Assembly: GCA_016187725.1 (NCBI GenBank) | Contig: JACPJE010000068.1 | Coordinates: 1-64,000 of the forward strand | DNA: 64,000 bases | DNA from: Candidatus Latescibacterota bacterium | Lineage (GTDB): Bacteria > Latescibacterota > UBA2968 > UBA8231 | Direction of reading: 5' to 3' | In this document: one piece after another, positions 1 to 64,000 of the stretch | Layout of the letters: each line of letters begins with the position of its first letter | Numbering within the stretch: position 1 is the first letter of the stretch | Program-made: the position numbers and the translations under genes | The notes under the pieces: generated by a model | Seen by the model: only the letters and a program-made list of their open reading frames with translations | What the model was told of the DNA's origin: nothing | Database searches by the model: none

Positions 1-270
1 GACCTGGCCTTCCACCCTTCGGCCCTGAAGGGCGAGGAGGGCTGGCAGAAGTTCGTCTCCTTTGTCGACACCTTCCTGAAGCTGCCCTGCACGACGACCC
101 TGCAGGTGAATGTCATCGACCGGGAGACCCTGCTGGCGGCGCGGGACAACCCGACGGACCCGCAGTACCGCGCCCTCCTGGTGCGCGTGTGGGGGTTCTC
201 CACGGTGTTCGTCAGCCTCGATCCGGCACTGCAGCAGCACGTGATCGGGCGCACCGAACACTCGCTCTAA
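1..270 (+). CDS. Glycyl radical enzyme (PFL/diol dehydratase-like), C-terminal end
   Basis: Open from base 1 to a TAA at 268-270, giving the last 89 residues of a longer protein. The segment R-V-W-G-F-S (codons 184-201) followed by a conserved tail ending QQHVIGRTEHSL is the glycyl radical loop of the pyruvate formate-lyase/glycerol dehydratase superfamily. The radical-bearing Gly would be codon 193-195. The family uses a radical generated by a SAM-dependent activase; no activase is seen in the window. Substrate cannot be told because the active-site barrel lies upstream. Some BMCs use such enzymes as signature enzymes, but this one is over 3 kb from the BMC genes and on the other strand. Confidence 0.85.
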   Translation, partial: DLAFHPSALKGEEGWQKFVSFVDTFLKLPCTTTLQVNVIDRETLLAARDNPTDPQYRALLVRVWGFSTVFVSLDPALQQHVIGRTEHSL

Positions 271-276
271 GGGGGA

Positions 277-2100
277 ATGTCGATGGGCAGGATGAGGGCC
301 CTGGCGCGTTTGTCCTTCTGGGTGCCGGCCCAAAAGCTGGTGGACTTTGAGGAGGACTACGAAAAACTTCTTGTGCCGCTGCTGAGAAAGCACGACATCG
401 AGGAAGCTGCCGAGCCCGGGCGGGCCACTGCCGAGGGGGTCTTTAGCCGGCTCTTTGAGATGGAGCAGCCGGACGCGGTGGAGGTCAAGGCCCGGGTCCT
501 GCGCCGGGACCCGGTCTGGCAGGCGATGCGGCAGGAGTTGGGCAGGGTGTTCGGGAATGCTGAGCCGGATGGGCGGCTGCGCTATTCCTTTGACCTGTAC
601 CGGGCGCCGGCCGGTCCAGGCCGGACCGTGGAGGTGGGGCCCGGGTACCGGCAGGGGCTGTGGCAGCGCTTCGAGTTCCAGGATGGTCTGCCGGTCTCTG
701 CCCTCCTCCACCTCCGGCAGGACCAACAGGGGGATCTGTGGCTGGCCAGTTGGGAGGGGATCTGGCGGTACGACGGGGAGCAAGCCACGGCGCTGACCAG
801 CGCGGACGGCCTGGTGGACGACGGGGTGATCTGCCAGTTGGAGGACCGGCAGGGGCGGTTGTGGGTCGGCACCGAGGGCGGCCTGAGCTGCCTCGATGGA
901 TCGCAGTGGACCAGCTACACCACCGCGGACGGGTTGGGAGACAACCGGGTGTGCGCGCTGCTGGAGGACCAGCAGGGGCGGCTGTGGATCGGCACCAGGG
1001 GGGGCCTGAGTTGCTTCGACGGCCCGCGCCTGGTGAACCGCACCACCGCGGATGGGCTGATGGACAACCGGGTGGAAGCGCTGCTGGAGGACCGGCAGGG
1101 GCGGCTGTGGGTCGGCACCGAGGGCGGGTTGAGCTGCCGCGCGGGCGAAGGCTTTGTCGCCGGTGCGGGCGCAGACGGGCCGATGGCCACTGGGGTGCAT
1201 TCCCTGCTGGAGGATCGCCAGGGGCGGCTGTGGGTCGGCACCTCCGAGGGAGTGTGTTGGTGGGACGGGAAAGGGTTCACCGCCCTGACTGCGGCGGAGG
1301 GTCTGGCCAGGGGGCAGGTGCTCTCCATGCTGGAGGACCGGGAGGGGCACCTGTGGTTCGCGACCTACGGGGGCGGGGTGAACCGGTACGAGGGCTCGCG
1401 CTTCGTCACCTTCACCGGGGCCGTGGCCCGCAAGCTAGGCAAGGTGGAGCTGGCCGAAGGGGGCACCCTGTTCCTCGACGAGATCGGGGATCTGTCCCTC
1501 GAAGCGCAGGCCAAGCTTTTGCAGTTGCTAGAGGAGAAAACCTACACCCGGGTGGGGGGGACCCAGACCCGGTCAGTGGATGCGCGGGTGATCGCGGCGA
1601 CCAACCGGGATCTGTGGGGCATGGTGCCGGCCGGCACCTTCCGGCCGGACCTCTACTTCCGGCTGCACGAGTTCCAGGTGGAGTTGCCGCCCCTGCGGCA
1701 GCGGCGGGAGGATATCGCCGAACTGGCCACCTACTTTGCCGCGCGCATGGCGGCCCACCTGGACAAGAAGATCGAGCGCTTTGCCCCAGAGACTCTGGAC
1801 CTACTCCAGGCCTATGGCTGGCCGGGCAATGTGCGCGAACTGGAGCATGCAGTGCAGCGAGCCGTGGTGGTATGCCCGGGTGAGGTGATCCGCCGCGAAG
1901 ACCTGGCTCTGGGGACGACTGGGCAGTCCTCGACAGAGGAAATCCTGCCGCTGGAGGAGGTCGAGCGGCGCCATATCCAGGAGGTGCTGGAGAAGACCGG
2001 GTGGGTGATCAAAGGGCCCAAAGGCGCGGCGGCCCTGCTGGGTGTACCGGCCTCCACCCTGCGGGACCACATGGAGAAACTGGGTATAGCCCGGCGCTAG
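277..2100 (+). CDS. Chimeric propeller / sigma54 AAA+ activator lacking Walker A
   Basis: 607 residues. Residues about 1-115 resemble a small dimeric alpha/beta-barrel (NIPSNAP or monooxygenase-like) domain. About 135-375 are near-identical 41-residue two-component-regulator propeller repeats (123-bp period, core R-L-W-V-G-T). From residue 379 the protein becomes the C-terminal part of a sigma54-interacting AAA+ domain: Walker B with D401-E402, the R-finger region and WPGNVREL, then a Fis-type helix-turn-helix to the end. The Walker A motif and the first part of the GAFTGA loop are absent. The switch falls on F-T-G-A (1411-1422), a string that occurs both in propeller repeats and in GAFTGA loops, so this looks like a deletion joint. 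ATP hydrolysis is not expected. A stretch of GGGGG precedes the ATG. Confidence 0.8.
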   Translation: MSMGRMRALARLSFWVPAQKLVDFEEDYEKLLVPLLRKHDIEEAAEPGRATAEGVFSRLFEMEQPDAVEVKARVLRRDPVWQAMRQELGRVFGNAEPDGRLRYSFDLYRAPAGPGRTVEVGPGYRQGLWQRFEFQDGLPVSALLHLRQDQQGDLWLASWEGIWRYDGEQATALTSADGLVDDGVICQLEDRQGRLWVGTEGGLSCLDGSQWTSYTTADGLGDNRVCALLEDQQGRLWIGTRGGLSCFDGPRLVNRTTADGLMDNRVEALLEDRQGRLWVGTEGGLSCRAGEGFVAGAGADGPMATGVHSLLEDRQGRLWVGTSEGVCWWDGKGFTALTAAEGLARGQVLSMLEDREGHLWFATYGGGVNRYEGSRFVTFTGAVARKLGKVELAEGGTLFLDEIGDLSLEAQAKLLQLLEEKTYTRVGGTQTRSVDARVIAATNRDLWGMVPAGTFRPDLYFRLHEFQVELPPLRQRREDIAELATYFAARMAAHLDKKIERFAPETLDLLQAYGWPGNVRELEHAVQRAVVVCPGEVIRREDLALGTTGQSSTEEILPLEEVERRHIQEVLEKTGWVIKGPKGAAALLGVPASTLRDHMEKLGIARR

Positions 2101-2116
2101 CGCTGTCCTCGCGTCC

Positions 2117-2216
2117 GGGACGGCGAGCCGTCCCTGGGGGATTTTTCCTGATAATCCTTTTGAGAACACAGGGATAATCGTTGATCCAACCAGGAGCAGG
2201 GACGGTATACCGTCCC
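2117..2216. repeat. Pair of GGGACGG palindromes (REP-like)
   Basis: Two hairpins share the same arms. The first is GGGACGG-CGAG-CCGTCCC (2117-2134); the second is the perfect palindrome GGGACGGTATACCGTCCC (2199-2216). Both are followed by TGG. They lie between the chimeric regulator and the STAS gene. The arms match but the loops differ, as expected for dispersed REP-type palindromes. No transposase is nearby. Confidence 0.7.
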
Positions 2217-2275
2217 TGGAGGGATGGAGGTTGAGCACCCCGTTCTGAACTGAAGATCTCATAACCCTGCCATAA

Positions 2276-2310
2276 ACAGCCACCTGAGACGAAATAACTC
2301 AGGTGGCTGT
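2276..2310 (+). terminator. 13-bp stem-loop, possible terminator or regulatory hairpin
   Basis: ACAGCCACCTGAG (2276-2288) pairs perfectly with CTCAGGTGGCTGT (2298-2310) around a 9-base loop. No U-tract follows, so intrinsic termination is uncertain. It lies directly upstream of the sigma54-type promoter at 2316 and could instead insulate it or bind a regulator. Confidence 0.5.
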
Positions 2311-2315
2311 CGCTT

Positions 2316-2330
2316 TGGTACGGAGCTTGC
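2316..2330 (+). promoter_or_regulatory. Sigma54-type promoter for the STAS gene
   Basis: TGGTAC-N5-TTGC matches the -24/-12 consensus TGGCAC-N5-TTGC with one difference (C to T at the fourth base). The predicted start near 2342 leaves a short leader to the ATG at 2364. The position just upstream of a gene, with correct spacing, supports it. Confidence 0.6.
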
Positions 2331-2363
2331 GATGGATTGTTCCATCGGGGAGGGTGAGCAACT

Positions 2364-2654
2364 ATGCTGCGGATCACCCTGGTGTCGTCTGGCCCAGCAG
2401 AAGTGGTGTTGAAGGTCGAGGGAGCTATCGCCGGTCAGGAGGTGGCCCTGCTGGAACAGGAGGGGCGGCCCTGGCTCGGGCAGACCAGCCTCAGGCTGGA
2501 CCTGGACGGGGTGCAATTCATCGACGAGGAGGGGCTCGAGCTGCTGGAGCGCTGGCACCACCAAGGCGCGCTGCTGCGCGGAGGATCGCTCTTCGTGAAG
2601 ACCTTGTTGCAGCGCCGGGGGTTGGTCCGAGAGCCGGGCCTATTCCCCAACTAG
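2364..2654 (+). CDS. STAS-domain protein
   Basis: 96 residues that form one STAS fold, related to anti-sigma-factor antagonists. The diagnostic strand-turn reads L-D-L-D-G-V-Q-F-I-D-E-E-G-L (residues 45-58). In SpoIIAA-type proteins the base after the Asp is a phosphorylated Ser in DSSG. Here it is Glu55, so the site is acidic and cannot be phosphorylated the usual way. It follows a sigma54-type promoter and lies 37 bp before a secreted-protein gene, so the two may be cotranscribed. The partner kinase or anti-sigma factor is not seen. A relic of a second STAS gene lies at 3542-3616. Confidence 0.7.
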   Translation: MLRITLVSSGPAEVVLKVEGAIAGQEVALLEQEGRPWLGQTSLRLDLDGVQFIDEEGLELLERWHHQGALLRGGSLFVKTLLQRRGLVREPGLFPN

Positions 2655-2691
2655 TCTGTCCACCGTGGACAGTTTACAGGAGGAGACGAGC

Positions 2692-3435
2692 ATGAAGAGC
2701 TTGAAGTTGGCAGTGCTGGCAGCCTGTGGGGTTTTGCTGGCCGTGGGCAGCGCCCGCGCCGCGGACTGGGAGTTGTGGCCGGACAAGACCCAGATGCCCC
2801 CGGGTGAACTCCTGGAGGGGCTGCCCATCACCCCAACGGGTGAGAACTTAGCCACCATCTGGATCGATCTCGGTGACCAAACCCTGGAGAAGGACGGGGT
2901 GAAGTACAAAGCCCTCCAGATGTTCAGGGACCAGAAGTTCACGGCCACGGTGCCCGTCGGCAGATACCTCATTGGCTTGTTGGGTAATGCCCTTCCTGCC
3001 GGTACCGTCGATCTGATGGCCATGACCGCCGCCATGAACCTGGTTTCGGTGGAGGTCGACGGCACCGCCATCCCCATTGACTCCTCGTACCTCCTGTTCG
3101 TCAAGGACCTGGTTGCTCCGGGCCACGATGTCGGGCTATACAATGTTTTCCCGCGCTTCACCAAGCCGGGCATCCACACCTACGTGGAGAGGTTCAAGCT
3201 GGTAGACCCGTTTTTCTGGGTGGAGCCTTATGCACAGGAAGCCGCCTGCGGCACGGACTGCGGGTATATCCAGGACCCGTGGCCCGCGTTCGAAGGCCAT
3301 TACGTATGGGTCCCAGAGCAGGTGGGTGATCCGGTCGATGGCTTCATCGTCTACGAGTACACCCTGACCGTGGTCGAGGAGCCAACCGCAGTCGCGCCCT
3401 CTACCTGGGGCCAGGTCAAGGATGCGCAAAAATAA
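2692..3435 (+). CDS. Secreted protein with WG-Q-V-K C-terminal tail, unknown function
   Basis: I chose ATG 2692 because AGGAGG sits just upstream and the product then opens with a clean signal peptide (MKSLKLAVLAACGVLL, cleavage after A-R-A-A). The mature part, about 225 residues, is rich in beta-strand patterns and has one Cys pair (A-C-G-T-D-C). I do not recognise a family. The last 16 residues, TAVAPSTWGQVKDAQK, match the ends of two other exported proteins in this window (tails at 4713-4754 and 35663-35710). A hairpin follows the stop. Confidence 0.75.
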   Translation: MKSLKLAVLAACGVLLAVGSARAADWELWPDKTQMPPGELLEGLPITPTGENLATIWIDLGDQTLEKDGVKYKALQMFRDQKFTATVPVGRYLIGLLGNALPAGTVDLMAMTAAMNLVSVEVDGTAIPIDSSYLLFVKDLVAPGHDVGLYNVFPRFTKPGIHTYVERFKLVDPFFWVEPYAQEAACGTDCGYIQDPWPAFEGHYVWVPEQVGDPVDGFIVYEYTLTVVEEPTAVAPSTWGQVKDAQK

Positions 3436-3468
3436 CGGGGTGGTATGGGGCGGTCCCTCCTAGGGGGT

Positions 3469-3496
3469 GGTGCAGGTGTAGACCCGCACCTGCACC
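3469..3496 (+). terminator. 10-bp stem-loop after the secreted-protein gene
   Basis: GGTGCAGGTG (3469-3478) pairs with CACCTGCACC (3487-3496) around an 8-base loop, 33 bp after the stop codon. No T-run follows, so it is a weak terminator candidate. Confidence 0.45.
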
Positions 3497-3541
3497 CATT
3501 TACTCACCGATCCCTGTCCCCCCGCGCCGGCATCCTGGCCG

Positions 3542-3616
3542 GCGGAGCAGTTGGAGTTGCGGGGCGGGTCAATCTATCTGCAGATGCTGTTGGAGAGGCG
3601 CGGGCTGGCCACCTAA
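3542..3616 (+). pseudogene. Relic of the C-terminus of a STAS protein
   Basis: Read from 3542 to the TAA at 3614, the frame gives a tail containing LRGGSIYLQMLLERRGL. It aligns with LRGGSLFVKTLLQRRGL at the end of the intact STAS protein (2364-2654). No start or upstream STAS core is visible in this frame, so it is probably the last piece of a decayed duplicate. Confidence 0.55.
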
Positions 3617-3700
3617 TTCCGCATGGAGGGGATCTGGGGGCGGGCCCAGGTCCCCTATTCTTCACCGACGTTTTCACATCTCACCCCAGGAGGGAGAGCC

Positions 3701-4754
3701 ATGATCCAGAAGATACTGCTGTGCGCCGCCTTTGCAGTTGCCGTCCTGACCAGTCCGAGCCAGGCCCAGTTGCCAGGGGGCAGGATCGCGTACGTGTCAC
3801 TCGTGGCGAACCCCAATTCTGGCATGCAGTTTGGCAGCATCTGTGTCATGGACCTGGACGGGGAGAACAAGGTCGCGTTGGCTCAAGCCAAATTCGATCT
3901 GGGTGGCGGTGATGGTGTTTGGCCCCTGTTTCCTATCGCCTGGTCGCCGGATGGCACCCGACTGGCGTACCAGTCAGGGAATAATATCTACGCCGTCGGT
4001 GTGGCGGGTGGGGTGCCGGTGAACCTGACCAATATCGGTCCGAAGGAAGCCGCCGAGGTCAGACACCCGGCCTGGTCACCAGATGGCACTCATATCGCTT
4101 TTACCTCCATAAAGCTCACAGCTATGGGCAAGCTCCTCACCGATATCTATGTCATGAATGCGGACGGGAGCAATCCGGTCGACCTGATGGAGCAGCAACC
4201 CGAGGCGGCCAACAGCATTGACCAGTTCCCAGCCTGGTCGCCCGATGGCCACCAGATCGCCTTCAGGTCTAATCGGGCCGGGGGCAAGATCTTCAATATC
4301 TTTGCCATGAACGCGGATGGGACCGACCCGGTGCAGTTGACCCACGAGACCACCAATGACTGCGGCTCGGTTGCGTGGTCCCCCGACGGACGCAGAATCG
4401 CCTTCGACGTGGCCCTCAAAGGAGACAAACCCCGCCTGGCATGTCGTGGTCGATGTCATGGACCTCGACGGCGGGAACCGGGTGCGGGTGAGCGAGAAGG
4501 TTGATTTGGGGGCTCTCGACAACGAAGGCCCCTCCTGGTCGCCGGATGGGAGCAAGATCGTCTTCATGTCGAACAGAGGCGGGAGCAACGTCGCCTACCA
4601 AATCTGGATGGTGAACGCGGATGGGAGTGATCCGGTCAAGGTGGGTCAATCCGATCAGTGGTTCCCAGCGTGGTCTCCCCTGCCGAGGGCGGTGGTAGCG
4701 CCCTCAGCGGTCAGGGCCCTGTCGTGGGGGCAGGTAAAGGCGGGGGGTTGGTGA
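3701..4754 (+). pseudogene. Secreted TolB-like WD40 (PD40) propeller protein, frameshifted
   Basis: The start ATG 3701 has GGAGGGAG upstream and gives a signal peptide (MIQKILLCAAFAVAVL). The protein carries repeats of W-S-P-D-G-x-x-I-A-F and M-N-A-D-G-S-x-P-V, the hallmark of TolB-type PD40 beta-propellers. The frame breaks at the CCCC run 4430-4433: removing one C restores K-P-A-W-H-V-V-V-D-V-M-D and the propeller continues to 4754. Without the correction the product would end at 4504. The restored C-terminus, S-W-G-Q-V-K-A-G-G-W, carries the WG-x-VK tail. A one-base homopolymer change could be a real mutation or a base-calling error. Confidence 0.7.
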
Positions 4755-4798
4755 TCGGCTCACATGTTGGGTGGTGCAGGGGTTGTGAGAACACCCCC

Positions 4799-5602
4799 CT
4801 ACCGGAACCCCAGCTCTTTGAGCGGGCGCAGCATCGACTGGCGGCGCGGGCCACCGCCGGCCAGGAAGGCCGGATCGTAGACCCTGTCGGCGGGGCCGAA
4901 AGGGTTTTTGGTCCGCATCCATTCGAGCACGGACTCGTGGTTGCGCCTGAGTTCGTCGAAGTGCACTTCCTCGGTGGGCCGGGTGGAGAAGTTGAGGGTG
5001 CACATCCGCCGGTGGCGGCTGCCGCCGTAGGAGGCGTGCCAGAGACGCTGGTTGAAGACGACCATGTCGCCAGGCTCTGATACCAACGGGTAGGAGGGCA
5101 TCTGGTCGCCCGCCAGGCCAAAGGGATAGACCGGCGGCCTTTGGACGCGGTGGAAGAGTTCAAAAACGGAGGTCCACAAGGGCTCGCGGTGGGAGCCGGG
5201 GATCACGCGCAAACAGCCGGAATCCTCCCGGACCGGATCGAGGTAGAAGGCGACCTTGACCAGTTGGTGGCCGGGCAGGACGACGTGGCGGTCGGGGTGC
5301 CACTCGGTGTTGCCGACGTAGTAGTTGGCATCGGAGGGCCAGTACACGAAACCCGGCCCCAGCAGCTCTTCGAGCACCCCGTAGACCCGGTCGTCCTCCA
5401 GCAGGGCCAGCAGCGCCGGCCGCCGCTCGACATACTGGAGCACCATCTGGCGCTCGACGCCCTCGTGCGGTGCGCCGTGGCGGGCCTCGCGCATCAGCTC
5501 GTCGAACTGGCGGCTGATCTGGGCCATCTCGGCGGGGGTGAAGTGCTGGCGAAAAACCAGAAATCCGAAGGTGTCGAAGAAGTTGTGATGGTCGGGAGAC
5601 AT
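4799..5602 (-). CDS. Phytanoyl-CoA dioxygenase (PhyH) family oxygenase
   Basis: 267 residues, the usual PhyH length. The non-heme Fe(II) facial triad is visible: H102-P-D104 in EWHPDRH and the distal H189 in LWHASYGG, with basic residues at 196-199 for 2-oxoglutarate. The family hydroxylates substrates with O2 and 2-oxoglutarate; the substrate cannot be predicted. It starts 4 bp after the DedA gene, so the two are cotranscribed and form the distal end of the minus-strand BMC gene train, though a repeat element separates them from thiO. Confidence 0.85.
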   Translation of the reverse strand: MSPDHHNFFDTFGFLVFRQHFTPAEMAQISRQFDELMREARHGAPHEGVERQMVLQYVERRPALLALLEDDRVYGVLEELLGPGFVYWPSDANYYVGNTEWHPDRHVVLPGHQLVKVAFYLDPVREDSGCLRVIPGSHREPLWTSVFELFHRVQRPPVYPFGLAGDQMPSYPLVSEPGDMVVFNQRLWHASYGGSRHRRMCTLNFSTRPTEEVHFDELRRNHESVLEWMRTKNPFGPADRVYDPAFLAGGGPRRQSMLRPLKELGFR

Positions 5603-5606
5603 AGGC

Positions 5607-6239
5607 TCACTTTCCTCGCCGCTGGCGAAGGTACCCCACCACCATCGGCAGCAGCGAGATGCCGATGATGGCGAAGATCACCAGGCTGAAGTTTTTCTTG
5701 ACCACGGGCAGGTTGCCGAAGAAGAAGCCGGCGTACACCAGGCCCGGCACCCATAACAGCGCGCCGACCACGTTGAAGGAGAAGAAGCGGCGGTAACCCA
5801 TGTCGCCGATGCCGGCCACAAAGGGGGCGAAGGTGCGGATGATGGGCACAAAGCGGGCGATGATGATCGTCTTGCCGCCGTGTTTCTCGTAGAAGGCGTG
5901 GGTGCGGTGCAGGTGCTCGGGGTTGAAGAACCAGGACTTCTGCCTGGTGAAGACCTTGGGGCCCACGTAGTGGCCTATCCAGTAATTGGCCGCGTCCCCC
6001 AGCACCGCGGCCAGCACCAGCAGGCCAATGATCCACTGGGGGTTGAGCGCCCCGGTGGAGGCGATGGCCCCGGTGGCGAAGAGCAGCGAGTCGCCGGGCA
6101 GGAAAGGCGTCACCACCAGCCCGGTCTCGGCAAAGACCACCAGAAAGAGGATGAGATAGACCCAGGGACCATAGGCGCTGACCAACTCGTACAGGTGGAC
6201 GTCGAGGTGCAGGAACAAATCGATCAGTTGCGCGATCAC
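5607..6239 (-). CDS. DedA-family inner-membrane protein
   Basis: 210 residues with several hydrophobic segments and DedA signatures: an N-terminal F-L-P-G-D-S-L-L-F loop, G-D-x-x-N-Y-W-I-G, and the conserved [15 protein letters not shown]. Family members are membrane proteins linked to undecaprenyl-phosphate or phospholipid flipping and to membrane-potential homeostasis. AGGAG lies just before the ATG at 6239. It precedes the PhyH gene by 4 bp. Confidence 0.9.
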
Positions 6240-6278
6240 ATGTCATCTCCTGTCGAAAAAGACCAGCGGTTCGATAGT

Positions 6279-6512
6279 GCGGCGGGGAGATGACCCTGGA
6301 GGCCTTTCCCGGGGAGTGGCCGGGGTGGGAAGTCCGCGTGGCAGGGCGGCGGGGTAGCGGAGCCAGAGCGAGCGAGGGGACGCAACACCATATAAATGGT
6401 GTTGCGGGGGCCGGGCCGTAGGGACGTCCCGTTCGGGCGACGCCACACCCCATACGTTGGGGTGCAGCGGGACGCGCCTTGGGAAAAGTCGAAGTGGGTC
6501 GCTCCCCGACGA
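6279..6512 (+). repeat. Dispersed intergenic repeat, long copy (A)
   Basis: Matches 16956-17102 in the same orientation. The shared blocks include GCCTTTCCCGGGGAGTGGCC, GGAAGTCCGCGTGGC, GTAGCGGAGC, AGCGAGCGAGG and CGCGCCTTGGGAAA. This copy holds about 90 extra bases (about 6381-6470) with two hairpins: CGCAACACCAT-ATAA-ATGGTGTTGCG (6381-6406) and CACCCC-ATACGTT-GGGGTG (6446-6464). It fills the gap between thiO and the DedA gene. I see no coding sequence in it. Confidence 0.75.
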
Positions 6513-6516
6513 CACT

Positions 6517-7599
6517 TCACCTTTCTGGGGCGAAGCGCTGCAGATCGAAGGGGGGCCGGCCCGTCGCTATCCAGTCGGCCAGCAGCTGGCCGGTGAGGGG
6601 TCCCAGCAGGACGCCGTTCTTGTAGTGGCCGGCAGCGACAAAAACCCTGGGCTGGGCCTGGAGAGGCCCCAGGTGGGGCCGGCCGCCCTTGGGCTTGGGC
6701 CGCAGCCCGGCGCGCTGCCCCAAAAGGCGGGCCGGCAGGTCCAGCACCTGGCTGAACAGGTGGATAAAATGCTCGGCGGCCTGGGGGGTGGTCTGGGTAT
6801 CGAAGCCGGTCTCCTCCACTGTGGCCCCGGCGAGGATCTCCTCCCCGGCAGGCACCAGGTGGATGCCCTGGTGGCGCAGCACATGGCGCAGCTCGGTTCC
6901 CCCGGTGAAGCGGCAGTGCTGGCCGCGCACCGGCCGCACCGGCAGGCTCAGGCCCTGGTGCTGGGCCAGTTCGCCGGTCCAGGCGCCAATGGCCAGCACC
7001 AGGAAATCGGCGCGGTGCTCGCCGGCGCGGGTGCGCACCCGGACACCCTGGCCTTGCTGGGCGAATTCCTCGACCCCTTCGCCCAGGCTGAGGCGGGCCC
7101 CCTGCTCTTGGGCCGCCTGCAAAAGGGCACGGGAAAGGAGTTCGGGATCCACGCGCTGGTCGGTGGGAAAGTAGACCCCGGCCAGGACCCGGGCGGAGAG
7201 GCTGCGCTCCAATTGGCGCAGGTCTTCCCCTTCCACCCACTCGGCCGGACAACCGCGCTCCAGGTTGAAGGCCAAAAGCTGGCGGGCCTCGGCGATTTCG
7301 GTCTCGCTACAGGCCAGGTCCACCCCTCCCAAGGGACGCCAGCCCACGTCGATGCCGGTCTGGTCGCGCAGGCGGGCGGCTAGTTCGGCGTGCAGGGCGT
7401 GGCCCTGGCGGTAGAGTTGGGAATAGGGATCGTCCCCCCCGTTGAAATGGGTGAGCACCCCCAGGGAGGCACAGGTGGTGGGAGAGGGAAAGGGGCCGGG
7501 GTCGAGGATTTGGACACTGAAGCCGCGCCCGCTCAGGTAGTAGGCCGTTGACAGGCCGACCACCCCGGCGCCGGCGACCAGCACCTGCGGGGCGGCCAT
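6517..7599 (-). CDS. thiO: ThiO-like FAD-dependent glycine/D-amino acid oxidase
   Basis: 360 residues. The N-terminus has the FAD dinucleotide-binding motif G-A-G-V-V-G-L-S-T-A-Y-Y-L. The C-terminus has G-H-Y-K-N-G-V-L-L-G-P-L-T, typical of ThiO glycine oxidases, which make iminoglycine for thiazole synthesis and release H2O2. The start is 4 bp after the aldolase stop, so it is translated with the BMC operon. No other thiamine genes are in the window, so another amine substrate linked to the BMC pathway is possible. Confidence 0.75.
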   Translation of the reverse strand: MAAPQVLVAGAGVVGLSTAYYLSGRGFSVQILDPGPFPSPTTCASLGVLTHFNGGDDPYSQLYRQGHALHAELAARLRDQTGIDVGWRPLGGVDLACSETEIAEARQLLAFNLERGCPAEWVEGEDLRQLERSLSARVLAGVYFPTDQRVDPELLSRALLQAAQEQGARLSLGEGVEEFAQQGQGVRVRTRAGEHRADFLVLAIGAWTGELAQHQGLSLPVRPVRGQHCRFTGGTELRHVLRHQGIHLVPAGEEILAGATVEETGFDTQTTPQAAEHFIHLFSQVLDLPARLLGQRAGLRPKPKGGRPHLGPLQAQPRVFVAAGHYKNGVLLGPLTGQLLADWIATGRPPFDLQRFAPER

Positions 7600-7603
7600 G
7601 GCC

Positions 7604-8782
7604 TCAGCGGCCCACGATGGGCGGCAGGTGGGTCACCGGACAGGCGCGGGGGGCCTTGACCGAATAGCCCATGTCGCCCAGCACGCAGCTGATCTGGGCT
7701 TCGAGTTTGAGCAGGTACTGCTGCTCCTCGGCGCTCATCAACTGGCGGGGCGGGCCCACCTCGAAGCCGCGCACCGCCACCCCGGTCTTGAACCCTTCCG
7801 GGAAGTTGACGCCCAGAAGCATGAGGTTGATCAGGTCGAGGATGCGGTATTGCAGGATGCGGGCCTGTTCCACCTGGCCGGCCAGGGCCTTGTTGTAGAT
7901 CTCCACGATCACCTCGGGGATGATCCCGGAGGTGGCGATGGTGCCGCCGCTGGCCCCCATCATCACCGAGGGAAAGAGGATCTCCTCGCAACCCACCAGC
8001 ACCACGTAATCGGGCCGCTGCGCCCGCAGCCGGTGCATGGTGTTGATCAGCCGGGGCAGGTCGCGGCTGGAGTCCTTGGTGCCCATGATGTGCTCGTAAG
8101 GCAATAACCTTTCCATCAGGTCCAGGGGCAATTCCTGGGTGAACTGGGGGATATTGTAGAGCAGGATGTCCAGGGGCGACTGGCGGGCGATCTCGGCGAA
8201 GTACTCGAAGAGGCTGGTGTTCGACATCTTGTAGTAATAGGGCGGCACCAGGGAGATGGCGTCCACCCCGATGGAGGCGTAGAACTCGGCCATCTGCAGC
8301 ACGTCGCGCAGGTTGGCCTCGCTGGCCCCGGCCAGGATGGGCACCCGGCCTTTGTTCACCTGGCAGATGAGCTTGACCACGTCCTGGCGCTCCTGCCAGG
8401 AGAGGCGCACGAACTCCCCGGTGCTGCCGTTGGGATAGAGCCCGTGGATGCCGGCCTGGATCAGCCATTCGATGTAGCGCTCCATCTCCGGGTAGTTGAT
8501 CTGGTCCTTTTCGTTGAGGATGACGATGTTGGGGCAGAGGATGCCCTTGAATTCCCGCTTGCCCGAGGTGGACGCCTTCCGGGGTGGCAGCACGGATGCC
8601 GGGGCCGGGGCGATGGCCGTCTCGGAGGCGGCGCGGCGCTGCACCTCTACCCCGTGGGCGCGCAGGTAGTCGAGGGCCGAGGGGGTGAGTTTGGAGTGGG
8701 GGCAGAGTTCGAGGGCCTTGTCGTTGCCCAGCCGGGCTTCCAGCACCTGGGCGGTGATCACGGGATCGTCTAGGCGGACCAT
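7604..8782 (-). CDS. BMC-associated DHDPS/NAL-family aldolase with EutT-like N-terminal module
   Basis: 392 residues. Residues 80-380 form a dihydrodipicolinate synthase/N-acetylneuraminate lyase-type TIM barrel with G119-S-T-G-E, Tyr209 (L-L-Y-N-I-P) and Schiff-base Lys236 (G-T-K-D-S-S). The family makes or splits 2-oxo acids through a lysine-pyruvate imine. Residues 7-48 form an extra module (V-I-T-x-x-x-L ... L-T-P-S-A-L-D-Y-L-R-A-H-G-V-E-V) like the start of EutT-type BMC proteins, joined by a Pro/Ala/Ser linker (about 51-75). The Cys-rich protein at 10513-10977 has the same module. In this position the module probably brings the enzyme into the shell. The likely reaction is retro-aldol cleavage to pyruvate plus an aldehyde; the substrate is unknown. 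Confidence 0.8.
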   Translation of the reverse strand: MVRLDDPVITAQVLEARLGNDKALELCPHSKLTPSALDYLRAHGVEVQRRAASETAIAPAPASVLPPRKASTSGKREFKGILCPNIVILNEKDQINYPEMERYIEWLIQAGIHGLYPNGSTGEFVRLSWQERQDVVKLICQVNKGRVPILAGASEANLRDVLQMAEFYASIGVDAISLVPPYYYKMSNTSLFEYFAEIARQSPLDILLYNIPQFTQELPLDLMERLLPYEHIMGTKDSSRDLPRLINTMHRLRAQRPDYVVLVGCEEILFPSVMMGASGGTIATSGIIPEVIVEIYNKALAGQVEQARILQYRILDLINLMLLGVNFPEGFKTGVAVRGFEVGPPRQLMSAEEQQYLLKLEAQISCVLGDMGYSVKAPRACPVTHLPPIVGR

Positions 8783-8794
8783 CTGCTATCCTCT

Positions 8795-9937
8795 TCAGTG
8801 AACCAGGCGTTCCGTCAGTTGGGTGTAGGGATGGGGAATCAGGTGGATGGCCACCAGCTCGCCGTATTTGGCCGCTTCCACGGCCCCGGCATCGAGGGCG
8901 GCCTGTACCGCGGCCACGTCCCCGCGGATGGCGCTGGCGGTCAGAAAGTAGCCCACCTTGTAGCTGCCTTCGTATTCGACATTGGCGGCCTTGAGCATCA
9001 GGTCCATGGCCTTGGCCAGGGCGATGCTGCTGCGGGTCTCGATCAGGCCCAGGGCCCGGCCAGCGCTGGGGCGTTCCACGCTTGGGCCAGGGGCGGCGAA
9101 GCAGGCCATCACTTCGGGGGCGGGGCGCGAGACCAGCCGGGCGGCATTGAGTTCGCCCACCTGGCGGGCGGCGGCAGTGCCGGCGTCCACCGCGGCCTGC
9201 ACGTCGTCGATATTGCCTTTGAAGAGCAGGGCCACCCGGCCACCGGTGCCGATATTGATGCGGCTGATCTCCACCTCGCCGGATTTGACCGCGGCGTCGC
9301 CGGCCCCCACCATGGCCACGTACCCGGTGGTCTCTATCACGCCCAGGGCCCCGCTGGACCGGGCCTCGCCCGCCGGGGGCGGGGGCAACATCCGGCCCAG
9401 GCCAGATGCCGGCTGGGGGATGAGCAGGGTGGCGATGACGTCTCCGCACTGGGCAGCGGCCAGGCGGCCCGCCTCCAGAGCGGTCTGCACCGCGGCCACG
9501 TCGCCGCGCGCGATCACGTGCACCAGGGCCCCGCCGATGGCGGCCCAGCCCTCGATGCTGACGGCCGCGGCCTTGGCCATGGCGTCGGCCCCCCCGATCA
9601 GCGGGGTCAGGCCCCGGGTCTCCAACAGCCCCAGGGCCTGGTTTCCCACCGGGCGGTCCTGGGAGCCAGTGCGGTGGGGCATGCCCTCCAGGCCCTCGGG
9701 CCGGGCGATCACCTCGGCGCTGATCAATTCCCCGTACTTGGCGGCTTCTTCCTGGCCGGCGCGCAGGGCGGCCTCCACGGCCGCCACCTCCCCTTCGACC
9801 AGGACCGTGACCCAGGCCGAGCCCACCCCGTGCCGGCCGCAGATCTCGACCTGGGCGGCCTTGACCATCACGTCGGCGGCCCCCACCAGGGCGGCCATGC
9901 CGCGCGTTTCGAGAATGCCGAGGGCTGGGGAACTCAT
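8795..9937 (-). CDS. Shell protein with four tandem BMC domains
   Basis: 380 residues from ATG 9937. Four complete Pfam00936-type BMC domains lie at about 5-80, 101-176, 197-272 and 295-370. Each opens with A-L-G-[LIV]-[IL]-E-T and ends in a short [IV]-x-x-P segment. The pore segments differ: GVGSA, AIGGA, NIGTGG and KVGYFL. Linkers of about 20 residues, one with four prolines (184-188 region), join them. Known shell proteins have one domain (hexamers) or two (pseudo-hexameric trimers); four in one chain is unusual. Three chains would supply twelve domains, two stacked or adjacent rings. It begins 8 bp after the BMC-T gene. Confidence 0.9.
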   Translation of the reverse strand: MSSPALGILETRGMAALVGAADVMVKAAQVEICGRHGVGSAWVTVLVEGEVAAVEAALRAGQEEAAKYGELISAEVIARPEGLEGMPHRTGSQDRPVGNQALGLLETRGLTPLIGGADAMAKAAAVSIEGWAAIGGALVHVIARGDVAAVQTALEAGRLAAAQCGDVIATLLIPQPASGLGRMLPPPPAGEARSSGALGVIETTGYVAMVGAGDAAVKSGEVEISRINIGTGGRVALLFKGNIDDVQAAVDAGTAAARQVGELNAARLVSRPAPEVMACFAAPGPSVERPSAGRALGLIETRSSIALAKAMDLMLKAANVEYEGSYKVGYFLTASAIRGDVAAVQAALDAGAVEAAKYGELVAIHLIPHPYTQLTERLVH

Positions 9938-9945
9938 CTGGGGTC

Positions 9946-10500
9946 CTAGCGCCGGCCAAATGCCTGCAGCACCTGCGGCACCGGCTGGGCGATAAAGGCG
10001 GAACCTAGAAACTTGGACGAAGCGGCGGCCAGTTCGCGGCCCACGGCCAGGGCCTCCTTGACCGCGCCCACCTCCCCTATGATCAGGGAGCAGACCACCC
10101 GGTTGTGGACGGTGAGCACGTTGGCCACCTCCACTTGGGCGGCCTTGACCATGCGGTCGTCGGCCAGCACCTGCAGGCCGTAGCCCTGGGTTTCGAGCAG
10201 GCCCAGGGCGCCGGAAACGGGTGCTATCTCCTTTTTGACAGGGACGGTGACGTAGTTGAAGCAGGCGGGTTCGGGCTGGTTGAGGGCGGCGGCACTCACC
10301 TTCTTGGATACCTGCCGGGCAGCTTCCTCGCCGCTGCGCAGGGCCGCGGCCACGGCGCTGATCGAACCAATAAAAAAAACCGTGGTGAACCCACCGATGG
10401 AATCCCAGCCCAGCAACTCCACCTCGGCGCTCTTGCAGGCCGCATCCGCCGCGACGACGATGCCCGCCACCCCTTCGACCTCGACCATGCCGATGGCCAT
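9946..10500 (-). CDS. BMC-T shell protein (two BMC domains)
   Basis: 184 residues with two BMC domains, about 1-80 and 95-175, opening M-A-I-G-M-V-E-V-E-G and A-L-G-L-L-E-T-Q-G. Such tandem-domain proteins form trimers with a pseudo-hexameric outline and often a larger pore. The two domains are more diverged from canonical BMC-H than the other shell proteins here. It lies between the Cys-rich gene (12 bp upstream) and the four-domain shell gene. Confidence 0.9.
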   Translation of the reverse strand: MAIGMVEVEGVAGIVVAADAACKSAEVELLGWDSIGGFTTVFFIGSISAVAAALRSGEEAARQVSKKVSAAALNQPEPACFNYVTVPVKKEIAPVSGALGLLETQGYGLQVLADDRMVKAAQVEVANVLTVHNRVVCSLIIGEVGAVKEALAVGRELAAASSKFLGSAFIAQPVPQVLQAFGRR

Positions 10501-10512
10501 GGACGCCCCCGT

Positions 10513-10977
10513 TCAGCGCGGTCCCAGGCGGCTCATCACCTGGGCGGCGATCTGGCGCACCAACTCCTCGCTCACCCCGGGCAGGACCGCCGCGCTCTTG
10601 TGGCGGTTGCAGCCCTGGCAGGCCGGGCCGCACCCGCCCTGGGCCTGGTGGATGGCGCACTGGCCGCAGGAGGCCGGCTCGACAAAGCCAGATCCGAACT
10701 CCTCGGTCTGGCAGCCGCAGGCCCGGTCGGGGTGGTCGCAGCGGCCCTCCTGCACCAGACTGGAGGGGGTGAGTTCGGGGATGAGGCCGGGAGAGGGCGC
10801 TGGTGCGGCTGGCGCGGGCCCGCGTATCACCTTGAGGCGGTGCTGGCGGATATAGTCCCAGCCCGTGGGGGTGATCACCGATCCGGGGAGCAGGCGCAAC
10901 TCCTCCTGGCCCTGGTGCTGCTGGCGCAGCAGGGCCTCGGTGATGATCGGGGCGTCGAGATGGCAGGCCCTGGACAT
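10513..10977 (-). CDS. Cys-rich BMC cargo candidate with EutT-like N-terminus
   Basis: 154 residues in three parts. Residues 9-52 resemble the start of EutT and of the aldolase in this operon (I-I-T-E-A-L-L-R ... I-T-P-T-G-W-D-Y-I-R). The middle has eight cysteines: C80, C87, C89, C104, C107, C116, C120 and C123, a spacing that could bind an Fe-S cluster or zinc. Residues 135-151 (VSEELVRQIAAQVMSRL) form an amphipathic helix like the encapsulation peptides on PduL and the aldehyde dehydrogenase here. I do not recognise an enzyme. A redox or cofactor role inside the shell is an inference. Confidence 0.7.
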   Translation of the reverse strand: MSRACHLDAPIITEALLRQQHQGQEELRLLPGSVITPTGWDYIRQHRLKVIRGPAPAAPAPSPGLIPELTPSSLVQEGRCDHPDRACGCQTEEFGSGFVEPASCGQCAIHQAQGGCGPACQGCNRHKSAAVLPGVSEELVRQIAAQVMSRLGPR

Positions 10978-10986
10978 GGCGCTGGC

Positions 10987-11250
10987 TCAGTTCAGCTTTT
11001 CCCTGAGCACCTCTACCGGGCGGGGGATCACGTGCACGCTGCGCAGTTCGCCCACCTTCTGGGCGGCCTGGGCCCCGGCGTCCACTGCGGCCTTGACCGC
11101 GGCCACGTCGCCTTCGACCATCACCGCCACCAGGCCTGCGCCCACCCGCTTCTGGCCGGCAAAGCTCACGTCAGCGGTCTTGAGCATGGCGTCGAGGGCC
11201 TCCACCACGCAGACCAGGCCTTTGGTTTCGACAATACCCAGTGCTTTCAT
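10987..11250 (-). CDS. BMC-H shell protein
   Basis: 87 residues, one canonical BMC domain ([11 protein letters not shown], pore segment R-V-G-A-G, end H-V-I-P-R-P). Such proteins form the hexameric tiles of the shell facets. It lies 9 bp upstream of the Cys-rich gene and 15 bp after the fused double-domain gene. Confidence 0.95.
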
Positions 11251-11265
11251 CAGTTGTCAGTCTCC

Positions 11266-11829
11266 TCAACTCAGGAAGAGGTCGATGGTTTCGTCGCTGG
11301 GACGGGGGATGAGGTGGCGCGACACCAGCTCGCCCACCCGTTCGGCGGATTCGGCCCCGGCGCTGACCGCGGCGCTCACCGAGCCCACGTCGCCGGTGAC
11401 CAGCACGGTGATGTAGCCGCCGCCGATCTCGCGGATCTTCACCACCTCGACGCTGGCCGCCTTGCTCATGGCGTCGCTGGCTTCGATCACCCCGGTGGCG
11501 CCCCGGGTCTCGATCATGCCCAGGGCCCGCACACCCTTGGGGGCCTCGCCCCGGGCAGCGCGCGAGGGCAGGATGGCGCCCAATTCGCCGTGCGGGCGGG
11601 GGATCACGTGCACGCTGTGCACCTTGCCCACCTTGGCCGCGGCCTGGGCCCCGGCGTCCACCGCGGCCTTGACCGCGGCCACGTCCCCCTGGCAGAAGAC
11701 GGTGACCAGGCCGGCGCCCACCTTGTCCCAGCCCAGCAGGGAGACACTGGCCGCCTTGCTCATGGCGTCGCCGGCTTCGATCAGGCCAGCCAGCCCCACC
11801 GTCTCTACCATTCCTAATGCTTCTGCCAT
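11266..11829 (-). CDS. Fused double BMC-H-like shell protein
   Basis: 187 residues with two BMC domains at about 1-80 and 102-180. Both look like ordinary BMC-H (A-L-G-M-V-E-T-V-G and A-L-G-M-I-E-T-R-G, pores K-V-G-A-G and E-I-G-G-G) rather than the diverged halves of classical BMC-T proteins. A linker of about 20 residues with S-R-A-A-R-G joins them. Together with the four-domain protein it suggests repeated fusion of BMC-H genes in this locus. Confidence 0.9.
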
Positions 11830-11867
11830 ATTTGTCCTCCTGAAACCTTAGTGTTGAAGGAGTTGCG

Positions 11868-12530
11868 CTATTTTTCCAGATACACCTTGCGGGCGCGGAC
11901 CAGGTCCACGGCGTTGCCTTCGTCCGTGTCCAGGTGCACCTCCAGTTTTTCCTTGCCGCTGACCCGGCAGATCAGCCCCTCCAGTGAGCCTCCCTGCTCG
12001 CTTTCGACCACCAGCCGCATCCGGTCGCCGGCTTTGACGCCGTAGTACTGGGCTTCGGCGGGGCTCATGTGCACGTGGCGGGCGGCGCGGATCACCCCAC
12101 AGCGCAGTTCCAGGCCGCCGGAAGGCCCCACCAGGTAGCAGCCGGGAGTGTCGCGGTGGTCGCCGCTGAGGCGCACCGGCGCGTCTATGCCCAGGAAGCG
12201 GGCGTCGGTGAAGGCCAGCTCCACCTGGCAGTACTCGCGCAGGGGGCCCAGCACCCGCACGTGGGCGATCATCTGCTGGCGCGGACCGAATACCGTGACC
12301 GCCTGCTCGGCGGCAAAGGCCCCCTCCTGGTACAGGGGTTTGAGCACCGTGAGCTGGGCGCCCTTGCCGAAGAGGGTCTCCAGGGCCTCCTGGTTGAGGT
12401 GCAGGTGCCTGGCCGAGATGTTGACCACCAGGCGCGGGGCAGCCGGGGCCGGGGCCACGCCCAACTGGGCCTGGAGGGCCTGGCGCACCAGCGCTTCGAT
12501 CTGCTGGTGGTCGAGCAATTGGGCGCTCAT
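11868..12530 (-). CDS. pduL: PduL-type phosphate propanoyltransferase
   Basis: 220 residues. The zinc-binding histidines of the PduL fold are present: R-H42-L-H44-L, R-H152-V-H154-M and H199 in V-H-L-D-T-D-E-G-N-A. It swaps CoA for phosphate on acyl-CoA and recycles CoA inside the shell. Residues 6-24 (LDHQQIEALVRQALQAQLG) form an amphipathic helix typical of an encapsulation peptide. The start overlaps the stop of the BMC-P gene by four bases (ATGA), so the two are translationally coupled. Confidence 0.95.
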   Translation of the reverse strand: MSAQLLDHQQIEALVRQALQAQLGVAPAPAAPRLVVNISARHLHLNQEALETLFGKGAQLTVLKPLYQEGAFAAEQAVTVFGPRQQMIAHVRVLGPLREYCQVELAFTDARFLGIDAPVRLSGDHRDTPGCYLVGPSGGLELRCGVIRAARHVHMSPAEAQYYGVKAGDRMRLVVESEQGGSLEGLICRVSGKEKLEVHLDTDEGNAVDLVRARKVYLEK

Positions 12531-12802
12531 CGCGCCTCCCTGTCGAGGTGTACGTGCTCAGCCCTGGCCAGGATCACCGCGTCCACGGCCAGGGGCGGGT
12601 CAAAGGCATTGACGGCCTCGCGGGCCACTTCCACCACCACCAGGTCGCCCTCGCGCATGGCCTGCCAGGTGGCGCTCACCTCCGGGTCGCCAATGGGCTG
12701 CAGGTCTTCGCCGAGATCCTCGATCAGGTGCAGGGCCTTGCCCGTGTACGGGGCAATGGCCTTGGAGAGGACCACGGTGCCGATGACCCGCGACAGTTTC
12801 AT
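12527..12802 (-). CDS. BMC-P vertex protein (EutN/CcmL family), copy 2
   Basis: 91 residues with the EutN/CcmL opening M-K-L-S-R-V-I-G-T-V-V and a C-terminal V-D-A-V-I-L-A segment. Family members form pentamers that close the corners of the shell. It lies 4 bp after another BMC-P gene. Three such genes in one locus suggest distinct vertices or mixed pentamers. Confidence 0.9.
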   Translation of the reverse strand: MKLSRVIGTVVLSKAIAPYTGKALHLIEDLGEDLQPIGDPEVSATWQAMREGDLVVVEVAREAVNAFDPPLAVDAVILARAEHVHLDREAR

Positions 12803-12806
12803 CCGC

Positions 12807-13103
12807 TCATCTCACCGGCAAATCGCGGCCAAAGGCCTGCAGGTTGTCGATGATGCCCACGATCACCGCGTCGGTGGGCACGTCGCCCATCTGCGGGGCG
12901 AAACGCGCCGAGCTGCCCATCACCACCAGCACCAGCTCGCCCTCGCCGGCGCCCACCGCGTCGATGCAGACCAGGTGGCGGCCGGTGGGCTCCAGGCCCT
13001 GCTCGCGCACGGTGATGATCTCCACCAGCAGGAGTTTCTTGCCGACCAGGTTCTGCAGCTTGGCCGTGGCGACCACGTGGCCCTTGACCCGCGACAGTAC
13101 CAT
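12807..13103 (-). CDS. BMC-P vertex protein (EutN/CcmL family), copy 1
   Basis: 98 residues, opening M-V-L-S-R-V-K-G-H-V-V-A-T and containing the pentamer-forming G-A-G-E-G-E-L-V-L-V-V-M-G-S-S-A-R and T-D-A-V-I-V-G-I-I-D. This is the standard EutN/CcmL pattern. It lies downstream of the aldehyde dehydrogenase gene, separated by a strong palindrome. Confidence 0.92.
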   Translation of the reverse strand: MVLSRVKGHVVATAKLQNLVGKKLLLVEIITVREQGLEPTGRHLVCIDAVGAGEGELVLVVMGSSARFAPQMGDVPTDAVIVGIIDNLQAFGRDLPVR

Positions 13104-13121
13104 GCGCCTCTAAAATCCTGT

Positions 13122-13146
13122 AAGGGCGGGTTTGCAACCCGCCCTT
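13122..13146. repeat. Perfect 11-bp-arm palindrome in the BMC operon
   Basis: AAGGGCGGGTT (13122-13132) and AACCCGCCCTT (13136-13146) form an 11-bp stem with a 3-base loop between the aldehyde dehydrogenase and BMC-P genes. Inside an operon it could stabilise or process the mRNA, or attenuate the shell genes. It is of the same G-rich REP-like type as those at 2117-2216 and 30605-30630. Confidence 0.65.
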
Positions 13147-13173
13147 GTCTGTAGTCCGTGTTCTGAGATCATC

Positions 13174-14607
13174 TCAGGTGATGCGGAAATAATCCACCAA
13201 ACTGCAGCGGCGCTGGCGGGTGAAGGTGCGGGCCGAGGTCAACCCCTCTCCGGTGGGGCCGGCGATGGAGAAGGTACAGAACCCCTCCCCGCCGATGCCC
13301 ACCCCGCCGTAGGAAGGCCCGTTCTTGACGAAGATCGTGGTGTCCACGGCCCTGGCCATGTTGTGCATGTTCTCGATGTTGCGCGAGTGGATGATTGCCG
13401 TGTGCCGGTACCCGTGTTCGGACTCGATGGCCAGGCGGATGGCCTGCTCGACGTTGGGCACCCGGACGATGGGCAGGAAGGGCATCATCTGCTCTTCGTG
13501 GACGAAGGCGTGGCTGGCGTCGGTCTCGCCGATGAGCATCAGCACCTGCTCGTCGAGGTGGATGCCCACCCGCTGGGCCAGCACCGAGGCGTTGCGGCCT
13601 ACCAGCTCGCGGTTGACCACCAGTTCGCCCTTGGGACTTTTGACAAAGGCGTGTTTGGCCAACTCCTCGATCTGGGCGGGGGTGAGTTCGTAGCCGCTGT
13701 GGCGCACCAGGCGCGCCTTGAGTTCGTCGGCCACCGACTCGATCACAAAGACCTGCTTCTCGCCGATGCACAGGATGTTGTTGTCGAAAGCAGCCCCGGC
13801 GATGATGTCGCGGGCGGCCCGGTCGATGTCCGCGGTCTCGTCCACCACCACCGGCGGGTTGCCCGGCCCGGCGACGATGGCCTTCTTGGGACTGGCCATG
13901 GCGGCCTTGGCCACCCCAGGGCCCCCGGTCACCAAAAGCACCCGGATGCCCGGATGGGTGAAGAGCTGCTGGGCGCTTTCGATGGTGGGGGTCTCGATGG
14001 CGGTGATCAGATCGGCCGGCCCGCCCACCCGGGTGATGGCTTCGTTGAGCAGGCGCACCGCCCAGGCCGAGACCTTCTTGGCCGCCGGGTGCACGTTGAA
14101 GACCACCGAGTTGCCCGCGGCGATGATGCTGATGGCGTTGTTCACCAGGGTGGGCACTGGGTGGGTGGAGGGAGTCACCGCGCCGATCACCCCGTAGGGG
14201 GCCATCTCCACCACGGTCAGGCCGTGGTCACCGGTCCAGGAGATGGCCTCCAGGTCCTCGACGCCCGGGGTCAGGTCAGCGGCGGCGTAGTGCTTGCGGA
14301 TCTTGTGGTCCACCCGCCCCATGCCGGTCTCCTCCACGGTCATGCGGGAGGATTCCTCGGCCTTGCTGCGGATGGCCTGGCGGATGGCCTCGATGATCTT
14401 GCGGCGCTCCTCCAGGGTGCCCCCCACCAGGGCCCGCTGGGCGGCGGCGGCGGCGGCCACGGCCTCGTCCACGGTCTGGAAGACCCCGCCCGCCCCGCTC
14501 CTGCCCTCGCTGAAGCTGAGGGTGTTGCCGGCCACCACCCGGCCCACCACCTCCTGGACGATGCGGCGGATCTGCTCTTCGCTGACGTTGTGTGCCACCC
14601 CGTTCAC
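13174..14607 (-). CDS. BMC CoA-acylating aldehyde dehydrogenase (EutE/PduP type)
   Basis: 477 residues if GTG 14607 is the start. GTG 14598 is better placed behind GAGGTG and would give 474. The catalytic Cys280 lies in D-N-N-I-L-C-I-G-E-K, with G-P-G-N-P-P upstream, as in EutE/PduP enzymes that turn aldehydes into acyl-CoA with NAD. Residues 8-25 (VSEEQIRRIVQEVVGRVV) form an encapsulation-peptide helix. It supplies acyl-CoA for PduL. No alcohol dehydrogenase for NADH recycling is seen in this locus. Confidence 0.93.
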   Translation of the reverse strand: MNGVAHNVSEEQIRRIVQEVVGRVVAGNTLSFSEGRSGAGGVFQTVDEAVAAAAAAQRALVGGTLEERRKIIEAIRQAIRSKAEESSRMTVEETGMGRVDHKIRKHYAAADLTPGVEDLEAISWTGDHGLTVVEMAPYGVIGAVTPSTHPVPTLVNNAISIIAAGNSVVFNVHPAAKKVSAWAVRLLNEAITRVGGPADLITAIETPTIESAQQLFTHPGIRVLLVTGGPGVAKAAMASPKKAIVAGPGNPPVVVDETADIDRAARDIIAGAAFDNNILCIGEKQVFVIESVADELKARLVRHSGYELTPAQIEELAKHAFVKSPKGELVVNRELVGRNASVLAQRVGIHLDEQVLMLIGETDASHAFVHEEQMMPFLPIVRVPNVEQAIRLAIESEHGYRHTAIIHSRNIENMHNMARAVDTTIFVKNGPSYGGVGIGGEGFCTFSIAGPTGEGLTSARTFTRQRRCSLVDYFRIT

Positions 14608-14707
14608 CTCGTGTTAGGCCTCGCGCCGGATTGGTGTACCAACTTGCCTGCTCTGGCGAGACGCTAAGGCCGGTCTGAATTGCGATTTCTTCACTCGCGG
14701 GCCCAAT

Positions 14708-14737
14708 GGGCGCTATTTCTTTGGGCGCTATTTCTTA
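14708..14737. repeat. 15-bp tandem duplication over a BMC-H stop codon
   Basis: GGGCGCTATTTCTTT (14708-14722) and GGGCGCTATTTCTTA (14723-14737) are direct repeats differing at one base. The second holds the stop codon of the BMC-H gene (14728-14730, minus strand). This is a small slippage duplication with no coding effect visible. Confidence 0.75.
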
Positions 14738-15006
14738 TTGATGGGAAGGATGCTTTCGAGACTGGGGTGCGGCCGGGGGATGACGTGGACCGCCAGCACC
14801 TCCCCCACCCGGCGGGCAGCGACCTGGCCGGCCTCGGTGGCGGTCCGCACCGAGGCCACGTCGCCGCGCACCAGCGCGGTGACCAGGCCCCCGCCGATCT
14901 GCTGCCAGCCCACCACCGCCACGTCGGCGGCCTTGACCATGGCGTCCATGGCCTCGATGAGAGCCACCAGCCCGCGGGTTTCGATCATGCCCAGTGCGTC
15001 GCCCAT
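14728..15006 (-). CDS. BMC-H shell protein, first gene of the BMC operon
   Basis: 92 residues with one canonical BMC domain: [12 protein letters not shown], pore Q-I-G-G-G, end H-V-I-P-R-P, then a short tail. It is the first gene after a sigma70-type promoter at 15029-15057 and lies 120 bp before the aldehyde dehydrogenase gene. It faces the FAH gene across a shared promoter region. Confidence 0.95.
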
Positions 15007-15028
15007 GCTGCCCTGTTTTTGATTTGAG

Positions 15029-15057
15029 AAAATAGGGGGGGGTACAGGCAAAGTCAA
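15029..15057 (-). promoter_or_regulatory. Sigma70-type promoter of the BMC operon
   Basis: On the minus strand TTGACT (15057-15052), a 17-bp spacer and TATTTT (15034-15029) precede the BMC-H ATG at 15006. Its -35 box faces that of the divergent FAH promoter 14 bp away, forming the inverted repeat GTCAAG...CTTGAC, a natural site for shared control. Confidence 0.65.
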
Positions 15058-15071
15058 GACGCCCTCCCGCC

Positions 15072-15101
15072 TTGACATCCCTTGGCGCCGCACCCTATTT
15101 T
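15072..15101 (+). promoter_or_regulatory. Sigma70-type promoter of the FAH gene
   Basis: A perfect TTGACA (15072-15077), an 18-bp spacer and TATTTT (15096-15101) lie upstream of the ATG at 15139. The -10 box has the same sequence as the divergent BMC promoter. Confidence 0.65.
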
Positions 15102-15138
15102 CGCCTGCACTTTGACCCCGACACTGAGGAGAATAGCG

Positions 15139-15942
15139 ATGCGCATCATCCGCTTTATCGACGAGCAGGGCCAGACCCGCCTGGGCGAGGAAAGCGGCCC
15201 GGGCCAGGCCGCGGTGCTCAAGGGGGATTTGTTCGGCAGACTGGAGCGCAGCGGCCAGAGCGCCGCAGTCAAAAAGCTGCTGGCCCCGGTGACCCCTCCC
15301 AATATCCTGTGCATCGGCCTGAACTACCGCGAGCACGCCGCCGAGTCGGGGGCCAAGATCCCCGATTACCCGGTGCTCTTCATGAAGCCCAACACCGCCC
15401 TCAACAACCCCGGGGACCCCATCCGCCTGCCGGCCTGCCAGGTCGATGCGGAGGTGGATTACGAGTGCGAATTGGCCGTGGTCATCGGCAGGACCTGCCG
15501 CGACGTGCCCGAAGCCAAGGCCCTGGAGTACGTGCTGGGCTACACCGCGGCCAATGACGTGTCGGCGCGCACCTGGCAGATCAAGCGGGGCGGCGGCCAG
15601 TTCGTGCGCGGCAAGGGCTTCGACACCTTCTGCCCCCTGGGGCCGGCCCTGGTCACCGCCGACGAGATCCCCGATCCCCAGGCCCTGCGGCTCAAGACCC
15701 TCCTCAACGGCAAGGTGATGCAGGACCACACCACCGCGGACATGATCTTCCCGGTGGCGCACCTGGTCAGCTTCCTCAGCCAGGACACCACCCTGCAGCC
15801 GGGCACGGTGATCCTCACCGGCACCCCCCAGGGCGTGGGCTTCGCCCGCAAGCCCCCCGTCTGGCTGCAGCCCGGCGACGAGGTGGTCATCGAGGTGGAG
15901 AAGATAGGAAGGTTGGTGAACCTGGTGGGGGCTAGTCGATAA
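15139..15942 (+). CDS. Fumarylacetoacetate hydrolase (FAH) family protein
   Basis: 267 residues from ATG 15139 behind TGAGGAG. FAH signatures are clear: [11 protein letters not shown], the metal ligands in [17 protein letters not shown] and [10 protein letters not shown]. The family hydrolyses or decarboxylates 2-oxo or diketo acids, including diketo-3-deoxy sugar acids to pyruvate and a hydroxyacid. Divergent from the BMC operon and overlapping the end of a BMC-P gene by 11 bp, it very likely works in the same pathway. The exact substrate is unknown. Confidence 0.88.
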
Positions 15943-16186
15943 TCCCCACGATCACGCTGCGCACCGCCGGGGCCTTGACCCCGGTCACTTGGCCCCCGGC
16001 GATGCCCGACTCGCTGACCACCACCTGGCTGCCGATGCCGGCGCCCACCCCGTCGATGGCCAGCTGCATGGGCACCGTGGGATCATTCACACCCTCCAGG
16101 CCGGAGACCACCAGGATCTTCCGGCCTTCGAGGATGGGGTGCTTGACCGTGGTCACCACATGCCCGATGACCTTGCACATTCTCAT
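15932..16186 (-). CDS. BMC-P vertex protein (EutN/CcmL family), copy 3
   Basis: 84 residues: [29 protein letters not shown] and S-V-I-V-G-I-I-D, the EutN/CcmL pattern. A second Met at 16180 is an equally possible start. It is separated from the main operon by the FAH gene, whose end it overlaps tail to tail. Confidence 0.88.
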
Positions 16187-16218
16187 AAATTGACCCCTAT
16201 TGCGCGAGGAATGACCCG

Positions 16219-16953
16219 ATGACTGCCGCTGAACTGGATGCCCGGCTCGACCAACTGGAAAAGGATGGTTTTCTGCTCATCCCCCAGGCCCTTTCCCCCG
16301 CCGAGACCAAAGAGGTTCGCCAGCGGGTGAACCGCGCCCGGGAACAGGGCTGGCAGGAAGGGCTCAACGAGGTGGGCAATATGTGGTTCGACCGCCTGCT
16401 GGTGCAGGACCCCGAGACCTTCCGCCCCCTGGTCGCCCATCCCGGCGTCCGCCCTTACCTGGACGCCCTGCTGGGGCCCCAACTCCAGCTGCGCAGCTTC
16501 CGCGCCCACATCAATCCCGGCCCCTATCTGCAAGAGTGGCACATGGATTTTTACGGGTATTGGCAGCAGCCCAAACGGCGCTTCAGCGTGCGCGGAGTGG
16601 CGGTCAACACCACCTTCTATCTACAAGATAACGGCCCCAAAGACGGGCACCTGAAATTCGTCAAGGGCGGCCACTTGTCCGAGCCGCCGGGCCTGGACCG
16701 GTCCAAGTTCCACGGGTACCACAGCAACGAGTTCAGGGACTGGTGCGAAGCCCAGGAGCACGTGGTGGTGCACCCCATGGCCGGGGACTGCGTGCTCTTC
16801 TTCAGCCACATCCCCCACCAGGGGGCCAAGCTGCGCGAGGACATGGAGCGCAGCAACGTGGTCTGCCACTTTCAGGGCAACCCCTTCTACGAGGGCATCT
16901 GGTTCGTGTCGCGCCCCATCGGGTACGAGGGGACCTTCCCGCTGGCCAGCTGA
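16219..16953 (+). CDS. Phytanoyl-CoA dioxygenase (PhyH) family oxygenase
   Basis: 244 residues behind GAGGAA. The iron-binding H-x-D is in E-W-H-M-D-F-Y-G, and the distal His is in F-S-H-I-P-H-Q-G-A-K with following basic residues. It would be a 2-oxoglutarate/O2-dependent hydroxylase of unknown substrate. It is not a close copy of the PhyH gene at 4799-5602, and the two bracket the BMC region. Confidence 0.85.
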   Translation: MTAAELDARLDQLEKDGFLLIPQALSPAETKEVRQRVNRAREQGWQEGLNEVGNMWFDRLLVQDPETFRPLVAHPGVRPYLDALLGPQLQLRSFRAHINPGPYLQEWHMDFYGYWQQPKRRFSVRGVAVNTTFYLQDNGPKDGHLKFVKGGHLSEPPGLDRSKFHGYHSNEFRDWCEAQEHVVVHPMAGDCVLFFSHIPHQGAKLREDMERSNVVCHFQGNPFYEGIWFVSRPIGYEGTFPLAS

Positions 16954-16955
16954 AA

Positions 16956-17102
16956 GCGGCGGGAAGATGACCCCGAATGCCTTTCCCGGGGAGTGGCCGG
17001 GAGGGGAAGTCCGCGTGGCGGGGGGCCGGGTAGCGGAGCGATGAGCGAGCGAGGGTGAAGGACGCGCCTTGGGAAAGGCTGAAGTGGGTCACTTTCCGAC
17101 GC
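16956..17102 (+). repeat. Dispersed intergenic repeat, short copy (B)
   Basis: Matches copy A (6279-6512) over its two flanks but lacks the 90-bp hairpin insert. It fills the gap between two convergent genes (PhyH and ispH). The conserved blocks include GCCTTTCCCGGGGAGTGGCC, GGAAGTCCGCGTGGC and GAAGTGGGTC. Confidence 0.75.
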
Positions 17103-17115
17103 ACCGATGTACTTC

Positions 17116-18369
17116 TCACTCCACCAGACTCAACTGCTCCAACCCAGCCCTGATCTCGCCCTCCCCATATCCGTAAAATCCCGCCAGTTTCTCCACCACC
17201 TGGTTCATCAGCACGTCCGGGCAGGAGGCGCCAGAGGTCACGGCGATGCGCGAGGGCAGCTTTTCGGGCAGCCAGTCCTCGCTGAAGACGCGCTCCTTGC
17301 GGTGGATGTCGAAGTGGGCCAGCCTTTGGAAGGAGAGCAATTCGCCGCTGTTCTCGATGAGGTAGCTGGGCATCTGCTGGGAGCAGATCTCCACCAGGTG
17401 GGAGGTGTTGGAGCTGTTGTATCCCCCCACGATCAGCGCCAGATCCGGCCGGGCCTCCAAGAGGGCTTTGGTGGCGTTCTGATTCCAGTTGGTGGCGTAG
17501 CAGAGGGTGTCGTTGGTGTCGGCGAAGTGGTGTTCGAGCCGCTCCTCGCCGTAGCGCTGGCGCATGGCCTGGTGCAGGATGCCGGCCACCTCCTGGGTCT
17601 CCTCGGCCAGCATGGTGGTCTGATTGACCACCGCCACCCGCTCCAGGTCCCGGCGCGGGTCGAAGCCGGCCGACCACTTCTGGGCGAACTGCGCCGAGAA
17701 CTCCTCCAGGTTCTGTTCCCCCAGGATGAAAGCGGCCAGGGCCAGGGCCTCTTCCCGGTCGCGCACCACCAGGGTGCGGGTGTGCTGCCGGGTGTGGGAG
17801 TGGGTGGCCTGGGTCTCCTCGTGGCCGAACTTGCCGTGGATGATGATGGTGTAGCCCTCCCGCCCCAGCTGCTCGCCCCGGTCCCAGACCTTGGAGACAA
17901 AGGGACAGGTGGTGTCGTAGTGCTCGCGGAAGTGGGCGGCGCGGGTGTCGATGCCGCTGCGCTGGAGGGACTCCTCGATTTCCAGGGTGGTGCCAAAGGC
18001 CGGGATCAGCACCACATCCTCTCCCCCCACCTGACCGTCCCCGATCTGGCGCTGCCCCTCCTCGTCGAAGAGAAAGCGGATGCCCCGCTCCTGCAAGTCG
18101 CGGTTGACCAGGGGGTTGTGGATGATCTGGCTGACCAGGTGGATGCGGCGGTCGGGGTGTTCTTCGAGGGCGGAGAAGGCCATGTGGATGGCCCGCTCCA
18201 CCCCGAAGCAGAAGCCGAAATGGCGGGGGATGAGGATCTCCAGCCGGCCGATGGGCAGGCGGGTGGGCGCCAGGGAGCGCTTGCCCTCTTCCAGGCGGAA
18301 ATCCTTGATGCGCTGGATGAGGGCGCCGGCGTAGTGGTTGGGGACGCGGTCGAACTGCGTAAAGGCCAT
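17116..18369 (-). CDS. ispH: 4-hydroxy-3-methylbut-2-enyl diphosphate reductase
   Basis: 417 residues, the long IspH form of cyanobacteria, plants and some other phyla rather than the roughly 310-residue enterobacterial form. The three 4Fe-4S cysteines are present: C54 (F-G-F-C-F-G-V-E-R-A), C155 (T-T-C-P-F-V) and C290 (T-L-C-Y-A-T-N-W-N-Q). It catalyses the last step of the MEP isoprenoid pathway, making IPP and DMAPP. It is a lone gene, divergent from the kinase gene downstream of 18468. Confidence 0.95.
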   Translation of the reverse strand: MAFTQFDRVPNHYAGALIQRIKDFRLEEGKRSLAPTRLPIGRLEILIPRHFGFCFGVERAIHMAFSALEEHPDRRIHLVSQIIHNPLVNRDLQERGIRFLFDEEGQRQIGDGQVGGEDVVLIPAFGTTLEIEESLQRSGIDTRAAHFREHYDTTCPFVSKVWDRGEQLGREGYTIIIHGKFGHEETQATHSHTRQHTRTLVVRDREEALALAAFILGEQNLEEFSAQFAQKWSAGFDPRRDLERVAVVNQTTMLAEETQEVAGILHQAMRQRYGEERLEHHFADTNDTLCYATNWNQNATKALLEARPDLALIVGGYNSSNTSHLVEICSQQMPSYLIENSGELLSFQRLAHFDIHRKERVFSEDWLPEKLPSRIAVTSGASCPDVLMNQVVEKLAGFYGYGEGEIRAGLEQLSLVE

Positions 18370-18467
18370 GCCACGAATCTAAGGCCACCGGACCCTCTGT
18401 CAATGCGCCTGGTTGACGTCTTGGAAGAGTATGCCCATCTTTGCGGGACAAGGGTGTCACACAATCT

Positions 18468-20069
<1,602 letters not shown>

Positions 20070-20304
20070 CCTGGCTGTCGGCGAATGAGACATCATTGTC
20101 CCATCAAGACCTTTCTATTGAGATATCCCCGCCCCAATTGCTGGCCTAGTTGCCCCTCTCCTGGTCAAATTTGTCGACGTTGCGGGGCTCCTCCCTGTCT
20201 GCCGCGCTTTTCTGGCTCCCGGCATAGAGATTGCTTTTCTGAGTTTCTGGACTGTCTATTGCCAGGTCTTCATTCCGTGTCCGGAAAAACTCAGGAAAAA
20301 AGCC

Positions 20305-21414
20305 GTGCGCCTCGGCCCCAAGATAACCCTGGTCACTGTCCTGCTGCTGGTGGTGAATCTGCTGTTGGACCTGTGGCTGCTGTGGGACAAAATCGGCACC
20401 CGCTCCACTCCAGAAGACAGTTTCCCAGCCGCTTTCCTGGCCGTGGGGGGCTGGACCATTCTGAGCACTGCCTACGCCGTGTACTTTGCCGTGCGCCGGC
20501 TGACCCGGCCCCTGGGCGAACTGAGCAGCATGGCCCATCACCTGGGGGAGGGCCGGCTGGAGGAGCGCATCCACTTCCAGACCCGCGATGAGATAGGAGA
20601 ATTGGCCGGCACCTTCAACCAGATGGCCGCCTCCCTTCAGTCCTATCAGGACACCATGGAGCAGAAGGTGGAGGAACGCACCAGAGAATTGAAGCACTCC
20701 CAGCGGCAACTGCTCCAGGCGACCAAGCTGGCCTCGGTGGGCGAGCTGGCCGGCGGGGTGGCCCACCAGATCAACAACCCGGCCGGCATCATCCTCATGC
20801 GGGCCGGCCGCCTGGCCCAGGAAGTGACCCAACGCCGCCTGTCCGGCGAGGCCCGGGAAGACGTGCAGGTGATCCAGCGCCAGGTGGAGAAGATCCACTC
20901 CATCGTCTCGGCGCTGGTCAAGTTCGCCCGGCAGATGCCCACTGAACTGCGGCCCACCGACCTGAACAGCGTGGTCCGGCGCGCCGTGGCCCTCATCGAG
21001 GAACTGGCCCGCAACCGGGGGGTGAAGGTCATCCTGGATCTCCAGGAGTTGCCCAGGGTGGCGGCGGACGGGGCCCAGTTGGAGCAGGTGTTGATCAACC
21101 TGGTCACCAATGCGCTGGACGCCATGCCCGCGGGCGGGATCCTGACCTTTGCCACCCGCCAGGGCTCCCAGGTGGGAGGCCAGCCAGGGGTGGCCCTGTC
21201 GGTGACCGACACCGGCAGCGGTATTCCCGCCGAGCACCTGCCCCGGCTCTTCGACCCCTTCTTCACCACCAAGGAGGTGGGCAAGGGCACCGGGCTGGGG
21301 CTGTCCATCAGCTACGGGATCGTCCAGGAGCACGGGGGCACCATCGAAGTGGAAAGCGAGCCGGGCAAGGGCAGCCGCTTCACCCTCTGCCTGCCGGCCC
21401 TGCCGGCTTCCTGA
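20305..21414 (+). CDS. Membrane histidine kinase with HAMP domain
   Basis: 369 residues from a GTG start behind AGGA. Two membrane segments (about 8-28 and 44-63) flank a very short external loop. A HAMP domain (about 64-118), a coiled linker, HisKA with H154 (G-G-V-A-H-Q-I-N-N-P) and a HATPase domain follow. The short loop argues against a large external sensor. It lies 22 bp before the NtrC-type regulator and is its likely partner. The 235-bp gap before it (20070-20304) is relatively AT-rich and shows no further gene. Confidence 0.9.
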   Translation: MRLGPKITLVTVLLLVVNLLLDLWLLWDKIGTRSTPEDSFPAAFLAVGGWTILSTAYAVYFAVRRLTRPLGELSSMAHHLGEGRLEERIHFQTRDEIGELAGTFNQMAASLQSYQDTMEQKVEERTRELKHSQRQLLQATKLASVGELAGGVAHQINNPAGIILMRAGRLAQEVTQRRLSGEAREDVQVIQRQVEKIHSIVSALVKFARQMPTELRPTDLNSVVRRAVALIEELARNRGVKVILDLQELPRVAADGAQLEQVLINLVTNALDAMPAGGILTFATRQGSQVGGQPGVALSVTDTGSGIPAEHLPRLFDPFFTTKEVGKGTGLGLSISYGIVQEHGGTIEVESEPGKGSRFTLCLPALPAS

Positions 21415-21436
21415 CCAAGCGAAAAGAGAAAGCCCT

Positions 21437-22840
21437 ATGGCACGCGCCCATATCCTCATCGTCGATGACGAGACTGACCTGGCCATCAGCTGCCAGCGGC
21501 TCTTCAACAGCAAGGGGTACCAGAGCGCGGTGGTCGGCAACGGCCGCGACGCCCTCGAGTACCTCCAGGCCGAGGAGCCCCAGCTGGTGCTCACGGATCT
21601 GAAGATGCCCGGCATGGACGGCATGGAATTGCTGCAGCAGATCAAGGCCCACTACCCAGAGATCCAGGTGGTGCTCATGACCGCGTACAGCACCATCGAG
21701 GACGCGGTGGCCGCCATGCGCCTGGGGGCCGCTGACTTTCTGCCCAAACCCTTCACCGCCGACCACTTGGCCATCGTGGTGGAGAAGGTGCTGGCCGCCC
21801 GCACCCTGCGGGAGGAGAACCGCACCCTCAAGGAGCAGCTCAGCCGCCGCTACAGCTTTGAGAACATCATCGGCAAGAGCCAGGCCATGACCCAGATCTT
21901 CGAGCTGATCAAGAAGATCTCCGACACCAACGTCAACGTGCTGGTCTGCGGGGCCAGCGGCACGGGCAAGGAACTCATCGCCCGCAGCATCCACGCCAAC
22001 AGCAGCCGCAGCTCCCGCGCCTTTGTGCCCATCAACTGCGGCGCCCTGCCCGAACACCTGGTGGAAAGCGAGATCTTCGGGTACGAGCGGGGGGCCTTCA
22101 CCGGGGCGGCCCACGCCAAGCCGGGCCTGCTGGAGACCGCCGACGGGGGCACCTTCTTCCTGGACGAGATCAGCGAATTGCCCATGCCATTGCAGGTCAA
22201 GTTCCTGCGGGTGCTCCAGGACGGCAAATTCCGCCGGCTGGGCAGCAACCAGGAGCGCGAGGTGGACCTGCGCCTGATCTGCGCCACCAACCAGCCCCTG
22301 GAGGAAAAGGTGGAGGCCAACCAGTTCCGCGAGGACCTCTACTACCGCATCAACACCTTCACCATCCAGATTCCCCCCCTGCGGGACCGGCGCGACGACA
22401 TCCCGCTCTTGGCCAACCACTTTCTCCAGCACTACGCCCGCCAGCACCAGAAGCCGGTCAACGCCATCTCCCCCCAGGCCATGGAACTCTTGCTCAAGGG
22501 GGAGTGGAAGGGGAACATCCGCGAGCTGGAGCACGTGCTGGAGCGGGCGGTGATCCTGGCCTCGGGGGAAACGGTGCAGCCGGAAGACCTCCCGCCCCAG
22601 ATCCGCCCCACCGAGAACAACTTCCAGACCCCGCAGACCTTCCTGCTCAACCTGCCCTTCAAGGAGGCCAAGGACCAGCTCATCGAGGACTTCGAGCGCC
22701 GCTACATCGAGGACGTGCTGCAGAAGTACCACGGCAATGTCTCGCGGGCCGCTGAGCACAGCGGCATCGACCGCCGCTCCCTGCACCGCCTGCTGGCCAA
22801 GTACCACCTCCACGCTTCGCAGCTGGTGCGGGAGGAGTAA
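21437..22840 (+). CDS. NtrC-family sigma54-dependent response regulator
   Basis: 467 residues with an intact domain set. The receiver has phosphoacceptor D54 (V-L-T-D-L-K-M-P-G). The AAA+ domain has Walker A G-A-S-G-T-G-K-E (172-179), the full GAFTGA loop (219-224) and Walker B F-F-L-D-E-I-S. A Fis-type helix-turn-helix closes the protein. It needs sigma54 and is a candidate activator of the sigma54-type promoters in this window. Unlike the chimera at 277-2100 it keeps every ATPase motif. It sits between its likely kinase and a PilZ gene. Confidence 0.95.
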   Translation: MARAHILIVDDETDLAISCQRLFNSKGYQSAVVGNGRDALEYLQAEEPQLVLTDLKMPGMDGMELLQQIKAHYPEIQVVLMTAYSTIEDAVAAMRLGAADFLPKPFTADHLAIVVEKVLAARTLREENRTLKEQLSRRYSFENIIGKSQAMTQIFELIKKISDTNVNVLVCGASGTGKELIARSIHANSSRSSRAFVPINCGALPEHLVESEIFGYERGAFTGAAHAKPGLLETADGGTFFLDEISELPMPLQVKFLRVLQDGKFRRLGSNQEREVDLRLICATNQPLEEKVEANQFREDLYYRINTFTIQIPPLRDRRDDIPLLANHFLQHYARQHQKPVNAISPQAMELLLKGEWKGNIRELEHVLERAVILASGETVQPEDLPPQIRPTENNFQTPQTFLLNLPFKEAKDQLIEDFERRYIEDVLQKYHGNVSRAAEHSGIDRRSLHRLLAKYHLHASQLVREE

Positions 22841-22855
22841 CCCATTGGTCCGGCC

Positions 22856-23890
22856 ATGGACGAGAGCTTCCGTTCGGTGCTGCCCTACCTGCGCCTCCAG
22901 GACCAGACCCCGCCCTGGCTGGGGGAGTTCTTCGCCTTCCTCGGCCTGGTGGTCCTCCCCGCCCTGATCCTCTTCTACTGGATCAGGAAACACCGCCTCC
23001 AGCGCCATGCCTGGGAAGCCTTTCTCGAACACGCCGCCGAGCGGGGCCTCAATCCCGAGCAGGGCCGGCTGCTGGCGCAGATCGCCCGCCAGCACCAGAT
23101 GAAGCATCCCCTGCTGCTGCTGAGTTCCATCAAATCCTTCGACCACCACCTGGGGCGCTACGCCCACGGCCTGGGCCCCGGCTTTTCGCGGAAGGCGGCC
23201 GCCGAACTGGGCGCCCTGCGCCGGTCCTTGGGTTTCGACCAGCCCACCCCCCGCCAGGCCCTCTACTCCACCCGTCAGGTCAGCCCGGGCCAGACGCTGA
23301 TGGTCTGGCCCGCCCCGGGCAGGAGCGAAGGTTTCTGTCCCTGCGTGGTGGTCAAGCGCGACGAGGCCTCCATCACCCTGGCGCCGCTGCTGCGCAAAGA
23401 CGAGGAATGCTTCGCCGGGCTGGAGGCCGGAGCCCAACTCAAGGTGCGCCTGTGGGGGCCAGATCACCTAGAGTACCGGTTCCGCACCCACCTGCTGCCG
23501 GGCAATCCCGAATCGCTGCTCTTCTCCATCCGCCACGGAGACCGGCTGGAGCGCATCCAGCAGCGGGACTTCTTCCGCATGAAGGTGCGTTTCGAGGTAG
23601 TGCTCTACCCCGCCGGGAGGGCCGAGCCCCTGCCCGCCACGGTCCTGGACTTGAGCGGGGGCGGCATGGCCGTGCTCACCGACACCCCCCTGCCCCTCGA
23701 CCAGGTGGTGGTGATCGACCCGCACTTCGCGGGGGACTTCCCCCTGGCCGGCCTGCACTGCCAGGCGGTCAAGCAGGCGGACCAGGGCCGGGGATACCGG
23801 CTCAGCCTGGAATTCCTGGATCTCTCACCGCACCAGGAAGCGGAGATCATCCAGAGCATCAATACCTACCAGTTGCACCGGGCTTCATGA
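22856..23890 (+). CDS. Membrane-anchored PilZ domain protein, c-di-GMP binding
   Basis: 344 residues. One membrane segment (about 24-43) is followed by a helical region, a YcgR-like beta domain (about 135-225) and a PilZ domain. The PilZ c-di-GMP residues are intact: R237-D-F-F-R241 and D265-L-S-G-G-G. It starts 15 bp after the NtrC-type gene and is probably cotranscribed, tying the phosphorelay to c-di-GMP signalling. The output partner is unknown. Confidence 0.85.
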   Translation: MDESFRSVLPYLRLQDQTPPWLGEFFAFLGLVVLPALILFYWIRKHRLQRHAWEAFLEHAAERGLNPEQGRLLAQIARQHQMKHPLLLLSSIKSFDHHLGRYAHGLGPGFSRKAAAELGALRRSLGFDQPTPRQALYSTRQVSPGQTLMVWPAPGRSEGFCPCVVVKRDEASITLAPLLRKDEECFAGLEAGAQLKVRLWGPDHLEYRFRTHLLPGNPESLLFSIRHGDRLERIQQRDFFRMKVRFEVVLYPAGRAEPLPATVLDLSGGGMAVLTDTPLPLDQVVVIDPHFAGDFPLAGLHCQAVKQADQGRGYRLSLEFLDLSPHQEAEIIQSINTYQLHRAS

Positions 23891-23893
23891 CGC

Positions 23894-23922
23894 CTCAACG
23901 CCCCAACGTATGGGGCGTTGAG
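23894..23922 (+). terminator. 11-bp stem-loop after the PilZ gene
   Basis: CTCAACGCCCC (23894-23904) and GGGGCGTTGAG (23912-23922) enclose the loop AACGTAT. The hairpin lies between two convergent genes and may terminate both, although no T-run follows. Its loop is the reverse complement of the ATACGTT loop in repeat copy A (6452-6458). The next bases, about 23928-23960 (GTAGTGGGGCTG, CAGCGAGCGAA), resemble a degenerate third copy of that repeat. Confidence 0.5.
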
Positions 23923-23966
23923 GGGAAGAGGTAGTGGGGCTGGGCAGCGAGCGAAACCCGACACCA

Positions 23967-26236
23967 TCACGAAGTGGGGGATTGGCCTGGCTCAAGGGCA
24001 AAGGAGATGTGGTACGCCCCCTCCTCGAAGCGGCTCTGGATGGGGCCGGGAGCGCAGAGGTGGAAGACGTGCATCATACGGGTGTTCTCCACCAGCACGT
24101 CGGCGCTCATCCCCTCGATGCCGCGGTGCCTGGCGATCTCGATGAGCCGGCCCACCAGGTAACTCCCCACCCCCTTGTCCTGCCAGTCGTCGCGCACCAT
24201 GAAGGCGCAGTCGGCCCAGTTGGTGGCCGGGTCCAGATGGTAGCGACCCACGGCGATGATCACCTGCCTTTCCCCCTCGGGCACCATGCCCACCAGGGCC
24301 AGGTGGCGCTGGTAGTCGATGGCCACGAACTGCTGGGCCCGCCGGTGGGGCATGGCCTTGAGGTGGGAGAAGAAGCGCAGGTAGATAGTCTTCTCGGAGG
24401 AGCGGTAGAAGAGTTCCTGGAGCAGGGGCTCGTCAGTGGGTTCGATGGGGCGGAAATGCACTCCCACCCCGCCGTGGGACTGGAAATCGCTCTCCAATTC
24501 CTCCAGCACCGCCACCCCGCCCACGTCGGTTTTGTGGAGGATGTCGGGGGAGGCGATCTTCATCACCACCGGGAAACCCACTGCCGCGCACACCGCCTCC
24601 ACCTCCCCGCGGCTGCGGGCCAGGCCCCGCCTGGGCACTGGGAAGCCGTAGGCCTCCAGCACTTCGAGGGCCTCGCTCTCGGACAGTTGGCGCCGCCCCT
24701 GGCCCAGGGCCCCGGAGAGCAGGCTGTTGGCCCGGGCCCGGTCCACGGAAAAGATCCGCTCCTCGGTGCGGGGCCGCTCGCGCCACTGGCTGTACTGCCA
24801 CATGGCCCGCAGCACCCTGGCCCCCTCCTCGGGGAAAGGATAGTGGGGCACCCCGCCCTGGCGCAGGATCTCCACCCCGGCGGCCACGTCGAGGCCCCCC
24901 ATGAAGGAGGCCAGCACCGGCTTGACGCGGCGCTGGCTGAAACGGGCCACCACCCGGGCCACCTCCTCGATGTCGGTCATGGTCTGGGGGGTGAGGATGA
25001 CCAGGGCGCTGTCGGTGTCCTCGTCTTCGAGTACCGCCTGCAGGGCCGCGGCATAGCGCTCGCTGCGGGCGTCGCCGATCAGGTCGATGGGGTTCTTGAG
25101 GCTGGCCTCGGGCGGCAGCGAGGCGGCCATGCGGGCGCGGGTCTCCTCCCCGAAGCGGGCCAGCTGCAGGCCCTGGCGCACGCAGGCGTCGGTGGTCATG
25201 ATCCCCGGGCCGCCGGCATTGGTGACGATGGCCACCCGGGCGCCTTTGGGCATGGGCTGGGAGGCGAAGGCCACCGCGTACCCGAAGAGTTCCTGCACCG
25301 TATCCACCCGCAGCACCCCGGCCTGGGACATGATGGTGTCGTAGACCTCGTCGGTGCCGGCCAGGGAGCCGGTGTGGGAGGCCGCGGCGCTGGCGCCTTC
25401 GGGCGTGCGGCCGGTCTTGATGGCCAGGATGGGCTTGTTGTGCTGGCCCTGCTCGGCGGTGATCTGGCGGGCCAGGTGGATGAAGCGCTGCCCTTCGCTG
25501 AGTTCCTCGATGTACATCAGGATGACTTCGGTCTGGGGGTCGCCGGCCAGGTACTGGAGCAGGTCGAGTTCATCGACGTCGGACTTGTTGCCGAAACTGA
25601 TAAACTTCGAGAAGCCGATCAGGTTGGCCCGGGCGTAGTCGAGGATGGAGGTGCACAGGGCCCCGGACTGGGAGATGAAGGCGATATTGCCCGGCTGGGC
25701 CATGGAGCGGGCGAAGCTGGCGTTCATCGAGAGGGCCGGGTCGGTGTTGATCAGTCCCAGGCAGTTGGGGCCCAAGAGGGCGATGCCGGCCTCCTGGGCC
25801 TGGCGGCTCAGGGCCTCCTCCAGCTGGGCGCCCTGGCTGCCCACCTCCTTGAGGCGGAGAGCACGATGGCGCTGTGGATGCCCTTGCGGGCGCATTCGCC
25901 GAGCACCCCGCCCACCCCGGCGGCGGGGATGGCCACCACCGCCATGTCCACCGGCTCGGCGATCTCCAGCACGCTCTGGTGGCATTTGACCCCCATGATG
26001 CTGGGTTGCTTGGGGTTGACGGGATAGAGGGTGCCGGTATAGCCGTTCATCAAGAGATTCCGGAACACCGAATGGCCCACGCTCCCCTCGCGCCGGCTGG
26101 CGCCGATCACGGCGATGGCCCCCGGCTCGAAGAGGGCCTTGAGCGCCCGGGACTGACGCGCCCGCTGGCGGGTGTCTTCCAGGGTCTTGGCCTTGAACAC
26201 CGGGGTGGTGGGGGTGGAATCAGCTTCTGGGACCAT
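23967..26236 (-). pseudogene. NDP-forming acyl-CoA synthetase / GNAT protein, frameshifted and internally deleted
   Basis: Starts at 26236 with a CoA-binding domain (I-A-V-I-G-A-S-R-R-E-G-S-V-G). The frame breaks near 25852-25856: before it the protein reads H-S-A-I-V-L-S-A, after it L-K-E-V-G-S-Q-G, and four missing bases would rejoin them. The rest carries the succinyl-CoA-ligase-like domains (G-P-N-C-L-G, S-Q-S-G-A-L, S-H-T-G-S-L-A-G) and an ATP-grasp start. The ATP-grasp stops after H-K-T-D-V-G-G-V-A-V, leaving about 60 residues where family members have over 200. A GNAT domain (V-H-F-R-P-I-E-P-T-D-E) ends the protein. Intact relatives (PatZ/Pka type) acetylate proteins or make acyl-CoA. 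Both defects could also be assembly errors. Confidence 0.75.
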
Positions 26237-26337
26237 TGCAGGTCGCCTCCTTCAGCCAGAGGGCGCGCGGTGCCGTGTCGCAGGTGCCGATGGGGGGGGC
26301 GTGCTGGACCATGTCCTCTTCTCTAAGTCTGAGCGGG

Positions 26338-26352
26338 GCAAATACCGTGCCA
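26338..26352 (-). promoter_or_regulatory. Sigma54-type promoter of the acyl-CoA synthetase/GNAT gene
   Basis: On the minus strand TGGCAC (26352-26347), five bases, then TTGC (26341-26338): a perfect match to the ten fixed consensus bases. The predicted start is near 26326, about 90 bases before the ATG at 26236. Confidence 0.7.
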
Positions 26353-26364
26353 CTCCTTGCTGCA

Positions 26365-26393
26365 TTGACACTCATTCTGTGCTGACTTACCGT
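26365..26393 (+). promoter_or_regulatory. Sigma70-type promoter of the Lon-like gene
   Basis: A perfect TTGACA (26365-26370), a 17-bp spacer and TACCGT (26388-26393) lie upstream of CTGGAGG and the ATG at 26416. The -10 box is weak. Confidence 0.5.
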
Positions 26394-26415
26394 CTAACTC
26401 CTGGAGGACCACCCC

Positions 26416-28827
26416 ATGATAGAAGAACTGTCAGGCGATCAGGTGCGCAAGGCGTGCGACCCGCAGGCCCTGGGTTTTGCCACCACCGATGAACTCTCCC
26501 CGGTGGAGGGCATCATCGGCCAGCAGCGGGCAGTGGAGGCCCTGCGCTTCGGCCTGGACATGCCCGACCGCGGCTTCAATATCTACGTGGCCGGCCTGCC
26601 CGGCACCGGCCGCACCACCGCGGTCCAGGCCTTTCTCGAAGAGCGGGCCCGCCAGCAGGCCTCGCCGGCGGACTGGTGCTACGTGAACAACTTCCAGGAT
26701 CCGTACCGGCCCCGCGCCCTGCGCCTGCCCCCCAGCAGGGGCAGGGAACTGCAGCGCGACCTCAAAAGCTTCATCGAGCGGGCCCGCCGCGACCTGCGCC
26801 AGGCCTTCGACAGCGAGGAGTACACCGACCGCGAGGAGACCCTCAAGGGCGAACTCGAAAGGGAGCAGCAGGATCTCTTCCAGCGCATGAAGCAGCACGC
26901 CCAGAGCGCCGGCTTCCTGCTCCAGCTCACCCCCATGGGCATGGCCTTCGTCCCCCTCAGGGATGGCCAGCCCATCGACGCCCAGGCCTTTGCCGCCCTG
27001 CCCCTGCAGACCCGCCAGGAACTGGAGACCCGCCGGCAGACCCTCCAGGAGGAACTCAAGGGCACCCTCAAGGAAGTCCACACCCTGGAGCGCACTGCCC
27101 AGCAGCGCCTGCAGCAACTGGCCAGGGAGGTGGCCCTCTACGTGGTGGGCCTGCTGGTGGAGGACTTGCTCGACCAGTACCGCGAACTCCCCGCCGTCGA
27201 GGAGCACCTGCGGGCCGTGCAGGAGGACCTGCTGGAGAACATCGACACCTTCCGCGCCCCTCCGGGCAACCAGCCCAACAACGGCAGGCTCCCCTGGGCG
27301 GCCCAGGACAGCCCCTTCCGCAAGTACGAGGTCAACGCGGTGGTGGACCACGGCGGCCTCCAAGGCGCCCCGGTGGTCATCGAGCCCAACCCCACCTACC
27401 ACGACCTCTTCGGCCGCATCGAGAAGGAGGCCCAGTTCGGCGCCATGCACACCGACTTCACCCTGATCCGGGGGGGCTCCCTCCACCGCGCCAACGGCGG
27501 GTACCTGGTGGTGCACATCGAGGACGTGCTGCGCAACCTCTACGCCTGGGAGGGCCTCAAGCGCGCCCTGCGCAACGGCGCCGTGGTCATCGAGGAACTC
27601 GGCGAGCGCCTGGGCTTTGTCTCCACCCGGGGCCTGCAGCCCGAACCCATTCCCCTCGAGGTGAAGGTGGTGCTCATCGGCAGCCCCCTGCTCTACCACC
27701 TGCTCTACCAGCACGACGAGGACTTCAATGAGCTGTTCAAGGTGAAGGCCGACTTCGACCTGCGCATGGAGCGCACCCAGGTCAACATCCGCTCCTACCT
27801 GGCCTCCATCTGCCGGCTCTGCCAGAAGGAGGGGCTGCGCTCGCTGGACAGCCAGGCCGCCGCCAAGGTCATCGAGCACAGTTCGCGGCTGGCCGAAGAC
27901 CAGGAGAAGCTCTCCACCCATTTCGCCCAGATCGCCGATCTGATCCGCGAGGCCAACTTCTGGGCTGGCAAGGAGGGGGAGCCCCTGGTGCGCGCTCCCC
28001 ACCTGCGCCGGGCCATCGAGGCCAGGATCTACCGCTCCAGCCTGGTCCAGGAGCGCCTCCAGGAGGCCATCGCGCGGGGCACCCTGCTCATCGACACCGA
28101 GGGCCAGGCCGTGGGCCGCATCAACGGCCTGGCGGTGCTCGGGCTGGGGGACTACGCCTTTGGCCGGCCCAACCGCATCACCGCCAGCATCGGCCTGGGC
28201 CGGGGCGGCATCGTCGATATCGAGCGCGAGGCGCGCCTGGGCGGCCCGCTCCACACCAAAGGGGTGCTCATCCTCAGCGGCTACCTGGTCAACCAGTACG
28301 CCCAGGACAAGGCCCTGGCCCTGTCGGCGCGGCTGGTCTTCGAGCAGAGTTACGAAGGGGTGGAGGGCGACAGCGCCTCCAGCGCCGAACTCTACGCCCT
28401 GCTCTCGGCCCTCTCCGGGCTGCCCATCCGCCAGGGCCTGGCCGTGACCGGCTCGGTCAACCAGCAGGGCCAGGTCCAGGCCATCGGCGGGGTCAATGAG
28501 AAGGTAGAGGGCTTCTTCGCCCTGTGCCAGGCCCGCGGCCTGCGCGGCGACCAGGGGGTGGTGATCCCGCGGGGCAATGTGCAGCACCTGATGCTCAGGG
28601 AGGAGGTGGCCGAGGCGGTGCGGGAGGGGCGCTTCCACCTGTGGCCGGTGCGCAGCATCGACGAGGGGATCGAGGTGCTGACCGGCGCGCCTGCCGGCCA
28701 GCGCGATTCCGAAGGCGCCTTTCCCCCCGACACGGTGCACGGCCGGGTAGACCAGCGGCTGCGCCAGATGGGACAGCTCATGCGGCAGGGCGACGAAGGC
28801 GCCCCGTCCCGCCCCGGGGAGGACTGA
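26416..28827 (+). CDS. Lon-related ATP-dependent protease (AAA_32/LonC-like family)
   Basis: 803 residues. A nucleotide-binding loop G60-L-P-G-T-G-R-T-T (Arg in place of the usual Lys, as I recall for some of this family), a long helical insert (about 100-280), a second AAA part (I-E-E-L-G-E-R-L) and a C-terminal Lon protease domain. The Ser-Lys dyad is Ser653 (E-G-D-S-A-S) and Lys696 (G-G-V-N-E-K-V-E-G). It should degrade unfolded or specific proteins in the cytoplasm. It differs from classical Lon in lacking the N-terminal LAN domain. A sigma70-type promoter precedes it and a sigma54-type site lies 3 bp after its stop. Confidence 0.9.
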   Translation: MIEELSGDQVRKACDPQALGFATTDELSPVEGIIGQQRAVEALRFGLDMPDRGFNIYVAGLPGTGRTTAVQAFLEERARQQASPADWCYVNNFQDPYRPRALRLPPSRGRELQRDLKSFIERARRDLRQAFDSEEYTDREETLKGELEREQQDLFQRMKQHAQSAGFLLQLTPMGMAFVPLRDGQPIDAQAFAALPLQTRQELETRRQTLQEELKGTLKEVHTLERTAQQRLQQLAREVALYVVGLLVEDLLDQYRELPAVEEHLRAVQEDLLENIDTFRAPPGNQPNNGRLPWAAQDSPFRKYEVNAVVDHGGLQGAPVVIEPNPTYHDLFGRIEKEAQFGAMHTDFTLIRGGSLHRANGGYLVVHIEDVLRNLYAWEGLKRALRNGAVVIEELGERLGFVSTRGLQPEPIPLEVKVVLIGSPLLYHLLYQHDEDFNELFKVKADFDLRMERTQVNIRSYLASICRLCQKEGLRSLDSQAAAKVIEHSSRLAEDQEKLSTHFAQIADLIREANFWAGKEGEPLVRAPHLRRAIEARIYRSSLVQERLQEAIARGTLLIDTEGQAVGRINGLAVLGLGDYAFGRPNRITASIGLGRGGIVDIEREARLGGPLHTKGVLILSGYLVNQYAQDKALALSARLVFEQSYEGVEGDSASSAELYALLSALSGLPIRQGLAVTGSVNQQGQVQAIGGVNEKVEGFFALCQARGLRGDQGVVIPRGNVQHLMLREEVAEAVREGRFHLWPVRSIDEGIEVLTGAPAGQRDSEGAFPPDTVHGRVDQRLRQMGQLMRQGDEGAPSRPGED

Positions 28828-28830
28828 TCC

Positions 28831-28845
28831 TGGCATGGAATTTGC
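28831..28845 (+). promoter_or_regulatory. Sigma54-type promoter downstream of the Lon-like gene
   Basis: TGGCAT-N5-TTGC, preceded by C, matches the YTGGCAY...TTGC consensus. It begins 3 bp after the Lon-like stop codon. The predicted start is near 28857. No convincing gene follows, so it points to a noncoding transcript. Confidence 0.6.
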
Positions 28846-28856
28846 GGATTTTTTGC

Positions 28857-29170
28857 AGAACGCCCTTGTAGAGCAGTGCTGAGTGCCCTGCCTCCCGTGG
28901 CCGCGCGGGGGGAGGGTGTATGTTCCAGGTGTATTTCCTTCTACGACGACCGCTGGACAGCTGCCACTGCCCAGCATTTGGAGATAGGAGGCTGGGATAT
29001 GCCACCTGGTGAAATGGGGCGGCTGCATCGACGGGATGCAGCCGCCAGCGCGCTATCCCCCATAGCTTTACCGGCTGCTTTCAGCAGCCTCAACTAGCAT
29101 CTCGCAAGAGCGCGCGCTTCCGCACCGGAAGCTTTCCCCGCTGCACCCAGAGTGGTGAGCGGGGATTTTT
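28857..29170 (+). ncRNA. Candidate structured noncoding RNA, about 314 nt
   Basis: The span runs from the predicted start of the sigma54-type promoter to a terminator. It contains four stem-loops: 29018-29029 with 29035-29046 (12 bp), GGCTGC-TTTCA-GCAGCC (29073-29089), GCTTCC-GCACC-GGAAGC (29116-29132) and the terminator (29136-29164). A 73-codon open frame (28876-29097) overlaps it, but I see no ribosome site or family resemblance. It matches no RNA family I recognise (not tmRNA, 6S, SRP or RNase P). The remaining bases to 29423 hold only the promoter at 29352. Confidence 0.45.
29136..29170 (+). terminator. Intrinsic terminator
   Basis: CCCCGCT (29136-29142) pairs with AGCGGGG (29158-29164), with an inner CACC/GGTG pairing, followed directly by ATTTTT. 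It lies 309 bp after the Lon-like stop, so it suits a separate transcript. Confidence 0.75.
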
Positions 29171-29351
29171 GTGAGACCCCTCGGTCCCGAAACCATCCCT
29201 GCCAGAGACTCCCCAGTCCCGGTGTACCCGCGTTTTCAACCCGCTTTGGTGCGCCATTTTGGTCTCCACCGGGCCTTCCCCCTGGGACACCTCCCCGGCA
29301 TGGCCGGCCCCCTCGGGCGCCTTGACGCCGCCGCCTTCGCCATTCTCAGGG

Positions 29352-29366
29352 TGGCACGCAATTTGA
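29352..29366 (+). promoter_or_regulatory. Possible sigma54-type promoter of the sigma-factor gene
   Basis: TGGCAC-N5-TTGA differs from the consensus only at the last C of the -12 box, which is usually important. It lies 58 bp before the sigma-factor ATG. Confidence 0.4.
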
Positions 29367-29423
29367 TAGGGAAAAATCCACAGCGAGCAGTGCTCCCCCA
29401 CTTTCTCCAACTCGGAGTCCTCT

Positions 29424-30287
29424 ATGGTCGCTTCCAGGTCCAACAACCGCCACTCGGAAAAAGAACTCAGCGATCCGGTCTTCCTCTACTGGCAGAGCAT
29501 CGAATACTACCAGCCCCTCACCCGCGAACAGGAAGTGGCCCTGGTCCGCCAGGCCCGCGAGGGGGACGAGGAAGCGTTGAATAACCTGGTCACCGCCAAT
29601 CTGCGCTTCGTGGTCAGCGTGGCCAAGGAGTATTCCGGGTACGGCCTGTCGATGATCGAGCTGATCTCCGAGGGCAACCTGGGCCTACTGGAGGCGGCCC
29701 GCCGCTTCGACGAGAACCGGGGCTTCAAGTTCATCACCTACGCGGTGTGGTGGATACGCCAGGCTATGCTCAAGGCCCTGGCCATGCAGAAAAAGACCAT
29801 CCCCCCCCCGGTGAACCAGATGAACGACCTCAAGAAACTGGAGCGCGAGGCCGTCGGCCTGACCCAGGAACTGGGCCGCACCCCCACGGCCGAGGAGATG
29901 GCCAGCAAGGCCGGCATCAGCCTGAGCCGGACCACTCGGGCCCTGCAGGCGGGCAAGTCCGACATCTCCCTCAATGCTTCCCTGTACCCCGATGAGGACA
30001 AGACCCTGATTTCCGAGTTGGCCGGCGGGGAAACCGGCCTGGAAGAGGAATTCGAGCGGCACATCCTGGCGGAGACCGTGGCCCGCTGCCTGGAGGCTCT
30101 CAACAAGCGGGAGTGCCGGATCCTGAGGCGCTACTACGGCCTGGACGGCCAGCCCCCCATGACCCTGGAGCAGATCGGCGAGGGCATGGGCCTGACCAGG
30201 GAACGCATCCGCCAGATCCGCGACCACGCGCTGGACAAGCTGCGCGCCCGCTATGGGGAAGTGCTGGTGGAGTTCTCGCGCAATTGA
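29424..30287 (+). CDS. RNA polymerase sigma factor, sigma70 family (short RpoD/RpoS type)
   Basis: 287 residues, much shorter than a housekeeping RpoD. Region 2 is intact (N-L-R-F-V-V-S-V-A-K, R-F-D-E-N-R-G-F-K-F-I-T-Y-A-V-W-W-I-R-Q), as are region 3 and region 4.2 (T-R-E-R-I-R-Q-I-R). Region 1.2 is present as D-P-V-F-L-Y-W-Q-S-I. It would be a group 2 or alternative sigma factor. A short GGAGT lies before the ATG. Two tiny membrane-protein genes follow on the same strand. Confidence 0.92.
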   Translation: MVASRSNNRHSEKELSDPVFLYWQSIEYYQPLTREQEVALVRQAREGDEEALNNLVTANLRFVVSVAKEYSGYGLSMIELISEGNLGLLEAARRFDENRGFKFITYAVWWIRQAMLKALAMQKKTIPPPVNQMNDLKKLEREAVGLTQELGRTPTAEEMASKAGISLSRTTRALQAGKSDISLNASLYPDEDKTLISELAGGETGLEEEFERHILAETVARCLEALNKRECRILRRYYGLDGQPPMTLEQIGEGMGLTRERIRQIRDHALDKLRARYGEVLVEFSRN

Positions 30288-30347
30288 ACGCGGCACGCGA
30301 CTTGCTCTTCTACCGCTCAGGGACCAGGGTCGCCAAGGAGGTGGATC

Positions 30348-30449
30348 ATGAAGCCAAAATCCTCTGTTCAACTAAAAGATTTTGCGGTCCCCGGAATCCT
30401 GGCTTTTCTGTGGGTTCTTTTCCTGCTCTGGTACGGCGCCACTTTTTAG
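30348..30449 (+). CDS. 33-residue single-pass membrane peptide
   Basis: A strong AAGGAGG lies 5-6 bases before the ATG. The product has a short polar N-terminus (MKPKSSVQLKDF) and one membrane segment (about 14-30, rich in Leu, Trp and Phe). I do not recognise a family. The layout resembles tiny subunits of respiratory complexes such as CydX or CcoQ. The next small gene starts 47 bp later with similar architecture. Confidence 0.6.
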   Translation: MKPKSSVQLKDFAVPGILAFLWVLFLLWYGATF

Positions 30450-30496
30450 CACCGCCGCCCGCGCGAGGAGGCGGTTTTATCGAAAGGAGACCAACC

Positions 30497-30595
30497 ATGA
30501 AACATCCTCTTTCCGCCCTGCTGAAGGACCCCTACGTCCTCGCCACTGTGGTCATCATCCTGGGTATCTTCGGCTTCTGGTTTTCCGTCCGCTGA
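30497..30595 (+). CDS. 32-residue single-pass membrane peptide
   Basis: AAAGGAG lies 6 bases before the ATG. A charged start (MKHPLSALLKDPY) precedes one membrane segment (about 14-29, V-L-A-T-V-V-I-I-L-G-I-F-G-F-W) and the protein ends S-V-R. It pairs with the small gene just upstream, and a G+C-rich hairpin follows it. Function unknown. Confidence 0.6.
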   Translation: MKHPLSALLKDPYVLATVVIILGIFGFWFSVR

Positions 30596-30604
30596 TTTTC
30601 CTTC

Positions 30605-30630
30605 CAGGGGCGGCCGCAGGGCCGCCCCTG
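30605..30630 (+). terminator. 11-bp stem-loop after the small membrane-peptide genes
   Basis: CAGGGGCGGCC (30605-30615) and GGCCGCCCCTG (30620-30630) pair around GCAG, 10 bp after the second peptide gene. No T-run follows. It is of the same GC-rich palindrome type as 13122-13146. Confidence 0.5.
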
Positions 30631-30713
30631 CCCCGGTCGCTACTCCCGCCTTGTCCCCGCCCTCTCCTGGGGCTATTTTTTTGCCCTACAACCCCTGTGC
30701 CAGAGAAGGTGAA

Positions 30714-30900
30714 ATGAAGAGGACGGCCATCGGCCTGATCGAACTGTCCAGCATCGCCGCCGGCTTTGCCGTGGCCGACGTGTTGCTCAAGGCCGCCATG
30801 GTGGAACTGCTGATCAACCGCACCATCTGCTCGGGCAAATACCTGATCCTCATCGGCGGGGAAGTGGCGGCGGTGGAAGCCAGCCTGGCCGCCGGGGTGG
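30714..30900 (+). pseudogene. Truncated BMC-T/BMC shell gene fragment
   Basis: From ATG 30714 the frame gives one BMC domain start: A-I-G-L-I-E-L-S-S-I-A, A-D-V-L-L-K-A-A, Y-L-I-L-I-G-G-E-V-A-A-V-E-A-S. This is the first half of a BMC-T of the type near PduT. After V-G-V it runs into unrelated sequence and stops at 30980. The second BMC domain is missing. It is not part of the main BMC locus. Confidence 0.7.
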
Positions 30901-30907
30901 GGGTCGG

Positions 30908-31025
30908 CGGCAGTGCTCCTACTGCACCGAACTGTGCCCCCGCTACCTGTTGGGCTACCAGGTGGAGCCCCACAAGGTGATGCGCGACCTGGGCTTCACC
31001 CTCTCGGGGCTGGTCGCCAGTTTGC
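30908..31025 (+). pseudogene. PduS-like Fe-S protein fragment
   Basis: In a second frame 30914-31025 encodes C-S-Y-C-T-E-L-C-P-R-Y-L-L-G-Y and V-E-P-H-K-V-M-R, the ferredoxin-like segment of PduS/RnfC-type proteins, which pair with BMC-T shell proteins. Only about 40 residues survive. The frame continues without a stop into the TPR gene, so the fragment supplies the 5' end of that open frame. Confidence 0.7.
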
Positions 31026-32374
31026 TGAACGCCCTGGTGCTGGCTCAGGGGTGCACCGGACAGGAACCCGCGCCTGATCCCGCTGCTCTTCCCCCTTCCC
31101 CTGCCCTGCAACCGGGTGCCGCCGGCGACTCGCTGCTGGAAGCAGGCCAGCTCCTGGCTCGCCGCGGCGCGCACCGGGCGGCCGAGGACCTCTTCAGGCA
31201 GGCCCTCCAGCGCGATCCCCAGCGCATTCCGGCCTATGCGGGTCTCGCCTACACCCTGCTCAAAACCGCCCAATTCCACCAGGCGGCGCAGGTGTGCACC
31301 ACTGGCCTGGCCCAGGATTCCACTGCCGTCTCCCTCTACAACATCCTCTCCGCCGCCTACGCCGGCGAAGGCCGCTATGCCCTGGCCATGCAGGCGCTCG
31401 AAAAGGCCCTCGCCCACCAGCCGGACTTCGCCCTGGGCTGGCTCAACCTGGGGGGCATCCACACCAGGCTGGGCGAGTACGAAGAGGCGACCCTCCTGCT
31501 GGCCCGGGCCTTGGCGTTGGCACCCGGGGACCCGGTGGTGCGCCGGCGCCGGGGAGAGCTTTTCTTACAGACGGACCAGCCCGATTCGGCCATCGCCGAA
31601 TTCGCCGCGGCCCTGCAGGCCGACCCGGACAGCGAGACGCTGTATTATCTCCATGGAAAGGCGCTGGAGGCCAGCGGCCAGCTCCCCCAGGCCCTGGAGG
31701 CCTATACCCAGGCCCGCCGCCGCGATCCGGGTTTTTCCGAAGCCCATTACCGCGCGGCCGTGCTGGCGCGCCGGCAGCAGCGCCCGGCGCTGGCCGATTC
31801 GGCCATGAGGGATTACGACCATCTGCAGGCACTCGGCCGCCAGGACCTGACCCTGCTGCAGAAATATACCCTCCTGCGCGCCTCCCTCCTCGATTCTCCC
31901 GAAGATCCCCTGCACCACTTTCAGCTGGCTCTCTTCTTCTCGCAGCAGGGGTACGACCGCGAAGCGCTCAACCGCTTCGCCCGGGTGCTGCAGCTTTGCC
32001 CCGAAGACTATCACGCCCTCAACCACCTGGGCAGCATTCTGCTGCGCAACAGGAACCCGGGGGAAGCCCTGGGTTTCTTCGACCAGGCCCTGCGGCTGGC
32101 CCCTGACTTTGCTCCTGCCCTGGTCAATGCCGGCAATGCCAGCATGCTGCTGCGCCGTCCCCAGGCCGCCGCGCGTTACTACCGCCGGGCCGTGGAGTTG
32201 GCCCCCGGAGCAGCGATGGCCTGGCACCAACTCGCCCGCGCCTATCTGGCCCTCGATCAGCCCCAGGAGGCGGAAAGGGCCCTGAGGAGCGGGCTGGCGG
32301 CGAAGGGGGCCGACCCCGGGGTGGTGCAGGCCATGGAGGAGTTGTTGCGGCAACTCGGGAAGACTCACCAGTAG
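30950..32374 (+). CDS. TPR-repeat protein, 5' end joined to a PduS fragment
   Basis: 474 codons from ATG 30950; ATG 30980 is an alternative. From about residue 55 the protein is a series of 34-residue tetratricopeptide repeats (for example A-Y-A-G-L-A-Y-T-L-L-K and W-L-N-L-G-G-I-H-T-R-L-G) to the end. The first 25 residues come from the PduS-like fragment, and a lipobox-like L-A-Q-G-C (about 31-35) suggests the true signal peptide was lost at the joint. It is tail to tail with the OPT-like gene, overlapping by 10 bp. Confidence 0.7.
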   Translation: MGYQVEPHKVMRDLGFTLSGLVASLLNALVLAQGCTGQEPAPDPAALPPSPALQPGAAGDSLLEAGQLLARRGAHRAAEDLFRQALQRDPQRIPAYAGLAYTLLKTAQFHQAAQVCTTGLAQDSTAVSLYNILSAAYAGEGRYALAMQALEKALAHQPDFALGWLNLGGIHTRLGEYEEATLLLARALALAPGDPVVRRRRGELFLQTDQPDSAIAEFAAALQADPDSETLYYLHGKALEASGQLPQALEAYTQARRRDPGFSEAHYRAAVLARRQQRPALADSAMRDYDHLQALGRQDLTLLQKYTLLRASLLDSPEDPLHHFQLALFFSQQGYDREALNRFARVLQLCPEDYHALNHLGSILLRNRNPGEALGFFDQALRLAPDFAPALVNAGNASMLLRRPQAAARYYRRAVELAPGAAMAWHQLARAYLALDQPQEAERALRSGLAAKGADPGVVQAMEELLRQLGKTHQ

Positions 32375-34317
32375 AACAGGTAGTTGGCCGTCTTGCCGGT
32401 GAAGCCGTCGATGAGGATCCACAGGCCCCCCGCCACGTAGTGGCCCAGGATCAGGCCCAGGAAGAAGGGCCGGGTCCGCTGGTACCAGGTGATCCCGCCG
32501 TAGCGCAGCACCACGGTTTTGACCAACCAGGCCAGGAAGATCGAGGGCATCAGGTGGTGGGTGGTCCAGGTCGCGCTCACCGGAAAGGCGATGGGGTGGA
32601 TGGGCCACCAGAGGAAACGCTGGTAGGCCAGGGTGAGCAGCACCTGCACCAGGGCCCCCAGCCCGGCCACCTGCCAGAAGGCCGCGGTAGCCCCCTGCGG
32701 GTTGCCGAGGTGGTAGGCGGCAAAGGTATAGGGCTCGGTGGCGGCCTCGTACCCGAAAAACCAGAAGCTCAGGTTCAGGGCGCCGTGCTGGTACCCGATG
32801 CGCAGCACGTTCCAGCTGGCCGCCGTGGTGGCGACCACTGCCGCCAGCAGCACCGCCCACAGGAGCCACCGGCGGTTGGCGATGGCGTAGTTCTCGGCCA
32901 GCCTAAATCCATGAATTACCGCCGCCATCAGGGTGGTGCGCATCCCCCCGCCCCAGGGCTGGATCAGGCCCAGGGCCCCGGTGTTCTGCGGGCCCAGGAA
33001 AGCGCTGCCAAAGGCGTGGATGAGCGCGTCGTTGGGCATGATCGGCGGTCGGGTCACGGCCAGGCCGCCCTCGGCGACGATGCGGGTGATGCTGTACATC
33101 AGCGCCAGGACCACCAGCAAGGTCACCGGCGCCACCCACCAATTCATGCCCGAAAGGTGCAGCCAGACCACCATCACCCCCATGGAGCCGGCCAAAAGCA
33201 GCACCGCCTGCCTGCAGCTGAGCAGATCGCCGGCCTCGGCCGCCGCTTCTCCCCGCCACGCCCGGCCGGCGATCTCCCTCAGGTGCCCCCGCGCCACCCA
33301 CAGCGACCCCAGGCACAGCGCCACCATCGCCCCGAAACCCTGGAAGACCAGATTCGAGGAGCCCAGGGCATTGCCCGCCGCCCGGTGGGTGCCGGGAACG
33401 CCGAAGTGGAGCATCAGGGCGTGCTCCAGCGAGGTGAGCAGCCCCAGGAACCAGATGCTGAAACCCAGCTTGGTGCTCAGCAGGTAGCCGAAGCCGACCA
33501 CCGCGTAACTGAGCGACAGGCGCAGGCGGAATTTGTCGTCCCAGAAGAAAAAGTACTGGGCGATGGGCATGGAGTCGGGAATGAAGAGGAAATAGTTGTG
33601 CAGGGCCCGCTGGCTGTAGAGCACCAGCGGCAGCGCCATGCCGATCCACGCCGCCGGGGTGCGGAAGAACTCGGCGAAGAGGCCGCGCTGGGGTTTTCCC
33701 TCCTCGCCGATCATGGCCAGGGGCACCTGCACCAGGGGAAAGGCCAGCCGCTCACTGGCGATCCACTGCCGGCGGACCAGCACCATGAGCGCGGTGGAGG
33801 TGCCGAAGAAGGCCAGGAGCATGGGGGCCCAGGCCGCCAGGGGCGCCAGCCACGCCTTCCAGGGCAGGGCCTCGCCGGCGGGCAGCCCTTCGTAGAACCA
33901 CTTGATCGCCTGCTCATCCTGCACCCGGAGCCAGCCCTGCACGTGGGGGAGGACGCGCCCGCTCCAGTCGTTCTCCGGGGTGGCGTAGTAGGTGCCTGCC
34001 GAGATATGGGGTAAGAGCACACAGACCAAGCCGTTGGTCGGCAGGGTGCAGGCCACCGCCCCCATCAGGTACACGGTGACCAGTTCGGCCTGGGAGAAGC
34101 GCCAGCGGCGGCCCAAGAGCGCCAGTAGCGGATTGACCAGCAGGATGAAGAGAAAGAAGAGGAAGACCGCCGCCGGCGTGCTGTAATCCAGGTGGAGGGG
34201 CGAGCCGGAGATGATCAGGTTTTCGTAGGTGGCGCCGACGCCGAGCAGGAGGGCCAGCAGCGCCCCGGCCAGCAGCGCGCGAAAGGTGATCTGGGAGGGG
34301 GCGCTTTCGTCTGCCAA
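32365..34317 (-). CDS. OPT-like polytopic membrane protein (DUF6785/DUF6784)
   Basis: 650 residues with about 14 hydrophobic segments. Long conserved loops, V-A-C-T-L-P-T-N-G, F-F-W-D-D-K-F and I-V-A-E-G-G-L-A-V-T-R-P-P, match the OPT-like DUF6785/DUF6784 families known mainly from uncultivated phyla. Transport of an oligopeptide or other large solute is likely but unproven. It starts 5 bp after the DUF4159 gene and is the last gene of the envelope train. Confidence 0.8.
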   Translation of the reverse strand: MADESAPSQITFRALLAGALLALLLGVGATYENLIISGSPLHLDYSTPAAVFLFFLFILLVNPLLALLGRRWRFSQAELVTVYLMGAVACTLPTNGLVCVLLPHISAGTYYATPENDWSGRVLPHVQGWLRVQDEQAIKWFYEGLPAGEALPWKAWLAPLAAWAPMLLAFFGTSTALMVLVRRQWIASERLAFPLVQVPLAMIGEEGKPQRGLFAEFFRTPAAWIGMALPLVLYSQRALHNYFLFIPDSMPIAQYFFFWDDKFRLRLSLSYAVVGFGYLLSTKLGFSIWFLGLLTSLEHALMLHFGVPGTHRAAGNALGSSNLVFQGFGAMVALCLGSLWVARGHLREIAGRAWRGEAAAEAGDLLSCRQAVLLLAGSMGVMVVWLHLSGMNWWVAPVTLLVVLALMYSITRIVAEGGLAVTRPPIMPNDALIHAFGSAFLGPQNTGALGLIQPWGGGMRTTLMAAVIHGFRLAENYAIANRRWLLWAVLLAAVVATTAASWNVLRIGYQHGALNLSFWFFGYEAATEPYTFAAYHLGNPQGATAAFWQVAGLGALVQVLLTLAYQRFLWWPIHPIAFPVSATWTTHHLMPSIFLAWLVKTVVLRYGGITWYQRTRPFFLGLILGHYVAGGLWILIDGFTGKTANYLFYW

Positions 34318-34322
34318 TGGCC

Positions 34323-35666
34323 TTATTTCACCTTGGCCATCAGCTGCTGGGTCAGCCCGCCCTCCTGAGTGAGCGCAAAGACGACGGTGTTGATGGTGAA
34401 TTGCAGGTGGCGCCGGCCGTCGACGGCGACCTGGAAATTGGCCGTCCCTACCTTGGCGGACTCGGTGACGACCTCCCGCGCCCCGGTGATGAACACGGCC
34501 AGGCGCTCGCCGATCACCAGGCCCATGTCCCCCACGTGCGCGGCGATCTTCTGGTTGTCCCGCACGGCCATGTCGAAATCGAAAAAGGCGTGGTACAGCG
34601 GATGGTCGGGGTTGAGGTACACGAAGCGCCAGTCCGCCCCTTCGTTCAGGCCCTGGGATTTCAGGGCCTGCCTGAACTTGTCGAAGAGCACGCCGTTCAT
34701 CTTTTCGTTGGGTCCCGAGCTGACGATGGCAAATCCCCCTTCGGCCAGATAGCGCCCCAGGCTTTTGATCTCGCCTTCGTTTGAAGAATGCGGTTCCCTG
34801 AACCAGTTGGGCAAAAGCAGCCAGGGCACCTGCTGGAGACGAGGGTCATCGAGGGGAATAGGCCCCATGTAGCTGGCTTCGATGCCGGTGTATTCGTCGA
34901 GGGCCTTGATCAGGAAGTCCAGGCTCTGGTATTCGGTCAACTGCGAGGTCAGGGTCACGGCGCTGCCCGATTCGTGGGCTTCGACCTGGGGCAGGGCCCG
35001 GCTGCGGGTAAAAGCCTGGGCCAGGTAGATGTAGCCGCTGATCTTGCGGCGGTCATCGGGGTCCTGGACTACCATGGCCTGATATTGGCCGGTGTCCATG
35101 TCCCTGATGCTGAGCATGTCGAGGGTCATGTTGACCTGCCCACTGGTCTCCTTGACCCCCCTGACCTCCACCTTGCTCAGCTCGGGCAGGGGCAGCGCAG
35201 CGCCCCCCCCGGTTTGGCCCGCCAGTTCGGCGCCCACGCCGAGGCGCGCCTGGCTGCGCAGCAAAGAGGGCGCGATCTTGGCGGCATCCAGCTTGCTCAA
35301 CAGCGCTCCGGTGCGCATGGCCGCCAGCTTCTGGATCTCCTGGGCCCGGGGTTTGGCCACCTTGGTCTTCTGGTCGCGGTACGCGTCCCTGGGCACCGGG
35401 CGCTTGCGGAATTCCAGCGTCCGGTTGGAGGCGCGCGGCACCTTGAAAAACACACTGGGCAGCGGCGGCGACCTGAAGGTGATGCGCTGCACCACCTCGC
35501 TCACCTGTTCCCCCAGCGCCAGGTACCCGGCCAGCGTCAGCAAGTGCAGCGCCGCCGACAGCGCCAGGCACCACCAGGCCGTGCGCTTCGAGATGCGAAA
35601 GGAGAACTCCTTGGCTGGGGAGGCTCCAAGAGCCCCCCCAGCCGCAGAGCCGTCAATGGATCTCAC
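34323..35666 (-). CDS. DUF4159-domain membrane-anchored protein
   Basis: 447 residues. I chose the GTG at 35666 because it overlaps the stop of the CBM9-like gene in a GTGA. One membrane segment (W-W-C-L-A-L-S-A-A-L-H-L-L-T) near the N-terminus is followed by a Pro/Lys-rich stretch and a C-terminal DUF4159 region (L-L-P-N-W-F-R-E-P, L-G-R-Y-L-A-E-G-G-F-A-I-V-S-S). The layout resembles TonB-like periplasmic proteins. Function unknown. Confidence 0.75.
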   Translation of the reverse strand: MRSIDGSAAGGALGASPAKEFSFRISKRTAWWCLALSAALHLLTLAGYLALGEQVSEVVQRITFRSPPLPSVFFKVPRASNRTLEFRKRPVPRDAYRDQKTKVAKPRAQEIQKLAAMRTGALLSKLDAAKIAPSLLRSQARLGVGAELAGQTGGGAALPLPELSKVEVRGVKETSGQVNMTLDMLSIRDMDTGQYQAMVVQDPDDRRKISGYIYLAQAFTRSRALPQVEAHESGSAVTLTSQLTEYQSLDFLIKALDEYTGIEASYMGPIPLDDPRLQQVPWLLLPNWFREPHSSNEGEIKSLGRYLAEGGFAIVSSGPNEKMNGVLFDKFRQALKSQGLNEGADWRFVYLNPDHPLYHAFFDFDMAVRDNQKIAAHVGDMGLVIGERLAVFITGAREVVTESAKVGTANFQVAVDGRRHLQFTINTVVFALTQEGGLTQQLMAKVK

Positions 35667-36619
35667 TGGGACAGTTTCTTGACGGTGCCCCAGGTGCTCT
35701 CTTCGACTGCAGTGGGTACCGACAGATCTTCCTGCAGGATGAAACGCGGCCACTTATTGTTGGTGCCTATGGTGGTCTGGTCACCGCCGAAGTAAGTTTG
35801 GCCGTAGAGATTGTCGCCATCGGGATCGGGGATGATGAAGCGGCCCCTGAAAGCGAACCCGGAACCGACCCTGTTGCGGTTGTCTGGATCAAAGAGGAAG
35901 ATCAGATCCCACGGGACACTGGATTCGAGGTAGTACCCCGTTGAATTGGGCCCGCCAAAGAGCTGGGCGCCCAGGAAGTAGTCGGGATCATCTCCGTAGT
36001 TGATCTGGGTGCCCGTGCCGTCCTGGAAGTGCTGGATCTGCATGGAGAACGCCGCGTCGTTGGCGTTTACCGGCGCGGCGCGGAAATCGACGATATTGTT
36101 GGTGTTGTTGGCGCCGGTGCCATCGCTCAGGTCAAAGGTGATCCAGAAGGTGTCGCGCTGCCAGAAGGCATTGTCGTTGGCGCCGTTGGTCCGGTCCTCG
36201 ACCACGTCGTAGTGGTTGTCGATGTTGTTGGCGGCGACGTAGAAGTTGTTCTCATCCCAGGAGAAATAATAATTGGTGGTGAGATCCACGTCGGTCCCGT
36301 TCTCCGCCGGATCTTCGCCATCAGCCAGGTAGAGGTTGTTGTCCACGTCGATGGCGTACACGCGGATGCGGCGCGAGATGAGATCCGAATCCTGCGTATA
36401 GCCGTACTTGTCGCCCCAGGCCCAGATATCCGAGGGCTTCCAGGACAGGTGGTACCCACCCGCCTCCAGGTCGCTGACGTTGCCGTCGACCTTCGGGGTG
36501 TATTTGGGAATGCCGCCGTCGCCGGAATGCCAGTACACGCCGTTGCCCATCAACTGGGCGCTGGCCGCAGTGGCCAGCGCCGTGAGCCCGACCAGCGCCA
36601 GATAAGGGACTCGTTTCAT
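35663..36619 (-). CDS. Secreted CBM9-like protein with WG-T-V-K tail
   Basis: 318 residues from ATG 36619 behind AAGAGGAGG. Signal peptide M-K-R-V-P-Y-L-A-L-V-G-L. The mature part has CBM9 (DOMON-like sugar-binding) features: K-V-D-G-N-V-S-D-L, W-D-E-N-N-F-Y-V-A-A, W-I-T-F-D-L-S-D-G and P-W-D-L-I-F-L-F. It ends TAVEESTWGTVKKLSQ, the tail shared with two secreted proteins at the start of the window. It overlaps the DUF4159 gene by 4 bp. Confidence 0.8.
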   Translation of the reverse strand: MKRVPYLALVGLTALATAASAQLMGNGVYWHSGDGGIPKYTPKVDGNVSDLEAGGYHLSWKPSDIWAWGDKYGYTQDSDLISRRIRVYAIDVDNNLYLADGEDPAENGTDVDLTTNYYFSWDENNFYVAANNIDNHYDVVEDRTNGANDNAFWQRDTFWITFDLSDGTGANNTNNIVDFRAAPVNANDAAFSMQIQHFQDGTGTQINYGDDPDYFLGAQLFGGPNSTGYYLESSVPWDLIFLFDPDNRNRVGSGFAFRGRFIIPDPDGDNLYGQTYFGGDQTTIGTNNKWPRFILQEDLSVPTAVEESTWGTVKKLSQ

Positions 36620-36682
36620 CTGTATCCTCCTCTTGTGGGTTAGGTTCACAAAATGGCACAGGGACCGCTCCTCAGTCTGTCC

Positions 36683-37489
36683 TCACCTCCTTTCCAATGC
36701 GAGTTTCGCGCGCGCCCCGCTCTCATTCAGCCCGGTAGCCGACTTCAGCGCCCCGGGTTCGGCGATCTCGCTGCGAACGGCAAAAGCGAATTCCAGATCG
36801 ATCTGCTGCTGGGGGATGTTGTAGATGCCGAATTCCAGGACGAACCCTTCAAAGCGCAAGGCCACCCTTTCCGTGTTCTGCGGCAGCGGATCGAAGACCA
36901 GTTTGCCGGTGTAGGAATTGCCCTTGAACACGAAGGAATCGCGGTGGTAGACCGCACCGCGCAGCACCCCCATGCGCTCCAGGTAGAGCTTTTGGATGTT
37001 GCCGCTCTGCACCCCGCGGGAAAGCCAGTAGGTCTCGAAGTTCCGGGGGTCCCCGTGCGCCCCGGCCCGGGTCAGCTGATAGGGATGCATGATCATGCCC
37101 CGGTCCGTTTTCAGCGCGGCCCTCTCGGGCTGCAAGAGCACCTTGTCGAAGGTGGGGTTGTTCAGCGTGACCTGGAAAACGGTAAAGCGCGGCGGCACGT
37201 AGCCCAGTTGCGGGTCCACCTGGCCGCGGTAGGTGAAGGGATTGCTGGTCTCCGGGTACTGGGAGTCCAGGTCCGCGTCGCTCAGGTGGCGCACCTTGAG
37301 CCGCAGCCCCTCCTTGGCGAAGACCGCGGCCTGGTCCACTGGATCCACCTGATACCCGCCGGCTCCCTGCACGGGGGTCAGTTCGGACCGGTAAGCCGCC
37401 CGTATGGGGGTGAGCGAGAGGCAGGCACTCAGCCCCACCAGCAGCGCCGCGGCCAGGGCGAACTCCCATCTGGGTGGTGAGATCTTCAT
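36683..37489 (-). CDS. Predicted lipoprotein, unknown function
   Basis: 268 residues. A signal peptide ends in the lipobox V-G-L-S-A-C23, so it should be lipid-anchored. The rest shows alternating hydrophobic strands (F-Q-V-T-L-N-N-P, V-F-D-P-L-P-Q-N, V-L-E-F-G-I-Y-N), as in an immunoglobulin-like fold. I do not recognise a family. It lies between the TPR protein and the CBM9-like protein in the envelope train. Confidence 0.75.
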   Translation of the reverse strand: MKISPPRWEFALAAALLVGLSACLSLTPIRAAYRSELTPVQGAGGYQVDPVDQAAVFAKEGLRLKVRHLSDADLDSQYPETSNPFTYRGQVDPQLGYVPPRFTVFQVTLNNPTFDKVLLQPERAALKTDRGMIMHPYQLTRAGAHGDPRNFETYWLSRGVQSGNIQKLYLERMGVLRGAVYHRDSFVFKGNSYTGKLVFDPLPQNTERVALRFEGFVLEFGIYNIPQQQIDLEFAFAVRSEIAEPGALKSATGLNESGARAKLALERR

Positions 37490-37509
37490 AATCGCTCTCA
37501 GAATTGGGC

Positions 37510-40500
37510 TCAGAAGCTCTTCAGCCGCAGTTTGACGAACTCGACGATGTCCACGCCCGTGCCCTCGGGAATACCCGTGGCGACTTCCAGCACCTTTTCA
37601 TAAGTCCCCCGGGCTTCGCTTCGGTTGCCCAGATGTTCCAGGGCCACGCCCTTGTTGGCCAGCGCGGCCAGCGCCGAGTAGCTCCTGGGGTACTGCTCGT
37701 AGACTCGCTCAAAGCCGCGCGCCGCCCCCTCGTAGTTGCCGCGGTCGAACTCGGCGAGGACCTCGTCGTAGGCCTTGCTGGCCAGATCCTCCTCCAGATC
37801 GGCGAGCAGGCCCTCGGCCTTCTGCGCCTCCGGCGTGCCCGGATACCGGTCGACGACCTGGCGGTAGGCGCGCTGGGCGCGCTCGAACTCCTGGCGGCTG
37901 TAGTAGTAATCGCCGATGGAGAACTGGGCATAGCGGCTGTAATCGCCGCCGGGGTAGGCCGCCACCAGGCGCTCCATGGTGGCGATGCTCTCCTGCTCCT
38001 GGTTCAGGTCCATGTAAGCCCAGCTCGCCGAATAGAGGGCCTTTTCGGCAAAGGGAGACTGCGGGTACTTGTCGCTCACCCGCCGGTAGGCTTCCTGGGC
38101 TTCCTGAAATCTAGTGGCGTTGTACAGATTCTCGCCGCAGCGATAGAGGGCATCGGGCGCCAAGGGGTCCTCGGGGTAGCGGGTCGCCAGGGCGCCGAAG
38201 GCCTCGGCAGCCTGCTCGTACTGGCCGAGAATTTCGCGGCAATAGCCCAGCTGATAATAGGCCGAGGGCGCCGCGGCGTGCTCGGGGTACGCCCCGATGA
38301 AGCGCTCGAAGGCCTCGATCGCCTCCTCGTAGCGCTCCAGGGAGAACAGGCTTCTGGCGCTCACCGACATCAGGCTGGGGCGATCTGCACTTTGCGGAAA
38401 ACGCTCCAGGGCCTGGTGCGCGACCTCGATGACCTCGCCGTAGCGTTCCTGTTCGAACAGGAGGGAAGTGAGGACGACGTAGGCCCGTTCCACCGTGGTC
38501 CGGCGCGCCGTGTCGGCGGCGGCGAAGCGGGCGGCGATGAGTCCCCTGGCCGCCTTTTCGGTCTGGTCGAGTTGGCTCTGGTCGTAATAGAGTTCCATCA
38601 GCATCAACTCGAACTCGGAGCGCTCCTCCGGCGCGGCAGCGGCCTCGATGAGCAGTTCGTAGGTATGCACGGCCTCGTCGGAACGGCCCAGCCGGGTCAG
38701 GGCCACCCCGCGGGTGCGGTAGGCCACTGCTCTCAGCCCCGGGGCCGGCTCGGCCGCCAGCAAATTCTCCAGATCCGCCACCGAAGCCTGGAGATAAGCG
38801 CCGGCGCCAAGCGAATCGCCGGTGGCATCGGCGGCGGTGCCCAGGTGGTACTGGGCCAGCCCGCGGAAGAAGAAGGCAAAGGCGCGCAACTGCCCGTTGC
38901 GGCTGTGCCCCAGCGCCCGGGTCAGGTGATCGACCTCAGCCCGGTAGTCGCCGCGCGCCTGGGCCATCCGCCCTTTTATGTAGTACAGCTCGGCCAGCGT
39001 TTCGAAATCGCCCTGGACAGCGGCGGTGTCGATGGCGCCGGCCACGTCAAAGCGCGAGTCGATCTCCTCCAGACGGCCGGCCGCCAGCAACAGGTCACCC
39101 GCCTCGGCCTGGACCTTGCTCCAGGAGGCCGCCTCCCTATGCACCCGGCTGAAGGCGTCGATGGCCTGGGCGGGCTGCCCCAGATCCTTGTAGACCAGCC
39201 CCTGGTCCTTCCACGCCTGGTCGGTGAGGGGCGATTCGGGATAGTCGTCGATCAGCCGCTGGTACAGGGCCACCGCTTCCTGGCGGGTTCCCATGGCAAA
39301 GACCGCCCGCGCCTGCCAGTTGAGCGCATGAGGCGCCAGCGGCGCCCGGGGGTACTGAGCCACGATGAGGGCGAAGGCCTGCGCTGCCTCGGCGAATTCC
39401 CCCAGGCCGAAGTGGGTCTGTCCCAACCCGTAATAGGCATCCTGGACCAGGGCGCTTCCGGGGTGGTGGCCCAGGACCTTCTGGTAGTACTCCCGCGCGC
39501 TGCGGAAATTCCGCTCGGCCTCCTGCTGGCCGGCCAGTTCTCGATAGGCTTCGGCGATGAGAAAATCGACCTGGTCGAGGGTCACCCCGATGGCCGCGGC
39601 CAGGTCGCCGTAGGCCTTCTGGTACACGGTGTACTCGTCGATGGCCCCGCGGTAATCGCCCTCGGCGTAGAGGGTCTTGGCGATCTTCAGCTGGACGCGG
39701 CCGCGGAAGTAGGGGTCCGCCACCTGTTCGATGGCCCGGCGCAGGACCGCGATGCCGGCCGCCACGCCCTGCTGCTCCAGGACCATGGTCGCCATGTTGT
39801 CGAAGGATTTCTGCACCAGCAGCTCTTCCTGGGGATAGCGCCGGGGCACCAGCGAATAGGAGGCGATGGCCTCGGCGATGCGCTTTTCGGCCGCAAAAGC
39901 GTCCCCGATGCGGATCTGGGCTTTGGCTACCAGCTCGCGGGTGGTCTCCTGGACCAGGCCGCGGAGGCGCTGCGCCTTCATCTCCTGGAGTTCTTTGTCG
40001 CTCAGGGCGGAAAAATCGTATTTGCCCACGAGTTTTCCGTAATCGGAGCGCGCCTGCCCGTACTGCCCTAGGGCGAAATGGCTCTCTCCGGTCTGGAACA
40101 GCGCCCGGTCGGTCTTCAGGGCGTCTTTGGAAATGGCCAGCAGCCGGCCAAAGGAGGCGATCGCCTCCTGGTATTCGCCCATATAATAGTGGGCCCAGCC
40201 AGCGTCGTAGAGGGCTTCTTCTCCGTACTCGCCGCCGGGAAAGCGCCTCAGCATTTCCCCGGTTTCCCGCACCACCGCGGCATAGTCTCCCATCTGGTAG
40301 CTGGCGCGCGCGATCTGATAGAGGGCCATCACCCGCATGTTCTCGGGGGCGCGCTCCTGGCCCTCGGCCAGCCGGCGGTAGAAATCCTTGCCCGCGTTGA
40401 AGGAAGAGCGCGCCTCGGCGAGCCGTTGGGCAGCGACCAGACTGTCCCCCTCCTCAGCCGCGTTCCTGGAGCGCTCCAGCAGGGCGCGGCCCACGTTGCG

Positions 40501-40770
40501 GTAGCTGTTGCCCAGCTGATAGGTGGCCGCCGCGCGGATGGGCAGCGTCAGTTCCCCGATCATCACCACGATGGAGTCCACATTGAGCAGGGCGAAGTTG
40601 GGTGTTTTCTCGATCTGGGTGAACACCTGGACCGCATTTTCGTGGTCATTGGCGGCGTAGTATTTCTGACCCAGCGCAAACCGGTCCTGCAACATTTCTT
40701 CCGTCGGGAAGAAATGCGCCCCCATGGCGCCGAAACCGATGGCGCTCGCGATTAGCAGAAGATAGGACAT
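37510..40770 (-). CDS. Large TPR protein, Tol-Pal/YbgF type
   Basis: 1086 residues. One N-terminal hydrophobic segment (M-S-Y-L-L-L-I-A-S-A-I-G-F) suggests export to the periplasm. Over twenty tetratricopeptide units follow (A-L-Y-D-A-G-W-A-H-Y-Y-M-G-E-Y, Y-Q-L-G-Y-C-R-E-I-L-G-Q-Y and so on), the pattern found in YbgF/CpoB and BamD-like proteins that scaffold envelope complexes. It follows barrel gene 3 after a 57-bp AT-rich gap. Confidence 0.88.
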   Translation of the reverse strand: MSYLLLIASAIGFGAMGAHFFPTEEMLQDRFALGQKYYAANDHENAVQVFTQIEKTPNFALLNVDSIVVMIGELTLPIRAAATYQLGNSYRNVGRALLERSRNAAEEGDSLVAAQRLAEARSSFNAGKDFYRRLAEGQERAPENMRVMALYQIARASYQMGDYAAVVRETGEMLRRFPGGEYGEEALYDAGWAHYYMGEYQEAIASFGRLLAISKDALKTDRALFQTGESHFALGQYGQARSDYGKLVGKYDFSALSDKELQEMKAQRLRGLVQETTRELVAKAQIRIGDAFAAEKRIAEAIASYSLVPRRYPQEELLVQKSFDNMATMVLEQQGVAAGIAVLRRAIEQVADPYFRGRVQLKIAKTLYAEGDYRGAIDEYTVYQKAYGDLAAAIGVTLDQVDFLIAEAYRELAGQQEAERNFRSAREYYQKVLGHHPGSALVQDAYYGLGQTHFGLGEFAEAAQAFALIVAQYPRAPLAPHALNWQARAVFAMGTRQEAVALYQRLIDDYPESPLTDQAWKDQGLVYKDLGQPAQAIDAFSRVHREAASWSKVQAEAGDLLLAAGRLEEIDSRFDVAGAIDTAAVQGDFETLAELYYIKGRMAQARGDYRAEVDHLTRALGHSRNGQLRAFAFFFRGLAQYHLGTAADATGDSLGAGAYLQASVADLENLLAAEPAPGLRAVAYRTRGVALTRLGRSDEAVHTYELLIEAAAAPEERSEFELMLMELYYDQSQLDQTEKAARGLIAARFAAADTARRTTVERAYVVLTSLLFEQERYGEVIEVAHQALERFPQSADRPSLMSVSARSLFSLERYEEAIEAFERFIGAYPEHAAAPSAYYQLGYCREILGQYEQAAEAFGALATRYPEDPLAPDALYRCGENLYNATRFQEAQEAYRRVSDKYPQSPFAEKALYSASWAYMDLNQEQESIATMERLVAAYPGGDYSRYAQFSIGDYYYSRQEFERAQRAYRQVVDRYPGTPEAQKAEGLLADLEEDLASKAYDEVLAEFDRGNYEGAARGFERVYEQYPRSYSALAALANKGVALEHLGNRSEARGTYEKVLEVATGIPEGTGVDIVEFVKLRLKSF

Positions 40771-40780
40771 TTCAATATGT

Positions 40781-40808
40781 AATATAAAGATACCAATCGC
40801 TGATACAA
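40781..40808 (-). promoter_or_regulatory. Possible internal promoter before the TPR gene
   Basis: On the minus strand TTGTAT (40808-40803), a 16-bp spacer and TATATT (40786-40781) sit in the AT-rich gap between barrel gene 3 and the TPR gene. The start would be only a few bases from the ATG at 40770. Confidence 0.35.
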
Positions 40809-40827
40809 CCTTTACAACCTCCCCCGT

Positions 40828-43632
40828 TCAGAACCCGAAGACCATTTCGGCGAAGAAGGTCCTGTTGCTCACCTCGCTGGTTTTGCGCTCTTTTCGCTGG
40901 TACTCAAAACCCATCTCGGTCACGGTGCTCCAGCCCAGATAGGTGCTCTGGGTGCGCAGCATGAGGACGTCGGTCCAGCGCCTGAAATTGTTCTCCCTGG
41001 CATTGTGTTCGTTGTGGTACACCGGCAGCAGGCCCGGAACGCCTTCCTGTCCGGCCACCAAGGCCGTGCGCTCGGTCAGCTTGAACTCCTCTTCAAAAAG
41101 GAGGCCATAGGTCGACCAGTGCTGGCGGAGTTCCGGGGCATAACCGGCGTCCCGCCAGTAGAGGTGACGCGCCCGGGCGGTGAAGGTCAGGGCCTTCCTG
41201 AGCGGGCGGCGGTACTCGATCCGGTGGGAGAGGGTCAGCCGGCTCAGGGTCCGGTCCTCCTGGGCCGTGCCGTCGGCAAATTCGTCCTCGTTTTGCCGAT
41301 TCAGGTTCCACTTGTAGCGGCAGCGCAGGCTCAGATTTTCGGCCGCCTGCAGATCCGCAGCCAGGTAGAAGGTGCCCGCCGTGCTGTTGCGCATCAGCAT
41401 CAGGTCGGGATCGGGATCCTTCAAATCCAGCAGCTTGTACTGCCCCTCGCGCTCCTGGATCACCATGGAGTTGACGCGGGGATCGGTCGCGTTCTTCCAG
41501 ACGTACACCGGATCGGCGATGGAATCCTCGACCCGCTTCAGGTCGCCCAGCAAGGCGAACTGCCCCCACGGTTTCGGTTGGTAATGGGTTCCCCAGCGCA
41601 GGTACCCGACCCGGCTTTCACCTCCGCCGGCGAGTTGTTCGCTGCGATAGAATCCCAGGCTCAGCTTGTCGAAACGGGGCCCGCTCAGATCGAGCAGACC
41701 GTGGTACCCCCGCTGGTCCCGGCTGTAAGGGTAGTCCGGCGCGTCGTCGTTTTCGGTCTGATCGGGCAGCCCGTTGTTGTTCATGTCGATATCGTAGATG
41801 AAGGCGGGCGGATCTGACCAGAAAAACAGGAAGGGCTCGTCCCAGTCGGGCACGCCGTTGGCGTTCTGATCCGTGTCGGGCACATTGTCCTTGTTCTCGT
41901 CCAGACCGGGAAAAACCCCCGCGTCGTTCTGCCCGGCCAGGGGCGTGTCGTCTGGCATGTCGTCTGGCCACTGGTCGCCGTCGTCGTTGTCGTCGAAGAG
42001 GTTGAATTCCTGGGTGAGAGCAGTGTTGGGCGGCGCCACGGGCACGTCCGTATGGAAGATCGCCCCACCGCGCCTGGAATCGTAGTTGCCGCTGAAATCG
42101 GCGGGCAGGCGGTAGACCTCAAAGCCCAGGCGCGGCGCCCGGGCCCCCAGCAGGGGCAACCTTCGCTGGGCTGTCAGATAATAGGCCCTCACCTCCTTGC
42201 TATTGCGGCGCCCTTCCTCAAAGGGGAATTTGAAATTCTGCACGTTGAGGGCGAATTCGCCGTTGACTTTGAGCCCGGCGTAGTCCATTTGCAGCTCCAG
42301 GCTGGCCAGGGTCTGGGCCGTGGGAAAACCGTAGTCGAAGCGCACCTCCCGGGCCGCTAGGCTGCCGGAGGCGCCGGCGGACCGCACCACGGTATAGGCC
42401 GGCTGCGTTTCGGGGAATTTGAAATCCAGAGGGTATTTCAGATCTCCCCCATCCCCTTCGAAACCGGCGGATTCGGCCGGATTGCTCCTGGGCAGGCCGG
42501 GCCATTGCATGGCCTTGGTCTGCACCGTGGTCCTGCCGGCGACGGTGCGGGTGAATTCGTGGGTGTGCTGCTGCCGCACCTGGATGCGGTAATCGCCGCC
42601 CACCTGGGCGATGAACTGGGCCTGGCTCGACTGAAAACCCGCCGGCATGGCAAAGGTGAATTCGATCATCTCCCCTTCGCCGGAGGCCTCCCAGTGGTCG
42701 CCCACGGCCCGGCCGGAGGGCCGCCCCGGATCCATGCTCGCCACCCATTCCACCTCTCCGGTGGCCAGTTCCTGCGCATTGGTGATGGCCTTTTCGTTGC
42801 CTGCCTCGTCCCGCCCCCGCACCACCACGTCGACGGCGTAGGCCGCCGCCGGGATGGATGTTTCGTGCGGCGAATCGTCCACCACCCGGACGGCGATAAG
42901 ATCCGGGGGCCTCATGCCGTTGGAGAGGTTGCCCCTGAAGATGCTGCCCTTGCTGGAGGAAGCGTCGGTGATATGCTGGTTGACAAAGGTGCTGCCCAGG
43001 CGCAGGACCGAGCCGATCTGGGTCTCCCAGTGCGTGCCCCAGAGGATCACCGGCGACCGCTCGTCCTGCCCGGTGGTGAAGATCGAAAAGCGGTCCCGGT
43101 CTCCGGCGCCCCGGCTGTAGATGAAACTGGCCTTGTTCTTGGGGCCGTTGACGTCGAAGCGCACGCCGGTATAGCGGGTCATGTTCAGGGTCAGGGGCGA
43201 GAAGCGCGTCTTGATCGGGGCGGTCTCCACCTGGTCGCTGCCCAGCATGACCATCATCGCATAGCTGCGCCCCTGGTACGAATCCTGTAAAACGGTGTAG
43301 TTGAAATCCAGGCCGACGGCATAGACGTTGCCGGTTTCAAAGCGCAACCCCTGCATCCGGCTCAGTCCCGGCCGGTCTTCGTCGGCCGAAAGCATCACCC
43401 GGCCCTGCATGAGGTAGCGGCCCAGGCGGTCGTAGCTGGGGGCATCCCAGCCGAAGACCGGAAATGGCGCAAAAGGCTCGAAGGCGTAATTCCGGTAGGG
43501 ATTGTACTGGCCGTAGTTGAGGAAGTCCCGCTGCACCGCGGTGCGCGAATTGAGCTGGGCGGAGGCCGGGTTTGCCGGCAGCAGGGCGGCCAGCGCCAGG
43601 CAGAGGGGCAGGATGTTGACGATCCTCGGCAT
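40828..43632 (-). CDS. Outer-membrane barrel candidate with calcium-type segment, paralogue 3
   Basis: 934 residues with a signal peptide (P-R-I-V-N-I-L-P-L-C-L-A-L-A-A-L-L). The C-terminus ends F-F-A-E-M-V-F-G-F, an aromatic-final strand like the BAM signal. Between residues about 540 and 645 lies an Asp/Asn-rich segment (D-D-N-D-D-G-D-Q-W-P-D-D, D-E-N-K-D-N-V-P-D-T-D, D-M-N-N-N-G-L-P-D), of the thrombospondin type-3 kind that binds calcium. It shares Y-D-R-L-G-R, the S-P-L-T-L block and this segment with two upstream genes. No characterised family is recognised. Confidence 0.7.
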   Translation of the reverse strand: MPRIVNILPLCLALAALLPANPASAQLNSRTAVQRDFLNYGQYNPYRNYAFEPFAPFPVFGWDAPSYDRLGRYLMQGRVMLSADEDRPGLSRMQGLRFETGNVYAVGLDFNYTVLQDSYQGRSYAMMVMLGSDQVETAPIKTRFSPLTLNMTRYTGVRFDVNGPKNKASFIYSRGAGDRDRFSIFTTGQDERSPVILWGTHWETQIGSVLRLGSTFVNQHITDASSSKGSIFRGNLSNGMRPPDLIAVRVVDDSPHETSIPAAAYAVDVVVRGRDEAGNEKAITNAQELATGEVEWVASMDPGRPSGRAVGDHWEASGEGEMIEFTFAMPAGFQSSQAQFIAQVGGDYRIQVRQQHTHEFTRTVAGRTTVQTKAMQWPGLPRSNPAESAGFEGDGGDLKYPLDFKFPETQPAYTVVRSAGASGSLAAREVRFDYGFPTAQTLASLELQMDYAGLKVNGEFALNVQNFKFPFEEGRRNSKEVRAYYLTAQRRLPLLGARAPRLGFEVYRLPADFSGNYDSRRGGAIFHTDVPVAPPNTALTQEFNLFDDNDDGDQWPDDMPDDTPLAGQNDAGVFPGLDENKDNVPDTDQNANGVPDWDEPFLFFWSDPPAFIYDIDMNNNGLPDQTENDDAPDYPYSRDQRGYHGLLDLSGPRFDKLSLGFYRSEQLAGGGESRVGYLRWGTHYQPKPWGQFALLGDLKRVEDSIADPVYVWKNATDPRVNSMVIQEREGQYKLLDLKDPDPDLMLMRNSTAGTFYLAADLQAAENLSLRCRYKWNLNRQNEDEFADGTAQEDRTLSRLTLSHRIEYRRPLRKALTFTARARHLYWRDAGYAPELRQHWSTYGLLFEEEFKLTERTALVAGQEGVPGLLPVYHNEHNARENNFRRWTDVLMLRTQSTYLGWSTVTEMGFEYQRKERKTSEVSNRTFFAEMVFGF

Positions 43633-43646
43633 GCTTCCGATCCGAC

Positions 43647-46544
43647 CTATTCGGGTGAGAAGATCACGTCGACGAAGAAGGAGGTGAAATCGGTGTCCGC
43701 CGCCAGGGCGTGCCGGTTGAGATCCGCCTTGGCCCGCCGCAGGCCCACGGTGGACACCATCCGGTAGCCGCCGTAGGCCCCCTCCATGGTCAGTTGGAGC
43801 AGGGAGACGTTCTCGGTGTAGCCCTTGGCCGGGAGCCGGCGGTCGATGTAGCGCCCCTGCAGCCCGGGCGCGAAGAGGCCGTGCTGGCCGAACTCGACGT
43901 GGGTCCGGGGGGTGAGTTCATAGCTGAACACCACCTCCGGGGTGAGCAGGGACCACGAGGCCGCGCCCTCCGGCACTGCCACCGTGTCCAGCCGGACCGC
44001 CCCGTCGTCCCCTGGCGCTTCCTGGACGAATCTGTAGGTGCCCAGGGTGTCCACGGGCACGTAGCTGCCCTCGTCCCATTTGGCCAGCAGGTGTTTGACC
44101 CGCGCCGTCGCCTTCAGTTTTGGCAACACCTCCCTGGTGTAGGAGGCCTTGTTGACCATGGAGAAGTTGTGCCAGGTCCCCGGTGCCTGCGGCCGGTCCT
44201 CGTCGCTGAACTTGCGGTTGATCGTATAGTTGAAGGAATTGCCCACCTGCAAGCCAGGCAGGGGCAGCCAGCGGCTGTCCAGGTGCGCCGTATTGACCAG
44301 CGAATTGCGCATGGGCAAAAAATCCGGCAGGGGCGGGCTGGGCTGGTTGTAGCGCTGGCTGAGGGCCACGGCGTCCCGGGTGCCCGCGCCGCCCGGATCG
44401 AAGACCAGGATCACCCGGTAGGTGTCGTCCGGAATATTGTCGTGTACCCGCTTCAGGTCGTCGTTGAAGCTCAGCCAGAACTCCGGCGCCTCGCAGGACA
44501 GACCGACTCTGCCATAGACGGCGTTCATGCGGTGTCCGCCCACCAGCTCGGTGGAGCGATACCAGCCGAGGCGCGCCAGGTTCAGCCACCAGGGGCGGCT
44601 GGTGAGGTCGTAGAACAGCTGGGTGCCCTGCTGGTCCCGCCGGTACGGGTAGTCGGGCTCGTCGTCGTTCTCGCGGAAGTCGGGCACCAGGTTGTTGTTG
44701 AGGTCGAGTCCGTAGACGAATTCGGGCGGGTCGGCATCGTAGCCCAGGAAGGGTTCGAGGTAATCCTCCACCGCGTTGCGGTTCTTGTCGTGGTCGAGGA
44801 CGAAATCGCCGTTCAGGTCCAGGCCCGGGTACACGCCGCCTTCGGGCCGGGAGGAGGGAAAGGTCGGCCGCTCAAAAGCGCCCCGCGCCATGTAGAGCAC
44901 GTCGGCGCTGCCGGGGTAATCATCTGGCCAGTTGTCGTGGTCGTCGTTGTCGTCGTAGGCCCTGAACTCCTGGGTCATGGCCACCACCGCGTTTTCCACC
45001 CCGCCCTGTAGCTCGCGCACGTCGGTGTGCAGCACCAGGCCACCCCGCCGGCTGTCGTACCCGCCGCCATAGGTGGGCTCGATGCGGAACACCTCGGCGC
45101 CCACCTGGCCGGCGGCGCCCATCTTTCCCTGGAGGGTCAGGTACCCGGCCTTGCTCGTCTGGCGGAGGCGCCTCCCCCTGGCCGTGGGGAACTTGAAGTC
45201 CTGGGGGTTGAGGGCCAACTCGCCGGTCAGGTGGAAATGCTCGGAGAGCCAGTTCACGTTGAGGCCGTAGAAGGACTGGGCGGTGGGGATGGAGTGCTTG
45301 AAGCGCACCACCCTGGGGCCCTCCATGGCCGGGCTGCCCTCAGCCCGCCTGACCGTGAAATACATCTCCTCCTGCCCCAGGTGGTCCTGGAACTGGTCCA
45401 GGCTGAACTGGCCCGTGGGGTTGAAGGGCCAGGCCCGGCTGGTGTCGAGCGCCCCGCCGGGCAGTTCAAAGTCGTAGAGCTGCCTCATGCCGATGCGGTA
45501 GTCCCCCTCCACCATCAGTTCAAAATCGGCCGCCGCGATCACCAGGTCGGGCTGCACCTGGTAGAGGCCCTGCAGATCAAAGGTGATGACGATGCCCTCC
45601 TCAGCTCCGTCTGCCTCGTAGTGGCTGCCCACTGCCCGCCCACCGGCGAAGTTCGGCGCCAGGCTGGCCTGGTAGCTGTAGCCGGCGGGCCCGGCTCGGT
45701 CTGGGGCGCTGGTGTAGAGGAGTTCGGTGGAATCGGCCGTGCCCCGCAGAAAGATCTGCGCCCCGTACACGGCCGCCCCGCCCAGATCGCGGGGCGAATC
45801 GTCGGTGACCCGGACTTTGATCATCTTGGGCGAACGGAACTCGGGGTAGGGCACGTCCCCCCGCACCAGCGACCGGGGATTGCTCTTGATGTTCGACTGC
45901 AGTTGCCGGAAAAAGGTGGTCCCCACCTCCAGCGCGCCAAAGCGCCCCCGCCAGTTGGCGCCGGTGACGATCACCGGCGAGAGTTCCTCGAAGCCGCGCT
46001 GGTCGCCGCGCAGCCGCGAATAGAGCAGGGAGGCCTCCAGAGAGCCGCCCCTGGAGAGCAGCAGGGTGAGATCGTGGCGCGGCGAACCGTAATCCACCCG
46101 CAATCCCCCGAAGGTCATGCTGTTGAGCACCAGGGGAGTGAAGGTCGTGGACAGGTTGCGGCCCACTGCCATGCTCATGTGCCGGCCATTGTAGCTGTGG
46201 CGCACCGCGGTGAAAAAGTTGAAAAAGTCGCTCTGTTGTAAGACTTTGCTGGTGCCGCTCAGGTCGGCCGTTCCCACCCCGGCGTCGATCTTGGCCTGGG
46301 TGTAGCGGTCCCTGATTTCGCTCCAGCGCAGACCGTAGACCCCGTAGCTGACAAACTGCCCCAGGCGGTCGTACATGGCGCTGCGGGCCGGCACCACCGC
46401 GTCGTAGGCGATGTACCGGTCCCGGGCCTGGGGGAAGTAAGGAAGGGGCGGTTCGCGCAGGAACACCCCGCCGAAAGCCGGCCCGGCCGGCAAAACGCCG
46501 CCGAGCAGGGCCAGGGCCAGGGTGGTGCAGCTCCATCTCTTCAT
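43647..46544 (-). CDS. Outer-membrane barrel candidate with calcium-type segment, paralogue 2
   Basis: 965 residues. I chose ATG 46544 because the signal peptide (M-K-R-W-S-C-T-T-L-A-L-A-L-L) then starts cleanly; a longer start in the same frame would overlap the upstream gene. The Asp/Asn-rich segment is at about 525-640 (D-D-N-D-D-H-D-N-W-P-D-D, D-L-N-N-N-L-V-P-D). The C-terminus is F-F-V-D-V-I-F-S-P-E. It shares the Y-D-S-R-R-G-G and R-D-Q-Q-G blocks with its neighbours. It is 14 bp from barrel gene 3. Confidence 0.7.
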   Translation of the reverse strand: MKRWSCTTLALALLGGVLPAGPAFGGVFLREPPLPYFPQARDRYIAYDAVVPARSAMYDRLGQFVSYGVYGLRWSEIRDRYTQAKIDAGVGTADLSGTSKVLQQSDFFNFFTAVRHSYNGRHMSMAVGRNLSTTFTPLVLNSMTFGGLRVDYGSPRHDLTLLLSRGGSLEASLLYSRLRGDQRGFEELSPVIVTGANWRGRFGALEVGTTFFRQLQSNIKSNPRSLVRGDVPYPEFRSPKMIKVRVTDDSPRDLGGAAVYGAQIFLRGTADSTELLYTSAPDRAGPAGYSYQASLAPNFAGGRAVGSHYEADGAEEGIVITFDLQGLYQVQPDLVIAAADFELMVEGDYRIGMRQLYDFELPGGALDTSRAWPFNPTGQFSLDQFQDHLGQEEMYFTVRRAEGSPAMEGPRVVRFKHSIPTAQSFYGLNVNWLSEHFHLTGELALNPQDFKFPTARGRRLRQTSKAGYLTLQGKMGAAGQVGAEVFRIEPTYGGGYDSRRGGLVLHTDVRELQGGVENAVVAMTQEFRAYDDNDDHDNWPDDYPGSADVLYMARGAFERPTFPSSRPEGGVYPGLDLNGDFVLDHDKNRNAVEDYLEPFLGYDADPPEFVYGLDLNNNLVPDFRENDDEPDYPYRRDQQGTQLFYDLTSRPWWLNLARLGWYRSTELVGGHRMNAVYGRVGLSCEAPEFWLSFNDDLKRVHDNIPDDTYRVILVFDPGGAGTRDAVALSQRYNQPSPPLPDFLPMRNSLVNTAHLDSRWLPLPGLQVGNSFNYTINRKFSDEDRPQAPGTWHNFSMVNKASYTREVLPKLKATARVKHLLAKWDEGSYVPVDTLGTYRFVQEAPGDDGAVRLDTVAVPEGAASWSLLTPEVVFSYELTPRTHVEFGQHGLFAPGLQGRYIDRRLPAKGYTENVSLLQLTMEGAYGGYRMVSTVGLRRAKADLNRHALAADTDFTSFFVDVIFSPE

Positions 46545-46566
46545 CGCGCGTTGACCATGCAGTTGC

Positions 46567-49329
46567 TCAGTTGCCGATGATGACGTCCAGGAAGATGCCA
46601 AAGGCGTCGTAGTCGCGCTCCTGTCCTCCCTGATCGTAATTCCGCCGATGTAATTCTAGGCCGGTGCTGAGGTCGACTACATAGCCCTGGTAGTCATCCG
46701 TGCGCCCGTTGAGCATGAACACCATCTTGCGCTCCTTATAACTCATGGACTCATCCTCGTTGTTCACCAGGCGCATGGGCAGCGCCGGGAATCCCGAGGT
46801 GCCCCACTGAAAACTCATATCCTCGATGATCTCGTACGAAACCTTGAAGATGGGGCCGAAGAACCGGATCGACTGGTCCGGCCAGGCCGGGCCGCGACGC
46901 CCTTCCTTGAAGGCGTACTTGCCGCCGGTCCACAGGTCGAGGTTCCCCCAGGAATGATGGTACTCCCCCCGGGTGGTGAGCGAGAATTCCGCGAAGGATC
47001 CGCTTTCCTGAATCGCGGCGCCGCCTTCCTCCATCCGGCGCTGGTGATTGAGGAAATGGAGCAGGTCGGCGCGCAGCTCCAGATCAGCCAGTGGCTGGCC
47101 GACCAGTTGCAGAAAAGCGGTATTCACCGCGCTCTTGCGCATCACCAGCGGATCGGCGGGAGGTGGGTTGAACGGCGTATTGGTGTTGGCCCCGAAAAGG
47201 GCGGTATCGCCCGTCACCCAGGCGTACACTTCGTCGCGGATGCTGTCCTCGACCAGCTTGGCGTCGTCGTCCAGCTCGATACGCACTCCCTTCCCGGGGT
47301 GCCACCTGGCCTTGCCGCGGACGTAGAGGGCCTGCGCTTTGCCGGCCCCGGCGATCTGGCGCAGGTCGTAATAGCCCAGGACCACCCGGTCCAGCCAGTG
47401 GACTGGCCGATCAAGGCCGGCGAAGCTGTGAAAGCCGCGCTGGTCCTTGCGGATGGGATAGTCGGGGTAGTCGTCGTTCTCGCGGAAATCGGGCTGGGCG
47501 TTGTTGTTGAAGTCGATGCCGTAGACGAAGTCGGAGGGATCAGAGCCGTAGTGCAGAAAGGGTTCGTTCCAATCCGCCAGCCCGTTGCGGTCCTGGTCGT
47601 TGTCCGGGGCCTGGTCGCCGTCCACGTCGAGCCCCGGAAAGACCCCTGCCCAGGGGGTCGCGCCAAAGGAGCCGGGGATTTCGGCCGCATAACGCCCGCC
47701 GTCCTCAAAGGTGTCGTCCGGATAGCGGTCGTCGTCGTCGTTGTCCTCCACCAGGGAGAACTCCTGGGAAAAGGCCTCCGTGCCGCTGGGGCCCCCCCTG
47801 TCGGTGAAAAAGACCGTGCCGCCGCGCCGGCTGTCGTACCCGCCGCTGTACTCGGGGTCCATGTGGAAGAGTTCCCCACCCAGTTCCGCGCGCAGCCCGT
47901 GCAGCTTCAGGGGACGGCGCAGATTGAGGGTATAGGCCCAGCTCCCCCGGTGCGTCTTTTTGCCTTTGACCTGGAGCGAATCTTCGGCAAAGGGGAAATG
48001 CCCCTCCTCGATATTGTACACGACTTCTCCCTGGGCCAGCAGCTCCTTGGCGTCAATCCTGAAATCCGTGCCGATGAGGGTTTTGCCCGAGGGGATGGCG
48101 TAGTCGAACTTCACCGTGCGCCGGCGTCCCAGGCCGGGACTGCCCTCCGCCCTGGCCACGGTAAAGTGGGGCTGGGTCTCACCGGGCTTGAAGTCGATGG
48201 GGTAGAGCGGCCCCCCCTGGGTATGCGAAGGGGGGGCGGGCCAGGACCGCTGCTCGGTGCGGCGCTGGTCGTTGGCAGTAAAGGTGAAATCGTGGACCTG
48301 CCGCACGGAGATGCGGTAGTCGCCGGCCACCTCCGCCCTGAACAGGGCACTGAGGACCTGGCCCTGGGGGGGCAGGTTGAAGGTGAAATCCACCGCCTCG
48401 CCAGGACCGCTGACCTGGAGCAGGTCACCTGCGCGGCGTCCTCCCCGGGGCGGCTCCGCCTGGACGTCCATCCGCGTCCTGGCTCCGTCTTCGCCGGCGA
48501 CTTCCAGTTCCAGATCCATCTGGTACACCCCGGCCGCGGCGCCCAGTTCGGGCGCATCGCTCTCGACGCGCACAAAGATCTGGGTGGGCGCCTGCATCTG
48601 ATAGGGCTGCGTGCCATTGATGAAACTGCCCTGCTTGGACTCCACGTCCACCTGATGCTGGTTGTACAGGGTCGCCCCCAGGGTCAGGACCTCGCTCAGC
48701 TGGCGGTGGTAGCGGCCGCCATAGGCCAGCACCGGACTCAGATCCCGGCGCGCGTCAAAGGCGGAGAACCGCCCCAGGGCGCCTCGCGTCAGCAGTAGGG
48801 TGAAGCCCTGGCGCTCGGCCTCCGCGTCGATACGCACGCCCTGCCACCGCGGAGTGCGCAGGGTCAGGGGGGTGAGCGCCGTGCGGATATTGTCGCCGGC
48901 CAGGACGGCGAAATTCCACCCCTTGTAGCTGTCGTTGGCGATCACCAGTTCGCTGAAGAACTCGAAGAGAAAATTCTCCCGCACCAGCCGGCTTTCCTGT
49001 AACCCCAGGCTGTCCGAGCGGGTTTCGCGCCAGCTCACCAGCGGGTAGCCCCGCAGCAGATGCGTGCCCAGGCGGTCGTAGAGTTCCTCCGAGCGCACGC
49101 TGACCGTGGTCGGCAGGTAGGGCTGCCCCCCGTAGTTCCAGTACCCGGGCCAGACCTCCCGGTTGAGGAAGGAGCGCAGCGGTTGGGAAGCAGGTGCGGT
49201 GATGATGCTCAGCCCGGAATTGGGAGAGCGCTTGGCCTGCTGAGCGGAGACGGGAAGGCAGAGGAGGACCGCCAGCAGCGCGACCAGGCTCTGTTTTACC
49301 TTACCCCCCAATGACTTGTGGACGGCCAT
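46567..49329 (-). CDS. Outer-membrane barrel candidate with calcium-type segment, paralogue 1
   Basis: 920 residues from ATG 49329, chosen for its signal peptide (cleavage near L-P-V-S-A-Q); a TTG at 49389 lies further up in the same frame. The Asp/Asn-rich segment is at about 525-635 (E-D-N-D-D-D-D-R-Y-P-D-D, D-N-D-Q-D-R-N-G). The C-terminus F-L-D-V-I-I-G-N matches the strand pattern of its neighbours. It shares E-P-F-L, F-V-Y-G-I-D-F-N-N-N and E-N-D-D-x-P-D-Y-P with them, so the three arose by duplication. Confidence 0.7.
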   Translation of the reverse strand: MAVHKSLGGKVKQSLVALLAVLLCLPVSAQQAKRSPNSGLSIITAPASQPLRSFLNREVWPGYWNYGGQPYLPTTVSVRSEELYDRLGTHLLRGYPLVSWRETRSDSLGLQESRLVRENFLFEFFSELVIANDSYKGWNFAVLAGDNIRTALTPLTLRTPRWQGVRIDAEAERQGFTLLLTRGALGRFSAFDARRDLSPVLAYGGRYHRQLSEVLTLGATLYNQHQVDVESKQGSFINGTQPYQMQAPTQIFVRVESDAPELGAAAGVYQMDLELEVAGEDGARTRMDVQAEPPRGGRRAGDLLQVSGPGEAVDFTFNLPPQGQVLSALFRAEVAGDYRISVRQVHDFTFTANDQRRTEQRSWPAPPSHTQGGPLYPIDFKPGETQPHFTVARAEGSPGLGRRRTVKFDYAIPSGKTLIGTDFRIDAKELLAQGEVVYNIEEGHFPFAEDSLQVKGKKTHRGSWAYTLNLRRPLKLHGLRAELGGELFHMDPEYSGGYDSRRGGTVFFTDRGGPSGTEAFSQEFSLVEDNDDDDRYPDDTFEDGGRYAAEIPGSFGATPWAGVFPGLDVDGDQAPDNDQDRNGLADWNEPFLHYGSDPSDFVYGIDFNNNAQPDFRENDDYPDYPIRKDQRGFHSFAGLDRPVHWLDRVVLGYYDLRQIAGAGKAQALYVRGKARWHPGKGVRIELDDDAKLVEDSIRDEVYAWVTGDTALFGANTNTPFNPPPADPLVMRKSAVNTAFLQLVGQPLADLELRADLLHFLNHQRRMEEGGAAIQESGSFAEFSLTTRGEYHHSWGNLDLWTGGKYAFKEGRRGPAWPDQSIRFFGPIFKVSYEIIEDMSFQWGTSGFPALPMRLVNNEDESMSYKERKMVFMLNGRTDDYQGYVVDLSTGLELHRRNYDQGGQERDYDAFGIFLDVIIGN

Positions 49330-49374
49330 CGCCTCAATGCTGGGTTCCCCGGCGCTCCCCGCCGGTTCCCAGCG

Positions 49375-49390
49375 TTTGACAGTTGTCAAA
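49375..49390. promoter_or_regulatory. Possible operator: TTTGACA inverted repeat
   Basis: TTTGACA (49375-49381) and TGTCAAA (49384-49390) form a 7-bp inverted repeat with a 2-base centre. It lies just downstream of the promoter at 49411-49439, where a repressor could block the barrel genes. Confidence 0.4.
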
Positions 49391-49410
49391 AAATTTCAAA
49401 AAGCTTGTTA

Positions 49411-49439
49411 ATTATACTTAACAGGCTAGTCCCAAACAA
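49411..49439 (-). promoter_or_regulatory. Sigma70-type promoter of the barrel genes
   Basis: On the minus strand TTGTTT (49439-49434), a 17-bp spacer and a perfect TATAAT (49416-49411) precede the first barrel gene, within the gap after the chaperone gene. The -35 box is weak. Confidence 0.55.
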
Positions 49440-49521
49440 GATGGCCGGCCAAAAAAACCGACCGGCAGGGCGGGAACCCAGGAGGTGGGCGCGGGAACTG
49501 CGGAGGGTCGGCCTCCCTGGC

Positions 49522-50832
49522 TCAGCGCTCGGGCCAGGGTTCACTTATTTTTATTTCGCCCTTATAGCGCTGCCGCAGACTGTCGATAAAGGCATCCATC
49601 CGGGTGGTGGCCAGATCCCGGCGGACGGCCTCCTGCACTTCGTCCAGCTCCAGCGGGCGCCCCTGGCTCTCAGGGTCGCGATAGCGGTCTCGATGCTGCT
49701 CGTAGAAGGTGCGGAGTTGTTGGGCGGCGTCCTCCCCTTCGGCGGTTGCCAGTTCAAATAGACGCTCGCCGAGCAACTCCTTTCTCTTGCTGCCCAGCTG
49801 CCGACGTATGCTCTCCAGCTCCCCATAACCCAGGGTCCGGGCTTCCAGACTGGCCAGGTCCTCCATGGCCAGGCGCTCGGCGAGGCGGTGGATCTGGGCG
49901 CTGTCGCTGAAGACCGGCTGGGGCACCTGGGCGCGGCGCAGGTAGTCGGCGGCCTTCAGCTGTCCTCCCTGCCAGGAGAAGAGCGACTGGTCGGCGGGCA
50001 ACTCTTCTCTGCGGGCCATCTCCGCCGCTACTTCGGGATTCCATCTCAGGCGGTATCGCTCTTGCAACTGGCCCCAGCAGGTCTGCTGCCTGGCCAGTTT
50101 CTTTTCGGTTTCCAGCCTTTGTTTCAGGTCGGCTCGCTGCTCCTCCAGGCTCTGCCCTCGCCTGCCCAGCACCTTCACCACGTGATACCCCAGGCGCGTG
50201 TGGATGGGCTGCGCACAGACCTGGCCTACCTCAGCGCTCCAGATTGCCGCGGCGATTTCGGGCAGGACCATCCCGCGGCGCAGGAAGCCCATGTCCCCGC
50301 CGTAGGGCATGCTCTCCGCGTGCCTGGAACGGGTGCGCGCCAGTTCGGCGAAATCCCCCCCCCGCGCCAGTTCGGCCAACACCTCCTCGGCCTCCTCCTC
50401 GCTGGCGCACAGGATATGCGCCAGGTGGCGTTGATCCCCGGCGCCCCATTCCTCGTACCTGGCGCGGATCTCTTCCTCTGTCACCTCGATGCCGGCCCAC
50501 ACCTGGCGCGCGAAATACTCCTCCGCCAGCAGCTTGCGCTCCAGGACTTCCAGCTCCCGGCGGATTTCCGGAGCCTGGTCCAGTCCCCGGCTCTCGCCTT
50601 CCAGGCCCAGCAGTTCGGCGGCGATGAGTCCGTCCAGCACCTTTTTCCGTTTTTCCCCGTCCAGGTGCTCTGCGTCCACCGGTGCCCCGTAGATTTTGCG
50701 CGCCCCCTCGGCCAGATCCGCCGCGCTGATGGGGCGCCCGCCGACGGTGGCCACTACCTCTCCGCGCGGTGCAGCGCCGCATCCCCAGATAGCGAGGGCC
50801 AGCAGGCATCCCCATCGCGTTATCGATCTCAT
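49522..50832 (-). CDS. SurA/PpiC-like peptidyl-prolyl isomerase lipoprotein
   Basis: 436 residues. A signal peptide ends I-W-G-C18, suggesting lipid anchoring. A SurA-type N-terminal domain (about 30-110) precedes a parvulin domain (about 134-226, H-I-L-C-A-S, G-G-D-M-G-F-L-R-R-G, H-T-R-L-G-Y-H-V-V-K-V). A long C-terminal helical part follows. Such proteins escort unfolded outer-membrane proteins across the periplasm. It starts the gene train that encodes three barrel candidates, which fits that job. Confidence 0.85.
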   Translation of the reverse strand: MRSITRWGCLLALAIWGCGAAPRGEVVATVGGRPISAADLAEGARKIYGAPVDAEHLDGEKRKKVLDGLIAAELLGLEGESRGLDQAPEIRRELEVLERKLLAEEYFARQVWAGIEVTEEEIRARYEEWGAGDQRHLAHILCASEEEAEEVLAELARGGDFAELARTRSRHAESMPYGGDMGFLRRGMVLPEIAAAIWSAEVGQVCAQPIHTRLGYHVVKVLGRRGQSLEEQRADLKQRLETEKKLARQQTCWGQLQERYRLRWNPEVAAEMARREELPADQSLFSWQGGQLKAADYLRRAQVPQPVFSDSAQIHRLAERLAMEDLASLEARTLGYGELESIRRQLGSKRKELLGERLFELATAEGEDAAQQLRTFYEQHRDRYRDPESQGRPLELDEVQEAVRRDLATTRMDAFIDSLRQRYKGEIKISEPWPER

Positions 50833-50872
50833 CTCCTCACCTGAACTGCTCTCGCCCTATGGGTTCCTTTCA

Positions 50873-50901
50873 TCAATAGCCTACCGGGGCACTCAGGTCA
50901 A
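50873..50901 (-). promoter_or_regulatory. Sigma70-type promoter of the chaperone/barrel operon
   Basis: On the minus strand TTGACC (50901-50896), a 17-bp spacer and TATTGA (50878-50873) lie about 40 bp upstream of the ATG at 50832. The promoter lies between the chaperone gene and the terminator of the upstream operon. Confidence 0.6.
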
Positions 50902-50914
50902 CCCCCGGCGCTGC

Positions 50915-50951
50915 AAAAAATGGAGCCCCCGGTGCTTGGCGCCGGGGGCTC
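50915..50951 (-). terminator. Intrinsic terminator of the C1 operon
   Basis: On the minus strand GAGCCCCCGG (50951-50942) pairs with CCGGGGGCTC (50932-50923) around a 9-base loop, followed by TTTTTT (50920-50915). It closes the operon that ends with the URO-D gene at 50976. Confidence 0.85.
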
Positions 50952-50975
50952 AGTGCTGCACTTCTTCGAAGCTGG

Positions 50976-52094
50976 CTAGTTCTGCCTTACCCGCTCTTCG
51001 TAGGGCAGCGGCTCGGGAATCCCGAAGAGGTCGCGCTTGGCCTTGAGGTAATAGAGGTAGTTCTCATAGGTCACGTCGGGCGGCACCCGGTGGTCCACGT
51101 GGGGGATGCAGCCGCCCTGGCGCACCAGGGGCTCGATCCGCCGCAGTTCCCGGTCTATGGCTTCCTTGCCGGCGATCAGCGCCTTCTTGTCCACCCCGCC
51201 CAGCAGCAGCACCCGCTCGCCGTATTGGTCGCGCAGGGCGAAGGGATCGGTGCCGGCGGCGATCTCCAGGGGGAACATGCAGTTCACCCCGCCCTCCAGC
51301 CACAGGCCCACCAGCTGGCTGATGTCCCCGTCGCAGTCGGTGATCACCACGTCCACCCCGTGCTGGTGGAGCAGGTCGGTGATCCGCTGGTAGCGGGGCA
51401 CCATGTACTGCTCGAACATCGCCGGCGAGATGATGGGCCCGTGGTTGAAGCACATGTCCTCCCAGCCGGCGGCGAAATCGAAGTGCACCTGTTCCAGGGC
51501 CGGCCGGATGGTCTCGGCGATCAGCACGGTGATCTGCTCCATCACCTCCTCGAAGAGCGCCGGGTCGTCGTAAGCCATCAGCGAAACCCCCTCGAAGCCC
51601 ACCCAGTTGCGGATCCAGCCGAAGAGACTGCCGATGCCGATGCCCAGGGGGTAGTCGCGCTCCTGCCAGTGGGCTTTCAGCTCCTCCCAGTTGGGCGGAT
51701 AGCGGCCCACCATCCCCGGGTCCAGCCGGCGGCGGAATTCCTTCCAGGTCTGCCGGTCGCGCAGGGGGAACTCCAGGTACTTGGGGATGGAGGAGTGCCC
51801 GTCCCTGGCGACGATGCACTTGACCCCGTTGCCGTCCAGGACGATCTGGTGCTGCCTGGTCTCCTCCAGCACCTGGTGCTGGAAGCCGGGCAGCAGCCCG
51901 GAGTTGACCGGGGCTCCCGAGCGGGGGGCGAAGCCGAAGAAATGGTCGGCCTTGGCGTTGTCATTGACCCAGGCCGGCAGCCCCTGGGCGTGCCACAGGT
52001 CGAGGGTGTCGCTCCAGTACCCGAACTCCTCGTCTGGCACGTGGTCTGCGGGCCGAAAATGCATGGTGTCATTCCACCGCTGGCGATGGTCCAT
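50976..52094 (-). CDS. URO-D-family corrinoid methyltransferase candidate, copy 4 (last in operon)
   Basis: 372 residues from ATG 52094 behind GGAGAGGAG. URO-D/methyltransferase-type TIM barrel. The usual metal-ligand position reads V-I-T-D-C-D-G and the late loop G-G-C-I-P-H-V-D-H-R-V-P-P-D-V, unlike the HxC form of MtaA. Relatives move methyl groups to or from corrinoid proteins. The neighbours (corrinoid protein, activase, folate enzymes) support that role. Substrate unknown. Confidence 0.85.
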   Translation of the reverse strand: MDHRQRWNDTMHFRPADHVPDEEFGYWSDTLDLWHAQGLPAWVNDNAKADHFFGFAPRSGAPVNSGLLPGFQHQVLEETRQHQIVLDGNGVKCIVARDGHSSIPKYLEFPLRDRQTWKEFRRRLDPGMVGRYPPNWEELKAHWQERDYPLGIGIGSLFGWIRNWVGFEGVSLMAYDDPALFEEVMEQITVLIAETIRPALEQVHFDFAAGWEDMCFNHGPIISPAMFEQYMVPRYQRITDLLHQHGVDVVITDCDGDISQLVGLWLEGGVNCMFPLEIAAGTDPFALRDQYGERVLLLGGVDKKALIAGKEAIDRELRRIEPLVRQGGCIPHVDHRVPPDVTYENYLYYLKAKRDLFGIPEPLPYEERVRQN

Positions 52095-52114
52095 GGCAGG
52101 GCTCCTCTCCTTCC

Positions 52115-53251
52115 TCACTTTATGCGCGCTGGATCGATGGGATAATCCCCCCACGCCTCCACCATCTCCCCGATACGCTCCAGCCGGCTCAGCAGCGCCC
52201 CGGGCATGACGTTGTCGGCCACCCCCAGGATGAAGGCGTCGCCCGGGGCGACGGTGCGGAAGATGCCGCGCATGTACGCCTCGAACTGGTCTTCGCTGTA
52301 GGCTTCCTCCAGGATCACCGAGGGCACCGCCCCCCAGATGATCATGTCGGCGCCCCAGAAGCGGCGCGCCTCCTCCAGCGTGCAGGTCACCTGCGGGGCG
52401 GTGGTGAAGGTCTCGACCATGTCGAAACCGGCCTCCTGCAAATGCCTCAGGATCAGCCGCGAGTCGTTGTCGGCGTGCATGCACAGGAGCTTGTCGTGCC
52501 CGTGCAGCAATTCGGAGAAATCCTGGTAATACGGGGTGATGTAGCGGCTGAAAAGCGGCGGCGGGGTGAGGTTGGAATCCAAGTGGACCCCGTGCAGGAT
52601 CAGGCGGGCCGGCGAGGCGGCCACCACCGGCCAGACCCGCTCGCGTTCCAGCTCCTCCATGGTGCGCAACAGCCGCTCCGTTTCGCCGGGACAGTCGGCC
52701 AGCAGATAATAGGCGTTGTTGTACCCGGCCAGTTTTTGCAAGAAATGGTGGAGGGGGCAGTCGCCGGCCGCCACCAGGGGATAGCCGTCCTCGCCGATCT
52801 GGGCCTCGTACTGGAGGTACTTCTCGTAGGTGGGGATGTAGTGGGTGTGCTCGAACAGGTATTCGACCACGGCGAAGTCGGCGGGACCCTTGATCAGGTG
52901 CTCCACCTCCAGGCTCTGGATGCCCACCCGTTCCAGTTCGGCTGAAGAGCGGTACCGGCTCTCCACCTGGCCCATTGGGGTCCGGTAGGTGTACAGGGTG
53001 GACTCGCCCTCCTGGCGGCTGTGCACCTCCACGTCCCCCCGCTGCTCGCCGGCGAAGATCTGCCCTTCGCGCGCTGGCGTTCCCATGCCCAACTGGTGTT
53101 CGATCTGGCGCAGGGACATGCCGGCAAAGCGCTTGGGCAGGGTGTGCTGGCACTGGTGGGCGGTGTGCCAGAGTTGCAGCCGGGGTATCCAGGGGATACG
53201 GTCCGGGCTCTTGCGGTCCATGATGGCCAGCAGTCGCTCCCGGTCGGTCAT
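52115..53251 (-). CDS. URO-D-family corrinoid methyltransferase candidate, copy 3
   Basis: 378 residues from ATG 53251 behind GGGAGG. Opens T-D-R-E-R-L-L-A-I-M-D-R-K-S-P-D-R-I-P-W, as in URO-D family proteins. The metal-ligand loop reads L-C-M-H-A-D-N-D, an HxD variant. It lies 13 bp after the folate fusion gene and 20 bp before copy 4. It differs enough in sequence from the other three copies to act on another substrate or partner. Confidence 0.82.
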   Translation of the reverse strand: MTDRERLLAIMDRKSPDRIPWIPRLQLWHTAHQCQHTLPKRFAGMSLRQIEHQLGMGTPAREGQIFAGEQRGDVEVHSRQEGESTLYTYRTPMGQVESRYRSSAELERVGIQSLEVEHLIKGPADFAVVEYLFEHTHYIPTYEKYLQYEAQIGEDGYPLVAAGDCPLHHFLQKLAGYNNAYYLLADCPGETERLLRTMEELERERVWPVVAASPARLILHGVHLDSNLTPPPLFSRYITPYYQDFSELLHGHDKLLCMHADNDSRLILRHLQEAGFDMVETFTTAPQVTCTLEEARRFWGADMIIWGAVPSVILEEAYSEDQFEAYMRGIFRTVAPGDAFILGVADNVMPGALLSRLERIGEMVEAWGDYPIDPARIK

Positions 53252-53264
53252 CGGTGCCCTCCCT

Positions 53265-55784
53265 TCAGTGGGCAGGCCTGCCCAGGTCCAAGGCTTCGGC
53301 GCGCAGGCCCAGCACCTCGTTGCGCCACGAGGAAGAGTGCTGCAGCGCGGGGTCCTTGGGGAACTGGATGGGGTAGAGGTCATTGAGCCGACCAGTGCGC
53401 AGCGCGGTCTCGACCACCTGGTTCCAGTAGCAGCGCCGTTCCGGGTGCACCTCGCAGTTGCCGCCCAGGTCGGCCCCGCCGCAGGGACCGTTGAGCTGGT
53501 GCTTGGCGCAGCCGGCAGTGGGCTCGGGGCAGCGGTAGAAAAGGTCGGCAATGCGGCAATCCCCGCACATCTCGCAGCCCAGGGTGGCGCTCTTGACCGC
53601 CTGTTCGGCCTGGGTGAGCAGGCGTAGCCTCAGCGAGTCGGCCGGCCCGGAGACCAGCCCCTCCAGCAGCGGGTACAGACCGCGGTCCTTGCGGAAGAAG
53701 AGTTTATGCACCAGGTCCATGCCAGTACTGCTTTCCTGGTACCCGTGGCGCTGGGCCTGCTGGTAGGGCCCTTCCTTCAGGAGGCCGTCTTCGCCTTCGG
53801 GGAAGAGGTAGAAGGCCTTTTCCGGGGCCAGGCGCATGGGGCCCTGCTCGTCGCCGGCGCTGAACTCCTCTAGGCTCTCCCGCCAGGGGCGGCCCTCCAG
53901 TTGGCGGATGGTCTCCAACACCTCCAGGGCGTCGGCCATCTGGGTGAAGCCGGCCAGATCCACCCCCCGGTACCCCAGGCCCCGCACCAGCAGGTCGGCC
54001 AGGAGCGCGGCCCGGCGGATGGAGAAGGCGCGCTGGTACTCGGCCAGGTCGCCAAAGCCCAGCTTCTGCACCCGGGAGCGCTCCTTCTTGGACAGCAGCC
54101 GGCTCTGGTATTTCTTTTTCAGATCCTCGGGGATCACCACCCCGGCCACGTGCGCATGGCTGAGGATTCTGAGGAACTGCGGGGTGAGGTAGTAGGCCAT
54201 GCCGATCAGCGGCACCGGCTCCATGCCAGAGGTCTTGAGATAGAGTTGCAACTCGTGGAATTTCTTGGGGTCATAGCCCAGCTGGGTGATGAAGTACGCG
54301 GCGCCGGCCTGGCGCTTCTTCCACAGCTTGAGGTACTGGCCCCACAGGTCGGGCTCCTCGTACTTGAAGGGCGAGACGGCCGCCCCGGCGCACAGCCCTT
54401 CGAGCCCCCCCCCGGAGCGGGGCATCAGGGAGGGGAAATCCAGGCCGCGGCGCAGGCACTGCAGGGCCATCAGCAAGGTCACGGCGTCGAGGTCGAAGTT
54501 GGCCCGCCCCTCGAAGGAGTAGTCGCCGGTGACGGCGAAGAAATGGCGCAGCCCCTGGCGGTACATGCCAATGGCCCGCTGGGCCAGGCCCACCCGGTCG
54601 GAACTCTTGCAGGAGAGATTGACGATGGGCTGCCGGTCCATGATCCGCCCCACCTCCAGCCCGATGGTGTCCGGGCCGGGCACCCGGTGCCCGCCGGGGG
54701 TGTCGGTGATACTAAAAGTAAAGGGGGTGTTGCGGGCCTCTTCGGCCAGCTCCAGGATCTGGTCCACCCCGTCCTCAGAGGGGGCCATCTCCAGGAGGTA
54801 GATGGGCGGCCCGGAGGGGTCGGCCAGGGCCTTGCCGAAGAGGTCGGGCAGCGGCTTGCGCCGGGCCGGGGCCGGGGACCGGGGATTGCCCTGGGCAAAG
54901 TCCACCAGCAGGGAGAGGGCATCGGCCTCCTGGTCCTCGACGATGCGGCGGATCAGCGCCAGAATCTTGCTGTCTGCCTTGTCCTCCCCACTCATCTGCA
55001 CCGCGTCGAGGATGGCCGCGTCCACCCCGTATTCCATGGCCAGGTTCAGGTAGGCGCGGTTGATGGCCAGGCGCCGGGGCAGGCCGTCGGAGCAGTTGGA
55101 GAGGCCCAGGCACACGTGCACCCCGGCCATCTGGGCGTCGGCGCGGATGGCGCGGATGCCCTCGAAGGTGCGGCGGGTGTAGCCCACCACGTCGGCGCCC
55201 AGGGGCCCCACCGTGGGGTCGAAGAAGATCTCGTCCGCGGCAAAACCGGCGGCCACTGCCTTGTCGAAGAGATAGCGGGCGGTCTCGTGGTAGACCTCGG
55301 GGCCGGCGATGTCGGTGAAGCCGGTCTGGTCCCCCACCCTTTCGAGGAGCATACACACTGCCGAGAAGGGCAGCTGCCGGCGCATGCCCAGCACCTCCAG
55401 GCGGGTGGCGGTCACCGAGTTGACCAGGGGTTTGGCGCGGCCCCCGGTGAGCTTGTGGTAGAAGATCAGGCCGTGCTCCAGCACCTGGGGATCGGAGCTG
55501 TCGATACAGGGGGGAATGCCCCGGCCGTGCCGCTCGATGAGGGTGAGGATGTGTTCCATCAGCCGCAGGGCGTTCTGGCGGCCAAGGCCGGTGTCGATGA
55601 GGAAGTCGTCGACGTTGACGTCGAGGTAGTTGGCTCCGGCCCCGGCCTGGGCCCCCACCAGCTCGAGCAGGTGGCGCTCGCCGGCCTCGCGGTCCAGCGC
55701 GTCTCCCTGCAGCCAGCGCCGGCCCGAGGCGCGCACCGTGGGGATGTGGCAGTGAAGGGCTTCGCCGATGCGGATCAGTGCCAT
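53265..55784 (-). CDS. Pterin methyltransferase / MetF / MetV-like triple fusion
   Basis: 839 residues. Residues about 1-295 are a pterin-binding methyltransferase domain (D-V-N-V-D-D at 55-60, L-G-L-S-N230-C-S-D-G-L-P, as in MetH and AcsE). About 325-600 form a MetF-type methylenetetrahydrofolate reductase barrel. About 640-800 form a Cys-rich MTHFR_C/MetV-type end with C737, C740, C743, C752, C759, C768, C777 and C785. Acetogens carry these as separate proteins. One chain could take a methyl group from the corrinoid protein onto tetrahydrofolate and oxidise it to methylene-tetrahydrofolate, or run the reverse. The gene lies within the corrinoid operon. Confidence 0.88.
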   Translation of the reverse strand: MALIRIGEALHCHIPTVRASGRRWLQGDALDREAGERHLLELVGAQAGAGANYLDVNVDDFLIDTGLGRQNALRLMEHILTLIERHGRGIPPCIDSSDPQVLEHGLIFYHKLTGGRAKPLVNSVTATRLEVLGMRRQLPFSAVCMLLERVGDQTGFTDIAGPEVYHETARYLFDKAVAAGFAADEIFFDPTVGPLGADVVGYTRRTFEGIRAIRADAQMAGVHVCLGLSNCSDGLPRRLAINRAYLNLAMEYGVDAAILDAVQMSGEDKADSKILALIRRIVEDQEADALSLLVDFAQGNPRSPAPARRKPLPDLFGKALADPSGPPIYLLEMAPSEDGVDQILELAEEARNTPFTFSITDTPGGHRVPGPDTIGLEVGRIMDRQPIVNLSCKSSDRVGLAQRAIGMYRQGLRHFFAVTGDYSFEGRANFDLDAVTLLMALQCLRRGLDFPSLMPRSGGGLEGLCAGAAVSPFKYEEPDLWGQYLKLWKKRQAGAAYFITQLGYDPKKFHELQLYLKTSGMEPVPLIGMAYYLTPQFLRILSHAHVAGVVIPEDLKKKYQSRLLSKKERSRVQKLGFGDLAEYQRAFSIRRAALLADLLVRGLGYRGVDLAGFTQMADALEVLETIRQLEGRPWRESLEEFSAGDEQGPMRLAPEKAFYLFPEGEDGLLKEGPYQQAQRHGYQESSTGMDLVHKLFFRKDRGLYPLLEGLVSGPADSLRLRLLTQAEQAVKSATLGCEMCGDCRIADLFYRCPEPTAGCAKHQLNGPCGGADLGGNCEVHPERRCYWNQVVETALRTGRLNDLYPIQFPKDPALQHSSSWRNEVLGLRAEALDLGRPAH

Positions 55785-55799
55785 GGAGGGCCTCTCTTT

Positions 55800-57617
55800 C
55801 TAACCGTTGAACAACATGGACTCGGCGAAGCGCATCTGGAAATCCGGGGTGCCGGCCAGTTGGAGGTGTTCGGCCTGCCGGGCGGCCAGCGTCCCTCGCT
55901 GGCGCAGGGCTCTGGAGACCAGGGCCAGGCGCGCGCCCACCAGGGCGCCGTTGCCCACAAAGCGGATTTTTTCTGGGTTTACCGCCGGCAGCAGGCCCAG
56001 GCGCAGGGCGCTGTGCTCGTCGAGGTAGTTGCCAAAGCCCCCGGCCAGGCAGAACTCGTCCAGGTCCCCAGGGGTCAGACCGGTCTTCTCCAGCAGGAAA
56101 TCGATGGCCGTGCGGATGGAGCCCTTGGCCAGCTGCAATTCGCGGATGTCGCGCTGGGTCAGGGCCAGGGGCGGCTCCCCCTCCCTCCAGGCCAGCACAA
56201 AGGCGCGGTCTTCTTCCTGTTCGATCAGCCGCTCCTTCCAGACCTGGGCTTCCACCTCCTCGGGGTCCAGCAGGCGCCCGGTCTCGTCGACGATCCCGTG
56301 GCGCACCAGCTCCGCTCCCGCGTCCAGCAATCCCGAGCCGCACAGGCCGCGCGGCGGCCCCCCGCCGATCACCTTGAGTTTGACGTTCCCGTCCAGGTGC
56401 ACCTCCTCGATGGCGCCGGGGGCGGCGTACATGCCGCAGGCGATGCGCGCCCCCTCGAAGGCGGGCCCCGCCGGGGTGGAGGTCACCAGCAGGCGCCTGC
56501 CGTAGCGCAGGGCCAATTCGCAGTTGGTGCCGATGTCGGCCACCAGGCGGATGCGGCCCTCGTCCTCGTCCAGGCCGGTAGCCAGGATGGCCCCCACGGT
56601 GTCGGCGCCCACGAAGCCGGCGATCTCGGGCAATATGTAGAGCCAGGCCGCCGGGTTGAGCGCCAGGCCGGCCTGGCGGGCCGGCATCTCCAGGGCGTCG
56701 CCGAAGATGGCCACGTAGGGCAGGTGGCCCAGTGACAGGGGCGAGATGCCCAGGAAGAGGTGCATCATGGTGGAATTGCCCACCAGGGTGGCTTCGTACA
56801 CCTCGGCGTGCTGCACCCCGGCTTTTTCCAGAGCCAGACCGATCACCTCCTGGAGGCTGGCCACTGCTGCCTGGCGCAGCTCTTCCAGTTGCGCTTCCCC
56901 TGCGAGGGTGTGGTTGATGCGGGCGATCACGTCGTGGCCATAGGCGGTCTGTTTGTTGACCACCGCGGCATGGCCCACCTCGCGGCCACTGACCAGGTCC
57001 ACCAGCGAGGCCACCACCGTGGTGGTGCCCAGGTCCAGGGCCACGCCGAAGCAGCGCCCGGAGGTGTCCCCCCGCTCCAGGCCGAGCAGGCGGTCCTCGC
57101 GCAGCACCGCGGTGAAGGTCCCCCCCTCCCCGTCGAGCAGGGAGGGCAGCCGGCGCAGGAGATCCAGGTCGGCCCGCAGGTCAGCCCGCAGCTCCCCCGA
57201 CCAGCGCAGGTGTTCCAGCCGCGCCCAGGGCTGGTGCAGTTTCTGGGGCTCCAGGTGGACGACCTGCTTGGTCACCGCCGGGTCGATGGCCACCGGGCGG
57301 CTCACCCCGCCGGGCAGGATGCGCATGGCCGGCCGCCGCGACGAGGCGGGGATCTCCACCCGCAGGGACCCGGCGACCCGCACCCGGCAGGAGAGGCGCA
57401 GCCCCTGGTCCAGCTCTTCGGGGGTGAGCAGGGCGTTCTCCTCGGGCAGGGGCGGTGCGGCTCCCTCCTCGATGCGCACCCGGCACTTGCCGCAGGTGCC
57501 CTCCCCCCCACAGGGGGCCAGCACCTCGGCACCCAGGCGGGCCAGGGCCTCGCGCAGGGGCAGGCCCTCGGGCACTTCGGCGCTCTGGCCTTCGGGAAGG
57601 AGGGTCAGGATGCTCAT
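55800..57617 (-). CDS. RACo-type corrinoid activation protein (2Fe-2S ferredoxin plus ASKHA)
   Basis: 605 residues. An N-terminal plant-type 2Fe-2S domain has C36, C42, C45 and C77. A middle linker leads to an ASKHA/DUF4445 ATPase (G-V-A-L-D-L-G-T-T-T-V-V near 191, L-V-A-D-I-G-T-N-C-E-L-A and G-S-G-L-L-D-A-G). Family members use ATP to re-reduce inactive Co(II) corrinoid to Co(I). It overlaps the DUF1638 gene by four bases, consistent with serving the corrinoid protein of this operon. Confidence 0.92.
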   Translation of the reverse strand: MSILTLLPEGQSAEVPEGLPLREALARLGAEVLAPCGGEGTCGKCRVRIEEGAAPPLPEENALLTPEELDQGLRLSCRVRVAGSLRVEIPASSRRPAMRILPGGVSRPVAIDPAVTKQVVHLEPQKLHQPWARLEHLRWSGELRADLRADLDLLRRLPSLLDGEGGTFTAVLREDRLLGLERGDTSGRCFGVALDLGTTTVVASLVDLVSGREVGHAAVVNKQTAYGHDVIARINHTLAGEAQLEELRQAAVASLQEVIGLALEKAGVQHAEVYEATLVGNSTMMHLFLGISPLSLGHLPYVAIFGDALEMPARQAGLALNPAAWLYILPEIAGFVGADTVGAILATGLDEDEGRIRLVADIGTNCELALRYGRRLLVTSTPAGPAFEGARIACGMYAAPGAIEEVHLDGNVKLKVIGGGPPRGLCGSGLLDAGAELVRHGIVDETGRLLDPEEVEAQVWKERLIEQEEDRAFVLAWREGEPPLALTQRDIRELQLAKGSIRTAIDFLLEKTGLTPGDLDEFCLAGGFGNYLDEHSALRLGLLPAVNPEKIRFVGNGALVGARLALVSRALRQRGTLAARQAEHLQLAGTPDFQMRFAESMLFNG

Positions 57618-58357
57618 CGGGGCAACTCGATCTGGATGATGTCCTCGCCGTAGCTGGGAGCGATGCGCTCCCCCGGCTGGGCGGTCAGGAAGTCCTCGGC
57701 GGACCAGGGGCCGTCGAGCCAGGCCTGCAGCAGACTCAGATCCCCCTCCACCTCGGCGTACTCCCAGTTGCGTTCCTGGCAGAGCTTCTCAGCCTGCCCC
57801 TTGGCGGGCAGGTGGCGGGTGAAGGGGAAGTCGATGAACACCCCGCGGCTATAGTGCTGGGTCCAGCCGTCCATCACCTCTATCAGGTACCGGGCGTTTT
57901 CCTCGCCGTATTCGGCCACCATCTCCTCATAGCTGCGCTGCTTGCCCAGGCCGGCCCCCTGCCGGCGCTCGGGCCGCTCCCCGCCCCGCTGGCGGTGCTC
58001 CAGCCAGCCGGCGGTATAGTAGTAAGTGCCCGAGTGCTCCAGGAAGTATTCCTTGTACCGCTCCTTGGAGCCCAGGAAGAAGGTGATGCAGTCGTGGGCG
58101 CGCGGGATGACCAGCCGGGTGTGGCGGGCCTCTAGTCCCTTGAGCATGTTGTTGCACAGGCCGTAGCCCAGCAGGATGCCGTCGAAGCGGCCTTCCTCCA
58201 CCGCGTCGATGCGTTCCTGGATGCGGTGGAGGCCCACCTCGGGATTGTCGTGGTACCCCTGGCTGAGAAAATCCAGGTCGAACTGGTTGGGGGAGCGGGC
58301 GGCGCAGGCGCAGATCTCGCGGAAGGCGACCTCGCAGGTGATGACTTTCAGAAACAT
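57614..58357 (-). CDS. DUF1638 protein, corrinoid methyltransferase partner
   Basis: 247 residues from ATG 58357. It overlaps the upstream URO-D gene by 10 bp and the RACo gene by 4. It has conserved C-E-V-A-F-R-E-I, G-Y-G-L-C-N-N, R-A-H-D-C-I-T-F-F-L-G and G-T-Y-Y-Y-T-A-G-W, typical of DUF1638. This family is often found next to corrinoid methyltransferase genes in methanogens and some bacteria, but its reaction is not known to me. Confidence 0.82.
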   Translation of the reverse strand: MFLKVITCEVAFREICACAARSPNQFDLDFLSQGYHDNPEVGLHRIQERIDAVEEGRFDGILLGYGLCNNMLKGLEARHTRLVIPRAHDCITFFLGSKERYKEYFLEHSGTYYYTAGWLEHRQRGGERPERRQGAGLGKQRSYEEMVAEYGEENARYLIEVMDGWTQHYSRGVFIDFPFTRHLPAKGQAEKLCQERNWEYAEVEGDLSLLQAWLDGPWSAEDFLTAQPGERIAPSYGEDIIQIELPR

Positions 58358-59517
58358 AACCCGCGTCCGAATTCCCTGACCGTATCGTACATGGCCCACA
58401 GCTGCTCCAGGCCCACGTCCGGGGGCAGGTTATTGCCTTCGCGCAGGATGAAGCGACCCCCCTGCGAGATGCCGCTCTTCAGGATGCGCACCACCTCCTC
58501 CCGCACCTGGGCCGGGGTGGCCCCCTGCAAAAACATCACCGAGGGCCCGCCACGGACCTCCACCTCGGGGCCCAGGGCCTGGCGCACCCAGGAAAAATCG
58601 ATGGGGAAACCGGTGTCGAAGGAGCGGATACTGAGTTCGTCGCGCAGGAAGGGGAAGAAGCGGGTGGCGTCGCCGCACAGGTGGATGGCATTGGCCCCCG
58701 GTTCGGATAATCCCTCGATGAGCTGGCGGTGGAAGGGCAGCACCTGCTCGGTGTACCTCTCGATGGAGAGGGACTGGATGGCGTCGTCGGCAAAGCCACA
58801 TCCATTGGTTTTCTGCGGCTGGCCCAGGCGCTGGCGGTAGGCGCGGATGCGGGAGAGGGTGGCCTCGGTGATATAGGCCAGCAGTTGGCGGGCATACTCG
58901 GGGTCAGCGGCCAGGTCGGTGAGGAACTCGGCGGCCCCGCGCAGGTTGCAGGCCACGGTCACCGGGCCGTCGGTGCCCAGGCCAGCGGGCAGCACCCGGG
59001 CGATGGGCTTGCCCAGGTAGGTGAAACCCTCTTCCTGCCGGCGTTTGAAGTATTCGCAGAAGGCCCAGTTGCGCTCCATCAGGCCGCCGCTGAAGGGGTC
59101 GGGAATGCCCTTTTTTAGCAGCGACCACTTGCGGCGCTCGTCCTGGAGCAGGGGCTGGGTGTCGGGCACTTCGCCATCGAAATAGTGCAGCGGGCAGCCG
59201 AACCAGCCCGCCTCGTAGGAGTTGAGGAAGTCGACGTAGACCTCCCAGCCCTTTTCCGGCAGCCCCATCTCCGCGTCCTGGGGCACGTGTCGGCGCACCC
59301 AGGCCTGGTGCTCCAGCTGCCGGGTGAGCATGCTCTCCGGATCGCCGAAGTACTGGGCGAAGCTGAGGCCGCGCGGGTTGGCCGGGTGGCCGAAGGCCGT
59401 GTACCGGGGATTGATGCCCAGGATCATGGGCACCCGCAGGGGCTCACCCCGGTGGTAGGCATCCCACACCTGGCGGACCTCGGCGTTGTGGCGCTCGTAG
59501 TCGATCTCGGCCCGCAT
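58348..59517 (-). CDS. URO-D-family corrinoid methyltransferase candidate, copy 2 (HxC type)
   Basis: 389 residues from ATG 59517. It keeps the HxC pair (A-I-H279-L-C281-G-D), two of the three ligands of the zinc site in MtaA/MtbA, but the late Cys is not found (F-I-L-R-E-G-N-N-L-P-P-D-V at its place). That site activates thiol methyl acceptors or donors. Of the four URO-D proteins here this is the most MtaA-like. It follows the corrinoid protein gene by 26 bp. Confidence 0.82.
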   Translation of the reverse strand: MRAEIDYERHNAEVRQVWDAYHRGEPLRVPMILGINPRYTAFGHPANPRGLSFAQYFGDPESMLTRQLEHQAWVRRHVPQDAEMGLPEKGWEVYVDFLNSYEAGWFGCPLHYFDGEVPDTQPLLQDERRKWSLLKKGIPDPFSGGLMERNWAFCEYFKRRQEEGFTYLGKPIARVLPAGLGTDGPVTVACNLRGAAEFLTDLAADPEYARQLLAYITEATLSRIRAYRQRLGQPQKTNGCGFADDAIQSLSIERYTEQVLPFHRQLIEGLSEPGANAIHLCGDATRFFPFLRDELSIRSFDTGFPIDFSWVRQALGPEVEVRGGPSVMFLQGATPAQVREEVVRILKSGISQGGRFILREGNNLPPDVGLEQLWAMYDTVREFGRGLCF

Positions 59518-59543
59518 AGGTTCCCCCGTCCGCCGCGCCGCGG

Positions 59544-60185
59544 CTAGTTCAGGCTGTCGACCAGCTCCTTGGCTTTCTCCACGGCAGTGGCCGCGTCTGG
59601 CGCATAGCCGTTGGCCCCGATCTGGTCGGCATAGGTCTGGGTCACCGGCGCCCCGCCGATCAGGGTGCGGACCTGGCCCGTGATTCCTGCCTCCTTGAGG
59701 GCTTCCACGGTGGTCTTCATCCCCGACATGGTGGTGGTCAAGAGGGCCGACATGCAGACGATCTGGGCGCCCTGGGTTTTGACCGCCTCGATGAAGCGGT
59801 TGGGCGGCACGTCGATCCCTAAGTCGATGACCTCGAAACCGGCCCCTTCCAGCATCATGGCCACCAGGTTCTTGCCGATATCGTGCAGGTCGCCCTTCAC
59901 GGTGCCGATGCAGGCCCTGCCCAGGGGCTCGACCTTCTCTTCGATCAACCTGGGCCGGATCAGCTCCATCCCCTTCTTCATCGCCCGGGCGGCGATGAGC
60001 ACCTCGGGGACGTAGAACTTGTTGTTCTTGAAGTAGTCGCCCACCACGTTCATGCCGGCGATCAGGCCCTCGTGCAGGATCTGGCGCACCGGCACCTTCT
60101 CTTGCAGGGCCTGGCGCACCAGTTCTTCGACCTTGGCCGCCTGTCCCTTGATCACGTTCTGGGCGATCCCCTGTAGATCTGCCAT
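59544..60185 (-). CDS. Corrinoid (B12-binding) protein, MtbC/MtaC type
   Basis: 213 residues from ATG 60185, behind AAGGAGGAAAG. A helical cap (about 1-85) precedes a B12-binding Rossmann domain with the cobalt-ligand motif D99-L-H101-D-I-G104, then S-A-L-L-T-T-T and G-G-A-P-V. It carries a methyl group between the substrate enzyme and the folate enzyme. It is the first gene of a seven-gene operon behind a sigma54-type promoter, and ends at the terminator at 50915. Confidence 0.95.
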   Translation of the reverse strand: MADLQGIAQNVIKGQAAKVEELVRQALQEKVPVRQILHEGLIAGMNVVGDYFKNNKFYVPEVLIAARAMKKGMELIRPRLIEEKVEPLGRACIGTVKGDLHDIGKNLVAMMLEGAGFEVIDLGIDVPPNRFIEAVKTQGAQIVCMSALLTTTMSGMKTTVEALKEAGITGQVRTLIGGAPVTQTYADQIGANGYAPDAATAVEKAKELVDSLN

Positions 60186-60247
60186 GTCTTTCCTCCTTGA
60201 GGTGTGAGCCGGCCCTGCACAGGCAGGGTATGGCCGTCTTAGGTATG

Positions 60248-60264
60248 TGCAATCGCTATGCCAG
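60248..60264 (-). promoter_or_regulatory. Sigma54-type promoter of the corrinoid operon
   Basis: On the minus strand C-TGGCAT (60264-60258), five bases, TTGC-A (60252-60248). It fits the YTGGCAY...TTGCW consensus. The predicted start near 60237 gives a leader of about 52 bases to the ATG at 60185. Confidence 0.7.
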
Positions 60265-60342
60265 GACTGCGCGGCGCCCCAGAATATAGGTACAACCCCT
60301 GTTCTGGAGCACTTTTGCCTCCATGAGGGGCGCAGGTGTCTC

Positions 60343-60363
60343 AAAAATCCCCACATCCTGGGG
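60343..60363 (-). terminator. Intrinsic terminator after the upstream URO-D gene
   Basis: On the minus strand CCCCA (60363-60359), a 5-base loop and TGGGG (60353-60349), then ATTTTT. It sits 21-41 bp beyond the stop of the gene at 60384. Confidence 0.65.
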
Positions 60364-60383
60364 CATCCTGGTCCCATTCCGGG

Positions 60384-61445
60384 CTAGTTCACCCAGCCTT
60401 CCTCATAGCCAGTCTGGTAGAGGGCGACGATATTCTCGGGAGGGCTGACCGCCTGGATGTTGTGGCAGGGCGCCAGGACGTAGCCTCCCCCCTCGCCCAG
60501 CAGGCGCAGGTTCTCGCGCACCTCCCCGCGCACTTCCTCCACCGAGCCGAAGGCCAGGGTGTACTGGTTGTCCACTCCCCCGTGGAAGATCAGCCGGCCG
60601 CCGAAGTCCCGCTTGAGGGCCTCGCGCTCCATGCCCTTGCAGCGCCACTGGATGGGATTGAGCACGTCGATGCCCAGCTCGATCATCTCGGGCAGCACCT
60701 GGCGGACGGCCCCGTCGCTGTGGAAGAAGACAAAGGCCCCCCCCTGGTGGGCCAGGGCTATCATCCGCTTCATGCCCGGCAGCAGAAACCGGCGGATGTG
60801 CTCCAGCGAGAACATCAGGCTCTCCTGGCTGCCCAGATCCTCGGCCACGTAGCTGATCATCACCTGGCCCTGAGCCTGTTCACAGATGCGCCGGGTGTTC
60901 TCGTAGGCCAGGTCGAAGAGCTTGCCCAGGCAGTAATCCACAATATCGGGATGTTCGATCAGGTCCACAAAGGCCTGTTCTTCCCCGCGCAGCTTCTTAT
61001 ATAGAAGAAAAGGCTCGGAACCGCCGCCGCGGATGGGGTAGGCCTCCCAGCCCTTGAGCTGGGCCGGGATGCCCGAATAGTCGTACCAGTCCGGGCTGGG
61101 CCAGGTGTAGTGGCCCTCGATTTGCTCCACGCTGTCCCAGTGGGACAGGGGACTGTGTACACATTCGGCGTACACCCCGCTGCCGTAGTCGACCTGGCGG
61201 TGCCGGCAGCCGTAGATATCCTCCCCGGGGGGCGGAGGCGGCCCCACATAGGCCGGCCCCAGGGTGACCACCCGGTCGATGTGCAGTTTGTCGTACAGCT
61301 CCTGGTCCCCAGCACAGCGCAGGTGCCGCTTCAACTTGGCAGTGGCTTCCCCGGTGGCCCAGTAATCCATCGGTACCCGGTCCGGCCGCTCGCCCTTCAG
61401 GACGGCCAGCCAGCGCTCGCGGGGGGTCATGGTCTCTTTGGGCAT
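60384..61445 (-). CDS. URO-D-family corrinoid methyltransferase candidate, copy 1 (separate unit)
   Basis: 353 residues from ATG 61445 behind GCGAGGAAA; earlier in-frame starts are less well placed. Opens T-P-R-E-R-W-L-A-V-L-K-G-E-R-P-D-R-V-P. The metal-ligand loop is H242-S-D244-G and the late loop is V-L-A-P-C-H-N-I-Q. It has its own sigma54-type promoter and terminator, so it is controlled with, but apart from, the seven-gene operon. Confidence 0.87.
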   Translation of the reverse strand: MPKETMTPRERWLAVLKGERPDRVPMDYWATGEATAKLKRHLRCAGDQELYDKLHIDRVVTLGPAYVGPPPPPGEDIYGCRHRQVDYGSGVYAECVHSPLSHWDSVEQIEGHYTWPSPDWYDYSGIPAQLKGWEAYPIRGGGSEPFLLYKKLRGEEQAFVDLIEHPDIVDYCLGKLFDLAYENTRRICEQAQGQVMISYVAEDLGSQESLMFSLEHIRRFLLPGMKRMIALAHQGGAFVFFHSDGAVRQVLPEMIELGIDVLNPIQWRCKGMEREALKRDFGGRLIFHGGVDNQYTLAFGSVEEVRGEVRENLRLLGEGGGYVLAPCHNIQAVSPPENIVALYQTGYEEGWVN

Positions 61446-61488
61446 GGGATTTTCCTCGCAAAGGTCATGAAGGTCTCGCCCAGTTTGC

Positions 61489-61505
61489 TGCAAGGAGCGT
61501 GCCAG
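61489..61505 (-). promoter_or_regulatory. Sigma54-type promoter of the copy-1 URO-D gene
   Basis: On the minus strand C-TGGCAC (61505-61499), five bases, TTGC-A (61493-61489): a perfect match to all fixed consensus bases. The predicted start is near 61478, 33 bases before the ATG. Confidence 0.78.
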
Positions 61506-61588
61506 AGCCGAGGGTCCGGGTCACAGGGCTCTGAACTCCAAAAGAATTTTTTAACCGGCTCTTTATTTCACCGAGGGACTTTTTTATA

Positions 61589-61620
61589 TTGGATATTAAT
61601 TGGATAACCAGGTTATATAT
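61589..61620 (+). promoter_or_regulatory. AT-rich MarR-gene promoter with ATAACC-A-GGTTAT palindrome
   Basis: An AT-rich island in otherwise GC-rich DNA. TTGGAT (61589-61594) and TTATAT (61613-61618), 18 bp apart, could be -35 and -10 boxes. The perfect palindrome ATAACC-A-GGTTAT (61604-61616) overlaps the -10 box, a fit for an autoregulatory MarR operator. Confidence 0.5.
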
Positions 61621-61735
61621 TAACTCGGTAATATGTTTCCCCTGATCTGGCTGGTGAAGGGGATTGGAGGGCCAGCGGTGATCCCACTGCTTTGGCGACG
61701 TGGTTCGGTGCAGCCGCTCTCAGGAGAACTGCTCA

Positions 61736-62326
61736 ATGATAGAGCTTGAGGTATACCGCCAGTTTCTCCACCACGCCCACATCTTCGCCTCGACGGTCCG
61801 GGAGATCCTGGAAGAGAAATACCTGCGGCAGACGACCACTCTGGACGTCACGGTGCCGCAGTTCAACCTGCTCAAGTTGATCGCCCACAATGGCAAACAC
61901 CAGGTCGGTGAACTCGCCTCTTTTCTGGGGGTGAGCCAGGCCGCAGCCAGCAAGAACGTGGACAAGCTGGTTCGTCTGAAGCTCATCATCAGGGAGGTCC
62001 AGCAGAGCGACCGGCGGGCGGCCTCCCTGAGCCTGACCCACAAGGGGAAGAGCGTAATCCACAGGTACGAAGCGCTGAAGGAGGAAAAGCTCAAAGAGAT
62101 CCTGGAAAGCCTCACGGCAGGTGAACTGGCCACCCTGATGCAGGGTCTTGAGAAGGTCGCGCATCTGATTCTCGAAAAGGAACTGGACAGAAACAGGTGC
62201 ATGCGATGCAATGCGTACTACGTGAAATCCTGCCTGCTGAAACCCCTGTGCGGCAACTGTCTATACCTTCAAACTCGGGAGCGCTCTTATGCCGAGGCTG
62301 TTGTTGCCTGCGAAGCCGGAAGCTGA
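61736..62326 (+). CDS. MarR-family regulator with C-terminal Cys cluster
   Basis: 196 residues from ATG 61736 behind CAGGAGAAC. Winged helix-turn-helix of MarR type (F-N-L-L-K-L-I-A, V-S-Q-A-A-A-S-K-N-V-D-K-L, D-R-R-A-A-S-L-S-L-T). The end carries C155-x2-C158-x7-C166-x5-C172-x2-C175, which could bind zinc or an Fe-S cluster and sense metal or redox state; ordinary MarR proteins end before this. Lying between the methyltransferase genes and fhs, it probably regulates one or both. Confidence 0.82.
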   Translation: MIELEVYRQFLHHAHIFASTVREILEEKYLRQTTTLDVTVPQFNLLKLIAHNGKHQVGELASFLGVSQAAASKNVDKLVRLKLIIREVQQSDRRAASLSLTHKGKSVIHRYEALKEEKLKEILESLTAGELATLMQGLEKVAHLILEKELDRNRCMRCNAYYVKSCLLKPLCGNCLYLQTRERSYAEAVVACEAGS

Positions 62327-62411
62327 TCCGCTGAGAGCGCTGCCGATTTTCTGCAGCCAATACCCCTCGTCCGCCAGCGGAGCGGGCCTCTGAACAAAAA
62401 GGAATCTACCT

Positions 62412-64000
62412 ATGCTGAGTGATCTCGAAATTGCCCAGGCTGCAAAGCTGAAACCCATCGTCGATATCGCCCGCGAGGCAGGCCTGGAGGAAGACGACCT
62501 GGATCTCTACGGCAAGTACAAGGCCAAGGTCCATCTGGACGTCCTGGAGAAACTCAAGGGCCGGCCAAACGGGAAGTACATCGACGTGACGGCGATCACG
62601 CCCACGCCCCTGGGCGAGGGCAAGACCGTGACCACCATCGGCCTTTCGCTGGGACTGAACCACATCGGCAAGAAGGTGCTCACCTGTATCCGCCAGCCCT
62701 CGCAGGGCCCCACCTTTGGCATCAAGGGCGGAGCCGCCGGCGGCGGGTATGCGCAGGTCGTGCCGATGGAGGACTTCAACCTCCACCTGACCGGCGACAT
62801 CCACGCGGTGAGCGCGGCCCACAACCTGCTGGCCGCGGCCATTGACGCCCGCATTCTGCACGATGATGAGATGAGCGACGAGCGGCTGGCGAAACTGGGC
62901 CTCAAACGGCTGGATATCGATCCCTATGCCCTCACCTGGAACCGGGTGCTGGACGTCAGCGACCGGGCGCTGCGAAACATCGCCACCGGCCTGGGCACCA
63001 AGGACGATGGCCGGCCGCGCCAGACTGGCTTCGACATCGCGGTGGCCTCGGAAGTCATGGCCATCCTGGCGCTGACCACGGACCTGCGCGATCTGAGGGG
63101 TCGGTTGGGGCGCATCGTCGTCGGCATGGACAAAAAAGGCAAGCCGGTGACCGCAGAAGACCTGGGCGCGGCCGGGGCGATGACCGTCCTGATGAAGGAC
63201 GCGATCATGCCCACCCTGATGCAGACCGTGGAAAACACGCCGGCCTTTGTGCACGCCGGCCCCTTTGCCAACATCGCCCACGGCAACAACTCCATCATCG
63301 CCGACCAGATAGGACTGAAGTTGGTCACTGGCGGCTACCTGGTCACGGAGAGCGGCTTTGGCGCGGATTGCGGCATGGAGAAGTTCTTCGACATCAAATG
63401 CCGCTACTCAGGGCTGGTCCCCAACTGCGTGGTCATCGTGGCCACCGTCCGCGCCCTCAAGATGCACGGCGGCGGCCCGCGGGTGGTGCCTGGGCGCGAT
63501 TTGCCCCAGGCCTACCAGAAGGAAAACCTGAAGCTGCTGGAGAAGGGCCTGTGCAACCTGGAGGCCTGCATCCGGATCGCGCGCCAGTACGGAATTCCCG
63601 TGGTGGTGGCTGTGAACCGCTTCACCAGCGACACCGAAGGGGAGATCGAGTTGGTGAAAAACGCGGCGGTCAACGCCGGGGCCGAAGGGGCCTTCACTAG
63701 CGAGGTGTGGGCCAAAGGGGGCGCCGGCGGCGGCGAACTGGCCGAAGCCGTGGCCGCTGCCTGCGAGAAACCCTCCTGTTTCCAGTTCCTCTATCCGCTG
63801 GAGATGTCGATCAAGGATAAGATCGAGACCATCGCCACGCGGGTCTACGGCGCCGGTGGGGTGGACTACCAGCCGGCCGCAGAGGCCAAGATCGAACTCT
63901 ACACTGAACTGGGCTACGACAAGTTGCCCATCTGCATGGCCAAAACCCACCTCTCCCTTTCCCATGACCCAACTTTGAAGGGAGCGCCGAAGGGTTTCAC
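62412..64000 (+). CDS. fhs: Formate-tetrahydrofolate ligase, 5' part
   Basis: Runs off the window edge after 529 codons, close to the full family length. The ATP loop is T63-P-T-P-L-G-E-G-K71-T. Other family blocks are [18 protein letters not shown] and [13 protein letters not shown]. It joins formate to tetrahydrofolate with ATP, or in reverse releases formate from 10-formyl-tetrahydrofolate with ATP synthesis. The gap of 85 bp before the ATG shows no clear promoter. Next to the folate-methyl operon, it would complete the methyl branch of the Wood-Ljungdahl pathway. Confidence 0.96.

What the first reader, a model, noticed from the sequence alone, without database searches (positions are those of the whole stretch)
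4799..16953. BMC locus built around a DHDPS-family aldolase
The operon has shell proteins, aldehyde dehydrogenase and PduL, the common metabolosome core, but the usual signature enzymes (diol dehydratase, ethanolamine lyase, class II aldolase) are missing. In their place is a DHDPS/NAL aldolase with catalytic Lys236 and Tyr209, plus an FAH-family hydrolase, a ThiO-like oxidase and a Cys-rich protein. A pathway that splits a 2-oxo-3-deoxy acid to pyruvate plus an aldehyde, then to acyl-CoA and acyl phosphate, is a plausible reading. I do not recall a characterised BMC of this type.
Basis: partly seen in the sequence, partly recalled or inferred. Interest (0 to 1): 0.85.

Follow-up and report, generated by a model that had tools for sequence, protein, structure and literature searches.

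The report
Microcompartment with an unusual sugar-acid aldolase
A candidate-phylum bacterium carries genes for a protein-shelled organelle that seems to contain an aldolase not described there before and a shell protein with four copies of the usual building block; related aldolases tagged for such organelles occur in three other phyla, which points to an overlooked way of feeding toxic aldehydes into bacterial organelles.

Summary
Window 6517-16186 (minus strand except FAH) encodes a metabolosome: three BMC-P, two BMC-H, two 2-domain BMC-T, EutE/PduP-type aldehyde dehydrogenase, PduL, a Cys-rich protein, a DHDPS-family aldolase and a ThiO-like oxidase. The organism is a Latescibacterota MAG; the order is conserved in 14 relatives. 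The aldolase is not housekeeping DHDPS: the Arg138 equivalent is Phe, it misses every NCBIfam cut-off, and the genome has a separate DapA. Homologues (40-53% identity) in Verrucomicrobiota, Planctomycetota and Acidobacteriota mostly end in an encapsulation-peptide-like helix; in 20 of 66 loci BMC genes lie nearby, usually a BMC-T directly downstream. Some sit with fuconolactonase-like, SDR, dehydratase or alpha-L-fucosidase genes, as in the Campylobacter L-fucose cluster, so I infer a 2-keto-3-deoxy-acid aldolase giving pyruvate plus an aldehyde, most likely L-lactaldehyde. No held paper reports a DHDPS-family BMC aldolase or a four-domain shell protein; catalogue supplements were unreadable. 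Substrate and assembly are untested.

The parts
7604..8782 (-). DHDPS/NAL-family (class I) aldolase, 392 aa, with 50-aa folded N-terminal domain and linker
   Evidence: PF00701 190 bits; K236/Y209/GSTGE conserved; model pLDDT 88, N-domain 90-96; closest folds YagE, NAL
8795..9937 (-). Four-domain BMC shell protein, 380 aa
   Evidence: Four PF00936 stretches in one ORF; conserved in 15 genomes, 48-91% id; model pLDDT 89, pTM 0.88
9946..10500 (-). BMC-T shell protein (two domains), always directly upstream of the four-domain gene
   Evidence: PF00936 x2; pairing in every f1 and f4 locus fetched
10513..10977 (-). Cys-rich protein; N-terminal domain shared with the aldolase, C-terminal helix like an encapsulation peptide
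   Evidence: No Pfam; alignment and HMM links
10987..11250 (-). BMC-H shell protein
   Evidence: PF00936 90 bits
11266..11829 (-). BMC-T shell protein (two domains)
   Evidence: PF00936 x2, 175 bits
11868..12530 (-). PduL phosphotransacylase with N-terminal encapsulation-peptide-like helix
   Evidence: PF06130 220 bits; N-terminus DHQQIEALVRQALQAQL
12527..12802 (-). BMC-P vertex protein
   Evidence: PF03319 34 bits
12807..13103 (-). BMC-P vertex protein
   Evidence: PF03319 93 bits
13174..14607 (-). CoA-acylating aldehyde dehydrogenase with N-terminal encapsulation-peptide-like helix
   Evidence: NCBIfam PRK15398 (EutE/PduP) 666 bits over cut-off 403; best solved relatives BMC AldDHs; N-terminus SEEQIRRIVQEVVGRVV
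14728..15006 (-). BMC-H shell protein (start MGDALGM)
   Evidence: PF00936 96 bits
15142..15942 (+). FAH-family hydrolase, divergent; accessory (9 of 14 relatives)
   Evidence: PF01557 257 bits; nearest NCBIfam 2,4-didehydro-3-deoxy-L-rhamnonate hydrolase, 221 bits, below cut-off 500; presence
15932..16186 (-). BMC-P vertex protein (third)
   Evidence: PF03319 68 bits
6517..7599 (-). ThiO/DAO-like FAD oxidase, conserved in all 14 family loci, role unknown
   Evidence: PF01266 220 bits; synteny

Best explanation
This is the main locus of a catabolic microcompartment (metabolosome) of Latescibacterota. A class I pyruvate-type aldolase of the DHDPS/NAL family is taken into the shell, probably through its N-terminal EutT/CysR-like domain, and splits a 2-keto-3-deoxy sugar acid (most likely 2-keto-3-deoxy-L-fuconate or -L-rhamnonate) to pyruvate and an aldehyde, most likely L-lactaldehyde. 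Inside the shell the tagged CoA-acylating aldehyde dehydrogenase makes acyl-CoA and the tagged PduL turns it into acyl phosphate and free CoA. A second, tagged class II aldolase encoded elsewhere probably feeds the same compartment from a sugar phosphate. Shown by sequence: gene set, conservation, tags, exclusion of DapA, association of the aldolase family with shells in four phyla. Inferred: encapsulation, substrate, aldehyde, direction of flux.
For: Conserved order in 14 f1 loci, aldolase 67-94% identical. In a second family of the class (f4) aldolase, four-domain protein and BMC-T form a satellite, while the main locus has PduL, AldDH, BMC-H, three BMC-P, class II aldolase and acetate kinase. 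Homologues in Verrucomicrobiota, Planctomycetota, Acidobacteriota: of 66 loci 18 have BMC domains directly downstream, 1 upstream, 1 beside a PduL/BMC-H/BMC-P cluster; 55 of 68 tails fit a strict helix pattern, most others look alike, against 0 of 14 Latescibacterota, which have the N-terminal domain. 29 of 30 genomes with a tagged aldolase but no adjacent BMC have BMC genes elsewhere against 29 of 79 in a Planctomycetota sample. Pathway context: L068 fuconolactonase-like, SDR and a GH29 alpha-L-fucosidase; L073 SDR, UxaA-type dehydratase, IclR, BMC-T, fuconolactonase-like; L063 RhaT; L070 SMP-30 lactonase plus MR/MLE; L102 two MR/MLE plus BMC-T. In Campylobacter a DHDPS-family protein is assigned to the step giving pyruvate and lactaldehyde from L-fucose (PMC9100392, PMC6946681). 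AldDH is nearest to solved BMC enzymes incl. 4c3s (fucose/rhamnose BMC per abstract of PMC4762007; that 4c3s is this enzyme is from my own knowledge).
Against: No sugar dehydrogenase, lactonase or dehydratase lies in or beside the Latescibacterota locus; the one shared MR/MLE gene sits with two dipeptidase-like genes in this family, so the local substrate is unproved. The dehydratases near homologues differ (one is a galactonate dehydratase over cut-off, which would give glyceraldehyde), so substrates may vary. Fuconolactonase-like genes score below the curated cut-off of 400 bits. MR/MLE genes are abundant in these genomes, so some adjacency may be chance. The conserved FAD oxidase has no clear place in the scheme. 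Many Planctomycetota homologues are not next to BMC genes. The Latescibacterota aldolase has no classical encapsulation peptide.
Confidence: 0.6

Rival explanations
1. Same compartment, different aldehyde: the aldolase cleaves KDG/KDGal-type or pentonic acids and releases glyceraldehyde or glycolaldehyde rather than lactaldehyde.
For: Closest fold YagE, a KDG aldolase next to xylonate dehydratase; sequence relative 4uxd, a KDG/KDPG aldolase, shares YNIPQFT; galactonate dehydratase beside a tagged homologue (L102).
Against: Fucosidase, RhaT and fuconolactonase-family neighbours in other loci; a tagged class II aldolase in the same genome, as in lactaldehyde-type PVM compartments.
Confidence: 0.25
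2. Hydroxyproline or glycine route: the DAO-family oxidase and a 4-hydroxy-2-oxoglutarate-type aldolase make glyoxylate as the compartment aldehyde.
For: Oxidase is nearest to glycine oxidase ThiO and is the next gene in all 14 family loci; human HOGA is among the relatives (108 bits).
Against: The oxidase is absent from the f4 aldolase satellite and from the other phyla's aldolase loci that were read; AldDH and PduL belong to families acting on C2-C3 aliphatic aldehydes; no amino-acid genes recur beside the homologues.
Confidence: 0.07
3. The aldolase is a housekeeping DHDPS that happens to sit in the operon.
For: Pfam PF00701 name; DapA model is its second-best NCBIfam hit (154 bits, cut-off 206).
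Against: Arg138 equivalent is Phe; the genome has another copy with Arg that groups with E. coli DapA; shell linkage in four phyla.
Confidence: 0.02

Closest known systems
PVM / PVM-like microcompartments (Planctomycetota-Verrucomicrobiota; fucose/rhamnose)
   Same: Acylating AldDH, PduL, three BMC-P, BMC-H; probable lactaldehyde chemistry; tagged class II aldolase in the genome; f4 main locus has the full PVM-like set
   Different: Here the locus itself carries a DHDPS-family aldolase, a four-domain BMC protein, BMC-T, Cys-rich protein and a FAD oxidase, and no class II aldolase or acetate kinase
Campylobacter jejuni L-fucose cluster (Cj0480c-Cj0490)
   Same: DHDPS-family enzyme assigned to release of pyruvate and lactaldehyde; SDR, amidohydrolase, UxaA-type dehydratase as around some tagged homologues (L073)
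   Different: No shell genes described there and a different aldehyde dehydrogenase; the window locus lacks the upstream steps
HO microcompartment (Haliangium ochraceum)
   Same: AldDH, three BMC-P, several BMC-T, unknown signature reaction; an aldolase linked to its satellite in the catalogue
   Different: The catalogue text names pfam01791 as the sugar enzyme for HO, not DHDPS (PMC8217296); BMC-T double-stack type not tested here
YagE and archaeal KDG aldolases
   Same: Fold, Schiff-base Lys/Tyr, GSxGE-type loop in YagE, hydrophobic residue in place of Arg138
   Different: Not shell-associated; no N-terminal EutT-like domain or C-terminal tag; only about 28% identical to YagE
BMC-T trimers and engineered tandem BMC-H fusion (6ner)
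   Same: Tandem PF00936 domains; two neighbouring domains of the model superpose on 6ner (TM 0.89)
   Different: Natural protein with four domains; 6ner is engineered with two; no four-domain case found in held papers

Membership tests
Metabolosome-type BMC | PF00936 and PF03319 shell genes together | tested here: met
   10 PF00936 domains in five ORFs and three PF03319 genes
Metabolosome-type BMC | pfam00171 acylating AldDH | tested here: met
   PRK15398 666 bits over cut-off 403
Metabolosome-type BMC | Phosphotransacylase PduL | tested here: met
   PF06130 220 bits
Metabolosome-type BMC | Encapsulation peptides on cargo | tested here: met
   By sequence only: AldDH, PduL and CysR helices; aldolase lacks one but homologues have it
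Metabolosome-type BMC | Forms a shelled particle | not testable with these tools
   Needs microscopy or purification
PVM / PVM-like BMC | Class II aldolase PF00596 as signature enzyme in the locus | tested here: not met
   None in the window locus; one tagged copy elsewhere in the genome; present in the f4 main locus
PVM / PVM-like BMC | Three BMC-P with AldDH and PduL | tested here: met
PVM / PVM-like BMC | Acetate/propionate kinase in the locus | tested here: not met
   Absent from the window locus; present in f4 main locus
HO BMC | BMC-T double-stacking permuted type | not tested
   Permuted BMC-T classes were not modelled here
DHDPS (4-hydroxy-tetrahydrodipicolinate synthase) | Arg138 (E. 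coli numbering) | tested here: not met
   Phe in the window protein and in the homologues aligned
DHDPS (4-hydroxy-tetrahydrodipicolinate synthase) | TIGR00674 over cut-off; groups with DapA | tested here: not met
   154 < 206 bits; separate clade in tree, quick method with long branches
N-acetylneuraminate lyase | NCBIfam NanA models over cut-off | tested here: not met
   157 < 281 and 124 < 382 bits
Class I pyruvate aldolases of PF00701 | Schiff-base Lys, Tyr, G-S/T-T-G-E loop | tested here: met
   K236, Y209, GSTGE
2-keto-3-deoxy-L-fuconate/rhamnonate aldolase | Cleavage to pyruvate and L-lactaldehyde | not testable with these tools
   Inferred from neighbours of homologues
BMC-T (two-domain trimer) | Two PF00936 domains per chain | tested here: not met
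   8795-9937 has four

The most novel reading that the evidence does not exclude
The four-domain shell protein and the two-domain BMC-T encoded directly upstream of it form one tile together: 4 + 2 = 6 domains, a heterodimeric pseudohexamer with six non-identical positions and an asymmetric pore, unlike the symmetric hexamers and trimers known. The two genes are adjacent in every f1 and f4 locus fetched, even in the small f4 satellite beside the aldolase. The alternative is a trimer of the four-domain chain giving two hexagons.
Probability: 0.3. Interest if true: 0.85.

Novelty: new variant of a known kind. Interest (0 to 1): 0.7.

Why it matters
The 2021 catalogue states that many metabolosomes have an aldehyde dehydrogenase and no obvious enzyme that makes the aldehyde. 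A DHDPS/NAL-family aldolase with a targeting tag, found across four phyla, is a concrete candidate for part of that gap, and would connect non-phosphorylating sugar-acid pathways to organelles known so far from sugar-phosphate aldolases. It can be tested with one purified enzyme. The natural four-domain shell protein would be a new shell building block and, if the 4+2 tile is right, a naturally asymmetric hexagon, useful for designing pores.

Tried and rejected
Housekeeping DHDPS: rejected on the Arg138 position, curated cut-offs and tree. MR/MLE dehydratase as the local partner in Latescibacterota: first favoured from L036 and L039, then downgraded because the f1 orthologues sit with two dipeptidase-like genes and MR/MLE genes are numerous. 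Fuconolactonase-like and UxaA-type genes in the window's own genome were located but their surroundings show no BMC link. Four-domain protein as an assembly artefact: rejected, intact in 15 genomes. PhyH1, PhyH2 and DedA as parts: rejected, not in the conserved unit. Coordinates of the four-domain model could not be read, so its ring geometry was judged only through Foldseek. Literature: microcompartment plus dihydrodipicolinate gave three unrelated papers; searches for four-domain BMC proteins gave none; Erbilgin 2014 not held; supplements of the catalogues could not be opened.
Full report
What is there. The window is contig C30 of a 5.56 Mb MAG; the nearest named records are Candidatus Latescibacterota.

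Conservation. Among 100 relatives the extended aldolase recurs at 67-94% identity in the same family (f1) and at about 73% in a second family (f4) of the class. Fourteen f1 loci keep the same order from AldDH or BMC-P to oxidase, as far as contigs reach; nine keep FAH; most of the others have extra BMC-T and BMC-H genes in its place. In f4 the aldolase, four-domain protein and BMC-T form a satellite, and the main locus (L137) carries PduL, BMC-H, three BMC-P, AldDH, class II aldolase and acetate kinase. A second DHDPS-like gene follows the oxidase in many f1 relatives but not in the window.

The aldolase. Pfam PF00701, but below every NCBIfam cut-off for DapA, NanA, KdgD and archaeal KDG aldolase. 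The residue matching E. coli DapA Arg138 is Phe, while two paralogues in the same genome keep Arg. In a quick tree the shell-linked proteins form one group (SH-aLRT 94) apart from DapA, NanA and YagE; long branches limit its weight. The model has a confident 50-residue N-terminal alpha/beta domain, a disordered linker and a TIM barrel; YagE is the best structural match. The N-terminal domain is related to that of the Cys-rich protein (E 1e-8 to 1e-11) and weakly to EutT (E 4e-4 to 1e-3).

Beyond Latescibacterota. A scan of one genome per species found homologues in Verrucomicrobiota, Planctomycetota and Acidobacteriota. Nearly all lack the N-terminal domain and end in an amphipathic helix of encapsulation-peptide type: 55 of 68 fit a strict pattern, none of 14 Latescibacterota do. 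In 18 of 66 loci BMC domains lie directly downstream, in one directly upstream, and one locus lies beside PduL, BMC-H and BMC-P genes. Of 30 genomes searched for BMC genes, nearly all without an adjacent one, 29 have BMC genes, against 29 of 79 in a Planctomycetota sample, in which all 4 aldolase-positive genomes are BMC-positive. Relatedness among genomes inflates these numbers, but the direction is clear.

Substrate. Neighbours of tagged homologues give the main substrate evidence. L068 has a lactonase whose single NCBIfam hit is L-fucono-1,5-lactonase (258 bits, below the cut-off of 400), an SDR and a GH29 alpha-L-fucosidase. L073 has SDR, UxaA-type dehydratase, IclR regulator, BMC-T and a lactonase of the same family. 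L063 has RhaT. L070 has an SMP-30 lactonase and MR/MLE genes. L102 has two MR/MLE genes, one a galactonate dehydratase over cut-off, followed by the aldolase and BMC-T. This resembles the Campylobacter L-fucose cluster, for which papers give five steps from L-fucose to pyruvate and lactaldehyde, with Cj0481/DapA among the enzymes (PMC9100392, PMC6946681). Lactaldehyde is the aldehyde of PVM-type compartments (PMC8857213), and the Latescibacterota genomes tested carry one class II aldolase; those of G000, G002 and G018, far from the BMC locus, end in an encapsulation-peptide-like helix. I therefore place L-lactaldehyde first and keep glyceraldehyde or glycolaldehyde open.

Shell. The protein at 8795-9937 has four PF00936 domains and is intact in 15 genomes, each domain with its own conserved pore loop. 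The model is confident (pLDDT 89, pTM 0.88); two neighbouring domains match the engineered tandem BMC-H fusion 6ner at TM 0.89, so neighbours are placed as in a hexamer. The two-domain BMC-T is always the gene before it. A 4+2 heterodimeric tile is the most economical arithmetic but is not shown.

Comparison with the known. The main texts of the 2014 and 2021 catalogues do not mention DHDPS or pfam00701. The 2021 text lists types with AldDH and no signature enzyme, and HO with an aldolase in a satellite. Their supplements could not be read, so this aldolase may be listed there without comment. An earlier Latescibacteria study inferred a fucose/rhamnose BMC by the 1,2-propanediol route (PMC4454575).

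Verdict. New variant of a known kind: a metabolosome with an additional class I aldolase and a four-domain shell protein.

Noticed in passing
window 30714-30991 (+): A PduT-like BMC domain (61 of 75 positions) runs out of frame into a Cys motif (CSYCTELCPRYLLGYQVEPHKVMR) that resembles PduS-type ferredoxin proteins; looks like a decayed or rearranged PduS/PduT remnant.
   Followed up: partly
L142:8092-8550 (window genome contig C83), L137:13639-14133, L138:10244-10726: A satellite BMC-H protein with a C-terminal tail resembling a SAP/Rho-N motif (LKGREISRATREELL-like), no Pfam hit for the tail; recalls EutK, which has a nucleic-acid-binding C-terminus.
   Followed up: no
L021:13809-14747 and equivalents in f1 relatives: A second, very divergent DHDPS-family gene (25 bits PF00701) follows the oxidase in many f1 loci but is missing from the window, where DedA and PhyH1 stand instead.
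   Followed up: partly
window 50979-61445 (-): Cluster that reads like a corrinoid-dependent methyltransferase system: several UroD-like methyltransferases, a pterin-binding protein, a reductive-activase-like protein and a small B12-binding protein (read by eye, not searched).
   Followed up: no
L145:7677-10993, L146, L147, L148: An MR/MLE enolase-superfamily gene is followed by two M19-dipeptidase-like genes in all f1 genomes looked at, which suggests a dipeptide epimerase; the f4 orthologue lies near the BMC aldolase.
   Followed up: partly
L041: The public record that contains a near relative of this genome is titled Gemmatimonas phototrophica although it belongs with the Latescibacterota-type loci; probably a naming error.
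   Followed up: no

Follow-up and report, generated by a model that had tools for sequence, protein, structure and literature searches.

In catalogues of BMC shell proteins, facet proteins carry either one or two PF00936 domains and form sixfold or threefold pores (PMC8217296, PMC4207490). Hexagonal tiles of mixed subunits are also on record, as in the CcmK3/CcmK4 and CcmK1/CcmK2 hetero-hexamers, which are built from separate single-domain chains in variable stoichiometry; a 2:4 ratio has been reported for CcmK3/CcmK4 (PMC6788708). No description of a chain with more than two BMC domains was found in the open-access literature, and a report elsewhere is possible; one candidate (PMC10710832) was rejected because the "four" there refers to four proteins. 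Here, we report Q, a genuine BMC facet protein of old origin with four domains, together with its two-domain neighbor T, both encoded in a 64,000-nucleotide stretch of a Candidatus Latescibacterota contig (the window).

Pfam found four PF00936 domains in Q (whole-protein E value, 2.2e-76), each scoring 67.5 to 81.9 bits (cut-off, 24.5) and covering 75/75 profile positions (Table 1); chance is excluded as the source of this match. The three linkers are about equal in length (medians, 22, 20, and 21 amino acids [aa]), like those of two-domain BMC proteins at these loci (median, 21 aa). The four pore segments (GRHGIGSGW, GWxxIGGALxH, RLxIGSGGR, and YEGxYKVGYFLTA) differ from one another, and each is conserved. 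A helix lysine is kept in all four domains (K26, K122, K218, and K316), is invariant across aligned homologues, and corresponds to the edge residue K26 of PduA. The initial annotation, made from the letters alone, had read four full BMC domains with four different pore segments in one polypeptide and had stated that known shell proteins have one or two; the profile search that it proposed gave the same count, the pore segments proved distinct, and the catalogues agree with its comparison.

Table 1. Coordinates of the T-Q locus and its surroundings in the window (aa, amino acids)
Feature	Position (nt)	Strand	Residues	Evidence or remark
PF00701 (DHDPS/N-acetylneuraminate lyase superfamily) aldolase	7604..8782	-		Pfam E 4.8e-56
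Q, four-BMC-domain shell protein	8795..9937	-	380 aa, 38.4 kDa	Pfam 4 x PF00936; 24 intact homologues; dN/dS; ATG at 9937, stop at 8795
Q D4	8828-9055	-	aa 295-370	PF00936
Q D3	9122-9349	-	aa 197-272	PF00936
Q D2	9410-9637	-	aa 101-176	PF00936
Q D1	9698-9925	-	aa 5-80	PF00936
T, two-BMC-domain protein	9946..10500	-	184 aa, 18.9 kDa	2 x PF00936 (Pfam)
X154, Cys-rich protein	10513..10977	-		aldolase-like N-terminal tail
BMC-H, single domain	10987..11250	-		PF00936 E 8.7e-26
DD, tandem of two BMC-H-like domains	11266..11829	-		2 x PF00936 E 3.6e-52
PduL-type phosphate propanoyltransferase	11868..12530	-		PF06130 E 2e-65; NF011652 above cut-off
BMC-P (EutN/CcmL) pentamer protein	12527..12802	-		PF03319 34.0 bits (cut-off 25)
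BMC-P (EutN/CcmL) pentamer protein	12807..13103	-		PF03319 E 1.4e-26
Metabolosome-type aldehyde dehydrogenase	13174..14607	-		PF00171; NF011927 665 bits (cut-off 403)
BMC-H, single domain	14737..15027	-		PF00936 95.7 bits
BMC-P (EutN/CcmL) pentamer protein	15932..16186	-		PF03319 E 7.6e-19

Profile, fold, and context all place Q among BMC shell proteins: PF00936 lies above its curated cut-off, the AlphaFold model (pLDDT, 89) gives single-domain Foldseek matches that include EutM and PduA (mostly 0.6 to 1.8 Å), and the operon in the window encodes BMC-P, BMC-H, and metabolosome enzymes. The domain number that defines BMC-H (one PF00936 per chain) and BMC-T (two) was tested and differs from the four of Q, which also scored 77.5 bits with the PduT model TIGR02526 (cut-off, 250.3); we therefore class Q with the BMC shell proteins but with neither BMC-H nor BMC-T. 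Its best NCBIfam match was CcmO, a tandem of BMC-H-like domains from the beta-carboxysome, at 250.5 bits, a sum over four domains that falls below the curated cut-off of NF053792 (270); CcmO has two domains, and Q has no carboxysome context. The names CcmO and EutM were both rejected for Q because NCBIfam whole-protein scores are inflated by its four domains, and EutM is in addition a single-domain family.

As the window comes from a MAG of 292 contigs, conservation in relatives was needed for judging Q. Searching with the window protein detected Q in 26 of 47 genomes that belong to the same class; the records of close relatives carry the labels Handelsmanbacteria, Latescibacterota, or Gemmatimonadetes MAGs. 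In 24 genomes (46 to 91% identity to the window), the four-domain open reading frame (ORF) is intact, essentially full length, and free of internal stops; two of these are single-contig assemblies (G018 and G024), and all 21 distinct loci that were read completely have one ORF with four domains. Q is interrupted by a contig end in G012 and survives as a lone fragment at a contig start in G019. In G008, a 780-contig MAG, it is split 3+1 (L064:9339-10512), domains 1 to 3 occupying one ORF and domain 4 another, with the frame broken in linker 3 and an ATG for domain 4 a few bases further on; this is either a sequencing error or a natural split. In comparisons with three congeneric relatives, dN/dS over the whole Q ORF was about 0.16 to 0.22.

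Fusion of separate genes by a collapsed repeat, a missed stop, or misassembly could be suspected from the fragmentation of the window's MAG and from the 3+1 split, yet it retains next to no probability: the 24 independent intact copies, single-contig assemblies among them, rule it out, and the low dN/dS argues against it as well. The initial annotation had named two outcomes that would overturn its reading, namely, a missed stop or collapsed repeat between domains 2 and 3 and homologues that are always separate two-domain genes. Neither came about, since its proposed search for four-domain relatives returned full-length homologues without internal stops, and the one divided copy is split 3+1. 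Outside the class, no four-domain match was found in about 640 genomes, including none at an E value of ≤1e-36 among the other genomes of a 386-genome sample and none at 1e-30 in 297 genomes of another phylum, a search that lacked a positive control and proves little.

Among 207 BMC domains taken from these loci, a tree placed Q1, Q2, Q3, Q4, T1, and T2 in one clade each across genomes, with few exceptions (pieces from G008 and G012, labeled differently). Because each Q domain has its own clade, all four must have been fused before these genomes diverged, and on this phylogeny, the fusion is old. Mean identity of each Q domain was 41 to 49% to the BMC-H class and 33 to 42% to the other Q domains, so that Q looks like BMC-H-type domains strung together, not a doubled BMC-T; a recent duplication of a BMC-T was rejected on the same grounds. 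Pairwise means were 35% for D1/D3 and 42% for both D2/D4 and D1/D2; D1/D3 and D2/D4 are thus not especially alike and give no sign of a duplicated BMC-T.

The nearest PDB entries to Q have two domains at most. The best match by sequence (1.3e-33) was 6ner, an engineered tandem BMC-H fusion, which was also the best fold match over two domains, adjacent domains of the Q model superposing on both of its domains with TM scores of 0.87 to 0.90. Both are strings of BMC-H-like domains, but 6ner is man-made with two near-identical domains, whereas Q is natural with four divergent ones. BMC-T(s) trimers (two PF00936 domains, e.g., PduT and HO-5812) share with Q tandem BMC domains and a facet-type fold and match two of its domains by sequence; however, Q has four domains, and its chain alone cannot close one ring. 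Nor do modeled Q domain pairs superpose on natural BMC-T pairs, which fit one domain only (rmsd, ~15 to 17 Å). The fold search suggests that Q domains follow one another round a ring as in 6ner, not as in natural BMC-T, an order on which we do not build because the 6ner chain assignment between identical domains may be arbitrary.

T lies directly upstream of Q in the window, 8 nucleotides (nt) away, and is a third fusion of the locus that was overlooked in the initial annotation. That annotation did describe the two fused BMC-H-like domains of DD, borne out here by two PF00936 matches, and its suggestion that fusion is a theme of the locus holds for Q, DD, and now T. The DD domains average 49 to 57% identity to BMC-H or to the other DD domain class, and this natural two-domain fusion resembles the engineered 6ner; DD and a BMC-H have been duplicated together in genomes such as those of loci L060, L062, and L063. 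Orthologues of T (E value, ≤1e-50) were found in exactly the 26 Q genomes and in no others among 64 of the phylum, and T adjoins Q directly upstream in 26/26. Among the loci read, T and Q overlap at a TGATG in four and by 8 nt in eight, and a gap of 7 to 12 nt separates them in the remainder; because the whole operon is compact (most intergenic gaps are −4 to 15 nt), the junction taken by itself is modest evidence. In the f4 genomes, T, Q, and the aldolase are separated from the remaining BMC genes (two BMC-H and three BMC-P), which lie on another contig, and the three f4 genomes checked had no two-domain BMC protein other than T. This arrangement makes T, not DD or the BMC-H of the locus, the constant partner of Q. 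The f4 loci (L048, L049, L050, L053, and L058), each with a lone T-Q-aldolase trio and a minimal BMC set elsewhere, may offer a small model shell.

Since whole chains of four domains cannot by themselves close a six-membered ring, either three Q chains would make two rings or one Q chain would take up two further domains. The most likely working form of Q, with about an even chance of being right, is a pseudohexameric tile of one Q chain and one T chain, proposed because two domains plus four make six. In its full form, which we hold to be just short of an even prospect, T and Q would be a 1:1 heterodimer forming one complete hexagonal tile, with D1 to D4 and T1 to T2 as six nonidentical, ordered domains around a single asymmetric pore. 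The four Q domains would lie next to one another in a single body, which T would fill out, and the fusions would fix order and stoichiometry, as is impossible for separate BMC-H paralogues. The six monophyletic domain classes are consistent with six fixed positions, and the CcmK hetero-hexamers follow the same idea, except that their stoichiometry varies where that of T:Q is proposed to be fixed by fusion.

AlphaFold, run on Q with 21 homologues, placed the four domains confidently relative to each other (pLDDT, 89.3; pTM, 0.88). T and Q share a frame in two relatives, which made a tethered model possible; the T-Q read-through chain of a close relative gave a pLDDT of 88.1 and a pTM of 0.87, with pLDDT under 50 at the artificial joint only. 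Of the five T-Q models, two were of poor quality (pLDDT, 69.5 and 64.0), and the alignment covered T by two rows only; alignments with added T rows (A2, A4, and A5) were misaligned and kept out of modeling. These predicted bodies, from which we infer a closed ring, support the T:Q tile without proving it, and AlphaFold would probably arrange any set of six BMC domains as a ring. T could also form its own trimer, and the co-occurrence of T and Q in one class may be due in part to the locus being inherited as a whole.

The initial annotation rightly set a four-domain chain apart from the one- and two-domain kinds; the geometry that it attached, three chains and twelve domains arranged as a double ring or a bridge between tiles, found little support and ignores T, upstream of Q in every genome. 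For the double ring, three Q chains would form two covalently tied rings, [D1D2]3 and [D3D4]3, stacked face to face as a covalent counterpart of the BMC-T double-stacked trimers that do exist (PMC8217296); twelve domains are two whole rings, and a 20-aa linker could span the step. Such stacking would lead one to expect a special D2-D3 linker, and its length is unremarkable; the D1/D3 and D2/D4 identities do not stand out from that of D1/D2, Q is modeled as one confident body, and the obligate partner T is left unexplained, all of which makes this arrangement unlikely. Q might instead staple neighboring tiles of one layer, with D1-D2 in one and D3-D4 in the next, as domain arithmetic allows and as the edge-type lysine in every domain might favor; a fixed lattice register would be required, and with equal linkers and a single confident body in the model, we regard this as highly doubtful.

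T might also form ordinary BMC-T trimers, with Q completed by the BMC-H or DD of the locus in a 4+1+1 or 4+2 tile. The Q domains are most closely related to those of BMC-H and DD, which are encoded in the same operon, but in the f4 genomes, neither lies near Q, whereas T always does, and no DD-type protein was found in those f4 genomes that were checked; this composition is accordingly improbable. If the preferred T:Q tile is true, a natural protein of four domains and its obligate partner of two would constitute a new class of tile; this facet tile would lack rotational sequence symmetry, in contrast to the hexamers and trimers described to date. Domain numbers per chain would then not be restricted to divisors of six, and each of the six pore positions could be set separately, by evolution and by engineers. 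Q and T also bear on the way in which paralogous shell subunits are allotted to their tiles, as in hetero-hexamers.

The aldolase, the third member of the constant trio, lies downstream of Q wherever the contig continues; it has an N-terminal tail of about 70 aa, and the lysine motif GTKDSS is present in all copies. PF00701 superfamily enzymes split 2-keto acids into pyruvate and an aldehyde. If this one does so, the aldehyde would pass through the aldehyde dehydrogenase and then PduL, and the T:Q tile, located in the facets of the metabolosome, would be a pore, possibly a gate of this aldolase-based compartment, or a docking site for the aldolase substrate or enzyme. The genes examined included no identifiable alcohol dehydrogenase or cofactor enzyme. 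X154 matched nothing in Pfam or NCBIfam, is kept in all loci having the main operon, and has a conserved motif (GRxxHPxxxxGCxxxEFGSGxVxPxxCxxC).

Two further features of the window were observed. At 277-2100 (plus strand), regulator-propeller repeats run directly into a sigma-54 activator domain that matches positions 77-167 of the 168-position profile only (the C-terminal half); its nucleotide-binding half seems to be missing, as in a remnant or an odd chimera. A further BMC-domain ORF (30651-30980, plus strand), covering 61/75 profile positions, lies 15 kb away on the strand opposite to the operon.

Follow-up and report, generated by a model that had tools for sequence, protein, structure and literature searches.

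Giant outer-membrane barrels of Latescibacterota and their possible role in a motor-driven envelope machine

Introduction

Three tandem genes on a contig of a Candidatus Latescibacterota bacterium code for large proteins that look secreted. What do these proteins form in the cell envelope, and what does their arrangement in threes mean? The window (the whole stretch of DNA analysed, 64,000 nucleotides) comes from a metagenome assembly with 5% contamination. The original prediction read the three genes as candidate barrels with calcium-type inserts and suggested a transport system or a surface organelle. We followed it up with family searches, structure models, a tree and a comparison of gene neighbourhoods. 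Genes at the compared loci were called by open frame and profile.

Results

The tandem genes and their locus

The locus contains the following genes.

49522..50832, minus strand: PPIC-type peptidyl-prolyl isomerase, SurA/parvulin-like (Rotamase PF00639, 2.5e-15)
46567..49329, minus strand: barrel gene, tandem position 1 (P0001), 920 aa
43647..46544, minus strand: barrel gene, tandem position 2 (P0002), 965 aa
40828..43632, minus strand: barrel gene, tandem position 3 (P0003), 934 aa
37510..40770, minus strand: TPR protein of 1,086 aa, directly 3' of position 3 (Pfam/NCBIfam search)
36683..37489, minus strand: predicted lipoprotein, its class (profile class cl3) recurring at barrel loci
35663..36649, minus strand: CBM9-like secreted protein (CBM9_1, 5.4e-06) with a C-terminal TAVExxSWGxVK-type motif
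34323..35753, minus strand: DUF4159 protein (PF13709, 4.2e-10)

What had been read from the letters was confirmed. The three paralogues of 920–965 aa were full-length and in the expected place, with pairwise identities of 31–34%. They shared a Y-D-R-L-G block near the N-terminus and a P-L-T-L or P-L-V-L block, and all three N-termini were hydrophobic and signal-like. The richest 100 residues of the Asp/Asn-rich segments contained 28–35 Asp and Asn residues, against 11–12% overall. The SurA-like chaperone gene upstream and the giant TPR gene downstream were both found, upstream and downstream being meant in the direction in which the minus strand is transcribed. Orthologues of the tandem genes in other genomes had 44–71% identity and no internal stops, indicating that the three are real coding genes. 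One close orthologue (70% identity) was on a Candidatus Latescibacterota contig of SZUA-1027. Orthologues of the 1,086-aa TPR protein also followed tandem barrels in other genomes. The lipoprotein had no Pfam match, and the DUF4159 gene was part of the same cluster as ExbB-ExbD-ExbD in related loci.

Next to the locus, at 50976-57617, are look-alikes of corrinoid/uroporphyrinogen-decarboxylase-type methyltransferases and a corrinoid-activation protein, an impression from the sequence.

Family identity and spread

The giant outer-membrane barrels are an undescribed family without a database name, as had been expected from the absence of any recognised family. The three proteins matched no Pfam or NCBIfam family at E ≤ 0.01, and two of them, together with the inserts, had no relevant Pfam family even at E ≤ 10. 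PDB searches with single sequences and with a 57-member family profile gave no match with a meaningful E-value. No characterised transporter family was matched in Pfam, NCBIfam or PDB sequences. A literature search found no description of the barrel family or its loci.

Known families were tested by name. For TonB-dependent receptors and SusC, the three proteins had no Plug or other Pfam match at E ≤ 0.01. For the SprA/Sov translocon, there was no SprA_N (PF14349) match, a separate true SprA homologue was located elsewhere in the genome, and hhalign profile comparison covered 92 columns at a probability of 3%. For PorV/PorQ and PorP/SprF, neither NF033709 nor TIGR03519 matched the three proteins. 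For LptD and chaperone-usher proteins, the three proteins had no Pfam match; fold matches were present but did not stand out.

The family-profile search found the barrel family in 39 of 64 Latescibacterota genomes. These covered all of the window's taxonomic family and five further families. Four other families, three of them in the window's class, had no match among the 64 genomes. The complete genome G018 alone contained 47 copies, each of nearly full length. When the search was widened to 386 genomes, it added eight matches outside the phylum (best E 6e-85), seven convincing (G379, G246, G247, G102, G101, G092 and G374) and one weak (G344). These homologues were more divergent. From this spread, the family is old and extends beyond the phylum, but it has been expanded in Latescibacterota.

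The order of the tandem copies is old

A tree of 102 members was built with a quick method and SH-aLRT support. The window's positions 1, 2 and 3 fell into three separate, strongly supported clades. Each clade contained the same-position genes of G003, from the same genus, and genes of G041 and G043, from other families. Orthologues in the position-1 clade came from G003, G004, G014, G041 and G043, and those in the position-2 clade from G003, G019, G041 and G043. A second set of triples and the pairs showed the same pattern, and the order of the tandem genes was also kept in other genera and families. These position-specific clades ruled out a recent tandem duplication.

At eight pair loci, the distance matrices of the two positions were correlated (r = 0.94, Mantel p 0.0008), and partners within pair loci were only 39–49% identical. 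These sequence comparisons indicate duplication of entire operons, with every position retained. The copies are therefore probably not interchangeable.

Fold and membrane topology

The mature position 3 protein was modelled using AlphaFold2 with 57 family members. The model was not a soluble fold but a large all-beta barrel type, consisting nearly entirely of strands, with a mean pLDDT of 80.8 and a pTM of 0.84. The top matches in Foldseek and VIA were SlpA/SDBC, MtrB, LptD, TonB receptors and porins, which supports the predicted outer-membrane barrel. SlpA/SDBC of Deinococcus ranked first in Foldseek and was one of the leading VIA matches. In VIA, DcaP gave Z 14.2 with an rmsd of 5.2 over 237 residues, and SDBC gave Z 13.9 with an rmsd of 7.9 over 430 residues. 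No good whole-length structural match was found, TM-scores for large barrels being 0.34 or less. Comparison with a viral structure library gave generic barrels and chance matches only. Most family members ended in an F-[IV]-x-x-[YF]-A-G-like strand.

DSSP analysis of the position 3 model located eight strands of transmembrane length before residue 195 and another seventeen after residue 410; the start may add a short one. Counted from secondary structure alone, the barrel would have about 25–26 strands. Short turns (1–9 residues) alternated with long loops. The C-terminus is periplasmic in other barrels of this type. If so here, the secondary structure would place the long loops outside, including residues 196–409 and the Asp/Asn-rich residues 484–613. 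Both inserts are assigned to the outer side because both fall on the long-loop side. The inserts are listed below.

47428..47751, minus strand: Asp/Asn-rich insert of position 1, residues about 527–634, read from the sequence
44619..44957, minus strand: Asp/Asn-rich insert of position 2, residues about 530–642, read from the sequence
41701..41994, minus strand: Asp/Asn-rich insert of position 3, residues about 547–644, predicted to be on the outer side
42328..42969, minus strand: beta-sandwich domain inside the position 3 barrel, modelled separately with AlphaFold2, predicted to be on the outer side

The Asp/Asn-rich insert is the most conserved part of the family (residues 551–625, mature numbering). 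Invariant columns included D522, D525, D570, D590, N594, D598 and E601. Homologues in other phyla kept the insert string, e.g. VEDDDDDDDWPDD...DDRDQNGILDYQEDFLIFEADPPVF...DLNNNGTIDSLEDDFEPQY. The calcium-type character proposed for this insert was partly upheld: a DxNxNGxPDxxE-like motif with invariant acidic residues was present, but no calcium-binding family matched at E ≤ 10. The pattern suggests that the insert is possibly a calcium-binding element. TSP3 and bacterial TSP3 repeats were considered and not adopted, as the inserts alone matched no Pfam family at E ≤ 10 and the likeness of motif was by eye only. None of the named calcium-repeat families matched the inserts.

The 196–409 insert, modelled alone, formed a beta-sandwich (pLDDT 85.5, pTM 0.82). 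Its best VIA match was the C2/PLAT-like C-terminal domain of the C. perfringens alpha-toxin (Z 6.0, rmsd 3.2, 106 residues). We did not take this as kinship, since a Z of 6.0 is too low to imply anything beyond a common arrangement. The best Foldseek match was DUF4425, a weak one (E 3e-3).

These features raise the possibility that the barrels are a structural surface layer or porins. They would then anchor a coat in a role like that of SlpA/SDBC, with caps stiffened by calcium, and any link to ExbB/ExbD would be incidental. The SlpA/SDBC fold matches, the calcium-type cap and the high copy number fit such a coat. However, the whole-length TM-scores are low, and it is difficult to regard as incidental the ExbB-ExbD-ExbD genes that several families and other phyla have beside their barrels (see below). 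We consider a structural coat very improbable.

Gene neighbourhoods in relatives

In G018, 42 of the 47 barrel genes were within 3 kb of an F5/8C-family gene, compared with 7.0 ± 3.8 in 1,000 circular shifts. Representative members of this gene family contained F5/8C domains together with CHU_C/FlgD_Ig domains, which are T9SS-type C-terminal domains. The 39 barrel-bearing genomes had F5/8C-family matches at E < 1e-30; in the 25 genomes without barrels the matches were weak, at about E 1e-12 to 1e-17. About 60 of the 143 listed F5/8C genes in G018 were more than 6 kb from any barrel, and therefore F5/8C proteins do not always need one. Genes for the isomerase, a CBM9-like protein, the lipoprotein and TPR proteins recurred at barrel loci, and the clade holding the window's genes adjoined a TPR protein of about 1,090 aa.

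ExbB-ExbD-ExbD genes were found at window-clade loci on contig C17 of the window's own genome, at two loci each in G018 and G006, and in G047. PorV-like genes adjoined barrels at the same C17 locus, in G018, G047, G051 and G054, and in other phyla. The order in G047 was F5/8C, PorV-like, two barrels, TPR, two small genes, ExbB, ExbD, ExbD and a DUF4159-like gene. In other phyla, barrel forms of about 1,100 aa were followed by ExbB-ExbD-ExbD (G379, G102, G247), and forms of about 775 aa were located with PorV-like genes, mostly also with CTD proteins (G379, G246, G247). The distant homologues thus retained part of the partner set. ExbB-type genes were scarce, at 1–8 per genome, and the sole MotA/ExbB gene found in G102 adjoined a barrel.

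The window's own locus contained the TPR, lipoprotein, CBM9-like, DUF4159 and isomerase genes. A search of the window found no ExbB/ExbD, PorV-like or F5/8C gene there, so the link to a motor rests on the relatives. Taken as a whole, the conserved neighbourhood suggests a physical complex, a reading drawn from gene order.

Several further features of these loci were noted. On contig C85 of the window's own genome (L161), PorV-like, 1,081-aa TPR, ExbB, ExbD, ExbD and DUF4159 genes stood in a row, with no barrel in the examined stretch. This cluster is a possible candidate for a motor acting in trans for the window's locus. Many of the barrel-less F5/8C genes of G018 occurred as pairs, coding for about 780 and 690 aa, with catabolic-looking neighbours (L122-L134). 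The C-terminal TAVExxSWGx[VI]K-type motif of the window's CBM9-like protein was present in 30 of 35 CBM9-like proteins of barrel loci (L126), and a similar tail ended other secreted-looking proteins. The motif may be a short surface-sorting signal. Membrane proteins that combine PMT/TMTC-like glycosyltransferase domains with TPR repeats recurred beside the barrels at L091, L121 and further loci of the F5/8C type, which suggests glycosylation of surface proteins. In two genomes of other phyla (L135, L140), a Wzz/BY-kinase-like gene for polysaccharide chain length was directly upstream of the barrel, and ExbB-ExbD-ExbD was downstream.

A SprA homologue of about 2,050–2,170 aa was found in every genome tested (G000:C251, L072, and others), including genomes of two families without barrels. 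A T9SS-type translocon therefore exists in the phylum. The search with TIGR03517 (GldM) gave no match in any genome, controls included.

Carbohydrate-binding partners beside a motor could also mean energised import of the SusCD kind. Large glycans would be taken up through the barrels, with the F5/8C and CBM9-like proteins as binding partners at the surface, and ExbB/ExbD would power the opening of the outer cap; the many copies would be substrate-specific uptake loci. This reading accounts for the many copies of loci with carbohydrate-binding domains in a genome, the catabolic-looking neighbours of barrel-less F5/8C genes and the ExbB/ExbD genes at related loci. However, Pfam gave no plug domain or TonB-receptor match, degradative enzymes were not identified at the barrel loci examined, and no TonB gene was recognised beside the ExbB/ExbD genes. 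The T9SS-type C-termini of the partners and the PorV-like barrels fit surface display at least equally well. We regard import as unlikely, though with a real chance of being right.

The PorV-like and CTD-bearing proteins that adjoin the barrel also fit a dedicated exporter driven by ExbB/ExbD. In that case, the barrel would be a translocon parallel to SprA or an outer pore for polysaccharide. The Wzz/BY-kinase-like gene directly upstream of it in two genomes of other phyla, with ExbB-ExbD-ExbD downstream, fits an exporter too. However, a SprA homologue is already present in every tested genome, homology of the barrel to SprA is unsupported (profile probability 3%), dozens of copies per genome are unusual for a general translocon, and no OPX gene was recognised. 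An exporter therefore appears improbable to us.

Discussion

A proposed envelope machine

We give an even chance to the reading that the barrels form the outer-membrane platform of an envelope machine driven by a proton motor. In this machine, the barrels would act together as a single platform. Each would carry the beta-sandwich domain and the conserved, possibly calcium-binding, Asp/Asn-rich segment on its predicted outer side. An ExbB/ExbD motor would drive the machine from the inner membrane, in trans for the window's locus, and the TPR protein would span the periplasm and link the two membranes. Surface proteins that bind carbohydrates and are delivered by T9SS might then be held or moved by the outer caps. 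As for the transport or surface-organelle role suggested at the outset, the surface machine is favoured by the T9SS-type C-termini, PorV-like genes, ExbB-ExbD-ExbD and TPR proteins, but these do not favour import, export or force transmission over one another. The fuller proposal is more tentative and somewhat less likely than not: an undescribed proton-motor-driven machine of giant barrels with putative calcium-binding caps, in fixed sets of two or three unlike barrels, duplicated dozens-fold in Latescibacterota and present in several other phyla.

In this uncultivated phylum, the nameless family takes up dozens of genes in a genome, and gene order links it with a proton motor and with secreted surface proteins. 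Should the link be true, Ton, Tol, T9SS and Agl-Glt would be joined by a further surface machine of the ExbB/ExbD type, a new member of the small set of motor-driven outer-membrane machines. Latescibacterota genes that now form a large unannotated block would also gain a role. The idea can be tested by means of the family's signature and its conserved partners, and the related loci of other phyla may lie in cultivable species.

Comparison with known systems

TonB-dependent and SusCD systems also combine multi-copy outer-membrane barrels, carbohydrate-binding partners and ExbB/ExbD energy. Unlike them, the barrels here had no plug domain, and no SusD or TonB gene was recognised at their loci. 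LptD, MtrB and Deinococcus SlpA/SDBC are likewise large single-chain outer-membrane barrels and are among the closest by fold. They differ in that no sequence relation was found, the whole-length TM-score is low, and the inserts and gene context are different.

The T9SS has a similar set of parts (PMC10202324): a large barrel, PorV-like barrels, CTD-bearing surface proteins clustered with a barrel, a TPR protein and a proton motor. In T9SS clusters, type B cargo genes are beside a PorP/SprF barrel that is thought to anchor them (PMC10202324). In the genomes studied here, however, SprA is a separate gene, and the barrel would have about 25–26 strands compared with 36 in SprA. The barrel had no SprA or PorV family match, and its loci contained ExbB/ExbD with no recognised GldL/GldM.

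The Agl-Glt and Nfs systems of Myxococcus xanthus have one ExbB/TolQ-like and two ExbD/TolR-like motor genes, TPR proteins and outer-membrane proteins, and their copies specialise (PMC3169522). The likeness is one of parts lists, with the motor set found in related loci and absent from the window's own. The Glt outer-membrane proteins are small (GltA 256 aa, GltB 275 aa; PMC3169522), whereas the barrels here have about 920 aa and a large Asp/Asn-rich cap, and the C-terminal domains and PorV-like barrels among their partners are of a T9SS-like kind. Because the SprA, PorV and plug searches gave no match and Agl-Glt is likened by its parts list, we place the barrel machine in neither system. By analogy, our best reading is that it would work like the Agl-Glt or T9SS adhesin systems.

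Follow-up and report, generated by a model that had tools for sequence, protein, structure and literature searches.

The glycine betaine system of Ruegeria pomeroyi comprises MtgB, MtgC, MtgD, MetF2, RamA and a DUF1638 protein, and MetF2, which is encoded downstream of mtgD, has been proposed to oxidise the methyl-tetrahydrofolate (methyl-H4F) formed by MtgBCD (PMC12478193). This system shares with the locus described here a corrinoid protein, a methyl-corrinoid:H4F methyltransferase, a downstream methylenetetrahydrofolate reductase (MTHFR), an activator and DUF1638; however, its components are separate proteins and its methyltransferase is of the MttB type (pfam06253), whereas the present cluster encodes UroD-type enzymes (PMC12478193). 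On plasmid p1 of Paracoccus methylovorus and on pSymB of Sinorhizobium meliloti, an MttB-family methyltransferase gene is found together with genes for a B12 protein, DUF1638, a MetV-like protein, MTHFR, a methyltransferase and an ASKHA activator. The last six components are also present here, but in Paracoccus and Sinorhizobium those for MetV, MTHFR and methyltransferase are three separate genes in that order.

The chloromethane pathway (CmuA/CmuB/MetF2) likewise has a corrinoid-linked entry, a methylcobalamin:H4F methyltransferase and an oxidative MTHFR, although CmuB and MetF2 are separate and the available part of the report mentions no MetV part (PMC3621897). The 2S-type MetFV of Clostridium ljungdahlii contains 0.73 FMN and 7.4 Fe and has in common with the present protein an MTHFR barrel and a MetV component carrying the signature NGPCGG, with two [4Fe4S] sites predicted on MetV there; it differs in consisting of two subunits, lacking a methyltransferase part and having its MetV gene upstream (PMC8515935).

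In the locus analysed here, which lies in a 64,000-nucleotide stretch of a Candidatus Latescibacterota genome (the window), these three parts are fused. The fusion is real, conserved and sensibly placed, and represents a new joining of parts already known as separate genes from the Paracoccus and Sinorhizobium plasmids and from Saprospiraceae. It is probably a folate enzyme with two activities that serves corrinoid-dependent demethylation, working in the oxidative direction and releasing electrons through its Cys-rich end. Uniting three parts of corrinoid methylotrophy in one chain fixes their ratio at 1:1:1, and a single purified protein would allow channelling from methyl transfer to methyl oxidation, as well as the electron path of a MetV-type reductase, to be tested; the locus also indicates a methyl-oxidation cluster in a little-known, uncultured bacterial phylum. 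A literature search, with most subscription journals outside its reach, yielded no description of such a fusion and no paper on corrinoid methyltransferases in this phylum, and the accessible part of a paper on mlp gene clusters contains no MTHFR fusion (PMC10418091).

Domain architecture and conservation

The fused protein is encoded by a single ORF of 839 amino acids, starting with ATG at 55784 on the minus strand and closing with a stop codon that ends at 53265 (Table 1). The original prediction placed a pterin methyltransferase, an MTHFR and a MetV-like end in one chain in this order, and all three are recovered over their Pfam cut-offs: Pterin_bind (43.6 bits vs 25.5), MTHFR (37.3 vs 24) and DUF5981, 'Methylene-tetrahydrofolate reductase C terminal' (72.2 vs 23). 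The proposed likeness to MetV is further borne out by the cysteines of the C-terminal end, which align one to one with those of stand-alone MetV-like proteins; MetF-like and MetV-like parts belong here to one chain and not to separate subunits. In NCBIfam, the N-terminal part corresponds to methyl-H4F:corrinoid/iron-sulfur protein methyltransferase at 106 bits, below the cut-off of 259. A homocysteine methyltransferase/MTHFR fusion of the YitJ type is ruled out by the absence of a homocysteine-binding methyltransferase domain from the fusion in Pfam, together with the sub-cut-off match to PRK08645, which covers only the MTHFR half (42 bits vs 453).

Table 1. Features of the fused gene and its neighbours, in window coordinates
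Feature	Position	Strand	Evidence
Fused protein, predicted methyl-corrinoid:H4F methyltransferase / methylene-H4F reductase / MetV-type Cys-rich end, 839 aa	53265..55784	-	ORF, Pfam, orthologues
Pterin_bind domain, aa 39-259; D95, N122, D189, N230 kept	55008..55670	-	Pfam, alignment, fold match 4o0q
Pro/Ala/Arg-rich linker, aa 300-330	54795..54887	-	sequence
MTHFR domain, aa 337-560; E332 just ahead of Pfam boundary	54105..54776	-	Pfam, hhalign, fold matches 8eac, 1b5t
DUF5981 / MetV-type end, aa 723-811; NGPCGG motif, eight Cys	53352..53618	-	Pfam, alignment
RACo/AcsV-like reductive activator with 2Fe-2S domain	55800..57617	-	domain searches
DUF1638 protein	57614..58357	-	domain search; start by inspection
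UroD-type methyltransferase B	58348..59550	-	domain search; start approximate
Corrinoid (B12-binding) protein, MtgC/MtbC-like	59544..60185	-	domain searches; start by inspection
UroD-type methyltransferase A	60384..61445	-	domain search; start by inspection
UroD-type methyltransferase C	52115..53251	-	domain search; start by inspection
UroD-type methyltransferase D	50976..52100	-	domain search; start approximate
MarR-family regulator, divergent from operon, Cys-rich tail	61700..62326	+	domain search
Formate-tetrahydrofolate ligase, 580 aa, continues beyond window	62412..64000	+	

Both active sites look intact at the level of sequence. In the N-terminal barrel, D95, N122, D189 and N230 are identical in 4/4 full-length orthologues and align to the same residues of 2yci; by reference to Moorella MeTr, we take them to be pterin ligands. 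E332, D421 and Q501 of the second barrel, invariant in the four full-length orthologues, align by hhalign with E28, D120 and Q183 of E. coli MetF, and presumably serve, as in that enzyme, as the catalytic Glu, Asp and Gln. The eight cysteines originally counted in the C-terminal end (C737, C740, C743, C752, C759, C768, C777 and C785) are likewise invariant in these four proteins and are kept in all 13 aligned sequences, including the MetV-like proteins that stand alone in Paracoccus and Sinorhizobium; the NGPCGG region is retained in 13/13 as well, with the variant NGPCAG in G011. Fe-S is favoured for this end because of the Fe content and predicted clusters of C. ljungdahlii MetFV, but the eight cysteines could also fit one cluster plus zinc.

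An AlphaFold2 model built from 11 alignment rows reached a mean pLDDT of 68.6, with the cysteine end below 50, and a pTM of 0.50, which makes the relative placing of the two barrels unreliable; the model was used for single barrels only. The top fold match of the N-terminal barrel is 4o0q (E 2.4e-13), an O-demethylase methyltransferase component that, unlike the fusion, is a stand-alone protein; 4o1e is also among the best. The second barrel matches the MTHFRs 8eac (E 4e-8) and 1b5t (E 1e-7), and PDB sequence searches returned no MetV match.

Gene neighbourhood

On the minus strand, the genes follow the order UroD A, corrinoid protein, UroD B, DUF1638, RACo, fusion, UroD C and UroD D, with RACo ending 15 bases ahead of the fusion start. 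The cluster lacks an MttB-family (pfam06253) methyltransferase and carries four UroD-type proteins instead. At the position of His-x-Cys in the matched coenzyme M methyltransferase 4ay7, whose His and Cys presumably bind zinc, UroD A carries His-x-Asp. The replacement makes a thiol acceptor less likely. Members of the UroD family act on methoxyaromatics and halomethanes, according to the available part of a report (PMC13222342). An MFS transporter of the lactate/oxalate-formate group, over the cut-off of an L-lactate transporter model, lies beside UroD A at L035 3754-5130 (G002) and L037 14309-15706 (G011).

The arrangement recurs in other carriers of the fusion. In G002, the series is the same as far as UroD C and is followed by formate-H4F ligase; the series is partly preserved in G007 and G011, the ligase again following UroD C, and on a second contig piece of G004 the fusion end is succeeded by UroD C, ligase and UroD D. 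The window's own ligase gene is transcribed divergently from the operon and lies beyond the MarR regulator. The ligase is found in or adjoining the cluster in all five carriers with enough flank (its own genome, G002, G004, G007 and G011) and beside split-type pairs in 0/15 stretches. A tblastn search of the ligase against 25 stretches gave seven matches, representing four genomes, three of them twice; the misses were the short fused contigs L038, L039 and L041 and all 15 split-type stretches. RACo is missing beside the fusion in G008 and G011. Elsewhere in the window, the minus strand carries microcompartment-type genes at 11874-14607 (phosphate propanoyltransferase, two EutN/CcmL vertex proteins and an aldehyde dehydrogenase) and a DUF6785/DUF6784 protein at 32371-34317.

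Proposed pathway and its alternatives

Domains, conservation, operon and orthologues are observed, whereas the activity, direction, cofactors and electron path of the fusion are inferred. The UroD-type methyltransferases would transfer the methyl group of one or more methylated compounds to the corrinoid protein, from which the N-terminal barrel would pass it to H4F; the second barrel would then oxidise methyl-H4F to methylene-H4F, with electrons moving from its flavin through the cysteine-rich MetV-type end to a further carrier. From methylene-H4F, the C1 unit could be converted by FolD, formate-H4F ligase and formate dehydrogenase to formate, yielding or involving ATP at this stage, and further to CO2. 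A route from methyl-corrinoid to methylene-folate was part of the original prediction and is backed by the operon context. The oxidative direction is suggested by the UroD-type entry enzymes, by the role proposed for MetF2 with MtgBCD and that published for CmuB with MetF, and by the absence of acetyl-CoA synthase from most carriers.

FolD is present in the fusion's own genome. Formate dehydrogenase exceeds its cut-off in 7/7 carriers, which is weak evidence because 5 of the 14 control genomes pass as well. Single in-frame TGA codons occur in several formate dehydrogenase alpha matches (G000:C149, G000:C129, G002:C266, G004:C67 and G019:C381), where they perhaps encode selenocysteine.

Operation in reverse is unlikely, though it is the strongest of the alternatives: methylene-H4F would be reduced to methyl-H4F and the methyl group loaded onto the corrinoid protein, to supply acetyl-CoA synthase or UroD-mediated methylation of acceptors. 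Formate-H4F ligase fits this path too, and sequence does not fix the direction; moreover, CdhD-type and CODH genes follow the ligase within about 5 kb on the same contig, and the acetyl-CoA synthase core CdhC occurs in G000, the fusion's own genome, and in G007. However, CdhC was not found in the other five carriers (2/47 class genomes, the MAGs being incomplete), G000 encodes an AcsE-like methyltransferase of its own on contig C149, which also carries CdhC, and several UroD-type methyltransferases per cluster would suit multiple methyl donors better than one acceptor. The count of CdhC also rules out a requirement for acetyl-CoA synthase. Past the window, the ligase is followed at L098 4189-9243 (G000 contig C30) by DUF3786, a CbiA/ArsA-type ATPase, a CdhD-type subunit and a CODH catalytic subunit.

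A more elaborate version of the oxidative mechanism, in which folate is held and passed from barrel to barrel without release while the Cys-rich end feeds the 2Fe-2S domain of RACo, so that methyl oxidation provides the electrons that reactivate the corrinoid (with ATP), is improbable. Apart from RACo, no cluster gene was recognised as an electron acceptor, and the neighbouring proteins scanned included none identifiable as Rnf, Hdr or Etf. RACo lies close to the fusion, but is absent from that position in two carriers; this absence and the lack of a recognised acceptor gene nearby also weigh against the main reading.

Slighter still is the chance that the main role of the fusion is biosynthetic, in methionine or C1 metabolism, by giving methyl-corrinoid or methyl-H4F to a methionine synthase. 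MtgC and MtgD of R. pomeroyi do serve methionine synthesis in addition to betaine demethylation (PMC12478193), but the genome with the fusion has a separate MetH-like protein (C207) and a split MTHFR/methyltransferase pair (C76), and none of the nine cluster proteins scanned with Pfam has a homocysteine methyltransferase domain.

Distribution and origin of the fusion

Among 47 genomes of the class and 64 of the phylum, own genome included, the fusion is present in seven and as a fragment in one more (G001), all in a single family of 25 genomes (f1); the MAGs concerned are labelled Latescibacterota/Gemmatimonadota. Further full-length orthologues occur in G002 (86% identity), G007 (61%) and G011 (58%), while the ORF is interrupted by contig ends in G004, G008 and G019. 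Scanning genome_contigs with two short patterns, a search sensitive to close relatives only, gave 78 candidate stretches, of which eight were confirmed: six fusion loci from five genomes (G002, G004, G007, G008 and G011) and two from Saprospiraceae with separate genes. In the phylum to which the Saprospiraceae locus belongs, 395 genomes yielded three with a match to MTHFR-DUF5981 and no case of the fusion (E up to 1e-30), and a phage collection contained weak partial matches only.

The original prediction had considered that separate genes might have been joined by error, but the same stop-free ORF recurs uninterrupted in other genomes, which rules out a faulty assembly. Between the window and G002, dN/dS is 0.215 for the whole protein and 0.15-0.27 in every segment, linker included. 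An assembly or annotation artefact joining adjacent genes is therefore hardly conceivable, even though the carrier genomes are fragmented and those named are MAGs, given four full-length ORFs at 58-86% identity, a single clade for both domains and a linker under purifying selection.

In Saprospiraceae and many class members, MTHFR and DUF5981 form one gene of about 510-550 amino acids that is followed by a methyltransferase gene, and a corrinoid protein and RACo are also present at the split loci checked. Of 29 stretches analysed, with G018 represented twice, 10 contained no methyltransferase gene; in the remaining 19/19, it lay downstream of MTHFR, twice more than 6 kb apart. Since the methyltransferase is N-terminal in the fusion, fusing changed the order too and was no plain read-through; an origin by mere loss of the stop codon separating two adjacent genes is unsupported. 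Trees of 35 and 30 rows (omitting the duplicates or fragments L003, L086, L084, L040, L014 and L081) unite all fused rows in a single clade (SH-aLRT 99). A branch of 1.3-1.4 changes per column separates this clade from the split rows, among them the genome's own pair; long branches meet at this junction, making sister relations unsure. This single clade on a long branch rules out a recent fusion of the genome's own split pair. The piece in G001 (contig C72, L042 147-428) is a lone C-terminal part, approximately aa 687-780, within another frame, and probably sits in a chimeric contig end.
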